Below are positions 1-48,006 of a DNA stretch of 48,006 nt, piece by piece. The stretch is from Nitrospirota bacterium (GTDB lineage Bacteria > Nitrospirota > Nitrospiria > JACQBZ01). How positions within the stretch are numbered: position 1 is the first letter of the stretch; each line of letters begins with the position of its first letter. Below the pieces are notes generated by a model. That model was given only the letters and a program-made list of their open reading frames with translations, made no database searches and was not told the origin of the DNA. The translations under genes were made by a program, and so were the position numbers. The stretch is taken from contig JACQBZ010000078.1 in assembly GCA_016194285.1 (NCBI GenBank), positions 1 to 48,006 on the forward strand, given 5' to 3'.

Positions 1-861
1 ATTCGTGGTTAATCGGCGCGTCCCGGTCCCGTCCGCATTGGCCCGATAGATCTCCCAGTTTCCGTCCCGCCGCGACGTGTAGAGAATCTGCCGTCCGTCC
101 GGAGACCAGGCCGGCCCCTCCGCCGGGGCATCGGCATGGCTCAGGTTCTCCTGATGACTTCCGTCCGCATTCATTCGGTATACCTGATACGTCCCGTCGC
201 GATTGGAGTCGAACAGGATCGACCGGCCGTCGGGAGACCACTCGTTCCAACAGAAGCCGTCCATCGCCGGATCATGTGTCAGGCGCTGCTCCCGCGTCCC
301 GTCGGCCGTCATGACATAGACCTCCCAGTTCCCGTCCTTATTGCTGACATAGGATAGGGATTGACCGTCGGGCGACCAGGCCGGATTGATGCTGTCCCCC
401 TTCGCCGTCCGCGTCAGCCGGCGCTGTTGCGATCCATCGGATGCGATCGTATACAGCTCCCAGTGACCGGTCCGCTCGGACGCAAAGACGATTCGGGAGC
501 CGTCCGGCGCCCATTCCGGATCGTCCGCTTCGGCCTGGTCGAACGTCAACCGAAGTCCGTTGGCCCCGTCCCGGTCCATGACATACACTTCGTCGTTTCC
601 GTCCCGACTCGAGATAAACGCCAATTTTGTCCCGTCCGGAGACCAAGACAGGCTTCGCCCCTCCAGGGGAGGCGAGGTCAGGCGATAAGCCTTCGAATCG
701 TCAACCGAGGTCCAAAAAAGCTCCCAGTGCCCTTGGGGCCCCGGCCGATCCAGTGTGTGACGTCCCTCCACCGGTTCGCCTGCGGTCCAACCGCTGCAGC
801 CGCCCAGGATGCCGAAGGCCACAATCCCGAACCCGATGAGTCTGTTTTTCCGATTGTCCAT
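1..861 (-). CDS. TolB-like PD40 beta-propeller lipoprotein (partial, runs off left edge)
   Basis: The reading frame opens at ATG 861 and stays open to base 1, so 287 N-terminal residues are present and the C-terminus is missing. The N-terminus has a short basic stretch, a hydrophobic core and a lipobox (LGGC, Cys22), so the mature protein is probably a membrane-anchored lipoprotein. Five WSPDG-type PD40 repeats follow (SWSPDG, EWAPDG, AWSPDG, EWSPDG, AWSPDG), each ending in a SxRDG turn and a WEVY/WEIY strand, as in TolB C-terminal propellers. It starts 24 bases after the YCF48-like gene and is the last gene seen of the long array. PD40 propellers usually bind proteins or glycans; no enzymatic residues are evident. 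A true Tol-Pal TolB is unlikely because no tolA, tolR or pal lies nearby and the paralogues are tandem. Confidence 0.85.
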   Translation of the reverse strand, partial: MDNRKNRLIGFGIVAFGILGGCSGWTAGEPVEGRHTLDRPGPQGHWELFWTSVDDSKAYRLTSPPLEGRSLSWSPDGTKLAFISSRDGNDEVYVMDRDGANGLRLTFDQAEADDPEWAPDGSRIVFASERTGHWELYTIASDGSQQRRLTRTAKGDSINPAWSPDGQSLSYVSNKDGNWEVYVMTADGTREQRLTHDPAMDGFCWNEWSPDGRSILFDSNRDGTYQVYRMNADGSHQENLSHADAPAEGPAWSPDGRQILYTSRRDGNWEIYRANADGTGTRRLTTN

Positions 862-885
862 CTGGATCGCTTCCCGATCTCCCCG

Positions 886-2787
886 TCAAAATCCGGCGGC
901 CTTCGGCGCCAGCCAATGGGTTCCGCCGTCTTGAGTGTAGCGGATCAGTCCGCCGGTTCCCACCGCCGCGCCGTGTTCAGCATCCGAGAAATAAACGCTG
1001 TAAAAATCATTCGTGGTACCGGACGGCTGAAACCGCCATCGCTTTCCGCCGTCCTCGGTCGCCAAAATAACGCCTTTATCTCCCACGATCCAGCCGTGTC
1101 GTGCGTCCGGAAAATAGACATCACCCAACTTCTCCGTCGTGCTCACGGTTTCCCGTTTCCACATCGTCCCGCCGTCTACGGTATGAAGAACGACGCCGTC
1201 GCTCCCGACCGTCCACCCGTTCAGCGGATCCACAAAATAAATATCCCCGAGCCATTTGCCGTCGGGAGCCCGTTGCGTCCGCCAAGTCTTCCCGCCATCC
1301 TCGGTCGTCAGGATGACTCCCCCGCGACCCACCGCCCAGATTCGGAGACGATCCTGAACAAAGAGTCCATCCAGCCAATCCGTCGTCCCGCCCTCCTGCC
1401 TCTCCCAGGTCTCGCCCCCGTTCCGCGTATTGAGAATGAGTCCATTTCGCCCCACCGCCCAGCCGAATTGAGCCGGAGGGCTACCGACCGGCGGACCATT
1501 GGGCGAACCTACAAACTGGACATCGTAAATCCAATCTTCCCTCGTCCCGCTGGTCTGGGGAAGCCAGTGTCGGCCCCCGTCGGTCGTGTGCCAGATCGCG
1601 CCGAAACCGCCCACCACCCAACCGTTTTGAGCATCGGTGAAATCGACACCGCACAACCACCGCATGGTCTCGATCGGCTGGGCCGTCCACCGCGCCCCGC
1701 CATCCGTGGTATGCAGGATCACACCGCTGTCCCCGACCGCCCAACCGTTCTGAGCGTCCGCGAAGTGGACTCCGCACAACCAGGCCTTGACCTCCCGGCT
1801 CTGCGCGATCCAGGTCTCGCCCCCATTCGCGGTATGTCGAATCGTCCCGCCGCGGCCGACCGTCCACCCGTTCTGCGGATCGGTAAAAAATACACCGAGC
1901 CAATTGGCCTGGCCTCCGGACTGGGATTCCCATCGCTTCCCGCCGTCCGCGGTGTGGAGCACCGTTCCCGCCACGCCGACGGCCCAACCGTTCCGCTCGT
2001 CAAGAAAATGGACGCAATACAGAGAACGGGTGGTTCCACTGTTCTGGCGTCTCCATTCATGGCCTCCGTCCAGGGTCGAGAGAACGACCCCGTCCTTGCC
2101 GACGGCCCACCCTTGCCGCTCATTGAGGAAGAAGACCTCATAGAGCCAGTAGCCTTCCGGCAGGATCTGATTCTCCCAGGTTTCTCCTCCATCCCGGGTG
2201 TGGAGAATCAATCCGTCTCTTCCGACGATCCAGCCCCGATCCGCATTCACGAAGGAAACACTGTACAGATAGCTTTGTGTGCCGCTCGCCTGGGGGCGCC
2301 AGTGTTCCCCTCCGTCTTCGGTATGGAGAATCGTCCCATCCCGTCCGACGACCCATCCCCGCTTGGAATCCACAAACCGGAGGCTGAAGAGATGGGCCGA
2401 CGTTCCGGCATGCTGCGGCCTCCAGCGATTTCCTCCATCGAGCGTTTTCAGGATCGTTCCGTTGTCTCCGATCACCCATCCCATCAAGGGATCCAGGAAC
2501 TGCACGCCCCCCAAGCCGTTCGGGCTGCCGCTGACCTGCGCCGCCCAGTTTTCGCCCCCGTCCTCGGTGTGGAGGATCAACCCTCCCTTGCCGACAATCC
2601 AGCCCTCGTGAGGGTTGAGAAAAAAGACCCGGTCCAGATCCTCCTGCGGCCAGAGAGCAGTCACCGCCGTCCCCCGCCACAAGCCGCAGGCCGTGACGAA
2701 CGCCCCGAAACAGATCATGCTGACAAAGAACACGACAAACCGGACACCGCCGGTCGTCCCGGCGGGAACCCCGATGTATCTTCTCAT
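886..2787 (-). CDS. YCF48-like multi-repeat beta-propeller lipoprotein
   Basis: A 633-residue protein with a signal sequence and lipobox (VTAC, Cys34). It then carries 14 tandem units of the form GWxVGxxGxILxTxDGG followed by W three residues later. This is the signature of the YCF48/HCF136 and BNR-like propeller family, which in photosystem II binds assembly intermediates. Fourteen repeats fit two seven-bladed propellers; that fold is inference. The start overlaps the stop of the upstream PD40 lipoprotein by four bases (ATGA), indicating translational coupling. The last repeat is degenerate (GAAVG), as expected for closing strands. No photosynthesis genes are present, so the role is probably scaffold or ligand binding at the cell envelope near the cytochrome system. 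Confidence 0.88.
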   Translation of the reverse strand: MRRYIGVPAGTTGGVRFVVFFVSMICFGAFVTACGLWRGTAVTALWPQEDLDRVFFLNPHEGWIVGKGGLILHTEDGGENWAAQVSGSPNGLGGVQFLDPLMGWVIGDNGTILKTLDGGNRWRPQHAGTSAHLFSLRFVDSKRGWVVGRDGTILHTEDGGEHWRPQASGTQSYLYSVSFVNADRGWIVGRDGLILHTRDGGETWENQILPEGYWLYEVFFLNERQGWAVGKDGVVLSTLDGGHEWRRQNSGTTRSLYCVHFLDERNGWAVGVAGTVLHTADGGKRWESQSGGQANWLGVFFTDPQNGWTVGRGGTIRHTANGGETWIAQSREVKAWLCGVHFADAQNGWAVGDSGVILHTTDGGARWTAQPIETMRWLCGVDFTDAQNGWVVGGFGAIWHTTDGGRHWLPQTSGTREDWIYDVQFVGSPNGPPVGSPPAQFGWAVGRNGLILNTRNGGETWERQEGGTTDWLDGLFVQDRLRIWAVGRGGVILTTEDGGKTWRTQRAPDGKWLGDIYFVDPLNGWTVGSDGVVLHTVDGGTMWKRETVSTTEKLGDVYFPDARHGWIVGDKGVILATEDGGKRWRFQPSGTTNDFYSVYFSDAEHGAAVGTGGLIRYTQDGGTHWLAPKAAGF

Positions 2788-3767
2788 TTCATTTGCTGAG
2801 CCACCTGCAACACGGCAATCTCTCCATGCCCCTCCTCATTCACACGGGTAAATGCCAGATCCCGGCCGTCCGGGCTCCAGGAAAGATAAAGAAAGCTCAG
2901 GCCGTCGAACACCTGTTTGTCCACATTATATTTGAGCTCGCGCGTTCCCAGGACACCCTTACCGATTCGCCGCTCGTGGGTCCCATCGCGGTCCATGATC
3001 CAGATATCCCGATGCCCGCTCCGCTCCGAAACAAAGGCGATCCGGGTGCCGTCCGGGCTCCAGGCCGGGAGAAAGTCCCGACGGGTATCGGTCTTCTGGG
3101 TGAGTTGTTTGATGGTGCGGTCCTGGGTATCAATCAACCAGATATCGCTCTTGCCGCGCATCGAGGAAACCGCGGCCACCGATCGCGCGTCCGGGCTCCA
3201 GGCCGATACCCAATCGCCGCAACGAATATTCGGCATCCCCTGGACATTCCCGCCGTCCGCATCCATGACCCAGACGAGCACGTCCATCGATCGCGACGAA
3301 ACGAAGGCGATGCGCTTCCCATCCGGACTCCAGACCGGCGCGATATCCAGTCCGTTATACTGAGTCAGCTGACGGTTGTCCGTCCCGTCGAGTTTCATGC
3401 TCCAGATATCCCAATTGCCGCCGTGATCGGACGCATAGGCCAGCCGGGTCCCGTCCGGGCTCCATGACGGAAAGCGTTCGTTGCTCGAATCATGCGTGAT
3501 TTGTTTGAGCCCCGTCCCGTCCCGGTCGATCGTCCAGATATCCCAATTCCCGGCCAGATCGCTTTCGAACGCCAACGACTTTCCGTCTGGGCTCCAGACC
3601 GGATGGACCGCGTTGGCCGGTAACGCGCGGATGGGCATCACGGTCACATTGTTCCCGGCACAGCCCGCAACTAAAAGTTGAAAGGTTAAAAAAGCAAGAA
3701 AGGTTGAAAGGATTTTCCCCCTTTTACCCTTCGACCTTTTGGACCTTTCAACCTCAAAACCTTGCAT
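2784..3767 (-). CDS. TolB-like PD40 beta-propeller lipoprotein
   Basis: A 327-residue lipoprotein. A very basic N-region is followed by a hydrophobic stretch and lipobox VAGC (Cys36). Six or so PD40 blades follow (WSPDG motifs with NWDIW, RDIWIMD strands), one of them degenerate (AWSPDA). The DNA coding the first 35 residues is an imperfect inverted array of AAGGTT/AACCTT-like octamers, shared with three other genes here. ATG at 3767 lies just upstream of that array. Its stop overlaps the next gene's start by ATGA. Expected location is the periplasmic face of a membrane, and no enzymatic motif is seen. A binding or scaffolding role is inferred from the fold only. Confidence 0.85.
   Translation of the reverse strand: MQGFEVERSKRSKGKRGKILSTFLAFLTFQLLVAGCAGNNVTVMPIRALPANAVHPVWSPDGKSLAFESDLAGNWDIWTIDRDGTGLKQITHDSSNERFPSWSPDGTRLAYASDHGGNWDIWSMKLDGTDNRQLTQYNGLDIAPVWSPDGKRIAFVSSRSMDVLVWVMDADGGNVQGMPNIRCGDWVSAWSPDARSVAAVSSMRGKSDIWLIDTQDRTIKQLTQKTDTRRDFLPAWSPDGTRIAFVSERSGHRDIWIMDRDGTHERRIGKGVLGTRELKYNVDKQVFDGLSFLYLSWSPDGRDLAFTRVNEEGHGEIAVLQVAQQMK
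3673..3760. repeat. Inverted octamer array in signal-peptide coding DNA (copy 1)
   Basis: Repeated AAGGTTGA/TCAACCTT-like octamers form two arms. They include a perfect 11-base inverted repeat (3701-3711 with 3744-3754). The arms encode the basic n-region and the hydrophobic h-region of the lipoprotein signal peptide. Related arrays lie at the starts of three more genes (near 8.9, 9.75 and 10.6 kb). Confidence 0.75.
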
Positions 3768-3797
3768 TGCATCCTCCTCTCAACCCCTCATCCATTT

Positions 3798-4829
3798 CTA
3801 CGGTTGCCATCGGGGCGCGCTGACCTCACCGCGGTTGAAGGTCAATCGCTTCAAATGGTCCCCATTGGGATCCATGATATAAGCCTCCTCCGCGCCGTCC
3901 CGGTTGGAGACAAAGGCGATCTGTTTCCCGTCCGGCGACCAGACCGGCTGGGCGTCGACGGCCGGATTCCGCGAGAGGTTCTTCACACCGGAACCGTCCC
4001 GGTTCATCACATAAATCTCGTTGTTGCCGTCCCGCGTTGTCGTGAAGACAATCCGTTGTCCGTCCGGGCTCCAGACCTGCATCCCCATCTGTTCATCGGA
4101 CTTCGTCCGCGTGACATTGCGCGGCTTCGAACCATCGGCATTCATCACGTAGATCTCCCAGTTTCCATCCCGGTTCATATCGCGGTCCGTTCCCCAGGCG
4201 ATCAAGGCCCCGTCCGGAGACCAGGAATGGAATCCCCGCCCGTCTTCCGCGGGATTCTGGGTCAGATTGACCGGATGCTCCCCATCGGCATCCATGAGAT
4301 AGATTTCATAGTTGTCGTCCCGTCGCGACACAAAGGCGATCTTGGTGCCGTCCGGCGACCAGTCGGGGCTGTAGTCCCGCGCTTCATTCCGCGTCAGCCG
4401 TCGGACCTGGCCCCCGTCCGCCGCCATGGAATAGATTTCTTGATTCCCGTCTCGATCCGAGACAAAAGCCACCCGCCTTCCATCGGGAGACCAGGCCGGG
4501 TTGTAGTCCTGACCGCCGTTCCGCGTCAGGTTGATCGGGTGTGAACCGTCGGCATCCATTCCATAGATCTCTTTGTTTCCATCCCGTTCCGAAACAAAAA
4601 CAATCTTCGTCCCGTCCGGCGACCACGCGGGGGCGCGGTTGTCGGCCTGCCCATGGGTCAGGCGCGTCACGCCCGTGCCGTCCGTATTCATCGTGTAGAT
4701 CTCCCAATGGCCGTTTTCCTTCGACTCGTAAACAATCTTTTTCTGTCCGGCCATCCCCGGGGTTGAAAGAAGCAACAGCACGGCGCCGGCGGCCCACGCC
4801 GCGCCACCGGTTTTTAAAATTGACTTCAT
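3798..4829 (-). CDS. Secreted TolB-like PD40 beta-propeller protein
   Basis: ATG 4829 is chosen because AAAGGAG lies 8-9 bases upstream and a clean Sec signal peptide (hydrophobic core, GMA cleavage near residue 27) follows at once. The frame also opens further upstream at 4880, but that would add an unlikely glycine-rich leader. The mature 316 residues form a propeller with six full WSPDG blades (AWSPDG, DWSPDG, SWSPDG, VWSPDG and similar) and split first/last strands, KIVYES at the start and PRWQP at the end. It has no lipobox, so it is a free periplasmic or exported protein, unlike its lipoprotein paralogues. Family knowledge supports a binding function; the ligand is unknown. Confidence 0.85.
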   Translation of the reverse strand: MKSILKTGGAAWAAGAVLLLLSTPGMAGQKKIVYESKENGHWEIYTMNTDGTGVTRLTHGQADNRAPAWSPDGTKIVFVSERDGNKEIYGMDADGSHPINLTRNGGQDYNPAWSPDGRRVAFVSDRDGNQEIYSMAADGGQVRRLTRNEARDYSPDWSPDGTKIAFVSRRDDNYEIYLMDADGEHPVNLTQNPAEDGRGFHSWSPDGALIAWGTDRDMNRDGNWEIYVMNADGSKPRNVTRTKSDEQMGMQVWSPDGQRIVFTTTRDGNNEIYVMNRDGSGVKNLSRNPAVDAQPVWSPDGKQIAFVSNRDGAEEAYIMDPNGDHLKRLTFNRGEVSAPRWQP

Positions 4830-4867
4830 CACCTGGACTCCTTTTGTTAAGGGGCTCACGTCGCCCC

Positions 4868-4938
4868 CTCCACCGGCCAAGCCGGATGGAGCCTCCCCTT
4901 CTCGCTCGCTGTGCTCGCTGAGAATCTATCCAATAGAT
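4868..4938. other. Pair of small hairpins between two propeller genes
   Basis: The 116-base gap between the YVTN/PD40 gene and the next propeller gene holds two inverted repeats. One is 4868-4891 (CTCCACCGGC, loop CAA, GCCGG-A-TGGAG with one bulge). The other is 4924-4938 (ATCTAT, CCA, ATAGAT). No T-tract follows on the minus strand, so a factor-independent terminator is not supported. RNA processing or mRNA stability elements are possible. Confidence 0.4.
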
Positions 4939-4945
4939 ATCAGTT

Positions 4946-6985
4946 TCACGGTTGCCAGCGAGGATAATCTTCCCTCGTCCGCGTAAACGTCAATTGCACT
5001 TGATGCCGGCCATCGGTATCCATGACGTAGATTTCGTCATGCCCGGTCCGATTCGAGACAAACGCCACTTTTTTGCCATCCGGAGACCATAGGGGCACGT
5101 CATCCATCGCCGGATTTCTCGATAGATTCAAGGAACCGGTCCCGTCCGCATTGACGAGATAAACCTCTTCGTTACCGTCCCGCGTCGAGATGAAGGCGAT
5201 CTGCCGGTTGTCCGGCGACCAGACAAACATGCCGATTCCCTCCTCGGCCGGACTGCGGGTCACATTCACGGGCTTGGACCCGTCCGCATTCATGACATAG
5301 ATTTCCCAGTTTCCGTCCCGGTTGGTGACCCATGCGATCTTGGAGCCGTCCGGAGACCAGGAATGACTTCCTCGACCGTCTTCGGCCGAGTTCTTCGTCA
5401 GGTTTTCCTGATCCGTTCCATCAATGTTCATCCGGTAGATCTCATTGTTCCGGTCGCGGTTCGAAACAAACGCCACCTTCCGGCTGTCGGGAGACCAGTT
5501 GGGGTTCCAGTTATCGCCGGCCGCAGTCAAACGGGTCTGACGTCCCCCCTCCGGGTCCATCCGGTAGATCTCCCGGTGGCCGTCACGCTTCGAAACATAG
5601 GTGATCCATTGACCGTTCGGCGACCAGGAGGGACTGAAGTCATCCCCCGCGCTGCGGGTGAGGTTGCGCTGCTCCGACCCGTCGGCATTCATCAGGTAGA
5701 CCTCTTTATTGCCATCCCGGTCCGAAACGAAAAGGATTTTTCGGCCGTCGGGCGACCAAAAGGGGGCCCGATTCTCGGCCGTCGTAAAGGTCAGACGAAT
5801 CTGACGCGTCCCATCGGCCTCCATCAGATAGATCTCCCAGTTCCCGGACCGCCGGGATTCAAAGACGATCTTGGGGTCCCGATCGGGTTGAGGCGATTGA
5901 GCGTGCGGAGATTCCGTGACCGCGCCCAGCGCCACGGTCGATATCACCTTGTAGTGGGAGGCGTCGATGATCGAAACGGTCGAGGACCCTTGATTAACGA
6001 CGTAAACCGTCCGACCATCCGGTGAAACGGTGATGTCCCACGGATCCTTCCCCACCGTTATCTTCTTAACAACCCTCTCGCTTGCCGTATCGAGGACCGA
6101 GATCTCCTGCGCGTCGCGGTGCGCGATGTAAAGATAGCGGCCGTCCGGCGATAGGGCCAATCCGCCGGGATAGCTCCCGACCCTCACCATGTTCCGGATT
6201 TGGTTCGTTCGCGCATCCAAAATCGCAATCTCACCGCTGTCCTCAATCGCCGCGTAGACCACTTTCCCGTCCGGCGCCATCACGATGTCTCTCGGCCCCC
6301 GAAGGACTTCTTCGCCGTCCGGAAGGATGACGGTCCGGGCCGCATCCGAACTCGGATCTTTCAAGTTCAAACGGGCCGTGACGGCCCCGGTCGATGTATC
6401 CACCACGCGGATCGAATAGAAATCGGTCACGTAGACGGATTTTCCATCCGGGGCAATCGCCACATTCTGAGGCCCTATGCCCATCGGAATCCTTTTTTTG
6501 ACGGTGCGGCTGGCCAGGTCCACGACGGACAGGCTGTCGCCGGACTCATTGGCCACGAAGATCGTCTTGCCGTCCGGAGAGACGGCCATCCCGCCCGGAT
6601 CCATGTAACGGCCCTTTTCATCTTTCAACGAAATTTTGGCTCGGATGGTATTGGAATGGGTGTCCACAACGGCAATCGCGTCCGCCTCACCCAAGGCCAC
6701 ATAGAAATCCCGACCATCCTGAGTGATGAAGCCGCCGCAGGGGGGAGAGTCCACCGCCACCTTGCGGACCTGCGTCGGGTCGCTCCGATCAATGATGTAG
6801 AAGTGGCGGAGGCCTTTTAACGTCACGTAAAGTTGGGTCGGACCGTAGATAATCCGGCTCGCCGTGTGTTTTGCTAAAACAGGGGCTGGATACGAGATGA
6901 AGGATGCGAGTGTGAAAAGCACAACAGCGCACAATGAGAGAATCCGCCGGCACCCTGATCGACGTTCCTCACCGGCATCCGGCAT
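4946..6985 (-). CDS. Two-propeller fusion: YVTN-type N-terminal and PD40 C-terminal propeller, secreted
   Basis: ATG 6985 is preferred because AAAGGA lies 6 bases upstream. An alternative ATG at 7006 overlaps the upstream stop as ATGA. The 679-residue product has a Sec signal peptide (cleavage near residue 38, PVLA). Residues about 40-360 form a YVTN/YncE-like surface-layer propeller (repeats with VSPDGKTIFVAN, IAPDGKSVYVTD, LSPDGRYLYIAH, VSPDGRTVYVVN). After a Pro/Gln-rich linker, residues about 372-679 form a TolB-type PD40 propeller ending in PRWQP, very like the neighbouring free-standing gene. YVTN propellers occur in archaeal S-layer proteins and cytochrome-associated proteins. The architecture suggests gene fusion after duplication of the PD40 unit. 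Function is probably binding or surface display. Confidence 0.85.
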   Translation of the reverse strand: MPDAGEERRSGCRRILSLCAVVLFTLASFISYPAPVLAKHTASRIIYGPTQLYVTLKGLRHFYIIDRSDPTQVRKVAVDSPPCGGFITQDGRDFYVALGEADAIAVVDTHSNTIRAKISLKDEKGRYMDPGGMAVSPDGKTIFVANESGDSLSVVDLASRTVKKRIPMGIGPQNVAIAPDGKSVYVTDFYSIRVVDTSTGAVTARLNLKDPSSDAARTVILPDGEEVLRGPRDIVMAPDGKVVYAAIEDSGEIAILDARTNQIRNMVRVGSYPGGLALSPDGRYLYIAHRDAQEISVLDTASERVVKKITVGKDPWDITVSPDGRTVYVVNQGSSTVSIIDASHYKVISTVALGAVTESPHAQSPQPDRDPKIVFESRRSGNWEIYLMEADGTRQIRLTFTTAENRAPFWSPDGRKILFVSDRDGNKEVYLMNADGSEQRNLTRSAGDDFSPSWSPNGQWITYVSKRDGHREIYRMDPEGGRQTRLTAAGDNWNPNWSPDSRKVAFVSNRDRNNEIYRMNIDGTDQENLTKNSAEDGRGSHSWSPDGSKIAWVTNRDGNWEIYVMNADGSKPVNVTRSPAEEGIGMFVWSPDNRQIAFISTRDGNEEVYLVNADGTGSLNLSRNPAMDDVPLWSPDGKKVAFVSNRTGHDEIYVMDTDGRHQVQLTFTRTREDYPRWQP

Positions 6986-7002
6986 CTTGCATCCTTTCCC
7001 CG

Positions 7003-8034
7003 TCATTTTGCCCACGAGACCCATTTTTCCTCCGCATGGCGATGCGTCAGTCGGCGCGGGTGCGATCCGTCCCGATTCATCACTTCGATCTCCGAAACCT
7101 TGTCTTGGGACGAAGTAAATGCGATTCGCCCCCCGTCCGGCGACCAGACCGGCCAGAAATGATCCGCCGCCCCGGCCGTCAACGGTGTAGACTCCGAGCC
7201 GTCCGACCGCATTCGGTAAATCTGCTCCTGCCCGCTTCGGTCCGACACAAATAGAAGATTGCGGCCGTCAGGCGACCAGACCGGTCCATCATCCGCGGCC
7301 GGATGGTTCGTCAGGTTGCGCGCTCCGGACCCATCCGAGGCCATCACATAGACCTCGATGTTTTGATCCCGTTCGGATACGAATGCGATTCGTCTCCCAT
7401 CCGGCGACCAAAGGTGAGTATCCAGGCCGTCGTTCGCCGGACTGTATGTCAACCGTGTCGGCATGGATCCGTCAGACTCCATGACATAAATCTCGGGATT
7501 TCCGTCCCGGGTCGACACAAACAAGATCTTCTTTCCATCCGGTGACCAGACCGGGATGGCATCCATCGCCGAGTTGAAGGTCAATCGCCGCTCGCGGGGG
7601 GAAGCGGGCAGGACTGCGGTCCCAATTTCCACCGTATAGATCTCCTCGTTTCCATCGCGCAACGACGTAAACGCGATCCGCGTCCCGTCCGGAGACCAGT
7701 CCGGATCCTCTTCATCGGCCGGCGTGTAGGTCAGCCGGGTCTGGCCTGTGCCATCGGCCCTCATCACGTACAGCTCCTTATTCCCGTCGCGGGTCGAAAC
7801 GAAGGCGATCCGCGTCCCGTCCGGAGATCCGACCGGCCAGATATCATCTCCACGACTTTGCGTCAGTCGTTCTTCTTTTCCGGTCGCCAGGTCCATGCGA
7901 TAAACTTCCCAATTCCCGTCTCGATTGGAGCTATAAACAAGCCGCCCGTCATACTCGCCGCGTTGCGCGTTGGGCTGCATGACCGTACAGCCCGCCAGGA
8001 TCAAACTGGTAAAAACGATCGGCCATGGAGTCAC
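7003..8034 (-). CDS. TolB-like PD40 beta-propeller lipoprotein (GTG start)
   Basis: A 343-residue lipoprotein with a very short signal peptide and lipobox LAGC (Cys16). GTG 8034 is the first usable start, since an in-frame TGA lies two codons upstream. About seven PD40 blades are visible (DWSPDG, VWSPDG, LWSPDG and others). One blade has Gly in place of the conserved Trp (VGSPDG). The C-terminus (WVSWAK) supplies the closing strand. Its stop sits within the start region of the downstream two-propeller gene, consistent with coupled translation. It follows the third FGE-fold gene by 38 bases. Role inferred: envelope-anchored binding module. Confidence 0.85.
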   Translation of the reverse strand: MTPWPIVFTSLILAGCTVMQPNAQRGEYDGRLVYSSNRDGNWEVYRMDLATGKEERLTQSRGDDIWPVGSPDGTRIAFVSTRDGNKELYVMRADGTGQTRLTYTPADEEDPDWSPDGTRIAFTSLRDGNEEIYTVEIGTAVLPASPRERRLTFNSAMDAIPVWSPDGKKILFVSTRDGNPEIYVMESDGSMPTRLTYSPANDGLDTHLWSPDGRRIAFVSERDQNIEVYVMASDGSGARNLTNHPAADDGPVWSPDGRNLLFVSDRSGQEQIYRMRSDGSESTPLTAGAADHFWPVWSPDGGRIAFTSSQDKVSEIEVMNRDGSHPRRLTHRHAEEKWVSWAK

Positions 8035-8072
8035 GGCTCAACGCTTCGAACTCTCAACCGTTCCATTCTCTC

Positions 8073-8993
8073 TTAATCCTTGGCGCATCGGAACCCGTAC
8101 GTATAATCCGAATGCCACCCGTCCTTCTCCCGGGGGCCGACCGTCGGAAGAACCGCCAATCGCGCCGCGGTTCTCGAAAAAGCGGCCTCGGTCAAATAGG
8201 ATCCCCCGCGGATGATCTTAAAGCTTCCGGATTCTTTCACCGTCCTCAGCGGGTTTCCGGGATAAGACCGATAGGCCGTGGCCGTCCATTCCCTCACGTT
8301 GCCGGCCATGTCATACACCCCGTACGGGCTGACATCCTCCGGGTGACTGCCGACCGGCGCTTTCCAGCCCGGAACCTGGTAGTGTTCTTGGCCCGCAGGC
8401 GCCTTCCAGGCCGCGCTGCTCTCCAAGGTGTTCGTGCGGCCGGCCTCAAACCGATCGCCCCACGGCCAGAGACGCCCGTCCGTCCCCCGCGCGGCCTTCT
8501 CCCATTCGGCCTCCGTCGGAAGACGCCGGCCGACCCATTGACAGTAACGAACCGCATCAAACCAGTCGACGTCCGAGACGGGATAGTTGTCATACCCCTC
8601 CGGGAAATGATCCGCCCGACCGGCTTCCTTCCAGTAACCCGGATACTTCTTTGAGCCCGTCGCATTCAAAAATTGAAGGTACTGGGCCTCCGTGACTTCA
8701 TAACGGTCGATGGTGAACGCCCGGACATAGACCTTCTGCTGCGGAAGTTCATCCACCCCGATCTCAAAACCGATCTTCCCGTCTTGTTCGGTGCTGCCCA
8801 TCAGAAACCAACCGGCCGGCACATTGACCATATCGGTTGTCGGTTGTGCGTTGTGCGTTGTGAGTGGCATGGAAGCACACCCAAACAAAAGTGGAAAGGT
8901 TAAAACAAAGGTTAAAAGATAAAAAGGTTGCAAGGGTGAAAGTTTTTGTTCTACCACCTTTGTACTTTTCAACTTTTGAACCTTTGAACTCAT
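8073..8993 (-). CDS. FGE/SUMF1-fold lipoprotein without catalytic cysteine pair
   Basis: ATG 8993 overlaps the upstream stop by ATGA and has AAGGA six bases ahead. The 306-residue product has a basic n-region, hydrophobic core and lipobox LFGC (Cys39). It then carries a complete FGE-sulfatase domain (about 58-306): MVNVPAGWFLMG, IDRYEVT, RRLPTEAEWEKAARG, DMAGNVREW, IIRGGSY and terminal GFRCAKD. Authentic formylglycine-generating enzymes need two active-site cysteines shortly before the final GFRC motif. Here that stretch has none, so sulfatase activation is not expected. The related EgtB/PvdO non-heme iron proteins use this fold differently. Probably a lipid-anchored accessory protein of the cytochrome locus. 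Confidence 0.88.
   Translation of the reverse strand: MSSKVQKLKSTKVVEQKLSPLQPFYLLTFVLTFPLLFGCASMPLTTHNAQPTTDMVNVPAGWFLMGSTEQDGKIGFEIGVDELPQQKVYVRAFTIDRYEVTEAQYLQFLNATGSKKYPGYWKEAGRADHFPEGYDNYPVSDVDWFDAVRYCQWVGRRLPTEAEWEKAARGTDGRLWPWGDRFEAGRTNTLESSAAWKAPAGQEHYQVPGWKAPVGSHPEDVSPYGVYDMAGNVREWTATAYRSYPGNPLRTVKESGSFKIIRGGSYLTEAAFSRTAARLAVLPTVGPREKDGWHSDYTYGFRCAKD
8889..8988. repeat. Inverted octamer array in signal-peptide coding DNA (copy 2)
   Basis: AAAGGTTC-like units on the 5' side of the gene (minus strand) and AACCTTT-like units on the 3' side occupy codons about 2-35 of the lipoprotein. They encode the KVQKLK n-region and the LLTF...LTF h-region. Same pattern as at 3.7, 9.75 and 10.6 kb. 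Confidence 0.7.
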
Positions 8994-9799
8994 TTTATGT
9001 CCTTCGCGCACCGGAAACCGAAATCCGGCTGGGCCAATTCGGCCAGGCGGAAATGTCGGTGGGCCGGTCGTGCAAAGGGGTTGGCCGGCATGCCCCACGA
9101 CCCCCCCCGCAGGATGCGAAATTTCTTGTCCGGAGCAATGGTCTTGGGAGCCCCCGGATAGGATTGAAAAATGGAGGAGGTCCATTCCATCGCGTTTCCG
9201 GCCATGTCCTGCACGCCGTATGGGCTTGCGCCATCGGGAAAACTCCCGACGGGTGTCGTCCAGTTCCGCTTCGAGTCTTCCGTATTAAGCCGTTTAAGCT
9301 CCAATTGGTTGCCCCAGGGCCAAAGACGCCCGTCCGTCCCCCGCGCGGCCTTCTCCCATTCTTCTTCGGTCGGAAGGCGCTTGCCTGCCCAGCGACAGTA
9401 AGCCTCGGCGTCATTAAAATTCACATCAATCACGGGATGATTGTCTTCCGGCGCCGGGTACCCGAATTCTTTATAGTCCTTCCAGATCGACGGCGGTTCA
9501 TGTCCGGTTGCGGTCACAAACTTCCGATACGGACCGATCGTGACCTCATATCGATCCATCCAGAACGCCGGAACGGATGCCTTGTGTTTGGGAATGGAAT
9601 CCATGCCCACCTCGAACCCGATCTTACCGTCGTTGGAATCACTGCCCATCACGAACTCCCCGCCGGAAACCAGCACCATGTCATCCGGCCCAACGGCCTT
9701 TGCGGCTGAAAGGTTGAAGGGTTGAAGGGTTAGCAAGGTTAATAAGAGAAACGGCCTTCCAACCCTCCAACACTTGAACCTTTGAACCTTTAAACTCAT
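8990..9799 (-). CDS. Secreted FGE/SUMF1-fold protein without catalytic cysteine pair
   Basis: ATG 9799 forms an ATGA overlap with the preceding gene's stop. A further ATG six codons upstream is possible but unnecessary. The 269-residue product has a Sec signal peptide (core FLLLTLLTL, cleavage around residues 33-35) and no lipobox. The FGE-sulfatase domain begins at DDMVLVSGGEFVMG and contains MDRYEVT, KRLPTEEEWEKAARG, DMAGNAMEW, ILRGGSW and GFRCAKD. The segment between RGGSW and GFRC has no cysteine, so it lacks the copper-binding Cys pair of true formylglycine-generating enzymes. It is the second of three adjacent, clearly related copies, all linked by four-base overlaps. Confidence 0.88.
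   Translation of the reverse strand: MSLKVQRFKCWRVGRPFLLLTLLTLQPFNLSAAKAVGPDDMVLVSGGEFVMGSDSNDGKIGFEVGMDSIPKHKASVPAFWMDRYEVTIGPYRKFVTATGHEPPSIWKDYKEFGYPAPEDNHPVIDVNFNDAEAYCRWAGKRLPTEEEWEKAARGTDGRLWPWGNQLELKRLNTEDSKRNWTTPVGSFPDGASPYGVQDMAGNAMEWTSSIFQSYPGAPKTIAPDKKFRILRGGSWGMPANPFARPAHRHFRLAELAQPDFGFRCAKDIK
9704..9794. repeat. Inverted octamer array in signal-peptide coding DNA (copy 3, clearest)
   Basis: On the minus strand two AAAGGTTC units occur directly after the start codon. Further on are AACCCTTC, AACCCTTC, AACCTTTC in tandem, a strict 8-base period. The two arms are roughly complementary. They encode KVQRFK and then LTLQPFNL of the signal peptide. Confidence 0.8.
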
Positions 9800-10662
9800 T
9801 TTACGTCCATCGTGCACCGGAAACCGATCGACCGATGTCGCTTTTCAGGTTCACGGGCCATGCTGCGGCTGGCCGACCGGGCATAGGGCTCGCCCGGCAA
9901 GGTATAGGCGCCGCCTTTGACGACCCTGGTTTTCCCGAACGCGCCCCGAACGAGCTTGCTTCCCGGATAGGCCTGATACCAGTCGGCCGTCCATTCGGCG
10001 ACATTTCCGGCCATGTCGTAAACACCGTACGGACTGACGCCCTTTGGGAAACTTCCGACCGGCAAGGTCCCCCCGGTTTTATATTCTTGAACATTGGCCT
10101 TTTGGGGGTCAAAGATATTTCCCCAGGGCCAGATTCGCCCGTCCGTCCCCCGCGCGGCTTTCTCCCATTCGGCCTCCGTCGGCAGCCGTTTTCCGGCCCA
10201 TTCGCAATACGCCTCCGCATCCTCCCATGATACATAAATAACCGGATGGTTTTCAAACTCTTTTGGAACGCCGCCCTCCCGGGCCCAGGGATAAATCTCC
10301 GGAAACCGTGGATCGCCTGGAGGCTTTCTCCCCGTCGCTTCGATGAACTTGCGGTATTGCTTCGCCGTCACCTCATACCGGTCGATATAGTACTCCTTCA
10401 GCTTTACCGTATGCTGCGGCAGTTCATCCACCCCCACGGTAAAACCGACCCGCCCGTCTTTCGGCAAGCTGCCCATTAAAAACTTCCCGGGCGGGATCAG
10501 GACCATGTCGTCCAGTGCAACCGCCCACGTCGTTGCAAGGGTGAAAGGTTGCAAGGTTAGAAAGGTCAGGAAGGCGAATAAACCTTTGAACCTTTTGCGC
10601 CTTTGCACATTTGCACCTTGCAACTTTACCCGCTCGTTCCCGGGTTTCTCCCCCCCGCGCAC
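9796..10662 (-). CDS. Secreted FGE/SUMF1-fold protein without catalytic cysteine pair (GTG start)
   Basis: The longest start is GTG 10662. A TTG at 10623, just after the stop of an adjacent cytochrome remnant, is an alternative that would match the compact starts of its two paralogues. The product (288 residues from GTG) has a basic leader, a hydrophobic core (LFAFLTFLTL) and a likely cleavage near residue 47. The FGE domain starts at DDMVLIPPGKFLMG and includes IDRYEVT, KRLPTEAEWEKAARG, DMAGNVAEW, VVKGGAY and GFRCTMD. It has no cysteine pair before GFRC, so formylglycine formation is not predicted. First of three FGE-fold genes in transcription order, directly behind the cytochrome remnant. 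Confidence 0.85.
   Translation of the reverse strand: MRGGEKPGNERVKLQGANVQRRKRFKGLFAFLTFLTLQPFTLATTWAVALDDMVLIPPGKFLMGSLPKDGRVGFTVGVDELPQHTVKLKEYYIDRYEVTAKQYRKFIEATGRKPPGDPRFPEIYPWAREGGVPKEFENHPVIYVSWEDAEAYCEWAGKRLPTEAEWEKAARGTDGRIWPWGNIFDPQKANVQEYKTGGTLPVGSFPKGVSPYGVYDMAGNVAEWTADWYQAYPGSKLVRGAFGKTRVVKGGAYTLPGEPYARSASRSMAREPEKRHRSIGFRCTMDVK
10531..10626. repeat. Inverted octamer array in signal-peptide coding DNA (copy 4)
   Basis: Minus-strand units GCAAATGT, GCAAAGGC, GCAAAAGG and AAAGGTTT (8-base period) face AACCTTGC, AACCTTTC, ACCCTTGC units. They encode the basic and hydrophobic halves of the signal peptide of the first FGE-fold protein. Confidence 0.75.
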
Positions 10663-10748
10663 CAGCGAGCATTCGGCGTACCGGTGCTCGTGGCCTGATA
10701 GGCACAGGAGTCCATCACCTCATTATGGCAATGGAGATAACAAATCTC
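10626..10748 (-). pseudogene. C-terminal remnant of a multiheme cytochrome
   Basis: The minus strand encodes about 40 codons ending in TAA (10626-10628). They closely match the last residues of the large cytochrome at 12796: C-YLH-CHNEVMDSC, then SSTGTP-like and RWCAGGRNPGTSG. An in-frame TAA lies immediately upstream (10749-10751), so only the tail survives. The nucleotide match to the intact gene is clear but diverged and follows codon positions, so this is an old paralogue rather than a recent target-site duplication. The unusual CX3CH heme-like motif is kept in both copies. The 3' end overlaps the start of the following FGE-fold gene in another frame. Confidence 0.75.
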
Positions 10749-10805
10749 TTAGTCCCTAAGATGTACCAACCTCCAGTAGTGCACTATGGAGATTTTACCC
10801 AGGAT

Positions 10806-11264
10806 TTACCCACCGATAATCACCTCCGGTAGAGGATTTCCATGTGCATCAAAAGAGCCAACAAAGTTATCATCGAATATTTGGATTAAATCTTCTTGTG
10901 TGGTCATCTGAGAACCGATAATCGTTTCTGGTAAGGGATCTCCATTATAGTCCACCCTTTCTGTCCAATTCTCGTCAAATGTCTGTATATCAACCTCCCC
11001 AGCTGCAACATTCATTGGCATTTCTGGGACTGAAGGATCAGCACTGTTTTGAACATTACCGCTGTGAGACTCAACAGTTGTTCCCAAAAAAGCCAGGTGG
11101 TCTTGCAGTTTATCTTCATTTGCTTTGAGGTTATCCTTGTTTGCGTTGACAAATATATCTTCTCCGCTTCCCTCAACCCTACCGCACCCATTTAGTTGTA
11201 CAACGAGATATGAAGATAAGGTCAGTGTCAAGAATAAGGAGAAAAAAGTGACCTTCAGCTTCAT
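10806..11264 (-). CDS. Small putative lipoprotein with two C-terminal repeats, unknown function
   Basis: ATG 11264 follows a good ribosome site (GGAGG, 6-7 bases ahead). The 152-residue product has a signal peptide and lipobox LNGC (Cys27), then a hydrophilic, Asn/Asp/Glu-rich segment. Two copies of a 23-residue repeat follow (about 95-117 and 129-151). Each has F-D-[ED]-N near the start, an aromatic/acidic turn, and G[DN]PLPE then IIG at the end. I do not recognise a family. The DNA is AT-richer than the flanking cytochrome and FGE genes, as is the upstream FG-GAP gene, so the pair probably arrived together by transfer. The C-terminus ends inside the second repeat, so it may be a complete short protein or a truncated longer repeat protein. 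Confidence 0.75.
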   Translation of the reverse strand: MKLKVTFFSLFLTLTLSSYLVVQLNGCGRVEGSGEDIFVNANKDNLKANEDKLQDHLAFLGTTVESHSGNVQNSADPSVPEMPMNVAAGEVDIQTFDENWTERVDYNGDPLPETIIGSQMTTQEDLIQIFDDNFVGSFDAHGNPLPEVIIGG

Positions 11265-11310
11265 AATTCAGTCCTCCAAACTGGTTGTCTGTTGTGTTTT
11301 GATCACTTTT

Positions 11311-12597
11311 CTATTTTGCACCCGATACAGAAATACCAAGGCCATCTGCCGCAGCGACTCCATTGAATTGATATTTGAGCCCCCAGATGAATTGGGCGGG
11401 GGTTATGTAGACATAGGCACTCCCCGCACCAAGCCGCCCACCAGGAGATGCAGAAGGAGCACCCACAATCACTGCTGGCGTATTGCTTGTTGTGACACCC
11501 CCTGCACCAGAAACAGACCAGCCGAAATAATTATAAGAAGCACCTCCATCAATTCTGACATTTTGTGTTCCGTCCAAGCCACTATAGATATAAGCGGCTC
11601 CCGCATTCGTTTTTCCAGGAGGGTCGAAATATGGAGCCCCTATAATATAATCCGAGCAGGAGGAATAATCCACATTTCCAGCGCTTGACACGGAATGTCC
11701 AAAGTGGTCGTATGCAACGACTCCAGAATGCGTGCGGATAAGATTACCCGTCGCTCCATTGTAAATATAGGCCATTCCGTTGTCGGTCGCCCCTTCATAT
11801 TCCGCTCCTACAATGATGTCGGCCTTCCCATCACAGGTAAAGTCACCAGCGGAAACAGACTGAGCACCACTTTCGCCACCGGTGTCGATTTTATAAAGTG
11901 CTACTCCCGAAGCACCGGAATAGACAATGACATCGTATATGCCACAGGATCCACAAGGGTTTCCCACAATTATGTCCGCCTTTCCATCACCATTGACATC
12001 TCCTGCAGCAACGGGGCCGAATTGTTCACCGGAAGGGGGAGCAAAGGTGTAGAGTAGTGCCCCTGTTGCCCCGGAAAATACATACACACGACCACCTGTA
12101 AGGCTAAAACCACCCGTAACAATCAAATCGCTCCTGCCATCACCATCCACATCCCCCGCAGTGACATAAGATCCAAGTCCATCATTAGCGGCAGAGCCAT
12201 TAAATCGGTAAAGAAGCGCCCCTGTTGCCCCGGAATAAACAAAGACACTCCCTGCATTGGAATGTCCGCTAGGATCGGCATTAGGAGCACCGACGATCAG
12301 GTCTCCCCTTCCGTCGCCGTTCACGTCCCCTGCCATAGCAACAGAATAACCCAACCAATCCCCTGCAACACTACCATTGAATGTGTAAAGCAGGGCTCCG
12401 TTTGATCCGGAGTAAACATATGCACTACCTGCATCGGTTCGGCTGCTTGGATTTGCTAAATAGGCCCCGACTATTACATCCGCTATACCATCGCCGTTCA
12501 CATCGGTTATGAATACGGCCGCTGCTTCTGAAACTAAAAACCAGTTAATCACGAAAAAGAAAAATAAGACTACTCGAGCATTGAAATGTTTACCCAT
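11311..12597 (-). CDS. FG-GAP (integrin-alpha-like) beta-propeller, secreted
   Basis: ATG 12597 is chosen over the upstream frame opening because AAGGAGGTG lies seven bases ahead. The 428-residue product begins with a strong hydrophobic signal peptide (FFFFVINWF, cleavage after EAAA near residue 26). Seven FG-GAP repeats follow, five with calcium-loop-like DxNGDGxxD (DVNGDGIAD, DVNGDGRGD, DVDGDGRSD, DVNGDGKAD, DFTCDGKAD) and two degenerate. Seven repeats match the seven-bladed integrin alpha propeller. Each blade pairs AGSAYVYSG with LLYTFNG-like strands. Base composition is AT-richer than its neighbours and the gene interrupts an otherwise cytochrome-to-FGE arrangement, suggesting acquisition. 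Likely a calcium-stabilised extracellular binding protein. Confidence 0.88.
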   Translation of the reverse strand: MGKHFNARVVLFFFFVINWFLVSEAAAVFITDVNGDGIADVIVGAYLANPSSRTDAGSAYVYSGSNGALLYTFNGSVAGDWLGYSVAMAGDVNGDGRGDLIVGAPNADPSGHSNAGSVFVYSGATGALLYRFNGSAANDGLGSYVTAGDVDGDGRSDLIVTGGFSLTGGRVYVFSGATGALLYTFAPPSGEQFGPVAAGDVNGDGKADIIVGNPCGSCGIYDVIVYSGASGVALYKIDTGGESGAQSVSAGDFTCDGKADIIVGAEYEGATDNGMAYIYNGATGNLIRTHSGVVAYDHFGHSVSSAGNVDYSSCSDYIIGAPYFDPPGKTNAGAAYIYSGLDGTQNVRIDGGASYNYFGWSVSGAGGVTTSNTPAVIVGAPSASPGGRLGAGSAYVYITPAQFIWGLKYQFNGVAAADGLGISVSGAK

Positions 12598-12632
12598 AAC
12601 ACACCTCCTTCGTTTTGTCTGCACTCCGTCTA

Positions 12633-12651
12633 AAGTTCATTCTATGATCAC
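12633..12651. promoter_or_regulatory. Palindrome resembling the MarR-type operator, upstream of FG-GAP gene
   Basis: Arms GTTCAT and ATGATC around a three-base TCT centre (12635-12649) match the operator-like palindrome at 37802-37820 in 16 of 18 bases on the minus strand. It lies 36-54 bases upstream of the FG-GAP start. It could be chance, and no clear -35/-10 pair accompanies it. Confidence 0.3.
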
Positions 12652-12699
12652 GCATAAACACCCAAGGTTAGAACTTTTAACACCCCCTTCCTGCTAGGT

Positions 12700-12795
12700 C
12701 ACATGGTAGTTAAAGGGTTACCTTGAACTTTTATACTCTTCAATAATCGTTTCCCCTCTTTCAACTGTTGAACTGCTCTATCATCCATACATGCA
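12700..12795 (-). other. Vestigial signal-peptide start with octamer-like arm after the large cytochrome
   Basis: Immediately after the cytochrome stop, the minus strand carries ATG codons and a 28-codon frame (MDDRAVQQLKEGK..., ending IKVQGNPLTTM). Its DNA resembles a decayed left arm of the octamer arrays. It looks like the leftover 5' end of an FGE-type gene whose body was replaced by the FG-GAP insert. The rest of the 12598-12795 gap is AT-rich and carries no other gene I can see. Confidence 0.4.
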
Positions 12796-15700
12796 TTACC
12801 CGCTGGTTCCCGGATTCCTACCCCCTGCGCACCATCTCGCCCGAGGAGTGCCGGTGCTGCTGTCCTGATATTCGCAGGAATCCATGACTTCATTATGGCA
12901 GCGCAGATAGCATCGGAACCCGGAACCGTCATAGAACCACATCGGCTTCTGGGCCGTGGTCCCTTCCACGGTCGGGCCGAAATTGATGAGGTGCGTTCCC
13001 CTCACGCCGTCCACGATTCCGTCCACACTGTCATCCGCCAGCCCTACACCGTGACCATCACCGTAGATGGTATTGAGCGCTTCGATGTTCGAATGAACAT
13101 TATAATGGCATTCATGACACATCGCGCCGCTCCACCGCAGATGGTACATATGAAGGTTTCCGTTCCACCACGAGTCGACGCCGGCGGAAGAAGGAGCCAG
13201 ACCAAAGAACCGGGTCAGGCTGCGGTCTTTGTCGCCCAGCGTGGACTGCCCAAAATAGGTCGTCGTCACGTCCGGATCGAAAGCGGCGCGATCATGGCAC
13301 TGGAAGCAGAGCAAGAACTTTTGAAAGTGACTGTTGTTCGAACCTTTTCCACCGCCAGCGATGCCGTGGCCGGCACCAGCCCCCCCCGTACCAGGCCCAT
13401 TGTACCCGTCCCCATCGGTGCAGCCCGGGGGATCTTGCTGCTCAAAACATCTCCCGGGGGCCAGAATGTTTGTATCGTAATTGGCCCGCAAGAGGCGACG
13501 ATGAATCGAGCCGTGGGGCCCGATGGGTTGGCCCGGCCGTCCGGTGACATACGGAACATCGTTATTCAACGCGGGCCAGATGTCGGTCGGCCGCAGATTA
13601 GACTCCGTTAAGGGACCCAAGAAACCCGGGGTCACTGGAGCATCGTTCAACGTATTATCGTACGCGTCGTATTTATTGTTGTTGTGGCAGTCCGTGCATT
13701 GGATCGTCAGGTTGGACAGCGCGTTGCTCGCGACCCCCGCGGAAGGAAGTGTATCGCTTCCCGTCTGACACCCGGTGATATCAAAGGCCGCCGCCAATTG
13801 TTTACACAACTGCGGGGAGCCGTTCCGACCCGGCATCACGACGGGATGATAGGCCGGATTCTTGGTTTGCTGTGTGTGCGAAAAGACCAACGTCCCGTAG
13901 CGAGCCAGGTCCACGCTGATCATCTCGGGCGTATCCAGATCTTTAGACAGGGGGTTGAACTCGCGCCATTTGTTGCTGAAACCTTTAAAGCTGAATTGAT
14001 CGCCCGTCGTGCCGTTGGTCGGATCCGAACGGGAAGAAAAAGGGATTGAAACATAGCTCGCGTAATTGGGGGGTACGGATAAGATCGCGACATCGTCCGG
14101 ATATCGGTATTGTCTTCCCGAAACCGGCCCGAAGAGATTGGTATAACTGTTGCCGTGGCACCGGAAACAAACCTCATACACATAGGGATCCCGATTGGCC
14201 GATGTCCCGTTAATCGTCGTATCGGTCCCGCAGATCACGAAGCCGGGTTCGCACCGACCCACCGCGATGGGATGAGTCCCTAAGATGTCAATCCCGATAC
14301 CCTTCATTCCTTTTAAGCGCCCACCCTCTCCATTGGCGTTGGGCGGATTTGCATTCGGCGCGCCGTTATAGGACAAGGCGGCAAAGTTGGGACTGTTCAC
14401 CTGATGCGGGTTGTGGCAGTCTACGCATTCCACGTGCGCCACGTCCGGCGTGCTGATGCCGGGCGTCTCTTCATTGATGACAGGGGCCATCGCCAATCCT
14501 TCGCTCATAAGCTGCACCCCTTCCTGAGACCGGGAAATGAAAACCGGTTCATGTCCACCGGCCAATTGAAGACACATCGCGCTCCCCGTACCGCTGCCGC
14601 CTGCGCAGATTGAGCTGTCCTTGTTGAACTCGGAAAAAATATCCGGCGCGATACGCGCGGCCCCGGCGACAAACCTCAGATTGGCGCCGGTCGTCGGATC
14701 CCCGGCCGGCAAAAGATTCGGAATAATCGAATTCACGCCCGTTCCATTGGGCGAATGGCAAAGAAAGCAGGTGTTTTCGACTGCATCGCTTCCCCCGAAG
14801 GTCGTTACTCCCTCTCGATGAAGTCGCTTGGCCCCCTGGGCCGTGTGCGGATCGTGACAGTTGCGGCAGGCATAGGCTCCCACCGTATGCGTCGTGTCGC
14901 CGTCAAAATCGTAGGGGTTCGTGGAGTCGGGATAAGGCGCATGCACCGCTGTGCTCACGGAATGGGTGCTGGGGCTCCAACCCGGTTTGCTATGGCAATA
15001 CAGACAGATGATCTGTCCGGTCGCTGGGGTTGGCCCGCCCCCGTTATTGGGAAGGAATCCCGACTCGCTCGCATCCTGGAAGCGCGGGGCTCGAAGGAAT
15101 TTGGGATAGGTGACGGCATGGGGATTGTGACAGGAGGTGCATTGAACGTTTTCAAACGTCGAGGGCACCGCCGTGCTTCCGTATCGCTTCACACCGGTCT
15201 TGTACCCCCCGGCCGGAGCCAGAGGGGTCACATCGTTGATTCCTGCCGGAGTCGCACCGGGATCCACCAGCTCGGTATCCGTTACCGTGGCCAAGTTGGT
15301 ATCGAACCGAAACGAGATTGGATGGTCATTTTGAAGGTTTGTTCCCAGATACCGGGTGTCGCCGGTTAACTCGGGGTTCGAACCGCCGCCCGTTCCCAGA
15401 GGCATTTGACCGCCCGGTTGGACACCGCTCATGCCGATGGCCGTCCCCAAATAGCCGCCCGATTCGGGCTTGTTCACCACGCTCCCGATCGCGATCGTGC
15501 CGTCGTGACAGGACAGACAGAGCCGAGAATAACCGGTGGGTTTGTTTGGGTCATTCAGCGTCCCTTCAAATGAAAAGCTCCAGGTATTGTCATAAAGGAT
15601 ATAGGACTGTGTATTCTGATAGTCGATGTTGCGGTTCCAGAGCGGCGCTTTCAATGCGGTCGCCGTGGCATTGGAACCATGGGGGGTGTGGCAAAAGACG

Positions 15701-15930
15701 CAGATCTCGGTCGTTTCGGTGGACTTTACGGTTCCAAGCCCCGTGCTGGAAAGATTGTGTTTCGTGATCTTGATGTTCTCTTGGATGGAAACGGTCCCCG
15801 GCGGGATGGGCGGCTGGGCAAAAACCGGATCGACCGGACCGAACGGTTGCAACATCACAAAACTAAAAATCAATGCCCATGGCCCATGTTTTCTAAATGC
15901 CAGACTCACTACGCTTCGATTTGGACCCAT
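12796..15930 (-). CDS. Large multiheme c-type cytochrome, 11 CXXCH plus one CX3CH
   Basis: ATG 15930 is chosen because GAGAAAGGA precedes it and a Sec signal peptide follows (cleavage after FA, residue 38). The frame also opens at 16095, but the extra residues overlap the NHL gene and look non-native. The 1044-residue product has eleven CXXCH motifs (CVFCH, CLSCH, CTSCH, CLYCH, CRNCH, CFLCH, CVDCH, CFRCH, CTDCH, CFQCH, CHECH). A last one, CYLRCH, has three residues between the cysteines. The first third follows the doubled-CXXCH plan of the three smaller cytochromes here (CHTPHG, CHDGTI, NDHPIS, CHNPH). The gene follows the barrel and NHL genes. I infer an outer-surface electron carrier working with the barrel. 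No transmembrane anchor or lipobox is present. Confidence 0.92.
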   Translation of the reverse strand: MGPNRSVVSLAFRKHGPWALIFSFVMLQPFGPVDPVFAQPPIPPGTVSIQENIKITKHNLSSTGLGTVKSTETTEICVFCHTPHGSNATATALKAPLWNRNIDYQNTQSYILYDNTWSFSFEGTLNDPNKPTGYSRLCLSCHDGTIAIGSVVNKPESGGYLGTAIGMSGVQPGGQMPLGTGGGSNPELTGDTRYLGTNLQNDHPISFRFDTNLATVTDTELVDPGATPAGINDVTPLAPAGGYKTGVKRYGSTAVPSTFENVQCTSCHNPHAVTYPKFLRAPRFQDASESGFLPNNGGGPTPATGQIICLYCHSKPGWSPSTHSVSTAVHAPYPDSTNPYDFDGDTTHTVGAYACRNCHDPHTAQGAKRLHREGVTTFGGSDAVENTCFLCHSPNGTGVNSIIPNLLPAGDPTTGANLRFVAGAARIAPDIFSEFNKDSSICAGGSGTGSAMCLQLAGGHEPVFISRSQEGVQLMSEGLAMAPVINEETPGISTPDVAHVECVDCHNPHQVNSPNFAALSYNGAPNANPPNANGEGGRLKGMKGIGIDILGTHPIAVGRCEPGFVICGTDTTINGTSANRDPYVYEVCFRCHGNSYTNLFGPVSGRQYRYPDDVAILSVPPNYASYVSIPFSSRSDPTNGTTGDQFSFKGFSNKWREFNPLSKDLDTPEMISVDLARYGTLVFSHTQQTKNPAYHPVVMPGRNGSPQLCKQLAAAFDITGCQTGSDTLPSAGVASNALSNLTIQCTDCHNNNKYDAYDNTLNDAPVTPGFLGPLTESNLRPTDIWPALNNDVPYVTGRPGQPIGPHGSIHRRLLRANYDTNILAPGRCFEQQDPPGCTDGDGYNGPGTGGAGAGHGIAGGGKGSNNSHFQKFLLCFQCHDRAAFDPDVTTTYFGQSTLGDKDRSLTRFFGLAPSSAGVDSWWNGNLHMYHLRWSGAMCHECHYNVHSNIEALNTIYGDGHGVGLADDSVDGIVDGVRGTHLINFGPTVEGTTAQKPMWFYDGSGFRCYLRCHNEVMDSCEYQDSSTGTPRARWCAGGRNPGTSG

Positions 15931-15986
15931 CTCGCTTCCTTTCTCTCCTGCGTCCACCGATCTGCGAGGGTGAACGGACGACCTCG

Positions 15987-17102
15987 TCACGGCTGAGGTT
16001 CTCCCAAAAACTGGAAGACTTCCACCCGCTGGTTGTAGGTATCCGCAACATAAATCCGGTTCCTGTTGTCGACAGCAATACCGGCCGGCAACCAAAAGTC
16101 CCCTTCTTTCTCGCCGGCTCGGCCAAAGTTCAAAAGTAACTCCCCTTTCCGGTCAAAGATCTGGATCGTGTCATAGATACCGTCCACCACATAAATATGC
16201 CCGGAAGAGTCCACCGCAACCCCCTTGGGCTTTGAAAAGCTGCCCAAGGTGTTTCCCAGTTGGCCCAGCTTTCCCAAAAATTTTCCGTCCGCATCGAAGA
16301 TCTGAACCCTGAAGTTCATTGAATCCGTGATATAGAGCGTGCCTTCGGAATCGATCGTGATGTGGGTTGGAAAATTGAGCTCACCCTCTTGATTCCCACG
16401 TTGGCCAAATGTCATCAGCCCTTTACCGGAGGGATCAAAAACCGACACGGTATTAGACGCCGTGTCCACCGCATAAAGGCGCCGCAACTTTGGATTGTAG
16501 GCGATGCCGGTCAGACGGTGAAACTGTCCCGCTTCCCCGATCGTCCGGACCAATCTCCGCTTTTTAGGTTCATAAACAAAGATCCGGTTTAGCTCGGAAT
16601 CGGACACATAAATCAAGCCGTTTTCATCCACGGCAACGCCGACCGGCGACATCAGCCGGGATCGGCCTCGCTCAATCCAAAAGATCTGTTGGTAACTCTT
16701 GGCCGAAAAATCGTAGATATGGACCGCTTGCAGTCCGGTGTCCGTGACGTAAACCCGCCCCTTTCCGTCCGTGGTCACGGCATACGGGCGAAGCATGTGC
16801 GGCGCCACCCCCTTCCCAAACAGAAATTCAACGGTCATCCTGAACCAGCTCCGTTTGGCCCCCAGGTCCTTGGGCTCGGAAAAACTATTAAGATACGAAA
16901 TCACCGGCGGGTCGGGCGGCAACGGCCAATACCGTTCGACCTTATTATTCTTCGCCAGTTCGGTCGTGGCACAGGATGTTAAAATCAGGCCCAGACACAA
17001 AAACCCGATCAACCGCCCAAAGGGTCTTTCACCCTTTCCTGATCGGAGCGCGGGAACTCCCCCGGTCCACACGTTGTTCTTGGCCTTGCCAGCCCCGTTC
17101 AT
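15987..17102 (-). CDS. NHL-repeat six-bladed beta-propeller lipoprotein
   Basis: ATG 17102 overlaps the barrel gene's TGA by one base (TGATG), so translation is probably coupled. The 371-residue lipoprotein has lipobox LTSC (Cys44). It then has the WPLPPDPPVISY entry segment and about six NHL repeats (RPYAVTTDGKGRVYVTD, SPVGVAVDENGLIYVSD, LNFPTHITIDSEGTLYITD, KPKGVAVDSSGHIYVVD and similar). It is a paralogue of the NHL lipoprotein at 22502, with the same entry motif and blade order. NHL lipoproteins of this type recur, as I recall, beside multiheme cytochromes and PpiC foldases in metal-respiring bacteria. A role in cytochrome assembly or surface attachment is inferred; it is not itself a redox protein. 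Confidence 0.88.
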   Translation of the reverse strand: MNGAGKAKNNVWTGGVPALRSGKGERPFGRLIGFLCLGLILTSCATTELAKNNKVERYWPLPPDPPVISYLNSFSEPKDLGAKRSWFRMTVEFLFGKGVAPHMLRPYAVTTDGKGRVYVTDTGLQAVHIYDFSAKSYQQIFWIERGRSRLMSPVGVAVDENGLIYVSDSELNRIFVYEPKKRRLVRTIGEAGQFHRLTGIAYNPKLRRLYAVDTASNTVSVFDPSGKGLMTFGQRGNQEGELNFPTHITIDSEGTLYITDSMNFRVQIFDADGKFLGKLGQLGNTLGSFSKPKGVAVDSSGHIYVVDGIYDTIQIFDRKGELLLNFGRAGEKEGDFWLPAGIAVDNRNRIYVADTYNQRVEVFQFLGEPQP

Positions 17103-18967
17103 CAAAATGACCTGCTGGCCCGCGCCATGATGGAGCGGGTCCCATATCGATCGCCGGACGTCCGGGTTTCAATCTCCTGATACTGTAGGCCCAGGAGCAT
17201 TTGGCCGATCTGATAATTTAAAATCACGTCCCCCTCAAAAACATTGACATCCGCCCGATAACGGTTGTCCTCTTCCGTATCTTTTACCGATGCAAGCAGG
17301 TTCATGTTAAAGATCAAATAGGTTGTATACTGGATCTGGCCGGTAAAAATCTGCCGGTCCAGTAGAAGCTCGGCCGGATATTTTTCAATCCGGTAGGTCG
17401 CGTTCACCAGAAGGCCGATCAAGGTCGTATAGTTGGCGTTTACGTCGCCGGAGGTGACTCTTCCGGCGATACCGAAGCCCGAGGTATCGGAGTAGTTGGC
17501 CGCGCCTCGGAGAAACAGGTTATCCCCGTTTAAGACCAAATTCTTATAATAGGAGCTGTCGGCATAGAGCTGGAGGAGATAGGTGCTTTGATTCGTCGTG
17601 ACGGAATCGGTCATGCGCTGGATGTTGCTGTAGGTCGTATTAAAACCGACATGGACGATCTGAGTATTGGTGTTATCCGCGCCCAGCGTGATGAAGTTTC
17701 CGAGATCTCTTGAATCAACGCCCGTCGGATTCGTGTTCGAAAGGCCGTAGGTGATCTGATAGGAGGTCCGGTACTGGAAAAGTTGCCAGGGCCGGCTGTA
17801 CGTGATGTTATACCGGTATTGCTGGAACAGATTATTGGTATCCGGCGTGCCGGTTGCGCTGGTGGAGGTTTGCCCGGCCGTACCGGCCAAGCCGGTCGTC
17901 AGACCGAAGATCGGACGGTAGTTCAAGATCGCATCGGCCGATTCGGAGTTGATCGTTGAATCGGTAACGGAAATGTGCAGATATCGACCGTCGAAGCTCG
18001 AATCCGTTTTTTCGTCGTAGCGTAGGTTCGCCAGTCCCAGAACGGCATAGCTCTTAAAATCATTAAAGTAGGGCGTTTCGGTGTAATTATAACTGGCCAT
18101 TCCATCCCACCAATACAAAGGGGGACGATAAATCAGCGCGGTACCGTAACTCCGCTCCTGAAAGAAGGACACCCCGGCGGTCGGCCCACCCGGTACCAGA
18201 GGAATCGCCGCCACATTCTCGGGGACATGCCGTTGAGCATACCGTCCGTACGCCGTGAGGGTCAGGCTGCTCGTCAACTGGGTATTGGTATCGAGATTGA
18301 CGCCGTGCGAGGTGGAGGGAGAGGTGGTGTTGGTGTCCGCCTCACTAAATTGGTAACCGCCGGACAGACGGGTCGCTCCGACGGTCGTATCGGTGAGGGC
18401 GGTAAACGTTCGGGTAAGAAATTTATCCCCCGCATTGGAATCCAGCTTGGACTGCTGAAAATTTAAGACCAACCGCGGTATTTGGCGGAGGTTGACGACC
18501 CAGTTCGCGCCCAAAGAGTCAATATGGTCCTGGCTGGACAGACTCGTGCCGCCGATACTCAGGTCGCTCTTCCGCTCCACGTGTTGAGCACTCAGATTTA
18601 AAGGAGACCATACCGGAAACAAATTCATTGTGAGACGGTAATCCATCACCGTAAAACGGTTCTTTTGATTCGTCTGGTCAATATTGACGTCCTGATCCAG
18701 CCACGAGACATCGGCGCGATAACCGCCTAGGCGGTAGGCGTCTCCAAAAACAAACAGGGCGTATTGTTGATTGAGCGAACGTATGGTGCTGGTCGTGCTA
18801 CTCACGTCGGTATCCTGAAAAGTTGTGGATTTGTTGTAATTGATGTTTAACGAGCCTCCAAGATTGAGAAGCCGCGCCTGGGCTTCCGCGCATTCCACAA
18901 CAACCCATAAGGCCGCGATGATCCACAGCCAGCGGCCGTCGGGCCTCGGAAATCGCGATGCGGCCAT
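17102..18967 (-). CDS. Outer-membrane beta-barrel (porin-like) of the cytochrome locus
   Basis: The start at ATG 18967 gives a typical signal peptide (core WIIAALWVVV, cleavage after AEA near residue 29). Starts further upstream at 19051 are possible but add an unlikely leader. The 621-residue product is rich in alternating aromatic/polar strands (for example YALFVFGDAYRLGGY and NYTTLIGLLVNATYRI), Asn/Thr/Ser turns, no cysteine beyond the signal peptide, and a C-terminal Phe preceded by RASRS, the usual beta-barrel assembly signal. Length would suit a barrel of 20 or more strands, similar in size to porins of porin-cytochrome conduits. Flanked by a periplasmic foldase upstream and NHL and cytochrome genes downstream. 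I infer that it sheathes a cytochrome across the outer membrane. No primary-sequence family assignment was possible by eye. Confidence 0.8.
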   Translation of the reverse strand: MAASRFPRPDGRWLWIIAALWVVVECAEAQARLLNLGGSLNINYNKSTTFQDTDVSSTTSTIRSLNQQYALFVFGDAYRLGGYRADVSWLDQDVNIDQTNQKNRFTVMDYRLTMNLFPVWSPLNLSAQHVERKSDLSIGGTSLSSQDHIDSLGANWVVNLRQIPRLVLNFQQSKLDSNAGDKFLTRTFTALTDTTVGATRLSGGYQFSEADTNTTSPSTSHGVNLDTNTQLTSSLTLTAYGRYAQRHVPENVAAIPLVPGGPTAGVSFFQERSYGTALIYRPPLYWWDGMASYNYTETPYFNDFKSYAVLGLANLRYDEKTDSSFDGRYLHISVTDSTINSESADAILNYRPIFGLTTGLAGTAGQTSTSATGTPDTNNLFQQYRYNITYSRPWQLFQYRTSYQITYGLSNTNPTGVDSRDLGNFITLGADNTNTQIVHVGFNTTYSNIQRMTDSVTTNQSTYLLQLYADSSYYKNLVLNGDNLFLRGAANYSDTSGFGIAGRVTSGDVNANYTTLIGLLVNATYRIEKYPAELLLDRQIFTGQIQYTTYLIFNMNLLASVKDTEEDNRYRADVNVFEGDVILNYQIGQMLLGLQYQEIETRTSGDRYGTRSIMARASRSF

Positions 18968-19124
18968 CCTTGTCTCTATCCATTGATGACACTTCCCTAA
19001 TAACGCGGATCGGAACCAGCGGTCAAAACAACCCTTGACTCCCCTTTGCATCAATGGCCCCGCGCCCCGAGGAAGGATCTATCCTGAAAAATGGATCCTC
19101 AGAATCAATCGACGAAATACCGAA

Positions 19125-20168
19125 TCAGTAGACTTTAATCTCGGCCTTTGCACGAAGGCCGTCCATCCACTCTTTCAACTTCGCGTCCGTTGCGGACTCC
19201 TGCATTTCTTTCCGCAGCAAGTCCTTGTTGAGATCGTCAAAGGCCATCTGCTGCGCCGGTTGTTTCTCCTCCACTTTGAATACCACATACCCGTAAAGCG
19301 TCTGAACCGGATCGCTGAAGGAACCCACGTTCCGGTCATACGCCACCCCTTCCAGCTCGGCATAAGGCAGCCGACCTTGATGAAGAAGACCGGTATCGCC
19401 CCCCTTCGATTTCAACTCCTCCTCATCCGAAAACTCTCGCACCAATTTTTCAAAATCTTCGCCTTTTCGGGCGCGGTCGGCCAATTCCTGCGCCTTCTGA
19501 CGGGCCTTTTCCCAATCCGAAGCAAGGCCGGAGGGATCCACACGGATCAATAAAATCCGCAACCGGATTTGCGGGGGACGTTTGAACTGGTCCCGATGAC
19601 CGTCAAAATAACGTTTCATCTGGTCATCGCCAATGCTGATTTTCGAACGAACCTCCTGATCGGTCAACTGCTTGATGGCCAGGTAGCGCTCGACCCCCCC
19701 TCGGATATCCTCCAGGGTCAGCCCTTGAGCCTTTAACGCCTTCTGATATTTCTCTTCCGACGGAAACCGACTCTCGATCTTCTGAAGTTCGGCCTCGACG
19801 GATTCCGGCTTGACCTTGATCTTCAACCGCTGGGCCTCCTGAAACAGGATTTCCTGACCGATGAGTTTATTCAGTTCTTCGGTTCGCATCTCGGTCAAAC
19901 GCTTCTGGGACAGATTACGATGGCCGGTCTCCGGGATCCGTCCCTCCATGGCCTTCTTCAGATCCAGCGCCCGGATTTCGACGCCGTTGACTGAAGCGAC
20001 CGGTTTTGATAAGGCAGATCCTTCGTCTTTACCGGCGGATTGAGTTTCGGGCCCGCCGGCTTGGACTCCGGTGTTCACAAGAGAGAGGAGCGCAAATAAA
20101 AATATCGCCAGTATACGACATCCTCTATTCCTGCCGCGGATCCACCTGTTTGGTTTTTTATCGTCCAT
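19125..20168 (-). CDS. Periplasmic PpiC/SurA-type peptidyl-prolyl isomerase
   Basis: ATG 20168 gives a Sec signal peptide (core LAIFLFALLSLV, cleavage near VQA37). No clear ribosome site precedes it. The mature protein has an N-terminal SurA_N-like helical region (about 50-195, beginning KPVASVNGVEI) and a parvulin rotamase domain at about 200-302, with QIRLRILLI, FSDEEELKSKGGDTGLL, VGSFSDPVQTLYGYVVFKVEEK. A short helical tail follows. SurA/PpiC foldases help outer-membrane barrels and secreted proteins fold. Its position directly before the barrel gene supports that client. A terminator-like hairpin with a T6 tract sits just upstream, so expression may be attenuated relative to the preceding cytochromes. 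Confidence 0.92.
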   Translation of the reverse strand: MDDKKPNRWIRGRNRGCRILAIFLFALLSLVNTGVQAGGPETQSAGKDEGSALSKPVASVNGVEIRALDLKKAMEGRIPETGHRNLSQKRLTEMRTEELNKLIGQEILFQEAQRLKIKVKPESVEAELQKIESRFPSEEKYQKALKAQGLTLEDIRGGVERYLAIKQLTDQEVRSKISIGDDQMKRYFDGHRDQFKRPPQIRLRILLIRVDPSGLASDWEKARQKAQELADRARKGEDFEKLVREFSDEEELKSKGGDTGLLHQGRLPYAELEGVAYDRNVGSFSDPVQTLYGYVVFKVEEKQPAQQMAFDDLNKDLLRKEMQESATDAKLKEWMDGLRAKAEIKVY

Positions 20169-20172
20169 ATAT

Positions 20173-20213
20173 AAAAAACAGGATGCCTCACCCCCGGACA
20201 GCGGGAAGCATCC
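20173..20213 (-). terminator. Terminator/attenuator-like hairpin just upstream of the PpiC gene
   Basis: On the minus strand GGATGC (20213-20208) pairs with GCATCC (20186-20181). An inner CCCGC/GGGGG-type pairing strengthens the stem, and TG plus TTTTTT follow (20178-20173). The T-tract ends four bases before the PpiC start codon. The geometry matches an intrinsic terminator with possible read-through. Confidence 0.5.
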
Positions 20214-20242
20214 AAGAAATGAACCTCTTAATTTCGGTCTGT

Positions 20243-20265
20243 AGGGGCGGGATGATCCCGCCCCT
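20243..20265. repeat. Perfect 23-base palindrome (REP-like)
   Basis: Two 11-base arms, AGGGGCGGGAT and ATCCCGCCCCT, flank a single G. It lies 14 bases after the tetraheme cytochrome stop. No T-tract follows, so it looks like a repetitive extragenic palindrome or an mRNA-end stabiliser rather than a terminator. Confidence 0.6.
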
Positions 20266-20279
20266 AACATCATACTCGG

Positions 20280-21311
20280 TTATTTCTGATGGCAGGAGAT
20301 GCAGATCAGACTTCCTGCGTTTGGATTATCCGCGATCAATTCGGAATCTCCATTGTTCAAAAGGTCATTCACGGTCGTCGCGCCACCGCCGCTGGGAAGA
20401 ACTTGCGCCGCGTCATACCGGCTTGGGAGTCGCAAGAACATCGGCCGTGGCGCATGCGGGTTGTGGCAGGAGGCGCATTCAATGAAATTGCCGGCCCCCG
20501 GGTTCCGATCCACGCCGGGATAGGAGCGAAGCGCATCCCGCCTGTCCGTAGGGATCGATGCATTTCCTTGTCGGGACAAGAGCCTTAACCCATTGGCGGG
20601 ATTGGCCGGAGGAGAATTGAGCCGCAGCTCATCAAACTGCGGATCAGTGATAGGAATCTCCATGCTGATCGGGTGATCATCCCGCAGGTCTGTTGTGAGG
20701 TTTGGAAACGGCGCCGCGCCTACCGTCATGAGCTGGTAGTTTGTCCCTGTGTCGGTTCGAGTTGCATTGGCCATGGACTTATCGGCATCTAAAAAGGCGG
20801 TGGCCGCGGTGATGATTCCTGTGGTGGCTCCCGGAGGAATGATGTTTGCCGGTCGGTATCCGCCGGAGCCGCTCATGTTGATCAAGGAATCAAGCGCGAT
20901 TGTTCCGTCGTGGCAGGACAGACAGGCGAGAGAAACGCCTTGAGGCTGACCGGAATTGGTCCCGTCGAAGTTAGGGCCACCGTAAATTTGGTAGCCTGAG
21001 TTTAATGGAACTGTTCGGTTCCATAACGGCGTTGCACCCGGCGCACTCGGGCTCGCTCCATGCGGGGTGTGGCAGAAAACACAGACCTCGGCCGAACTGC
21101 TCCCGGCGTTCGGGAGGTTCGGGTTGAAGTCTCCCGGCTTTCCGGATCCGAGGTTATGCAGCGTGTTCTTAATGTCTTCCGCCGGCACGGAGGCTGGGTA
21201 AGGAGCCGGATGACCTGTACCGCTACCCAAATGCTTTGCCCATCCAAGGGTCGGCGGACTGATCATCAGCGCCCCCGCAACGAGCACGAGAACTTTCAAT
21301 TTAAACTGCAT
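20280..21311 (-). CDS. Tetraheme c-type cytochrome (doubled-CXXCH family)
   Basis: ATG 21311 is preferred (AAAGGAG about ten bases upstream, then a Sec signal peptide ending GWA near residue 25). The 343-residue product has four CXXCH sites: CVFCHTPHG, CLSCHDGTI, CASCHNPH and a C-terminal CISCHQK. Spaced between them are conserved His-bearing motifs NTLHNLG and RDDHPIS, which could supply distal heme ligands. The order is the same as in the next gene upstream and in the first third of the 12-site cytochrome, so these are duplicates of one module. Secreted, soluble, probably periplasmic or extracellular. A 23-base palindrome and a terminator-like hairpin separate it from the foldase gene. Confidence 0.92.
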   Translation of the reverse strand: MQFKLKVLVLVAGALMISPPTLGWAKHLGSGTGHPAPYPASVPAEDIKNTLHNLGSGKPGDFNPNLPNAGSSSAEVCVFCHTPHGASPSAPGATPLWNRTVPLNSGYQIYGGPNFDGTNSGQPQGVSLACLSCHDGTIALDSLINMSGSGGYRPANIIPPGATTGIITAATAFLDADKSMANATRTDTGTNYQLMTVGAAPFPNLTTDLRDDHPISMEIPITDPQFDELRLNSPPANPANGLRLLSRQGNASIPTDRRDALRSYPGVDRNPGAGNFIECASCHNPHAPRPMFLRLPSRYDAAQVLPSGGGATTVNDLLNNGDSELIADNPNAGSLICISCHQK

Positions 21312-21354
21312 CGTTCTATACTCCTTTCTATGTTCTGGAACATTGGGCCTCAAG

Positions 21355-22479
21355 TTATTTTGCATGACAGGACAAACAGATCGCACTCCCCGCATTGGGC
21401 CGCTGTCCCCACATTTTCCCGGTGGGGTTTCCGGAGGTATCCGACGGAGAGAGATCCTTTTCAACCAAGCCCGGCACGCCGCTCGGAAGTCTCAAGAACG
21501 ACACTCGAGGGGTATGGGGGTTGTGACAAGAAGCGCATTCGATATAATAACGCCCGGGCTGCTCGGTGGACGGGTACGCACGAAGCCGGTCCCGCTTCTC
21601 CAGCGGCCAGACCGCCAGTTGCGGCGGGACCCCGGGCGTCAGAGGTGACGTTCGGCTGATATAGGCCACGCTGGTCCCGTCCGTCCCGCCGTCCAATTTG
21701 GACGTCGTCAGATCTTGACAGATCTGGCTGAACTGGGCATCGGTGAGGCAGGGGATTTCCATCCCGATCGGGTGATCATCCCGAAGATCAAGCCCCAGAT
21801 TCGGGAAGGGCTGGGCTCCCTCGCTTCCTCCGCCCCCGTGCACCAGGTCATGAAGACCCCCGGAATAAGGACTTTCACCGGTCGTCTCCACCTCGGTCGT
21901 ATCCCGCAGTCCCTCGGTAAAGGTCTTGTCGCCATCCACAATCCCGCCCCCGAAAAAATTAATCGACGTCGTGCTGGTCCCCGGGCCGCGGCCCGTACCG
22001 AGGTTGGTCGGAATGAATCCACCCGATCCCGGCCCGTTGATCATCGCATCAAAGGCGATGCTTCCGTCGTGGCAGGACAGACAGGCCAGCGACACTCCCT
22101 TGGGCCGATGCGTCCCGGTGAAGTCTTGCGCGTCGAAATTCGGAGATTCATATACTTCATAACTGGAATCGTCCGGCAGGAGACGGTTCCAGAGAGGCGC
22201 ATGGGTCGAGGCGGCCAAATTGGCGCCGTGCGGCGTGTGGCAGAAAACGCAGATCTCGGTTGTGCCGGTGGCATTGATATCGGGATTGGAGGAGAGATTG
22301 TGTTTCGTCCGGCTCACGTCTTCCGACAACCTCACATCATGCGTCGCCCACACCGGCCACTCCATGGACACCATTCCGAGCGCGCCGAGGATCACTTGAA
22401 CCATGAGGATCTTGGAAACGATTAAACGCCGCACAATCCGTTTGCCTCCGAACCGATCCTGTATCGTCGGAACCCGCAT
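21355..22479 (-). CDS. Tetraheme c-type cytochrome (doubled-CXXCH family)
   Basis: ATG 22479 has AAGGAG five bases upstream, inside the 22-base gap after the NHL gene. The 374-residue product has a signal peptide with a long basic n-region (cleavage near VWA45). Four CXXCH sites follow: CVFCHTPHG, CLSCHDGSI, CASCHNPH and the terminal CLSCHAK. RTKHNLSS and RDDHPIG provide further conserved histidines. An extra Cys pair (PCLTDAQFSQIC) absent from its paralogue may form a disulphide. Paralogous to the gene immediately downstream. Predicted exported electron-transfer protein of the same operon. Confidence 0.92.
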   Translation of the reverse strand: MRVPTIQDRFGGKRIVRRLIVSKILMVQVILGALGMVSMEWPVWATHDVRLSEDVSRTKHNLSSNPDINATGTTEICVFCHTPHGANLAASTHAPLWNRLLPDDSSYEVYESPNFDAQDFTGTHRPKGVSLACLSCHDGSIAFDAMINGPGSGGFIPTNLGTGRGPGTSTTSINFFGGGIVDGDKTFTEGLRDTTEVETTGESPYSGGLHDLVHGGGGSEGAQPFPNLGLDLRDDHPIGMEIPCLTDAQFSQICQDLTTSKLDGGTDGTSVAYISRTSPLTPGVPPQLAVWPLEKRDRLRAYPSTEQPGRYYIECASCHNPHTPRVSFLRLPSGVPGLVEKDLSPSDTSGNPTGKMWGQRPNAGSAICLSCHAK

Positions 22480-22501
22480 TGGACTCCTTGCAAAACCCGT
22501 C

Positions 22502-23560
22502 TCACTTCTTCACGGCGGCCGCTTGTCGGGCCTTGTAATTCTCACTCAGGTATTGATACACATTAATCCGATGATTGTATTGATCCGCCACATAAATCAG
22601 GTCGTCCTGATCAATGTACATGCCGGCCGGCAACCAGAACTGTCCCGACCGGTTTCCAAACCCGCCGAAGAAAAGCAGGAGTTGGCCCTGCCGATCAAAA
22701 ATCTGGACATTGTTGAACGCGGCATCCACCACATAGATATGCCCTTCCGAGTCAACCGCAATTCCCTTGGGCTTTGCAAACTGGCCCAGCCCGGTGCCGA
22801 CGCTGCCGAACTTGGACACAAATTTTCCGTCCGGGTCAAAAATCTGGACTCGGAAATTAAACGTATCCATGACAAATAACTTGCCGTCTTTGTCGATCGC
22901 GATGTTCGTGGGGAAATTGAGCTGACCATCCTCGACGCCGCGTCCCCCAAAATCGAAAAGAAACTTTCCATCTTTTGAATCAAAGACGGAGACGTTGTGT
23001 TTTTTTGTATCGACGATATAGACGCGATTTAACGCCTCGTTGACCACAACGCCGACCGGTTGATCGAAACGACCCTTCTCGCCGATTCCGAACAGAAAAT
23101 TTCCGTCATGATCGTACACCACGGCCCGGTTTTCCAGCGTGTCCGTCACGTAGATCCGACCGGCCGCGTCGGTCGTGACCCCCATCGGCTTGGCCAGCAC
23201 ACCCGGCCCTTCCAAACCGATCACCGTGAATTCCTGTTTTTTGGTATCAAATAAGAGGACCGTCGGCCACCCGCTGTCCGTCACAAATAACCGCCCTTCC
23301 CGGTCCATGTGGACGGCATACGGTTTGGCGATGCGCGCGGCCGATTGGGAACCGGTGATGATCTCTGAAAGGGTTTTCCAAAAACTTTTCCGTTCAATGT
23401 CATTCGAACTGCTGATGCTCTTGACGTACTTGATCCTCGGTTCCTCGGGAGGCAACGGCCAGATGAGCTCCGCGGGCTTCGGGGCCGTGGCACAACCCGT
23501 CGCCAGCAGAAGAACGATCAGCAGCCCGAACAGACGATTTCGTCGAATTTTCATCCCCAT
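22502..23560 (-). CDS. NHL-repeat six-bladed beta-propeller lipoprotein
   Basis: ATG 23560 is preferred: it leaves an 11-base gap after the pentaheme gene and keeps GGA about seven bases upstream. A longer reading would overlap that gene. The 352-residue product has lipobox ATGC (Cys23), an entry motif WPLPPEEPRIKYV and six NHL repeats (KPYAVHMDREGRLFVTD, KPMGVTTDAAGRIYVTD, LNFPTNIAIDKDGKLFVMD, KPKGIAVDSEGHIYVVD, LPAGMYIDQDDLIYVAD). Paralogous to the NHL lipoprotein at 15987. Each NHL gene is paired with doubled-CXXCH cytochromes, suggesting duplication of an NHL-cytochrome unit. Probably a membrane-anchored assembly or docking partner. Confidence 0.88.
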   Translation of the reverse strand: MGMKIRRNRLFGLLIVLLLATGCATAPKPAELIWPLPPEEPRIKYVKSISSSNDIERKSFWKTLSEIITGSQSAARIAKPYAVHMDREGRLFVTDSGWPTVLLFDTKKQEFTVIGLEGPGVLAKPMGVTTDAAGRIYVTDTLENRAVVYDHDGNFLFGIGEKGRFDQPVGVVVNEALNRVYIVDTKKHNVSVFDSKDGKFLFDFGGRGVEDGQLNFPTNIAIDKDGKLFVMDTFNFRVQIFDPDGKFVSKFGSVGTGLGQFAKPKGIAVDSEGHIYVVDAAFNNVQIFDRQGQLLLFFGGFGNRSGQFWLPAGMYIDQDDLIYVADQYNHRINVYQYLSENYKARQAAAVKK

Positions 23561-23571
23561 GGTTCCATCCG

Positions 23572-24372
23572 TTATTTTTGATGACAGGTCAGGCACAAGG
23601 CGCTGAACCGGTTCGATGTTCGCAGAAACGGGTCTCGCCCCTCGATATTCTTCTCATCCGGATTATGCGGGTCATGACACGAGGCGCATTGAACCTTGTC
23701 ATCGTCAAACGTTTGAATCCCGTTCGGAAAGGTGCGACCGCCGTCTTCCTTCGCAATGAGCGGTTGATTGAAGGCCGAGTCTTTGCTAAAGGTCGGGTAA
23801 GGAATCGAGATCGGATGATCGTCTCGAAGGTTCCGCGTCAAGTATCGGATGGTCGCGTCATGGGCCCCACTCAATGCGGCATAGGCCCCGCGTTGCCGAT
23901 TATGACATTTCCCGCAACTGTCCGAGCCCACTCCCCCTTCCGGACTCATCCGGTAATGAACGCCGGAATCAAACCAGTCATGAAATTTCGGTTTGTTCAG
24001 CACGGCATCCACCGCCACGGATCCGTCATGGCATGAGAGACACCCGAGGGAGATCCCATCGGGAGCCGAAGCGCTCGAATCGAAGTTTGGACTGGAATAC
24101 ATTTCATAACCGAGCGGACTTGGAAGCTGGCGGTTCCAGAGAGGGGCCGTGGTCGCGGCGTTATGGGGCGTGTGACAATAGACACAGGTTTCTCGGTAAT
24201 CATTAAAAGACCCACCAGTCATCGGGCCGGTTTCGCTGCCATAACCTCTCACATTCAATCCTGAAAGGTCATGCCGCGACCCGACGATCGTGCCACCCAT
24301 CGCAGACAGGGCCGCGACGATCAACCCTCCACCGACGACGACAACCATAACAACGTACCGAGAGGTCTTCAT
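23572..24372 (-). CDS. Pentaheme c-type cytochrome (doubled-CXXCH family)
   Basis: First gene after the promoter at 24483-24511. ATG 24372 follows an AGAGGGGGC stretch. The 266-residue product has a Sec signal peptide (hydrophobic VVMVVVVGGGLIVAAL, cleavage near residue 24). Five CXXCH sites follow: CVYCHTPHN, CLSCHDGSV, CGKCHNRQ, CASCHDPHN and the terminal CLTCHQK. The order matches the tetraheme paralogues, with an extra site (CGKCH) inserted between the second and third. RDDHPIS is conserved. The start of the operon with the smallest cytochrome suggests a periplasmic shuttle feeding the outer-membrane components; that direction is inference. Confidence 0.92.
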   Translation of the reverse strand: MKTSRYVVMVVVVGGGLIVAALSAMGGTIVGSRHDLSGLNVRGYGSETGPMTGGSFNDYRETCVYCHTPHNAATTAPLWNRQLPSPLGYEMYSSPNFDSSASAPDGISLGCLSCHDGSVAVDAVLNKPKFHDWFDSGVHYRMSPEGGVGSDSCGKCHNRQRGAYAALSGAHDATIRYLTRNLRDDHPISIPYPTFSKDSAFNQPLIAKEDGGRTFPNGIQTFDDDKVQCASCHDPHNPDEKNIEGRDPFLRTSNRFSALCLTCHQK

Positions 24373-24482
24373 GCCCCCTCTTTGTGGTGAGTCAAGAAAG
24401 GCGCTTTTTCTACCACCCCTTCATTACCGAACAAAGCCCCTGAGGGATTAAAACGACAAAAACCTGGCCCCGCAAGTGTCTT

Positions 24483-24511
24483 AGGCTACAGAATTTAACC
24501 GGAACTGTCAA
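24483..24511 (-). promoter_or_regulatory. Sigma70-type promoter of the cytochrome operon
   Basis: Minus-strand TTGACA (24511-24506), 17-base spacer, TAGCCT (24488-24483). Predicted start near 24476 leaves a leader of about 100 bases before the pentaheme gene. The 235-base gap 24373-24607 holds no gene. The leader is G-rich but I could not match it to a known riboswitch. Confidence 0.65.
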
Positions 24512-24607
24512 GCAAAAAACTGTCACAATTCTGTTGTATGTCTTGCGTTTATACAAATAAATGAACGTGATGGGCGCGAGCGGGCCAGGAACGACAGGGC
24601 GGGAATA

Positions 24608-25672
24608 TTACGGTGCGGAAAAACCTTCCAGCTTACTGATCCCTTTCAGCGTACCGAACCATTTTGATCCGAACGGATCCATGACCGCGGCGAAAACGCC
24701 ATCGTCGACCAAACCGTCTTTGGTTGTGAAGCGGTTCCAACGACCTCTGCTGAACACGCTCACCCCTCCCTCCGTCGCGACATAAAGGTCGTCACCCGGA
24801 TCGATCAGGATATCGGAGATGAAATTGCCCGACAATCCGTCCCGCGTCGTGTACGTCGTCCAGCGCTTTCCGTCGAAGCGGCTCAGCCCCGCGCCCCAGG
24901 TCCCGAACCATTTATTGTTTTGAGAATCGACCGCGGCGGCCAGGATGTAATTCGGGTTGTATCCCTCGGCCTCTTTTCCCGGCGTGGTCCGATGGTGAAA
25001 GCTGGGATTGGCCATCTTTTCATACGAGCCGATCGCCTGGAGATCCGCGCCGACACCGTCCTTATGCGTGTAGCTCACAAACCTCTGGCCATCGTATCGC
25101 GTCACCCCGCCCTCCGTTCCCAACCAGATCACCCCATCGCGATCCATGGCCAGGGCATAGACCCAGTCATCGACAATTCCATCTTTTTTGGTGTAACTCT
25201 TCCAATGGGTCCCGTCAAAGATGCTGACTCCTTTCCAGTTCGCCGCCCACATGCGTCCGACCCGATCGAACAGGATGTCGTAAACATACGGGTCGGCCAG
25301 ATCCGGAACGTTGAAATTCCGCCAGGTCTTTCCATCAAACCTGGCCAGCCCGCCCCCGTGCGTCCCGATCCATTTATTTCCCTGTGAATCCACTTTGATC
25401 GTGGTGACAATGTCCGACACAAGACCGTTCTTGCTGTCATATCGGGCGATGATCTGATCCTGAACAAGATCGTATTTGATCAGTCCCTGTTCCGTGCCGA
25501 CCCATACGTCGTTCCCTTCAAACGCCATGCTAAAGACGCTGGCATTGATCTCGTAGTTGGTCCAAACGGGGTGCGTGGAGACGGAACGCGTTGAAGAAGT
25601 GCAGGCCGTTATGACGAGAAAACTGACGGCGCCGATAAAGACAGCCGGAAGGAAGGTACGACAACGACTCAT
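24608..25672 (-). CDS. Seven-bladed Reg_prop (two-component-regulator-type) propeller lipoprotein
   Basis: ATG 25672 has AAGGAG five bases upstream. The 354-residue product has lipobox ITAC (Cys24). Seven blades follow with the ligand-sensor propeller pattern, for example VDSQGNKWIGTHGGGLARFDG, and WLGTEGGVTRYDGQRF, with KDG-LVDD turns between. The same repeat forms the periplasmic sensor of hybrid two-component systems. Here there is no kinase or membrane domain, so it is a free-standing lipid-anchored propeller. It has its own promoter (25697-25725) and is separated from the cytochrome operon by 235 bases. It faces away from the polysaccharide locus. A substrate-binding role is possible but not shown. 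Confidence 0.87.
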   Translation of the reverse strand: MSRCRTFLPAVFIGAVSFLVITACTSSTRSVSTHPVWTNYEINASVFSMAFEGNDVWVGTEQGLIKYDLVQDQIIARYDSKNGLVSDIVTTIKVDSQGNKWIGTHGGGLARFDGKTWRNFNVPDLADPYVYDILFDRVGRMWAANWKGVSIFDGTHWKSYTKKDGIVDDWVYALAMDRDGVIWLGTEGGVTRYDGQRFVSYTHKDGVGADLQAIGSYEKMANPSFHHRTTPGKEAEGYNPNYILAAAVDSQNNKWFGTWGAGLSRFDGKRWTTYTTRDGLSGNFISDILIDPGDDLYVATEGGVSVFSRGRWNRFTTKDGLVDDGVFAAVMDPFGSKWFGTLKGISKLEGFSAP

Positions 25673-25696
25673 GTTGCTCCTTACTGAGGCGTAATG

Positions 25697-25725
25697 ATTT
25701 TACGCGCCCAAAGAGAGCGAGTCAA
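25697..25725 (-). promoter_or_regulatory. Sigma70-type promoter for the Reg_prop lipoprotein
   Basis: Minus-strand TTGACT (25725-25720), 17-base spacer, TAAAAT (25702-25697), about 25 bases upstream of the start codon. It is back to back with the plus-strand promoter at 25735-25763. Confidence 0.7.
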
Positions 25726-25734
25726 GGCTGTTTC

Positions 25735-25763
25735 TTGACAAACCTCTCCCTCTTACTTAAGAT
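25735..25763 (+). promoter_or_regulatory. Sigma70-type promoter of the polysaccharide locus
   Basis: TTGACA (25735-25740), 17-base spacer, TAAGAT (25758-25763). The predicted start near 25770 gives a short leader containing GGAGG before ATG 25791. Confidence 0.7.
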
Positions 25764-25790
25764 GAAAAACAACTTCTTCGGAGGCTTTTG

Positions 25791-26723
25791 ATGACCGTTC
25801 ATCCGTCTGAACAGGTTATGCCGTCCGCAAAAAAGCCGGCTTCTTTGACCGTCGCATTGCTGACCGGACTGCGTCCATTGGACTGGATCAAAAACCTGTT
25901 TGTTCTGGCTCCTCTCCTATTTTCCGGTCACCTCTTTACCTCCGAGCTGGTTTCAAAATCGTTGTTGGGTTTTATTCTTTTCTGTATCTTGTCCAGCGGG
26001 GCCTATCTGTTTAATGACGTCATGGATAGAGAGGATGACCGGCACCATCCAGCAAAAGCGCTTCGGCCCATCGCATCCGGTCAGCTTCCTACTCATTTGG
26101 TCAGCGTTATCGCCTTCGGACTGATCCTGGTCGGCCTGATCGGAGCCTTTGCACTCGACCTGCGCTTCGGCCTGATCGCCTCTGTTTTCAGCCTTCTGCA
26201 TCTCGCGTATTCGTTAGGCCTTAAAGATTGGGTGATTGTGGACGTCCTGCTCATCGCGGCCGGATTTGTCCTGAGGGTGTTAGGCGGATCGGCCATCGTA
26301 GACGTCATCCCTTCGGCATGGATCATCCTGTGTACCATGCTGCTCTCTCTGTTTTTAGGGTTCTCCAAGCGACGACACGAATTGGTTCTCTTGGGCGAAC
26401 GAGCGAATGCCCATCGAAAAGTGCTCCAGCAGTATTCCGTGACCTTTTTAGATCAGATGATCGGGGCTGTCTTAGCCGCAACGGTCGTGTCCTATGCCTT
26501 GTACACGATAAATAACGGCCCTCTCCAAATTTATTCGGTCTTCTTTGTGTTGTACGGGATGTTTCGCTACCTGTATTTGATTCACCACCGAGAACACGGG
26601 GGTCGTGCGGCCGAATCTTTCTTGACCGACCCCTTCTGGCCACCGTGGTGGGCTGGACCCTGTTCATGTTATGGGATATCTACTGGCGGTTATAGTTTAG
26701 ATCTCTTCAGACGATTGTTCTGA
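25791..26723 (+). CDS. UbiA-family polyprenyl-phosphate phosphoribosyltransferase, C-terminus frameshifted
   Basis: ATG 25791 has GGAGG six bases upstream. The integral membrane protein (310 residues as read) carries the UbiA aspartate motif NDVMDREDDRHHPAKALRP near residues 75-95 and about eight hydrophobic helices. The overall pattern fits decaprenyl-phosphate phosphoribosyltransferase, which joins phosphoribosyl pyrophosphate to a polyprenyl phosphate and starts lipid-linked arabinose formation. The last 30 or so residues look wrong (Pro/Trp/Cys-rich). Shifting frame at about 26628-26634 restores LLATVVGWTLFMLWDIYWRL ending at TAG 26693-26695, a normal C-terminal helix for this family. So a single-base deletion in a C-run, or an assembly error, is likely. 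No DprE-type epimerase is nearby. Confidence 0.85.
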   Translation: MTVHPSEQVMPSAKKPASLTVALLTGLRPLDWIKNLFVLAPLLFSGHLFTSELVSKSLLGFILFCILSSGAYLFNDVMDREDDRHHPAKALRPIASGQLPTHLVSVIAFGLILVGLIGAFALDLRFGLIASVFSLLHLAYSLGLKDWVIVDVLLIAAGFVLRVLGGSAIVDVIPSAWIILCTMLLSLFLGFSKRRHELVLLGERANAHRKVLQQYSVTFLDQMIGAVLAATVVSYALYTINNGPLQIYSVFFVLYGMFRYLYLIHHREHGGRAAESFLTDPFWPPWWAGPCSCYGISTGGYSLDLFRRLF

Positions 26724-26732
26724 TTGAAAGTC

Positions 26733-26779
26733 TTGACAAATATTTCATTATCGCGATATTATGTTCATAAAATAAACAT
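26733..26779 (+). promoter_or_regulatory. Promoter plus palindromic operator (copy 1), before the Wzm/Wzt genes
   Basis: TTGACA (26733-26738), 18-base spacer, TATTAT (26757-26762), immediately followed and overlapped by ATGTTCAT-AAA-ATAAACAT (26761-26779). The same module recurs at 37778-37820, with the palindrome perfect there. A repressor binding here would block the promoter. Confidence 0.6.
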
Positions 26780-26933
26780 CGCATCTTTCTCCAACCGAAC
26801 AACCGATGCGGATAAGGAACTCTTAAACCGCGAATCCTTGCATACCTTTAAGATTCTGGATGAGGTCGCCGCCGTTGCCGGCCGGTTGGAGGCCTACGGC
26901 GTTTTCCCAGAAAAGATTCATACATTGTCATAG
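26772..26933 (+). pseudogene. Internally deleted remnant of the EPS winged-helix regulator
   Basis: The frame encodes [22 protein letters not shown], nearly identical to the N-terminus of the regulator at 37813. It then jumps to LEAYGVFPEKIHTLS, which resembles that protein's last residues. The whole winged helix and most of the C-terminal domain are missing. The start codon position reads ATA instead of ATG. So the coding function is lost while the promoter and operator persist upstream of wzm. Confidence 0.65.
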
Positions 26934-26942
26934 GAGCCGGAA

Positions 26943-27824
26943 ATGGGCGAGCGGAGCAATGGCACAAAAGCGTTGAACATCACACGGAACCTTCCCATTT
27001 ACGTGATTCGGCCGACGAAGAGCTGGCAATTTCTGGATCTCAGTGAATTGTGGACTTATCGGGAGCTCATCTATTTTCTCACGTGGCGGGACGTTAAGGT
27101 GCGCTACAAGCAGACCGCCGTTGGGATCGCTTGGGCCGTCTTGCAGCCCGTTGCAATGATGGTCGTCTTTACACTCTTTTTCGGGCGGTTGGCCAATGTC
27201 CCCTCCGAGGGTGTTCCCTATCCACTTTTCGCTTTTGCTGCCCTCCTTCCCTGGCAACTTTTCTCCCGAACTCTTTCAGAGTCGACCAACAGTCTGATTA
27301 CGGATCAACGGCTGATCACACGCGTTTATTTTCCCCGCATCATCGTTCCGACGGCCGTCACGTTGGCGGCTATGTTAGATTTCTTCATTGCGACCGTCCT
27401 TTTTGTCGTGCTCATGCTGATTTACGGACACACTCCCGGAGCCGAGATCATTTGGCTGCCCTTTTTCGTGTTGCTCATGCTGACCACAACATTGGGAGTC
27501 GGTTACTGGCTTTCGGCGTTGAACGTCGAGTACCGGGATGTCATGTATACCGTTCCATTTCTAACTCAATTGTGGCTTTTCCTGACACCGGTCGTTTATC
27601 CGAGCAGCCTCGTTCCGGAGAAATGGCAGATAATTTACGGCCTCAACCCGATGGTCGCTGTGGTAGAGGGTTTCCGATGGTCCTTGCTCGGAGTGGGCAG
27701 GGGTCTTTCACCTATGCTGGCCACATCAACGCTGGTCTCACTTGCGCTTTTTCTAACCGGAATTATCTGGTTCCGCCAAAGGGAGCGGACCTTTGTGGAT
27801 GCCATCGGATCCGGAGGACGCTGA
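26943..27824 (+). CDS. wzm: ABC-2 type polysaccharide exporter permease (Wzm)
   Basis: ATG 26943 has AGGAG seven bases upstream. The 293-residue permease has six hydrophobic segments in the ABC-2 arrangement and the typical N-terminal WRDVKVRYKQT amphipathic motif followed by AWAVLQPVAMMVVF. Near the C-terminus are TPVVYPSSLVP and the NPMVAVVEGFRW motif of O-antigen and teichoic acid exporters. It pairs with the ATPase encoded two bases downstream. Together they would move undecaprenyl-linked O-polysaccharide across the inner membrane. Transcription probably starts at the palindrome-bearing promoter at 26733. Confidence 0.93.
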   Translation: MGERSNGTKALNITRNLPIYVIRPTKSWQFLDLSELWTYRELIYFLTWRDVKVRYKQTAVGIAWAVLQPVAMMVVFTLFFGRLANVPSEGVPYPLFAFAALLPWQLFSRTLSESTNSLITDQRLITRVYFPRIIVPTAVTLAAMLDFFIATVLFVVLMLIYGHTPGAEIIWLPFFVLLMLTTTLGVGYWLSALNVEYRDVMYTVPFLTQLWLFLTPVVYPSSLVPEKWQIIYGLNPMVAVVEGFRWSLLGVGRGLSPMLATSTLVSLALFLTGIIWFRQRERTFVDAIGSGGR

Positions 27825-27826
27825 TC

Positions 27827-29185
27827 GTGGGCAATATCGCAATTCGAGCGGAAGACCTTGGCAAGCGTTACCGTATCGGTGAGCTCCAGCACTACAAGGC
27901 ACTTCGGGATACAGTCACCCATGCACTCTACGCTCCTTTTCGTGCTGCAGCATCAATTTTCAGCGGTCGCAATTCCAAATCCAATACCCATTCATCCGAT
28001 AATATCATTTGGGCCATTAAGGACATCTCGTTTACTATTAATCAAGGTGAGGTGGTTGGGATCATCGGCCGAAACGGAGCGGGAAAGAGCACACTGCTTA
28101 AAATCCTTTCCCGTATTACCGAGCCGACAGTGGGTCGCGCAGAAATCCACGGGAGGGTGGGATCGCTGCTTGAGGTAGGCACCGGATTTCACCCGGAACT
28201 GACGGGTCGGGAGAATATTTACTTAAATGGCGCCATTATTGGAATGCGGAAGGTTGAGATCAAACGAAAATTCGATGACATCGTGGCTTTCGCAGAGATC
28301 GAGAAATTTATTGATACACCCGCGAAGTTTTACTCGAGCGGTATGTATATGCGCCTGGCCTTCGCCGTCGCGGCACATCTCGAGCCGGAGATCCTGCTGG
28401 TGGACGAAGTACTGGCCGTAGGTGATGCCGCCTTTCAGAAAAAGTGCCTCGGCAAAATGGAGGAGGTGGCGAAAGAAGGAAGGACCGTCTGCTTCGTATC
28501 TCACAATATGCCGGCCATCACCCGCTTGTGCCAACGAACGATTCTTCTTGATGAAGGCCGCATTTTGTGTGACGGCCCATCTCATCAGGTCGTGACGACT
28601 TATTTAAAATCCGGAGTCGGCACGAGCGCTGTACGGGAATGGCCGGATCTGAAAAAGGCACCCGGAAACGATATGGTTCGGCTACGCGCAGTTCGCATTC
28701 GTAAAGAAGATGGAACTGTAAGTGATGTAATTGATATCCGTCAGTCCGTTGGCATTGAAATGGAATACGAAGTGCTAAAGGATGGAGCCGTTTTTTGCCC
28801 TGTCTACTCGCTTCACAATGAAGAAGGAATTCTAATCTGCTGGGTTTCCGATCAATCTGATCGGGCTAAAGCTCCCCGTTCTGTTGGGCGCTTTAAGAGT
28901 ATTGCTTGGATTCCCGGGAACCTGCTCTCGGAAGGAATGGTAATTATCGCAGCGGCAGCATCCATAATGGCTCTGAACATTAGCCACTTTCATGAACCGG
29001 ATGCTGTAGCCTTCCAGGTTGTTGATTCGATGGAAGGCAATTCAGCGCGTGGCGAATACACCGGAACAATACCAGGGGTCATTCGCCCGCTTTTGCGCTG
29101 GTCAACAACACAAATCGACGAAAAGAAAATGGGGCAAGATCACAGAGTAACTTCATCGCCCCCCGCAGAGGGTACCGGTCTTTAA
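27827..29185 (+). CDS. wzt: Polysaccharide ABC exporter ATPase with C-terminal substrate domain (Wzt)
   Basis: GTG 27827 is chosen (GGAGG nine bases ahead, two bases after the wzm stop). The open frame extends far upstream only because it is antisense-free within wzm. The 452-residue product has Walker A GRNGAGKST (about 81-89), signature SSGMYMRLA (about 170), Walker B ILLVDE and the switch His in VSHN. After about residue 270 comes a beta-rich Wzt_C domain (IGIEMEYEVLKDG, FCPVYSLHN) that in other systems recognises the terminally modified O-chain. Presence of this domain implies chain-end modification, consistent with the methyltransferases in the locus. Confidence 0.93.
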   Translation: MGNIAIRAEDLGKRYRIGELQHYKALRDTVTHALYAPFRAAASIFSGRNSKSNTHSSDNIIWAIKDISFTINQGEVVGIIGRNGAGKSTLLKILSRITEPTVGRAEIHGRVGSLLEVGTGFHPELTGRENIYLNGAIIGMRKVEIKRKFDDIVAFAEIEKFIDTPAKFYSSGMYMRLAFAVAAHLEPEILLVDEVLAVGDAAFQKKCLGKMEEVAKEGRTVCFVSHNMPAITRLCQRTILLDEGRILCDGPSHQVVTTYLKSGVGTSAVREWPDLKKAPGNDMVRLRAVRIRKEDGTVSDVIDIRQSVGIEMEYEVLKDGAVFCPVYSLHNEEGILICWVSDQSDRAKAPRSVGRFKSIAWIPGNLLSEGMVIIAAAASIMALNISHFHEPDAVAFQVVDSMEGNSARGEYTGTIPGVIRPLLRWSTTQIDEKKMGQDHRVTSSPPAEGTGL

Positions 29186-29212
29186 GGGTTGACATTTCGA
29201 AAGGGAAAGACG

Positions 29213-30484
29213 GTGAAAGTGATAGCTAAGCCAGCACGTGCATACACGAACGTACTCAAGATGCGACTGAATCGTGCGCTTAAACGTAACGTTGCAAGAA
29301 ACTACCCTATATCCGCTTTTATTGATCCAGCTCAGTTCTGCCAGCTTCGCTGTCCTGCTTGTGCCGTGGGACTTAGATCCGATTTGAGGTCAGCAACCGC
29401 ATTAAATCTTGACCTGTATAAGGCAGTCATGGAGGAAATCGGAGACTATTTATTTTTCCTCGACCTGTACAACTGGGGAGAACCCTTGCTGCACAAACAG
29501 CTTCCAGAGATGATTGCATTCGCAAATCAGAAAAACATTCATGTCACGATAAGCACCAATCTCAGCGTTCAATTAAGCGACGATTACCTCTCGCGGCTGG
29601 TAAAAAGTGGCTTAGATAGGATGACCGTGTCACTGGACGGCGCCTCACAGGAGACGTACGAGCGGTATCGACGAGGAGGAAATTTCAGCTTAGTTGTTCA
29701 AAATATGCAGAAAATACAAAAGATAAAAAGGGAGCTTGGATTGAATTCGCCTAAGATCTACATTCAATTTCTGGTATTTAAGCACAACGAGCACGAAATA
29801 GACAATATCAAGCAGTCCTATCGAGATTTGGGGGCTGACTCCTATTACTTTGGAACCCCGGTTATGACCGATGTTGCAGAGTCAGAGAAATTCGACATTC
29901 AACCGTCAACCTTTAAAGAATACGACATCTTTCATCCGGACAATCCTCTAAACAGAAGAACAAAGGAAGCCTCCAGTCGGCCCTGCTCATGGTTATACAG
30001 TACCCTTGTAATCGATTCTTCCGGCAACCTTTCACCTTGCTGTGCTGTTGCATCCGAAAGTGATTCTTTTGCCGCCCTCTCAGTAGGAGATAACGTCATG
30101 GAAGCCTGGAATAACAAAAAATTCCGTGATGCGCGCACATTTACCGGTAGCCGCGACAGTAAATACATCTCGGTTGGAGATGATTACAAACGGGTCCCGA
30201 ATATCGAAGCCGCACTGGTAAAAGGCCCGGGTGAATTGATCTGTAAGTATTGTCCCCAACCCTGGATGCAAAGAATTGCATTTGAAACCGTGGAACAGAT
30301 TTGCGCCCACCTCTCTGACATGGTTTTGAATAATAAGTCGATAACGATGAAGCTGAAAGCTGTTTTTTACTATTTTCTAATGGGAGTCCCTTTGAATATT
30401 AGAATGATTAGGAAATTTCTCACCGCGTTAAATTCGCGCTTTAGACCCATCATTTACACGGAGACCCGGGAGAAATCATTATGA
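29213..30484 (+). CDS. Radical SAM/SPASM-domain protein
   Basis: GTG 29213 has AAGGGA six to seven bases upstream. A TTG at 29189 is an alternative. The 423-residue product has the radical SAM cluster motif C-QLR-C-PA-C (Cys43, 47, 50), NWGEPLL, ISTNL and MTVSLDGA strands of the TIM-barrel core. A SPASM-like region has PCSW, LSPCCAV and CKYCPQ cysteines for auxiliary clusters. Such proteins are common in O-antigen and exopolysaccharide loci, where their substrates are mostly unproven. Its stop overlaps the cytidylyltransferase start by ATGA, so it is co-translated with the CDP-sugar genes. AT-richer than the following genes. Confidence 0.88.
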   Translation: MKVIAKPARAYTNVLKMRLNRALKRNVARNYPISAFIDPAQFCQLRCPACAVGLRSDLRSATALNLDLYKAVMEEIGDYLFFLDLYNWGEPLLHKQLPEMIAFANQKNIHVTISTNLSVQLSDDYLSRLVKSGLDRMTVSLDGASQETYERYRRGGNFSLVVQNMQKIQKIKRELGLNSPKIYIQFLVFKHNEHEIDNIKQSYRDLGADSYYFGTPVMTDVAESEKFDIQPSTFKEYDIFHPDNPLNRRTKEASSRPCSWLYSTLVIDSSGNLSPCCAVASESDSFAALSVGDNVMEAWNNKKFRDARTFTGSRDSKYISVGDDYKRVPNIEAALVKGPGELICKYCPQPWMQRIAFETVEQICAHLSDMVLNNKSITMKLKAVFYYFLMGVPLNIRMIRKFLTALNSRFRPIIYTETREKSL

Positions 30485-31254
30485 AGACGGTCATCCTTTG
30501 CGGGGGGCTCGGCACACGGCTTCGAGAGGAAACGGATTTCCGGCCGAAGCCGATGGTGGAAATCGGGAGCCGACCCATTCTGTGGCACATCATGAAGGGT
30601 TATACCCATTATGGGTTTCATGAATTTGTGCTGTGCCTGGGTTATAAAGGCGATGTCATCCGGGATTACTTCTATAACTACGAGCTTCGTAACAGCGACG
30701 GCACCGTTACACTGGGTTCCCGTAACATTGAATTCCATAACCGGCATACAGAATCGGGCTGGCGAATCACCCTGGCCGAGACGGGAGAGCGGACCCTCAC
30801 GGGCGGCCGGCTAAAGCGCGCGGCTCAATATCTTGAAGGTGAACAATTTATGGTGACCTACGGCGATGGCGTTGCGGACTTGGACATCAAGGCCCTTCTG
30901 GCCTACCATAAAGGCCAGGGGAAGTTGGGAACCGTGACCGCAGTCCATCCCTCGTCACGGTTCGGCGAGCTGTTCATCGAAAATGGCTTGGTCCAGGTGT
31001 TTCGAGAAAAACCGCAGGTCCATGAAGGCTGGATCAACGGCGGGTTCTTTGTGTTTCAGCGAAACGTGTTGGATCTCATCTCCGGAGACGATGAAAGTCT
31101 TGAACAGGGCCTGCTTGAAAAACTGGCGTCGATGAAGGAACTGGCGGTGTATCAACATCAAGGTTTCTGGCAGTGCATGGATACCTATCGAGAGATGGAG
31201 CTTTTGAACGAATTGTGGCGGAGCGGAAAGGCTCCTTGGGCCGTTTGGCGATAA
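30481..31254 (+). CDS. rfbF: Glucose-1-phosphate cytidylyltransferase
   Basis: The 257-residue nucleotidyltransferase makes CDP-glucose from glucose 1-phosphate and CTP. The nucleotide-binding N-terminus LCGGLGTRLREET-DFRPKPM is the RfbF/DdhA signature, with catalytic Arg/Lys. VTYGDGVADLD carries the metal-binding Asp, and EGWINGGFFVFQ and FWQCMDTYREME are also typical of this enzyme. Full family length. It overlaps the upstream radical SAM gene by four bases and the downstream dehydratase by one base (TAATG). First committed step of the CDP-6-deoxyhexose cassette. Confidence 0.95.
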   Translation: MKTVILCGGLGTRLREETDFRPKPMVEIGSRPILWHIMKGYTHYGFHEFVLCLGYKGDVIRDYFYNYELRNSDGTVTLGSRNIEFHNRHTESGWRITLAETGERTLTGGRLKRAAQYLEGEQFMVTYGDGVADLDIKALLAYHKGQGKLGTVTAVHPSSRFGELFIENGLVQVFREKPQVHEGWINGGFFVFQRNVLDLISGDDESLEQGLLEKLASMKELAVYQHQGFWQCMDTYREMELLNELWRSGKAPWAVWR

Positions 31255-32342
31255 TGGTTGATCGAACATTTTGGAACCAGAAAAATGTGTTTTTAACCGG
31301 TCATACGGGGTTCAAGGGAGGCTGGTTGGCCACATGGCTCCTGGACATGGGATGCCGCGTTGCCGGATATGCCCTGGAGCCGGAGACGGATCCGTCGTAT
31401 TTCAGATTGTGCGGTCTGGAAGGCCGCATGCGGTCGACGATCGGGGATCTGCGCGACCGGGATAAAATCTGTCAGACCGTACAGGCGCATCGGCCCGAAA
31501 TCGTTTTACACATGGCGGCCCAATCCATCGTTCGGCGTTCTTATCGCGAGCCGGTCGAAACCTTCGCGGCGAATGTGATGGGTACGGTTCACGTGCTGGA
31601 GGCGGTGCGTCGGACCCCTTCGGTGAAGGCCGTGGTGATCGTGACCAGTGACAAATGTTACGAGAACCGGGAATGGGTATGGGGGTACCGTGAAGAAGAG
31701 GCGATGGGGGGACACGATCCTTACAGCGCCAGCAAGGGTTGCGCCGAGTTGGTTGTGGCGGCCTATCGCCGATCGTTCTTCGATCATCCGAATAGTTCGG
31801 TGGCGATCGCCACGGTTCGAGCCGGCAACGTGATCGGCGGCGGGGACTGGGGCGAAGATCGACTGATACCCGATGCCGTTCGGGCTTTGCAACGGGACAA
31901 GCCGATGCTCGTCCGGAATCCCGGGGCCATTCGGCCTTGGCAGCATGTGCTCGAGCCCTTGACGGGCTATCTCACGGTGGCCGAGCGGCTCTTCAGCGAG
32001 GGGGGAAAATGGGCCGGCGCTTGGAATTTCGGACCGCGGGATGAGAATGCCGTGACCGTCGATCGTCTGGTCGACAGGCTATTCCGGCTATGGGGCAAGG
32101 GGAGTTGGGAAACGGCGCCGATGAAAGACGCTCCCCATGAGGCGCATTATCTTAAACTGGATTGCAGCAAGGCGCGGCAGCTCCTTGGCTGGAGGCCATG
32201 TTTGACCCTGGATGCGGCGCTGGAGATGACGGTGGCCTGGTATCGCGCGGCCCTTTCGAAAAAAAACGTAAACGAGATGTATGAGATGACGCGTGAGCAG
32301 ATCCGGCGTCATGAGGCGAATCCGGAAAACCGCCGGGGATGA
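31254..32342 (+). CDS. rfbG: CDP-glucose 4,6-dehydratase
   Basis: ATG 31254 overlaps the preceding stop (TAATG). The 362-residue short-chain dehydrogenase has the NAD-binding TGHTGFKGGWLATWL motif near residue 12. It also has HMAAQSIVRRSY, catalytic Thr in VTSDKCYEN, YxxxK in DPYSASKG, and RAGNVIGGGDWGEDRLIPD. All are diagnostic of RfbG/DdhB. It converts CDP-glucose to CDP-4-keto-6-deoxyglucose. The ascarylose-type 3-dehydrase (RfbH) that would lead to 3,6-dideoxyhexoses is absent. The next gene is a C-methyltransferase instead. Confidence 0.95.
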   Translation: MVDRTFWNQKNVFLTGHTGFKGGWLATWLLDMGCRVAGYALEPETDPSYFRLCGLEGRMRSTIGDLRDRDKICQTVQAHRPEIVLHMAAQSIVRRSYREPVETFAANVMGTVHVLEAVRRTPSVKAVVIVTSDKCYENREWVWGYREEEAMGGHDPYSASKGCAELVVAAYRRSFFDHPNSSVAIATVRAGNVIGGGDWGEDRLIPDAVRALQRDKPMLVRNPGAIRPWQHVLEPLTGYLTVAERLFSEGGKWAGAWNFGPRDENAVTVDRLVDRLFRLWGKGSWETAPMKDAPHEAHYLKLDCSKARQLLGWRPCLTLDAALEMTVAWYRAALSKKNVNEMYEMTREQIRRHEANPENRRG

Positions 32343-33574
32343 TTCAGATGAAGTCGAAAACCTGCCTCGGATGTTTCTATCCGCTTCCGCAGCCCTTTTT
32401 GGATTTGGGCGAGATGCCGTTGGCGAATGCCTTTTTTCGGCCGGAACAGGCCGGTCAAAAGGAAGAACCATTTCACCTGGCCGTTGCCTACTGCCCGAAC
32501 TGCCATCTGGTTCAGTTGACCGATCTCGTGCCTCCCGAAAAATTGTTCGGCGAGTATCTTTATTTCTCGTCTTACTCGGATGCCTTCCTCGCCCACGCGA
32601 AGGCGATGGCCCAGTCATTGACGGAGCGTTTCCAACTGGGACCGGAAAGCCGGGTCATCGAGATCGCCAGCAACGACGGCTATCTGCTCCAATATTTTCA
32701 ACAGCGTGGAATTCCGGTGCTGGGCGTGGAACCGGCGAAGAACATCGCCGCGGTTGCGGAAAGTCGCGGAATCCCGACGCTCAATCGATTCTTCGGCCCG
32801 GATGTCGTAAGGGGGATCCAGGAAGGTTTCGGGCCGGCCGATCTCGTGATCGGGAACAACGTCCTGGCTCATGTACCGACCGTCAACGAATTCTTGCAGG
32901 CCGTCGGACCCTGTCTCAAGCAAACGGGCACCGCGGTCTTCGAGTTTCCATACGTGAAGGAGTTGCTCGACCGGACCGAGTTTGACACAATTTACCATGA
33001 GCATGTGTTCTATTACTCACTTACCGCGATGAGAATTCTTGCGCAACGTGCCGGTCTTGAACTGCACGATGTGACGCGGCAACCGGTTCACGGTGGTTCA
33101 CTGCGGGTATTCCTTCAGCACAAAGGAATGTCTGCGGTGTCATCGAATGTGACGGATCTCCTGGCCGAAGAAAAAGCGGCCGGTCTGACCGGCCTGGATC
33201 GCTACACCGCATTCAGCCGGGACGTTGCGGTTTTAAGAGACGACCTCGTTCATTTATTGCGGGATCTTAAGGCTGCCGGCAAGCGGCTTGCCGCTTACGG
33301 GGCGGCGGCGAAGGGCAGCACGTTGTTGAACTATTGCGGGATCGGGCCGGAGACGCTGGACTTTGTCGTCGATCGCAGCCCTTACAAACAGGGACGGTAC
33401 ATGCCGGGCGAGCGTCTGCCGATCCATGCGCCGGAAAGACTTTTGGAGGTTATGCCCGATTACGTTCTGCTGTTGGCCTGGAACTTTGCCGATGAGATCA
33501 TGGCGCAGCAGCAGGCGTATTATCGGAAGGGCGGCAAATTCATTATTCCTGTTCCCAAACCCAAGATTGTATAA
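32339..33574 (+). CDS. Sugar C-methyltransferase (TylC3/NovU-like, zinc-finger N-terminus)
   Basis: The start overlaps the dehydratase stop by ATGA (ATG 32348 is an alternative). The 411-residue protein has an N-terminal zinc-binding region with C-LG-C and C-PN-C. A SAM-binding core follows (IEIASNDGYLLQYF), then HEHVFYYSL and GGSLRVFL, and a C-terminal Rossmann-like domain with YGAAAKGSTLLNYCG and PYKQGRYMPG. That architecture (methyltransferase plus Methyltransf_14-type domain) belongs to enzymes that methylate C3 of 4-keto-6-deoxysugar nucleotides. Given its neighbours the likely substrate is CDP-4-keto-6-deoxyglucose, giving a 3-C-methyl branched sugar; that assignment is inference. Confidence 0.88.
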   Translation: MIQMKSKTCLGCFYPLPQPFLDLGEMPLANAFFRPEQAGQKEEPFHLAVAYCPNCHLVQLTDLVPPEKLFGEYLYFSSYSDAFLAHAKAMAQSLTERFQLGPESRVIEIASNDGYLLQYFQQRGIPVLGVEPAKNIAAVAESRGIPTLNRFFGPDVVRGIQEGFGPADLVIGNNVLAHVPTVNEFLQAVGPCLKQTGTAVFEFPYVKELLDRTEFDTIYHEHVFYYSLTAMRILAQRAGLELHDVTRQPVHGGSLRVFLQHKGMSAVSSNVTDLLAEEKAAGLTGLDRYTAFSRDVAVLRDDLVHLLRDLKAAGKRLAAYGAAAKGSTLLNYCGIGPETLDFVVDRSPYKQGRYMPGERLPIHAPERLLEVMPDYVLLLAWNFADEIMAQQQAYYRKGGKFIIPVPKPKIV

Positions 33575-33592
33575 TTCATTTGACCGGTCACC

Positions 33593-34135
33593 ATGAAGTT
33601 TGTCGAAACCAAACTCAAAGGGGCTTTTATTATTGAACCGGAATTGTTGGAAGACGAACGCGGCTTTTTCGCCCGGACGTTTTGTCAAAACGAGTTTGAG
33701 GCGCACGGACTCAACCCGCGCTTAGCACAATGCAATATTTCTTTCAACAAGAAGAGAGGTATATTGCGGGGCATGCATTATCAGGCACCGCCTCATCAAG
33801 AGGCCAAGCTGATCAGTTGCATTCGGGGTGGCATCTACGATGTCATTATCGACCTGCGGCCGGATTCGACAACATATTGCCAATGGTACAGTGTCGAACT
33901 CCATGCCCAGGATTACAAAATGCTGTATGTTCCCGAAGGTATCGCGCATGGATTTCAGACTTTGGAAGACAATACGGTGGTCTTCTATCAAATATCGGAG
34001 CCCTATCATCCAGAGTGCGCAAGAGGTGTGAGATGGGATGATGTGGCATTTGGGATTGCGTGGCCCATACAACCGATTGTGATTTCGAAGAAGGATCAAT
34101 CTTATCATCCCTTCAATAATGAACAGATTGGATAG
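33593..34135 (+). CDS. dTDP-4-dehydrorhamnose 3,5-epimerase family protein
   Basis: 180 residues, the normal family length. It has the RfbC cupin motifs EDERGFFARTF, RGILRGMHYQ (catalytic His), YDVIIDLRPDS, VPEGIAHGFQTLED and a Tyr in VVFYQISEPYHPE. In this locus no dTDP-glucose genes are present, so it more plausibly epimerises the CDP-4-keto-3-C-methyl sugar made by the three preceding genes at C5 (and perhaps C3). Substrate assignment is inferred from context only. From here to about 37.7 kb the DNA is AT-richer. Confidence 0.9.
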   Translation: MKFVETKLKGAFIIEPELLEDERGFFARTFCQNEFEAHGLNPRLAQCNISFNKKRGILRGMHYQAPPHQEAKLISCIRGGIYDVIIDLRPDSTTYCQWYSVELHAQDYKMLYVPEGIAHGFQTLEDNTVVFYQISEPYHPECARGVRWDDVAFGIAWPIQPIVISKKDQSYHPFNNEQIG

Positions 34136-34144
34136 CAAAGAACT

Positions 34145-34801
34145 ATGAAAGAAATGATCTTCTGGGGAGCTACGGGTCAAGCCAAAGTGCTGCGGGAATG
34201 CATGAAAGATTCTGGCTTGAAGTTAGTTGCACTGTTTGACAATAATGAAAACTTGGTATCGCCGTTCGCGGATATTCCATTATATTTCGGCGAAAAGGGA
34301 TTTGAGAATTGGTTAGAAAAGAAACAACCCAAAGACCCGTTGGGATTACTTGTAGCCATCGGTGGTTTTAAAGGCAAAGATCGAGTTGGCATACAAGAAT
34401 ATCTGATCTCACGCGGTCTTGCTCCGTTGATAGCGAAGCACAGTACTGCCTTTGTAGCCGATAATGTGGAAATCGGCGTGGGATCACAAATTCTGGCCCA
34501 TTCATCCGTGTGTGTTGAAACAGTGGTCGGCCGCTCCTGTATTATTAATACCAGCGCCAGCGTAGACCACGAGTGCCATCTTCATGATGGTGTTCATGTC
34601 GGCCCGGGTGCGCATCTGGCAGGTTGTGTAGAGGTTGGGCGTTATGCATCGATTGGTACTGGCGCGGTCATTTTACCTCGGGTAAGAATTGGCGAAGGAG
34701 CGATTGTCGGTGCCGGCGCGGTCGTAGTCAAAAACGTTCTGCCCTATTCTGTTGTTATCGGAAATCCGGCCCACGTGTTAAAGGAAATAAAAAGTGAGTA
34801 A
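34145..34801 (+). CDS. NeuD/PglD-like sugar O/N-acyltransferase
   Basis: 218 residues. N-terminal Rossmann-like substrate-binding fold (WGATGQAKVLRECM, LVALFDNNE, LLVAIGGFKGKDR) followed by a left-handed parallel beta-helix of hexapeptide repeats (about 95-210). The catalytic-type His lies in SVDHECHLHDGVHVGPGAHLAG. C-terminal VIGNPAHVLKEI closes the family. PglD/NeuD enzymes transfer acetyl from acetyl-CoA to an amino or hydroxyl group on nucleotide or free sugars. With a DegT-type aminotransferase two genes downstream, N-acylation of an amino sugar is likely. Confidence 0.9.
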   Translation: MKEMIFWGATGQAKVLRECMKDSGLKLVALFDNNENLVSPFADIPLYFGEKGFENWLEKKQPKDPLGLLVAIGGFKGKDRVGIQEYLISRGLAPLIAKHSTAFVADNVEIGVGSQILAHSSVCVETVVGRSCIINTSASVDHECHLHDGVHVGPGAHLAGCVEVGRYASIGTGAVILPRVRIGEGAIVGAGAVVVKNVLPYSVVIGNPAHVLKEIKSE

Positions 34802-35537
34802 TACTGGAAAAGATGAATTTGAAAAAGAGAAAAAACTGGCTATCAAAAAAATGTCTGCTAACAAAGACCTGGGACTATTGACCAAGTCTTGGTTTATTGA
34901 AAGTTGCACGTATAAATACTCATATAATTTTACATGGATGGGGAGACCTGTAATTCAATACCCCCAGGATATGATTGCCATGCAGGAAATTATCTGGCAG
35001 GTTAAACCGGATCTGATCATCGAAACCGGAATTGCCCATGGCGGCTCTCTTGTTTTTTACGCATCCATGCTTGAACTGATTGGAGGAAACGGTCAGGTTT
35101 TAGGTATCGATCTTGACATCCGTCAACATAACCGAAGCGCGATTGACAAGCATCCAATGGCGAAACGCATCACCATGTTGGAAGGGTCCTCCATTGACGA
35201 GGCAATTGTACGAGAAGTTTACAACCGCGCCAAAACTAAAACACGCGTTCTGATTGCCCTGGATTCAAACCACACACATGACCACGTGCTTCAAGAGCTG
35301 AAAGCATATTCCCCCTTGGTAAAGAAGGACAGCTACATGGTAATTTTTGACACGGTGATTGAGGATCTGCCCGAGGACTTCTTTCCGGACCGTCCGTGGG
35401 GCAAGGGGAATAATCCAAAAACTGCCGTCAGGGAGTTTTTGAAATCCAATGATCGCTTTGTCATTGATAAGGAAATCGAGAACAAACTGCTCATCACGGT
35501 GGCGCCGGATGGTTACCTCCAATGCATAAAGGATTAA
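34794..35537 (+). CDS. CmcI-like (cephalosporin hydroxylase family) protein
   Basis: GTG 34794 (AAGGA eight bases ahead) overlaps the acyltransferase gene by eight bases. The 247-residue product has TWMGRPVIQYPQDM, an SAM-type fold motif LIIETGIAHGGSLVFYASML, GIDLDIR, LIALDSNHTHDHV and VIFDTVIED. The PF04989-type family includes CmcI and mycobacterial rhamnosyl O-methyltransferases, which are SAM-dependent and metal-assisted. In O-antigen loci the members are probably sugar O-methyltransferases. A genuine cephalosporin pathway is not present here. Confidence 0.87.
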   Translation: MSNTGKDEFEKEKKLAIKKMSANKDLGLLTKSWFIESCTYKYSYNFTWMGRPVIQYPQDMIAMQEIIWQVKPDLIIETGIAHGGSLVFYASMLELIGGNGQVLGIDLDIRQHNRSAIDKHPMAKRITMLEGSSIDEAIVREVYNRAKTKTRVLIALDSNHTHDHVLQELKAYSPLVKKDSYMVIFDTVIEDLPEDFFPDRPWGKGNNPKTAVREFLKSNDRFVIDKEIENKLLITVAPDGYLQCIKD

Positions 35538-35539
35538 CC

Positions 35540-36667
35540 ATGGAACGAATCCCCGTATCGGGCCCCTGGATCACCCAAAAAGAAATCGATTATGTTTCCG
35601 ATGCCGTGGCGCATGCGTGGTATGGAAATGCGAATATCTATCATGAACGGTTCGAAAGGGCATTTGCCCGTTACGTTGGGGTTCGCTTTGCGGCTTCACT
35701 TCCCTCCTGCACTTCGGCGATCCATCTTTCGTTGTTGGCTCTTGGCATTGGTCGGGGAGACGAGGTTGTTGTGCCGGATATTACTTGGATTGCCTCGGCC
35801 GCCCCGATTACCTACGTGGGAGCCACTCCTGTTTTTGCCGATGTTGACCCAAAAACGTGGTGCTTATCCGCCAAATCGGTGGCAGAGTGCATCACTCCAA
35901 AAACAAAGGCCGTTATCTTGGTTGATCTTTACGGGAACATGCCGGACATGGATGCCTTGCGTGTAGTGACCAGTCGGCATGGGATTGCTGTAATAGAGGA
36001 CGCGGCAGAGGCTATCGGCTCGGAATTCAACCAGAGAAAAGCCGGCGGTTTCGGAGATACGGGCGTTTTTAGTTTCCATGGCTCAAAAACGCTGACCACC
36101 GGAGAAGGTGGGATGCTCGTTACCGACCGGGAGGACCTGTACCGACGTGCATTGTTCCTACGTGACCACGGACGCCCGCCCGGGGACAAGATGTTTTTTA
36201 ACACAGAGGTGGCCTACAAATACAAGATGAGCAGCATGCAAGCGGCGCTTGGGCTGGCACAACTTGAACGCATCGAAGAGTTAATCTCCCGGAAGCGCCA
36301 GATTTTTGCCTGGTATCAAAGAGAACTGGCCGATCTAGAAGGATGGGTGACGTTGAACCACGAAGCTTCCGGCACGAAGAACACCTACTGGATGATTACG
36401 GCGATTGTTGATTCAAAGTACGGAATCGAAAAAGCCGGCTTGATGGAACGGATGAACGAGAAAAACATTGACTGCCGCCCCTTCTTTTATCCATTGAGTT
36501 CTCTACCGGCTTATGAAGATTTGGAACAGGCTCAATATGCTCGCCGCCGCAACAAAGTGAGCTACAAAATTAGCCCGTATGGGATAAATCTTCCATCCAG
36601 CCTGAAATTGACCGAGGACAAAGTCAAATACGTTTGCGAGTCGTTCAAGGGCATTTTACAGCCTTAA
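35540..36667 (+). CDS. DegT/DnrJ/EryC1/StrS-family sugar aminotransferase
   Basis: ATG 35540 is chosen because AAAGGA lies upstream and VPVSGPWITQKEI follows. An earlier ATG at 35522 overlaps the upstream gene. The 375-residue PLP enzyme has SCTSAIHLSLLALGIGRGDEVVVPDITWIA, AVIEDAAEAIGSEF, and the lysine motif FSFHGSKTLTTGEGGML, in which Lys binds PLP. AYKYKMSSMQAALGLAQLE is also diagnostic. Full length for the family. Closest type by pattern is GDP-perosamine/4-amino-4,6-dideoxysugar synthase. No matching 4,6-dehydratase for GDP-mannose is in view, so the substrate is open. Confidence 0.92.
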   Translation: MERIPVSGPWITQKEIDYVSDAVAHAWYGNANIYHERFERAFARYVGVRFAASLPSCTSAIHLSLLALGIGRGDEVVVPDITWIASAAPITYVGATPVFADVDPKTWCLSAKSVAECITPKTKAVILVDLYGNMPDMDALRVVTSRHGIAVIEDAAEAIGSEFNQRKAGGFGDTGVFSFHGSKTLTTGEGGMLVTDREDLYRRALFLRDHGRPPGDKMFFNTEVAYKYKMSSMQAALGLAQLERIEELISRKRQIFAWYQRELADLEGWVTLNHEASGTKNTYWMITAIVDSKYGIEKAGLMERMNEKNIDCRPFFYPLSSLPAYEDLEQAQYARRRNKVSYKISPYGINLPSSLKLTEDKVKYVCESFKGILQP

Positions 36668-36736
36668 GACAACTGTTCGCTCACGGCTTTTTAATGAGAA
36701 CCATTTAAACGAGAATGTCACCTATTGGCCGGGGGC

Positions 36737-37720
36737 ATGGTTGAAAAGGAAAAAAAGACCTTGATTGGGATGAATCATAGGCCATTCGTTAGCATTGGAA
36801 TGCCTACGTACAACGGGAGCCGATACATACAACAATCCCTGGACTCATTGCTGGCCCAGGATTACGAGAACTTTGAGTTGGTCATCTCGGATAATGCGTC
36901 CTCCGACGGCACAGCCGATATTTGCCAGCGCTATGCCAAGACAGAAAGCAGAATCCATTATTATCGAAACGACACGAACCTGGGTGCGGTTAAGAACTTC
37001 AACCGGACGTTGGAACTATCAACCGGAAAGTATTTTATGTGGGCGGGAGATCACGATCTTTGGCACCCCAGTTTCATTTCACGTTGTGTTTCGATCCTTG
37101 AGGATGATCCTGCGGTCGTACTGGCCTATTCACGGACGATGTTGATTGACGCTGATAACAATTCGTTAGGGCTTGCACCCGACCAAATCGATACCCGGAG
37201 CATGCCCGCCATCCAACGCTACAAACATATCATATGGAACTTGCATTGGTGCAATATGATTTACGGACTCATACGCAAAAACGCCCTCGACCAATCCGGA
37301 AAATGCAGGAATGTCTGGGGACCCGATCATCTCTTGTTGGCTGAATTGGCGCTTATCGGCACATTCGCTCAAATTCCTGACCCATTGTTTTATCGTCGTA
37401 TCAATAGACCGGATCAAGATCCTAAAACGTATCAAAAAAGGGTGATGCATGCTCTAGACCCTATGAACGCAACATCAAAGAATGAAATCCCAATCGAAAC
37501 TTTATGGCGGGAGACACGGCGATTGCATTTGCAGCTCATCTCAGATGCCTCCGTCGGTTCCCTTGAGAAACTGAGCGCGATTATTTCTACGTTGATATGC
37601 TTTAGATTGCGCTTTAAAGTGGGAGGACGTGTTAGTCGATACGCAGAGAGGGTCGCTGGCAATATTGTACCGAAAAAATTCCGCTCAAAGATCCTCTCTT
37701 GGCTACAGCGAGCCTACTAA
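36737..37720 (+). CDS. Family 2 glycosyltransferase
   Basis: ATG 36737 is used; TTG at 36761 and ATG at 36770 are alternatives. The 327-residue GT-A enzyme has VSIGMPTYNGSRYIQQSLDSLLAQDY, ELVISDNASSDGTADIC and NLGAVKNFNRTLEL. MWAGDHDLWHPSFI replaces the usual DxD with a D-H-D arrangement. The C-terminal third is helical and basic. Donor and acceptor unknown; it would add a sugar to the O-chain. The 70-base gap before it shows no promoter I can support. Confidence 0.88.
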   Translation: MVEKEKKTLIGMNHRPFVSIGMPTYNGSRYIQQSLDSLLAQDYENFELVISDNASSDGTADICQRYAKTESRIHYYRNDTNLGAVKNFNRTLELSTGKYFMWAGDHDLWHPSFISRCVSILEDDPAVVLAYSRTMLIDADNNSLGLAPDQIDTRSMPAIQRYKHIIWNLHWCNMIYGLIRKNALDQSGKCRNVWGPDHLLLAELALIGTFAQIPDPLFYRRINRPDQDPKTYQKRVMHALDPMNATSKNEIPIETLWRETRRLHLQLISDASVGSLEKLSAIISTLICFRLRFKVGGRVSRYAERVAGNIVPKKFRSKILSWLQRAY

Positions 37721-37777
37721 GACTGATAATTCTTGCGGGGGTGACTGAGAGCGATCGGATTCCACTCTACGGGCTGC

Positions 37778-37820
37778 TTGACAAATATTTTTTGCGATAT
37801 TATGTTCATAGAATGAACAT
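37778..37820 (+). promoter_or_regulatory. Promoter plus perfect palindromic operator (copy 2), at the regulator gene
   Basis: TTGACA (37778-37783) with TATGTT at a 17-base spacing (37801-37806), or TATTAT (37798) at a shorter one. The perfect palindrome ATGTTCAT-AGA-ATGAACAT (37802-37820) contains the regulator's own ATG. The upstream sequence AAATATTT and GCGATATTATGTTCAT is shared with the copy at 26733. Consistent with autorepression; a very short or absent 5' leader is implied. Confidence 0.65.
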
Positions 37821-38445
37821 GCCTCCTTCGTCAACAGAAACACCCGATAAGGACAGGGAATTGCTCAACCGCGAGTCCTTGCATACCCTCCAGATTCTGG
37901 ATGAGGTCGCCACCGGGAAACCCCTGACCCAGCGCGATCTGAGCAACAAACTCGGGATCGCGCTGGGAATGACCAACAACTATCTGAAGCGCCTGGCCCG
38001 AGAAGGCTACATTCAGATCATTCAGGCCGAACGAAAACGTCTTCACTACCTCCTCACGCCGAAAGGCCTCGCCGAGAAAAGCGCGCTGACCTATCGCTAC
38101 ATCAAGCGGTCCTATCAGTTTTTTAACGATGCCCGGCGGAAATTGGAGGCATTTTTTCTTGACCTGGAAAAAGCTGGAGTGAAGTCCATCGTTCTCTACA
38201 AGGCCACCGTGATCGCCGAGATCGCGGTGTTGGTCCTGCAAGACAGTTCGATTCAACTCCTCGCGATCGTCGATGACGCGGCCGTCGGCAAAAAGTTTTT
38301 AGGATCCGGGATCGAGCCGGTCAAGTCGTTGGTCGATTTGAAATTTGACCGTGTGCTGGTTACTACGGAAGAACCGGCTGAAAAAGTCTTTGAGCATCTG
38401 GGGCTACCCGGCATCGAGAAGGAAAAAATTTGTTTTCTTCAATAA
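37813..38445 (+). CDS. MarR-like winged-helix regulator of the polysaccharide locus
   Basis: ATG 37813 (or 37819) lies inside the palindrome. The 210-residue product has a winged helix at about 20-80 ([47 protein letters not shown], wing [17 protein letters not shown]), like EPS-associated MarR-family regulators. A second domain (about 110-210) looks Rossmann-like: [36 protein letters not shown]. That resembles the nucleotide-sugar-sensing half of PglD-like proteins. I infer a repressor of the two promoters bearing the shared palindrome, responsive to a sugar or nucleotide. A decayed copy lies at 26772. Confidence 0.85.
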
Positions 38446-38461
38446 ACCGACGGAAGCGGAG

Positions 38462-39232
38462 ATGAGCCGCATCGAGGACGTTCGCGCCTTCTGGAACAAC
38501 CAGCCGTGCAATATCCTGGATTCGTCGAAGCCGGTCGCGACGCGCGAATACTTCGACGAGATCGAGGCCCGAAAATACGGCGAGGAACGCCATATTCCGG
38601 GTTTCGCGCAGTTCGAGCGCTGGAAAGGCAAAAAGGTCCTGGAGATCGGCTGCGGCATCGGAACGGATTCCGTGAATTTCGCGCGGGCCGGAGCGGACTT
38701 GACCGTCGTGGATCTATCCGACAAGAGCCTTGAGATCTGCAAGAAGCGGTTTGAGGTATACGGGCTCAAGGCCCGGTTCTATAACGGCAACTCGGAGGAG
38801 CTGAGCCGCGTCGTCCCGGTCGAGCCGTATAACCTGATCTATTCCTTTGGAGTGATCCATCACACGTCGCACCCCGAACGGGTGTTCGAGGAGATCAAAA
38901 AATATTGCAGCCCCGCAACCGAGCTTCGGATCATGCTTTATTCCAAGTGGAGCCTCATTGTTCTAGGGATCATCATAAAATATGGTTGGGGTGCTTTTTG
39001 GAAGGCACCGGAACTGGTCCGGAAGTATGCGGAGGCGCAACTCGGTTGCCCTGTCGCCTACTATTACTCGCGGCACGGCGTCCGACGGTTGTTGAAGGAT
39101 TATGAAATCATCGAATTCCGCAAGGCGTATCTGATCCGGCATCTTAAATGGCTGCCACGGCCTCTTTATGGTCGGCTTGAGCGGCCTTTGGGCTGGAATA
39201 ACTTGATCGTAGCAAAACCCAAGACGGTCTGA
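38462..39232 (+). CDS. Class I SAM-dependent methyltransferase
   Basis: ATG 38462 has GGAAGCGGAG upstream and sits 16 bases after the regulator. The 256-residue enzyme has motif [21 protein letters not shown], motif [16 protein letters not shown], and [13 protein letters not shown] typical of Methyltransf_11/25 sugar or lipid methylases. The C-terminal half is basic and aromatic, possibly membrane-associated. Likely methylates a polysaccharide or lipid-linked sugar. Transcribed from the palindrome-bearing promoter together with the regulator. Confidence 0.88.
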
Positions 39233-39235
39233 ATC

Positions 39236-40999
39236 ATGAAGCGCCATTCAACAATGAAGAACGCGGGTCAGCATCATATTATTGTTTCGCCGTTTGACAC
39301 CGCAGATGCCGCACGTATCAATACCGCAAGAAAATCTTTTCTTGAAGAACTCCTGCCGGATCTCATGGGTCAAGGAGGCGTCAAGCGGGTTTTAGATGTC
39401 GGGTGTGGTTACGGTTTCTTTTCAAACTATCTCAAAAGCGCGAATCTCTATGTCGTCGCCTTCGACGGGAGACGAGAAAATGCCGCGGAAGCAAAGAACC
39501 GGTACCCCGATATCGATTTTCATGTTTATGATATTGAAAACCCATCTTGTTTAAACCTTGGTTCGTTCGATTTGGTCCTTTGCTTTGGACTGCTCTATCA
39601 TTTAGAAAATCCTTTTCAAGCCATCCGGAATCTTTATGCCCTTTCAGACAAATATCTGCTTATTGAAACAATGGTCGCGCCCTATCGGTCTGCGGTTTCG
39701 GTTTTATACGAAGAATCGCAAAGCGACAATCAGGGGCCGAGATACCTTGCATGGATGCCCACGGAATCCGGCTTCGTGAAGATGCTGTATCAAGCGGGCT
39801 TCGAAGGTGTCTACAGATCAACTCCGCTGCCGGAGCATGAGCAATTTCGTCGCTCCCTGACAAGACGAAAGGCCCGAACGATCTTCCTGGTTACGAAGGG
39901 CATGGGACGCGATCCGGAAATAAAATTCGGAAATGCGCAATTCCGCCTGATCCCGGAACCAAGCGCCCCCGTTTCCTCCCTTCATGCGTGGGATTCCATA
40001 ATCGGAAAACTTTTACGCCCTTTGAGGACACCGCAGGCTTTCGGGCTGCATGTTTTCGACCTCGTCAGCAAACATACCCCCGCGTCCTTAATCGTTCGGG
40101 CCTGCAACGCTTTGGCGATACCTCGGCCGTTACGACGTTGGCCGGGATGGGTCTTGGGTGCGGGCGATTATAAGACGCACCTTCCAACCCTCATCCGCTT
40201 GTTGTTATGGAGGGCATTCTCTTCCAAAACTTCAAACAGCCCGTTTATCATAAAATGGCATAACGGGATAAAGATCCTGGCCCACCCTAAGGCCGAAACC
40301 TGTCTTGCTTTATTCGTTACAGGATATTATGAGCCCAACGAGTTTAGCTTTCTGAACCGTATTCTAAAGCCGGGAATGGTCTTTATCGACATCGGCGCCA
40401 ATCTAGGATTGTACAGTCTTTTTGCATCGACGTTAGTGGGCGAGGAAGGGACGGTCTTAGCGATTGAGCCCAGCGAGCGGGAGTTTCAACGATTGAAAAC
40501 GAACGCTGAACTCAACCACAGAAGAAATATCTGCCTAATGCAGATCGGACTTTCCAACGAATCCTCGGAGCGCAATCTGCGGATCGCAGATGAAGTGCAC
40601 TCCGGGCATAATACGTTCGGAGACTTTGCCTATACCGGCGTGCAGCAGGAAGGCCAACAGCGCGCACGCGTTCAACGGTTGGACGATGTGGTTCAGAAAG
40701 AAGGGTTCAAGCGGGTCGATGTGATAAAAATGGACGCAGAAGGACATGAACTTTTTGTCTTGCAAGGCGCCGTTGAAACGATAAAACGATTTAAACCGAC
40801 TCTATTCGTGGAGTTGGTCGACCGATCCCTTTCCCTGCAGGGATGCACCAGCGATCAAGTCTGGGACTGCTTAACGAACATGGGTTATCGAATTCTTCAA
40901 TTTGATGTTTCCACCGGATTGCCCGTTGTGGCTGATAAGAAATCCTACTACCAAGAGAACATCGTTGCGATACACACGTCCCGCTTAGAAATGCAATGA
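39236..40999 (+). CDS. Bifunctional fusion: class I methyltransferase plus FkbM-family methyltransferase
   Basis: 587 residues with two SAM domains. The first (about 40-230) has VLDVGCGYGFFSNYL and a FGLLYHLENP motif IV. After a linker of about 90 residues rich in basic and aromatic residues comes a typical FkbM domain. It has MVFIDIGANLGLYSLFAS, VLAIEPSEREFQRLK and VDVIKMDAEGHELFVLQGA. FkbM enzymes O-methylate sugars. Two methyltransferases in one chain could modify two positions or cap the chain end. The start is ATG 39236, with 39254 as an alternative. Confidence 0.9.
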   Translation: MKRHSTMKNAGQHHIIVSPFDTADAARINTARKSFLEELLPDLMGQGGVKRVLDVGCGYGFFSNYLKSANLYVVAFDGRRENAAEAKNRYPDIDFHVYDIENPSCLNLGSFDLVLCFGLLYHLENPFQAIRNLYALSDKYLLIETMVAPYRSAVSVLYEESQSDNQGPRYLAWMPTESGFVKMLYQAGFEGVYRSTPLPEHEQFRRSLTRRKARTIFLVTKGMGRDPEIKFGNAQFRLIPEPSAPVSSLHAWDSIIGKLLRPLRTPQAFGLHVFDLVSKHTPASLIVRACNALAIPRPLRRWPGWVLGAGDYKTHLPTLIRLLLWRAFSSKTSNSPFIIKWHNGIKILAHPKAETCLALFVTGYYEPNEFSFLNRILKPGMVFIDIGANLGLYSLFASTLVGEEGTVLAIEPSEREFQRLKTNAELNHRRNICLMQIGLSNESSERNLRIADEVHSGHNTFGDFAYTGVQQEGQQRARVQRLDDVVQKEGFKRVDVIKMDAEGHELFVLQGAVETIKRFKPTLFVELVDRSLSLQGCTSDQVWDCLTNMGYRILQFDVSTGLPVVADKKSYYQENIVAIHTSRLEMQ

Positions 41000-41040
41000 T
41001 CGGGATCAGAAAACATATGTCGGCTCAATAAACGTGGATC

Positions 41041-42006
41041 ATGATGTCTAAGCATCCGATCGTCTCGATCGTCGTGCCCTGTTTGAATCGTGCGCAGTTT
41101 CTGGTCCCGACGATTGAAAGCATCGTTCAGCAGGACTATCCGAATGTCGAGTGTGTCGTCGTAGACGGCGGGTCGACGGACGGAACGATGGATGCCTTGA
41201 AAGGTTACGGGGATCGGATCCGGTGGGTCTCGGAGCGGGACGAAGGCCATGCCGACGCGATCAACAAGGGCTGGAAGATGAGCAAGGGCCAGATCCTTGC
41301 CTGGCTGAATGCCGACGATTGTTATGTCGTGCCCGATGCCGTCCGACGCGCCGTGGATTTTTTTAAAAGCCATCCCGAAACGGATGTCGTCTATGGCGAT
41401 CACGCGCTGATCTCGAAAGACGGAAAGGTGATCTCGGACATCATCCGGCACCGGGAGTGGGACCTCGTGCACGCCGTCCAATATTGTGATCATATCATCA
41501 CCCAGCCAGCCTGTTTTATGAAGAGGTCAGTTCTGGAAAAGGTAGGCTGGCTCGATCCGGAATTCCGCAATTGCAAGGACCATGAGCTTTGGTTGAGAAT
41601 CGGACTCGTCGGGATGATCCGGTATGCGCCGATTCTTCTCGCCTATGAGAGAATAACACCGGGGTTGACCCAACAAGCGGACGTCGGCACATCCATCATC
41701 TCCCTGACGGGAAAATTTTTCAGTCAGCCTGAACTTCCTGCGCCTTTTCGCTCGACGTCGTTTCGCCGTCGGGCCAGGAGCAATGCGTATCAGACGGCGG
41801 GCGATTATGCCTGGCGGGGCGGGCACCGAAAGCTATTTTTTGAGTATCTGCGAAAGGCCGTCGCGACCGATCCACTCAACGGGCCGTATATCGCAGCGAA
41901 GGCCCTGCGGACCATCCTCGCCATCTCCTTGCCGGTTGGATTGAAACGGGCGCTCATGCGTCTAATGGGAATCACCCGACGGCCCGATCCACGATTGAAC
42001 CCATGA
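41041..42006 (+). CDS. Family 2 glycosyltransferase
   Basis: ATG 41041 (41044 is also possible). The 321-residue GT-A enzyme has VSIVVPCLNRAQFLVPTIESIVQQDYPN, CVVVDGGSTDGTMD, SERDEGHADAINKGWKMSKGQILAWLNADD and the DxD-type NADDCY. ITQPACFMKRSVLEKVGWLD and CKDHELWLRIG form the acceptor side. The gene and the next two are GC-rich compared with 33.6-37.7 kb, pointing to a different origin. The stop overlaps the next glycosyltransferase start by ATGA. Confidence 0.9.
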   Translation: MMSKHPIVSIVVPCLNRAQFLVPTIESIVQQDYPNVECVVVDGGSTDGTMDALKGYGDRIRWVSERDEGHADAINKGWKMSKGQILAWLNADDCYVVPDAVRRAVDFFKSHPETDVVYGDHALISKDGKVISDIIRHREWDLVHAVQYCDHIITQPACFMKRSVLEKVGWLDPEFRNCKDHELWLRIGLVGMIRYAPILLAYERITPGLTQQADVGTSIISLTGKFFSQPELPAPFRSTSFRRRARSNAYQTAGDYAWRGGHRKLFFEYLRKAVATDPLNGPYIAAKALRTILAISLPVGLKRALMRLMGITRRPDPRLNP

Positions 42007-43247
42007 AGATCCTCGCCTTCCAGCCCTACGCACAGCGCGAAGGCCATTTCGGCTATTACACCACCTATGTCTGCAAGGGGCTGGCCGCGATGGGCCTTTC
42101 GATCACGCTCGTCACGACCCGGCTGGAGACGGACAAATATCTCGCCTCGGATCCGAAATTCCGGATCATTGAGACGGGCCGGAGCGCGCTGTCCGGTTTT
42201 CAAAAGCGCGGCGCGGCGCTGGAGGGACTGGTCCGGGGCCTCTCGCTGATCTGGGACAATGTCCGTGTGCTTCTCCGAATGCTGCGTACGTTGAGGAAGG
42301 AGCCGTACGATGCCGTCCAGTTTTTCGATTACGAACCGATCACGACTTATCTCCTGTTAGGAATCGGCTTGACCTTTTTTCGCGGGCGGTTCCCGCCGCT
42401 CTTTTTCATCGTCCAGGCGGCCGATCCGTCGCTGCAGGGCCATGCGAACCTTCTCTATCAACTGTACGGCAAACTTTCCCGTCCCGCGCTGAAGCGGCTG
42501 TTATCCCATTACGCTAAAGCGATCCTGGCCGACGGCCTGTGGCAACCGGGGGAACTGGAGGCCTTGATGGGCCTGACGATCGGCGCCCCGCCGCTCGTCT
42601 CGGTCCCCCACGGCGCGATCCTCGAAGACAAACCCCGGCCGCGCGACACGGCGCGCAGGGCTTTGGGCCTCAAATACGATGGAACCTTGTTGCTGTTTTT
42701 CGGAATGCTGCGAAAGGACAAGGGCGTGGATCTCTTGATCGAAGCGATGGGAAAGGTCCGGGGGGAATTTAAGCTCCTGCTGGCCGGGATGCCGTTTGAT
42801 CTGAGCGAGGAGGCCGTTCGAGAGATGATTCGCGAGCAGGGCTGCGAAGACGAAATCCTGACGGATCTGCGATACGTTCCGCAGGAGAAGATCGCGGACT
42901 ACTTCTCGGCGGCCGACGCCGTCGTCTTTCCCTATCGCTCCCATTACAAGGGCACCGTCGGACCGCTGAACACCGTCCTGGCCTTCGGGAAGCCCGTGAT
43001 CGGTTCCCGCGTCCGTGATCTGGCCGTCTATTTTCAGGAAACCCCGATCGGGATTCTGACCGAACCGGACAGCGTGGCTTCCCTTGCGGCAGCCATCGAA
43101 CAGTTTCTTTTGCTGACACCGGCACAGAGAGAGACGCTAGCCGAAAACGGCCGACGGCTGGCTGAAAACTACTCCTGGGCTGGCCTCGCCAAGCGCTTTT
43201 CGGAAGTCTACAAAACCTTTTCCGAAACGGAATGTCCAAGGCCATGA
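42003..43247 (+). CDS. Family 4 glycosyltransferase (GT-B)
   Basis: 414 residues, starting on the ATGA overlap. The N-terminal acceptor domain has GHFGYYTTYVCKGLAAMG. The C-terminal donor domain (about 215-400) has LLLFFGMLRKDKGVDLLIEA, YVPQEKIADYFSAADAVVFPY and a GTVGPLNTVLAFGKPVIGS segment, where the usual E-x7-E is replaced by a modified pattern. That replacement could change donor choice. Adds a sugar during O-chain or core assembly on the cytoplasmic face. Stop overlaps the heptosyltransferase start. Confidence 0.9.
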   Translation: MKILAFQPYAQREGHFGYYTTYVCKGLAAMGLSITLVTTRLETDKYLASDPKFRIIETGRSALSGFQKRGAALEGLVRGLSLIWDNVRVLLRMLRTLRKEPYDAVQFFDYEPITTYLLLGIGLTFFRGRFPPLFFIVQAADPSLQGHANLLYQLYGKLSRPALKRLLSHYAKAILADGLWQPGELEALMGLTIGAPPLVSVPHGAILEDKPRPRDTARRALGLKYDGTLLLFFGMLRKDKGVDLLIEAMGKVRGEFKLLLAGMPFDLSEEAVREMIREQGCEDEILTDLRYVPQEKIADYFSAADAVVFPYRSHYKGTVGPLNTVLAFGKPVIGSRVRDLAVYFQETPIGILTEPDSVASLAAAIEQFLLLTPAQRETLAENGRRLAENYSWAGLAKRFSEVYKTFSETECPRP

Positions 43248-44362
43248 TCCGCCAACGGGAAGTTCTTAAAACGATCGACCGTTTCTTGGGGGGCGCGTTG
43301 GTTTGGTTGTTCCGCCCTCCGAAGAGCATATCGGATCAAGAATCATTATCGATGATCCGGACCATCCTTGTAATCCGGCCCGGCGGAATGGGGGATGCCC
43401 TCCTCCTGATCCCTTTGTTGCAGGCCATCCATCGCCGATTCCCTTCGGCTACGATCGAGGTTCTGGCCGAGCGGCGGAACACGGAGATTTTTGGATTGAC
43501 CCCAAACCTTGTCTCAAAGGTTCTCTGTTACGACCGCATCGGGGATTTCCTGCGCGTCCTCGGCCGTCGCTACGATGTGGTGATCGACACCGAACAATGG
43601 TATCGTCTCTCGGCCGTGGCGGCGCGGTTGATTCGGGCCGAAAGACGGATCGGCTTCGCGACGAACGAACGCCGTCGGTTGTTTAATATCCCGGTCGCAT
43701 ACGATCAGGGCCGGTATGAGGCCGAAAACTTTCTAGCACTCCTGGGCGGGCTCACCGGAGAGCTTTTCAGTCTGGATCCGGATCGGCCTTTCTTGACGGT
43801 CCGTACCGTACCCCGCGGTAATCCACTCAGCGAGCAAAGCGGGCGAGCCCCTATAACCGTGTTAATCGCACCGGGAGCCGGCTATCCCGAAAAACAGTGG
43901 GGACCGGAAAAATTCCGGCAACTGGCCGAATGGCTCGTGGAGAACGGCTATTCGGCGGGGTTGATCGGGGGGCCGGCCGATATCCATCTGGCCGGCGATA
44001 TTACTAAAGGCCTGCCGGTTCAGAATTTTGCAGGACGGACCCCGCTTCGCGAAACGGCCCGACTGATTGCGACAGCCGCATTGGTGATCGGCGGAGACAG
44101 CGTGGCACTGCATTTGGCCGCGGCCTTCGGCACGCCATCCATCGCATTGTTCGGTCCGACCCCACCGTCCCAGTGGGCGCCGCCCGGGAAAGGACATCGT
44201 ACGCTCTACCATCCGCCGCCGTGCAGTCCCTGTTCCCGGTTCGGTCATATCCCTCCCTGTCCTTACGATGTCGATTGCTTGAAGCGTGTCACGGTCGAAG
44301 AGGTTTTTGCGGCGGTCCGTGAAATCCTGCCCGTCCCGATATTGAAACCTTCGGGTCAATAA
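43244..44362 (+). CDS. Family 9 glycosyltransferase (heptosyltransferase-like)
   Basis: ATG 43244 forms an ATGA overlap; ATG 43232 in the same frame is an alternative. The 372-residue product matches ADP-heptose:LPS heptosyltransferases: ILVIRPGGMGDALLLIPLLQAI, VVIDTEQWYRLSA, IAPGAGYPEKQWGPEKF, GGDSVALHLAAAFGTPSIALFGPTPPSQWAP. A Cys cluster near the end (PCSPCSRFGHIPPCPYDVDC) is typical of a subset of the family. It links the locus to LPS core or O-antigen attachment. Confidence 0.9.
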   Translation: MIRQREVLKTIDRFLGGALVWLFRPPKSISDQESLSMIRTILVIRPGGMGDALLLIPLLQAIHRRFPSATIEVLAERRNTEIFGLTPNLVSKVLCYDRIGDFLRVLGRRYDVVIDTEQWYRLSAVAARLIRAERRIGFATNERRRLFNIPVAYDQGRYEAENFLALLGGLTGELFSLDPDRPFLTVRTVPRGNPLSEQSGRAPITVLIAPGAGYPEKQWGPEKFRQLAEWLVENGYSAGLIGGPADIHLAGDITKGLPVQNFAGRTPLRETARLIATAALVIGGDSVALHLAAAFGTPSIALFGPTPPSQWAPPGKGHRTLYHPPPCSPCSRFGHIPPCPYDVDCLKRVTVEEVFAAVREILPVPILKPSGQ

Positions 44363-44365
44363 AGA

Positions 44366-46306
44366 ATGTTCGTGGAGATAATGTCCTGGAAAAAGTTTCA
44401 TCGGTGGTCTTGGCTGATCCCGGTTCTATTGGCTTTGGCGTTCAACCTCAACGTGCTTCAGAACGGCTTCGGCTGGGATGATGAGACGATTATCCCCCAC
44501 CTCAAGCCGCCCGACCGATGGCGGTCATTGTTCCTGCCCGATCCCGACTCCCCCAAACAGGCCTCGGCTTATTATCGCCCCCTTGTCTCGGTCTCTTATC
44601 TTCTGGATTACGAATTCTGGGGCGATCGGCCCTTCGGGTTTCATCTGTCCGTCTTGCTGGCTCATCTCCTCAACACCGCACTCGTATTTTTTCTGGCCCG
44701 AAGCTTGATCCGCACCACGCAACCTTCCCGGCGGGGTTCTTCCCCTGACGCCTCACCCCTCACGCCTCACGGCCTTTTGCCATTGCTCTCCGCCTCGCTC
44801 TTTGCCGTCCACCCGGCCCACGCCGAAGCGGTGGCCTGGATCGCCGGCCGCAATGACGTCTTCTGCACCTCTTTCCTGCTCGCCTCCCTGCTCCTCTATC
44901 TGCGCTTCCATCGCACCGACCGACGCCTCTTCTTCACCCTCTCCATGCTCGCTTTCTTCTTCGCACTGCTGACCAAAGAAATCGCGGTCGGCTTGATCGT
45001 CTTATTCCCGCTGTATGAATTCCTGGCTACGGAGGGGGGTAAACCGGTTCCTTGGAAACGCCTCGCCCTTCGCTTCGCGATTCCGCTGGCGATCTTGGGC
45101 ATCTATTTCTGGATGCGCACGGCCAACATTATCGCTCCGTATGGTCCAGGCCAACCCGTAAACGTTTCCGGGGGAACTTGGGTCGAAAAAATCCTCATCA
45201 CTTATGGCCTCTACCTGAAGTTGATGGCCTTTCCGTATCCTCACTCTCCTTTCATCGCAACGCTACCGAACTCCCTTTCGGTTTTAATCGTGTCGGGTTT
45301 AATCTTGACCGCAGTAGCGTGGGGACTCTTTTTTGCCGTGATCCACCGAGATCGGATCGTCGGTATGGGTCTGGGCTGGACGGTGGTGTTCTTAATACCG
45401 GCCGTGGCGGTTGCCTTTCAGCCGTTAGCGGCTGCATTGGCGGCCGAACGGTATGTTTATGCTCCCTCGGTGGGTTTCGTACTTGTAGGCGCCGGGGTGA
45501 TTTTAAAAAGCCTCCGACTTCTTCAGCCCGATTCTAAACGGGCCCGGCGCCAAACGGCGATCGGTGTGGCACTGCTGTTAATGGCCGTCATCAGCATCGG
45601 AGGCCGGGAGAGTTGGAAACGAAACACCGTCTGGCGAAGCCCGGTCACCTTTTGGGAAGAGGCCGTGGCATCATCGCCTCTGGCCGGTCTTCCATACAGT
45701 GAGCTGGGCATTCAATATGCCCGGTCGAGTCGGACGGCCGAGGCGGAAGCGCTTTTTAAAAAATCAATAATCCTTCTGGAAAAGACCGTGGGACCGATGC
45801 ATCCGGATCTGGCAAAAAGTCTCAATAACCTGGCGGAGCTCTATCGAACCCAGAACCGGGAAACGGAAGCCGAGCCCATTCATCAGCGCATCCTGGCGAT
45901 CCGTGAGAGAACGCTTGGACCTAATCACCCGGATGTGGCGAAGAGTCTTCATAACCTCGCACTGATCTACCATGCCCAGAAGCGATATGCCGCGGCCGAA
46001 GCGCTCTACCGGCGGGCCATCTCGATTTGGGAGAAAACCCCTCCAGCGGATTCCTCCGAGCTGGCCATGAGCCTCAATAACTTGGCTGCTCTTTATAGCG
46101 CCGAGGGTCGATACGCCGAAGCCGAGGCCTTTTTCCGCCGGTCGCTGATGACGTGGGAAAAAGCTTTTGGTCCCGATCATCCCGATTCCGTCACAAGCCT
46201 TGAGAACTATGCCGTCTTTCTCCGACAGATGAATCGAGAGGCCGAGGCCACGGAATTGGAAGTCCGTGCGAACAGGATTAAGAACAAACAGGCTCGGGGA
46301 GATTAA
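44366..46306 (+). CDS. Polytopic membrane protein with C-terminal TPRs (TMTC/GT-C-like)
   Basis: 646 residues from ATG 44366 (ATG 44381 is an alternative). About ten hydrophobic helices fill residues 15-430. An acidic loop motif (WDDE) follows the first helix, and YYRPLVSVSYLLDYEFWG and HAEAVAWIAGRNDVFCT are conserved in bacterial homologues of TMTC O-mannosyltransferases. Residues about 440-640 carry four kinesin-light-chain-type TPRs of 42-residue period (SLNNLAELYRTQNRETEAE, SLHNLALIYHAQKRYAAAE and similar). By analogy with GT-C enzymes it may transfer a lipid-linked sugar in the periplasm. Its stop overlaps the convergent gene's stop in the palindrome TTAA. Confidence 0.85.
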   Translation: MFVEIMSWKKFHRWSWLIPVLLALAFNLNVLQNGFGWDDETIIPHLKPPDRWRSLFLPDPDSPKQASAYYRPLVSVSYLLDYEFWGDRPFGFHLSVLLAHLLNTALVFFLARSLIRTTQPSRRGSSPDASPLTPHGLLPLLSASLFAVHPAHAEAVAWIAGRNDVFCTSFLLASLLLYLRFHRTDRRLFFTLSMLAFFFALLTKEIAVGLIVLFPLYEFLATEGGKPVPWKRLALRFAIPLAILGIYFWMRTANIIAPYGPGQPVNVSGGTWVEKILITYGLYLKLMAFPYPHSPFIATLPNSLSVLIVSGLILTAVAWGLFFAVIHRDRIVGMGLGWTVVFLIPAVAVAFQPLAAALAAERYVYAPSVGFVLVGAGVILKSLRLLQPDSKRARRQTAIGVALLLMAVISIGGRESWKRNTVWRSPVTFWEEAVASSPLAGLPYSELGIQYARSSRTAEAEALFKKSIILLEKTVGPMHPDLAKSLNNLAELYRTQNRETEAEPIHQRILAIRERTLGPNHPDVAKSLHNLALIYHAQKRYAAAEALYRRAISIWEKTPPADSSELAMSLNNLAALYSAEGRYAEAEAFFRRSLMTWEKAFGPDHPDSVTSLENYAVFLRQMNREAEATELEVRANRIKNKQARGD

Positions 46307-47268
46307 TTGGTGCGGGGCGCCGTTTTTGAAATGGCATTGTTCGAGAGAAAGGTGCGCACCAGCTCGGCCACCTTGTCGGGCTGATCCAGAAAGGCGAAGT
46401 GGCCGGCCTTGGGGATGACCTGATAATCCACCGTCACCTTTCGGATCTGGCTTCGCGTCCGCTGGGCATACTTGTCACCGTCGGGAAGCAACTGATCATT
46501 CTCCGCTCGGAGCAGCAGAAAGGGGCGGTTGAAATTGGGAAGCATCGCCAAGATATAACTCTCTTGAACATCGGAGGCAAACGCCTTAAATCGGTCATGG
46601 ATCGCCTTTTTCTGGTCCTCTTCCTGAATCGGGACGAGCCATTTTTCCATGGCCTCACGAGAGGGCGGTTGTTCACCATACTTCAAAGATCCGCTTGACA
46701 GGAGCATGCCGAACCCACCTGTCGCCGACTGTTCGAATAACTTCAACACTCCGCCAAACCCTTCGGACCAGTTGACCGACTCAAATCCATCGATGCTGAC
46801 CACGGCCCCGCTAATCTCCGGAAAATGGTGTCCAAAGGCCACTGCAAGCCCCCCGCCCTCCCCTTCGCCCATGACGTGAACGGTGCCCAAACCCATCGCT
46901 TTCACGAAGTCCCGATAGATGTAGAGAAGATGTAGCGATGAGAAATCTCCTCCCATCGAAGACGGAGCCCGTATCCCCGGGGGTTCCACGACGATCACGC
47001 GCACGGAGGTACTGAGGCGGGCCACCCAATCCCCCCAGAACTTGGTTCCGAGCGGATAAGATGACAGGATGATCAGCGGATCACCTTTCCCTTGATCACT
47101 GTACACGATCGGGATATTTTGGACCGACACCGTGTGCAGATCCGGCGGCAGGTCTTTGGGGTTAAATGCGACTCGGAGCGGATCGGCTGCGGTCGGAAAC
47201 GACCCTCCAAAGGACAGGAAAGCAGCCATGAATAGGATCCCAAGACTTCGGGAACGGATGGGGTGCAT
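46303..47268 (-). CDS. Secreted alpha/beta-hydrolase-fold protein lacking the nucleophile serine
   Basis: ATG 47268 is chosen because a Sec signal peptide follows (core LGILFMAAFLSFGG, cleavage after TAA near residue 27). Starts further upstream would lie within or before the promoter. The 321-residue mature fold shows oxyanion-loop strand LIILSSYPLG, a nucleophile-elbow position MGEGEGG, acid RAENDQLLPDG and AGHFAFLDQPD with the catalytic-type His. In active members the elbow is GxSxG; here the Ser position is Gly. So it is probably a non-catalytic hydrolase homologue or uses another nucleophile. It is convergent with the membrane-TPR gene and not obviously part of its pathway. Confidence 0.85.
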   Translation of the reverse strand: MHPIRSRSLGILFMAAFLSFGGSFPTAADPLRVAFNPKDLPPDLHTVSVQNIPIVYSDQGKGDPLIILSSYPLGTKFWGDWVARLSTSVRVIVVEPPGIRAPSSMGGDFSSLHLLYIYRDFVKAMGLGTVHVMGEGEGGGLAVAFGHHFPEISGAVVSIDGFESVNWSEGFGGVLKLFEQSATGGFGMLLSSGSLKYGEQPPSREAMEKWLVPIQEEDQKKAIHDRFKAFASDVQESYILAMLPNFNRPFLLLRAENDQLLPDGDKYAQRTRSQIRKVTVDYQVIPKAGHFAFLDQPDKVAELVRTFLSNNAISKTAPRTN

Positions 47269-47278
47269 GATGTGCGCA

Positions 47279-47307
47279 TTTATACAACAGACCATCGTCT
47301 GTGTCAA
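47279..47307 (-). promoter_or_regulatory. Sigma70-type promoter with internal palindrome, hydrolase-like gene
   Basis: Minus-strand TTGACA (47307-47302), 17-base spacer, TATAAA (47284-47279). The spacer contains ACAGAC-CATC-GTCTGT (47287-47302), a perfect six-base inverted repeat suited to a repressor. The -10 box ends ten bases before the ATG, so the mRNA would be nearly leaderless. Confidence 0.65.
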
Positions 47308-47402
47308 GCAAAACCCAGCGATGGGTTGGTAGTATGTGAAATGTCCGCTTAGGTTTCCCGGGTTCATGTATCCTACTATCCTTGAGCAAGGAGGGCGCGA
47401 GG

Positions 47403-47540
47403 ATGCAAACAAGATACCCGGCAGGAGCCGTGGAGCGGGCGATGAAGGTGCAGGAAGTGATCTTGCGAGCGATCGACTCGCGTTGCCCTATGCCGCGAAG
47501 ATCAGCAGACCAAGCAGCATGAGGCGAACTAAAATCATCT
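47403..47540 (+). pseudogene. Degenerate N-terminal fragment of an IS transposase
   Basis: Plus strand reads VERAMKVQEVILRAID, the N-terminus of a helix-turn-helix IS transposase family common in environmental genomes. It then breaks at a TGA (47520). In another frame AAKIS-RPSSMRRTK resembles the following AAEI-SDRSMRRW segment. Only about 45 codons remain. The rest of the 387-base gap 47269-47655 shows the promoter described and nothing else I recognise. Confidence 0.55.
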
Positions 47541-47655
47541 ACGATGCGCTCTGTGGATTGCATAGGATTCCATCACGATTTCGTCACAGCACAAACGGGG
47601 TGATAACGCACCTTAATTCATGATAGGGAGCTTCGCACTGCGATGAGGCTTTCTC

Positions 47656-48006
47656 TTATTCCCAAAGAATCTCCTTTCCGGACCTCGTAATGAGATAGAC
47701 CGCCGATTTTCCGCCGAGGTTGGAAGCCACCCGGACCTTTTCAACTTTCTCCCCCTCAGCAAAAACAGGAAAGTCAAGCGAAGCCGTCTGCACCGCAAAC
47801 GTGGTCTCGGCCCGAAGCACGTTGGCTGAAGTACTGGATAAAGCAACGGTTGCCGTAGCGGTTGAACTAGCATCGGTTCCGCTTAGGGCCGTGCTATTAT
47901 AACTATTTGAATAGCCTCCTTCCCCGCTAGAACTTCGTGGGGTTACAGTGACTTTCACAATTGTGCCAACGGGAACATTTGATGCGGATAGATTCACAGT
48001 AACTGA
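47656..48006 (-). CDS. C-terminal part of an unrecognised protein (runs off right edge)
   Basis: The minus-strand frame is open from the window edge to the stop at 47656, giving 116 C-terminal residues. The sequence is Ser/Thr/Ala-rich and beta-like (VPVGTIVKVTVTP, TATATVALSSTSANVL, AVYLITRSGKEILWE) with no cysteines, resembling an extracellular Ig-like or adhesin-type domain. I do not recognise a family. It points away from the window, so its start and neighbours are unseen. Confidence 0.7.
   Translation of the reverse strand, partial: SVTVNLSASNVPVGTIVKVTVTPRSSSGEGGYSNSYNSTALSGTDASSTATATVALSSTSANVLRAETTFAVQTASLDFPVFAEGEKVEKVRVASNLGGKSAVYLITRSGKEILWE

Follow-up and report, generated by a model that had tools for sequence, protein, structure and literature searches.

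The cytochrome operon analyzed here is, by its gene content, a Uet-type (undecaheme electron transfer) porin-cytochrome locus, and behind its UetJ gene stand an FGE-fold gene, which is a regular companion in the Nitrospirota version of the locus, and a PD40/YVTN/YCF48 propeller block, which is specific to one family (f1) but fixed there. We tentatively propose, at somewhat short of an even chance, that the propeller and FGE-fold products form an exported scaffold or contact layer working with the Uet conduit. The conduit itself has already been published; neither the Nitrospirota FGE partner nor the array of ~22 propeller genes turned up in the papers searched, and that literature yielded no paper on FGE or propeller arrays joined with multiheme loci.

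The window is the whole of a 48,006-bp contig (C86) from the source genome (G000), a 2.31-Mb draft of 102 contigs that is 88.6% complete. Its named relatives within f1 are groundwater 'Nitrospirae' MAGs, Ca. Manganitrophus belongs to a neighbouring family (f9), and UetJ is present in 27 of the 270 genomes of the class. Domains were called with Pfam, with E-values given per gene, and the genome-wide propeller census was a Pfam search of the assembly. Lipoboxes were called by pattern; the lipoproteins are thus predicted ones, which may be sorted to the outer or to the inner membrane.

A Uet-type conduit operon with an extra heme motif in UetJ

The conduit operon is encoded by the following genes, listed from its upstream end:

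24608..25672, minus strand: REGP, Reg_prop propeller lipoprotein, upstream end of the locus (PF07494, 1.6e-19; lipobox ITAC)
23572..24372, minus strand: MHC5, pentaheme cytochrome (5 CXXCH; Paired_CXXCH, 3e-11)
22502..23596, minus strand: NHL1, NHL propeller lipoprotein, UetH/I-type (PF01436, 2.6e-31; lipobox ATGC)
21355..22479, minus strand: tetraheme OmcE-like cytochrome, UetA-type (4 CXXCH; OmcE 7tfs_A, 2.6e-15)
20280..21464, minus strand: second tetraheme cytochrome, UetA-type paralogue (4 CXXCH; Paired_CXXCH, 6e-7)
19125..20273, minus strand: PPIC-type peptidyl-prolyl isomerase, UetB-type (PF00639, 2.4e-16)
17102..19054, minus strand: outer-membrane beta-barrel, UetC-type (AF2 model, 30 strands, pLDDT 85.8)
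15987..17105, minus strand: NHL2, NHL propeller lipoprotein (PF01436, 1.4e-38; lipobox LTSC)
12796..16095, minus strand: UetJ-type multiheme cytochrome (11 CX2CH + 1 CX3CH)

The Uet-type assignment rests on this gene content together with loci in Gallionella/Chromatiales that the UetJ alignment retrieved. For Gallionella and Tenderiales the Uet gene set comprises UetJ, UetA, UetB, UetC, UetHI and UetDEG (PMC10734462), and the window shares with the Uet loci of Ca. Tenderia and Gallionella a tetraheme UetA, the PPIase UetB, the barrel UetC, two NHL proteins and a UetJ with 11 CXXCH motifs. It differs from them in having no triheme UetDEG, an extra CX3CH in UetJ, a pentaheme gene, and the appended FGE genes and propeller array (PMC10734462). 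Because no gene for the periplasmic triheme UetDEG cytochromes lies in the window operon, we call the locus Uet-type rather than a complete Uet cluster; in f8 and f9, two triheme genes adjoin the operon on the opposite strand. REGP is kept near the operon in f1, f5, f8 and f9.

All 14 UetJ orthologues aligned carry the 11 CX2CH motifs and the single CX3CH, making 12 hemes possible, and the invariance of this CX3CH near the C-terminus suggests that it binds a twelfth heme. Among the UetJ homologues listed, CX3CH is present in those of Myxococcota, Deltaproteobacteria and Nitrospinota and absent from those of Alpha-, Beta- and Gammaproteobacteria. The pentaheme MHC5 matched the structures 9yuq_N (3e-21) and OmcE (7tfs_A, 9e-21), and the best Foldseek match of the barrel model was chain B of the Mtr complex (6r2q_B, E 1e-8), with a TM of only 0.35. 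With their OmcE homology and four CXXCH motifs, the UetA-type tetrahemes match the tetraheme UetA and are putatively extracellular as it is. Their alignment with the OmcE filament protein (7TFS) covers the region of heme motifs one and two, and all four hemes are retained; they are longer than OmcE, and they would be candidates for polymerisation into filaments.

Porin-dodecaheme PCC complexes have been described for Ca. Manganitrophus and the Manganitrophaceae (PMC9040806), and by that description they resemble the window in joining a barrel to a (potentially) 12-heme cytochrome. The Ca. Manganitrophus genomes examined (f9) share the window's core plus FGE, and no PD40 array was found in them. 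PCC3 of He et al. 2017 was ruled out as a counterpart, as its cytochromes (median 34 and 21 hemes) and inner-membrane partner are unlike the window.

Flanking the locus at its REGP end, a divergent plus-strand cluster at 25788-46306 reads by eye like a polysaccharide/O-antigen locus, with a UbiA-like transferase, an ABC exporter ATPase, sugar-nucleotide enzymes, and glycosyl- and methyltransferases.

FGE-fold proteins without catalytic cysteines follow UetJ

Three FGE-fold genes lie downstream of UetJ in the window:

9796..10662, minus strand: FGE1, exported FGE-fold protein (PF03781, 3e-60; no FGE cysteine pair)
8990..9817, minus strand: FGE2 (PF03781, 5.5e-59; no catalytic Cys)
8073..9185, minus strand: FGE3, probable lipoprotein (PLLFGC, by eye; PF03781, 3e-54)

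The original prediction had called these proteins inactive, and for FGE activity this holds, with no cysteine at the catalytic segment of any of the three. Across 19 sequences (the three window proteins and all 16 relatives), the segment matching Cys336/Cys341 of human FGE contains no Cys; with this pair missing, the three are not formylglycine-generating enzymes, and a role as active FGEs modifying sulfatases was ruled out. They share with FGE/SUMF1 the full FGE-sulfatase domain and a conserved structural Cys pair (C153 and C283 of FGE1 are invariant and align with the 'AYC' and 'FRC' cysteines of human FGE), whereas the catalytic cysteines are absent from all of these copies.

A different active site is one alternative, under which the FGE-fold proteins would be residual or alternative enzymes modifying UetJ or the propellers, for example by oxidation or cross-linking. 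The fold does also serve EgtB-type sulfoxide synthases and PvdO, both of which are among the PDB matches of FGE1, and the AlphaFold model of FGE1 (mean pLDDT 63.5) was too poor to inspect for another site. We nonetheless consider such enzymes very improbable here, given that the FGE cysteine pair is gone from 19/19 sequences and that the related fold in PorK/GldK is a component of a secretion machine and not a known modifying enzyme. PorK/GldK of the type IX secretion system are likewise exported FGE-fold proteins without an FGE role (similarity 4e-13); no other T9SS components were seen in the locus.

The position of the FGE gene is strikingly regular. FGE stands directly behind UetJ in f1, f3, f6, f7, f8 and f9 wherever the contig continues, and in f5 a giant FN3-repeat protein and a small one come between the two; across the class, the number of these catalytically dead FGE-fold proteins after UetJ is one to three. 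In the named set of loci from GTDB genomes, FGE came after UetJ in 20 of the 22 Nitrospirota loci and lay within 6 kb behind UetJ in only 1 of 43 non-Nitrospirota loci (that of Motiliproteus, where there are four FGE genes); on nearly identical counts (20/22 vs 1/46), Fisher's test gave 6e-14, a value that ignores shared ancestry. The other FGE genes examined in the source genome (on C45, C10, C15, C75 and C25) lie away from the UetJ locus. Nine Gammaproteobacterial loci instead have a YVTN propeller protein directly after UetJ, and in the f3 and f6 genomes Vps10 or FG-GAP propellers come after the FGEs. The slot behind UetJ has thus been taken repeatedly, and by different routes, by FGE-fold or propeller proteins (FGE in Nitrospirota, YVTN in Gammaproteobacteria), and the recurrence of YVTN, Vps10 and FG-GAP there shows that the same position recurrently carries propellers.

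Some of these loci have peculiarities of their own. The four FGE-fold genes of Motiliproteus (Gammaproteobacteria, L134) lie 1-5 kb behind UetJ in an apparently independent association, and the Gammaproteobacterial loci L109, L110, L113, L114, L124 and L137 carry tandem UetJ-YVTN units in two copies, with a propeller of ~730 aa. In the complete genome of Ca. Manganitrophus GAC4 (L093/L045, CP114561), both UetJ and the FGE behind it are broken into two ORFs, through frameshifts or assembly errors. Giant FN3-repeat exported proteins (1519-3030 aa) are inserted beside UetJ in f5 and in G003, and their partner is a small protein of 166-214 aa (L053:5755-14847, L065:4445-12754, L040:3370-16304).

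A secondary insertion between UetJ and FGE1

The source genome departs from the UetJ-FGE adjacency solely through an insertion of two genes, next to which a fragment of UetJ remains:

11311..12624, minus strand: FG-GAP propeller protein, secondary insertion (PF01839, 1e-39)
10806..11264, minus strand: 152-aa ORF inserted with FG-GAP (no Pfam match)
10626..10742, minus strand: relic of a UetJ 3′ end, where UetJ once met FGE1 (translates to ...CHNEVMDSCAYQATSTGTPNARWCAGGRNPGTSG, then stop)

FG-GAP had been counted as part of the block, a membership that we reject: it is an insertion in the source genome that is absent at the locus in other f1 genomes, the insert has a GC of 0.47 against 0.57 in its flanks, orthologues of FG-GAP and the 152-aa ORF sit together elsewhere in G005 (C61:39501-41275), and the UetJ relic adjoins it. 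This relic is 84% identical to the UetJ end of the same-genus relative G002 and 77% identical to the intact UetJ of its own genome (12796-12912). Its place between insert and FGE1 shows that the original junction was UetJ-FGE1, as in the relatives, and that the FG-GAP/152-aa insertion came with recombination at UetJ. Since the GTG at 10662 that opens the longest FGE1 frame reads the relic out of frame, the true FGE1 start codon is probably further in, inside that frame.

A propeller array that runs beyond the window

The propeller genes behind the FGEs extend to the end of the contig:

7003..8034, minus strand: PD40d, PD40 propeller lipoprotein (PF07676, 2.5e-70; lipobox LAGC)
4946..7024, minus strand: YVTN/lactonase (Lactonase/YNCE) + PD40 double propeller (PF10282, 2.8e-24; PF07676, 8e-65)
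3798..4880, minus strand: PD40c, PD40 propeller (PF07676, 6e-65; Sec signal)
2784..3767, minus strand: PD40b, PD40 propeller lipoprotein (PF07676, 3e-51; lipobox VAGC)
886..2787, minus strand: YCF48-like propeller lipoprotein (PF14870, 1.6e-88; lipobox VTAC)
1..861, minus strand: PD40a, PD40 propeller lipoprotein, cut by the contig end (PF07676, 1.3e-44; lipobox LGGC)

Seven propeller genes and three FGE genes had been read from 1-12597, and Pfam confirmed every domain so named; nearly all of their products had been described as exported, and all seven propeller and three FGE genes have a predicted signal or lipobox N-terminus. The description of many ATGA overlaps in this stretch was overstated, as 2784-2787 is the only exact 4-bp overlap and the remaining block junctions are longer overlaps or gaps of at most 65 bp, with +143 and +171 around the insertion. 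By eye, the YCF48-like protein has 14 Asp-box hairpins. Short repeats with an 8-nt period (CCTTTGAAC-like) mark the 5′ end of PD40b and of each FGE gene (3720-3768, 8941-8997, 9755-9795 and 10584-10624), where they are translated into the pre-signal region.

The block is cut at the end of C86, and the rest of the array of the source genome lies on contig C63. The first ORF of C63 matches, at 93.5% identity, the C-terminal part of the G002 gene that follows PD40a, from which the C86-C63 gap is put at ~0.85 kb. It is followed by two YncE/YVTN genes, seven PD40 genes (one of 613 aa), YncE and BNR, and further along by a 1184-aa lipoprotein without Pfam match, two YVTN genes and a Vps10-like protein. 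Among the matches listed, the PD40 stretches of the source genome are all on C86 or C63 except one, a single PD40 locus on C30 (438-aa frame) that is likelier to be TolB.

In G002 the locus is contiguous, with ~33 genes on one strand over ~45 kb, starting with Reg_prop at C35:81163 and closing with a Vps10/YCF48-like gene whose end is near C35:36118, with polA next; its largest gap is 277 bp and many genes overlap. The order of the array genes is the same in G003, in G005 and on C63 of the source genome, with extra NHL-type genes at the distal end in G003. The f1 array thus amounts to ~22 propeller genes (PD40, YVTN/YncE, YCF48/Vps10, BNR) behind the FGEs. Within the 24 array genes that have an intact 5′ end, 14 encode a strict lipobox (~17 by eye) and the remainder Sec signals. 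No CXXCH occurs in any array propeller, and propellers and FGEs, having no heme motifs, are not themselves wires.

Orthologues of YCF48 were found in 7/7 f1 genomes, at 75-86% identity in the six others, and on the UetJ-FGE contig in 5/5 f1 genomes (the source genome included) where the contig permits the test; class members outside f1 have far weaker repeat matches. A lack of the block next to cytochrome loci in relatives had been named as grounds for refutation, and this check came out in favour of the earlier reading, with PD40-YVTN-YCF48 following the FGEs in every f1 genome where contigs permit. This conservation behind UetJ-FGE ties the block to an electron-transfer locus, identifiable as Uet-type. 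Of the earlier reading of an apparatus coupled to electron transfer, the tie to an electron-transfer locus therefore stands; FG-GAP drops out, and the propellers are a lineage-specific accessory and not core. Reading the DNA downstream of UetJ in genomes outside f1 showed the full array in none of them and a few propeller genes in some, and so Uet works without it.

Selection, recombination and the case for an unrelated gene set

For every array gene, G002 has a single clear orthologue by position, and dN/dS against G002 was 0.09-0.29 for array genes and 0.07-0.23 for core genes, so that purifying selection on the array matches that on the cytochromes in strength. One-to-one orthologues and these dN/dS values indicate that the array genes are maintained and functional, and a chance pile-up of propeller genes was ruled out by clustering, conserved order and dN/dS. 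Many array genes (C63 of the source genome, L205, compared with G002 and G003) have a lower dS than core and cytochrome genes, and c63_YVTN1 scores 82% to the copy in G003, of another genus, against 61% to the copy in same-genus G002. Together, the lower dS and the c63_YVTN1 pattern make recombination of array genes between lineages likely, as expected of surface proteins, which leaves room for an independent function, and some of the array may undergo recombination or transfer separately from the conduit.

These dS differences and the c63_YVTN1 identities hint at a separate history, as would be expected if the array were unrelated to electron transfer and simply a lipoprotein set (for polymer binding, adhesion, glycan handling or signalling) lying behind the Uet operon or under the same promoter. 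The restriction of the full array to f1 among the UetJ families, and the polysaccharide-type cluster that flanks the locus opposite the array, would also suit this explanation. We judge it unlikely, because the position behind UetJ-FGE is kept in three genera with tight spacing, because an operon scan for internal promoters and terminators gave no clear signal (9 promoter-like hits vs 8.4 by chance, 23 terminator-like vs 17.8, counts at or slightly above chance that are not informative in themselves), and because propellers recur behind UetJ in unrelated bacteria.

Assembly factors or a contact layer

The main rival holds that the FGE and propeller proteins are periplasmic or outer-membrane factors that assemble the Uet conduit together with its cytochrome filaments, and would thus belong to biogenesis and not to the working machine. 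YCF48 acts in photosystem II assembly and BamB in barrel assembly, and PPIases and other propellers act likewise elsewhere. In the window, the operon already encodes a SurA-type PPIase, and the YCF48 family takes its name from an assembly factor, though the likeness of the window protein to that factor is one of repeat homology only; NHL propellers and a PPIase also accompany Uet in published loci (PMC10734462). Against this reading, most Uet loci are without the array and presumably still assemble, ~22 dedicated chaperones for about nine client genes would be unusual, and the distal array genes vary between genera, more as surface proteins do than chaperones. On balance we regard an assembly role as rather unlikely.

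On the scaffold or contact-layer reading, an accessory module would have grown on the 3′ end of the Uet-type conduit operon. UetA-J, FGE and array genes would be co-transcribed, and the lipid-anchored propellers and FGE domains would reside in the outer envelope and bind one another as well as the barrel/UetJ conduit and partners outside the cell, be these mineral, matrix or other cells, such that the scaffold would hold the conduit or its cytochrome filaments to an electron source or sink. A bolder form of this proposal, which we consider doubtful, is an undescribed surface organelle, a modular 'contact plate' in which ~20 propeller lipoproteins and dead FGE domains would dock a Uet conduit and its cytochrome filaments onto partner cells or mineral surfaces.

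Few partners are known for Uet, an electron-uptake pathway that was described only recently. To it we add a regular Nitrospirota companion, the dead FGE after UetJ, and, for a single family, a run of exported propeller genes on one strand that is exceptional in its length. A UetJ with CX3CH followed by FGE provides a marker for Nitrospirota Uet loci in metagenomes, and, if the array is tied to the conduit, the physical coupling of electron conduits to solid substrates would become testable.
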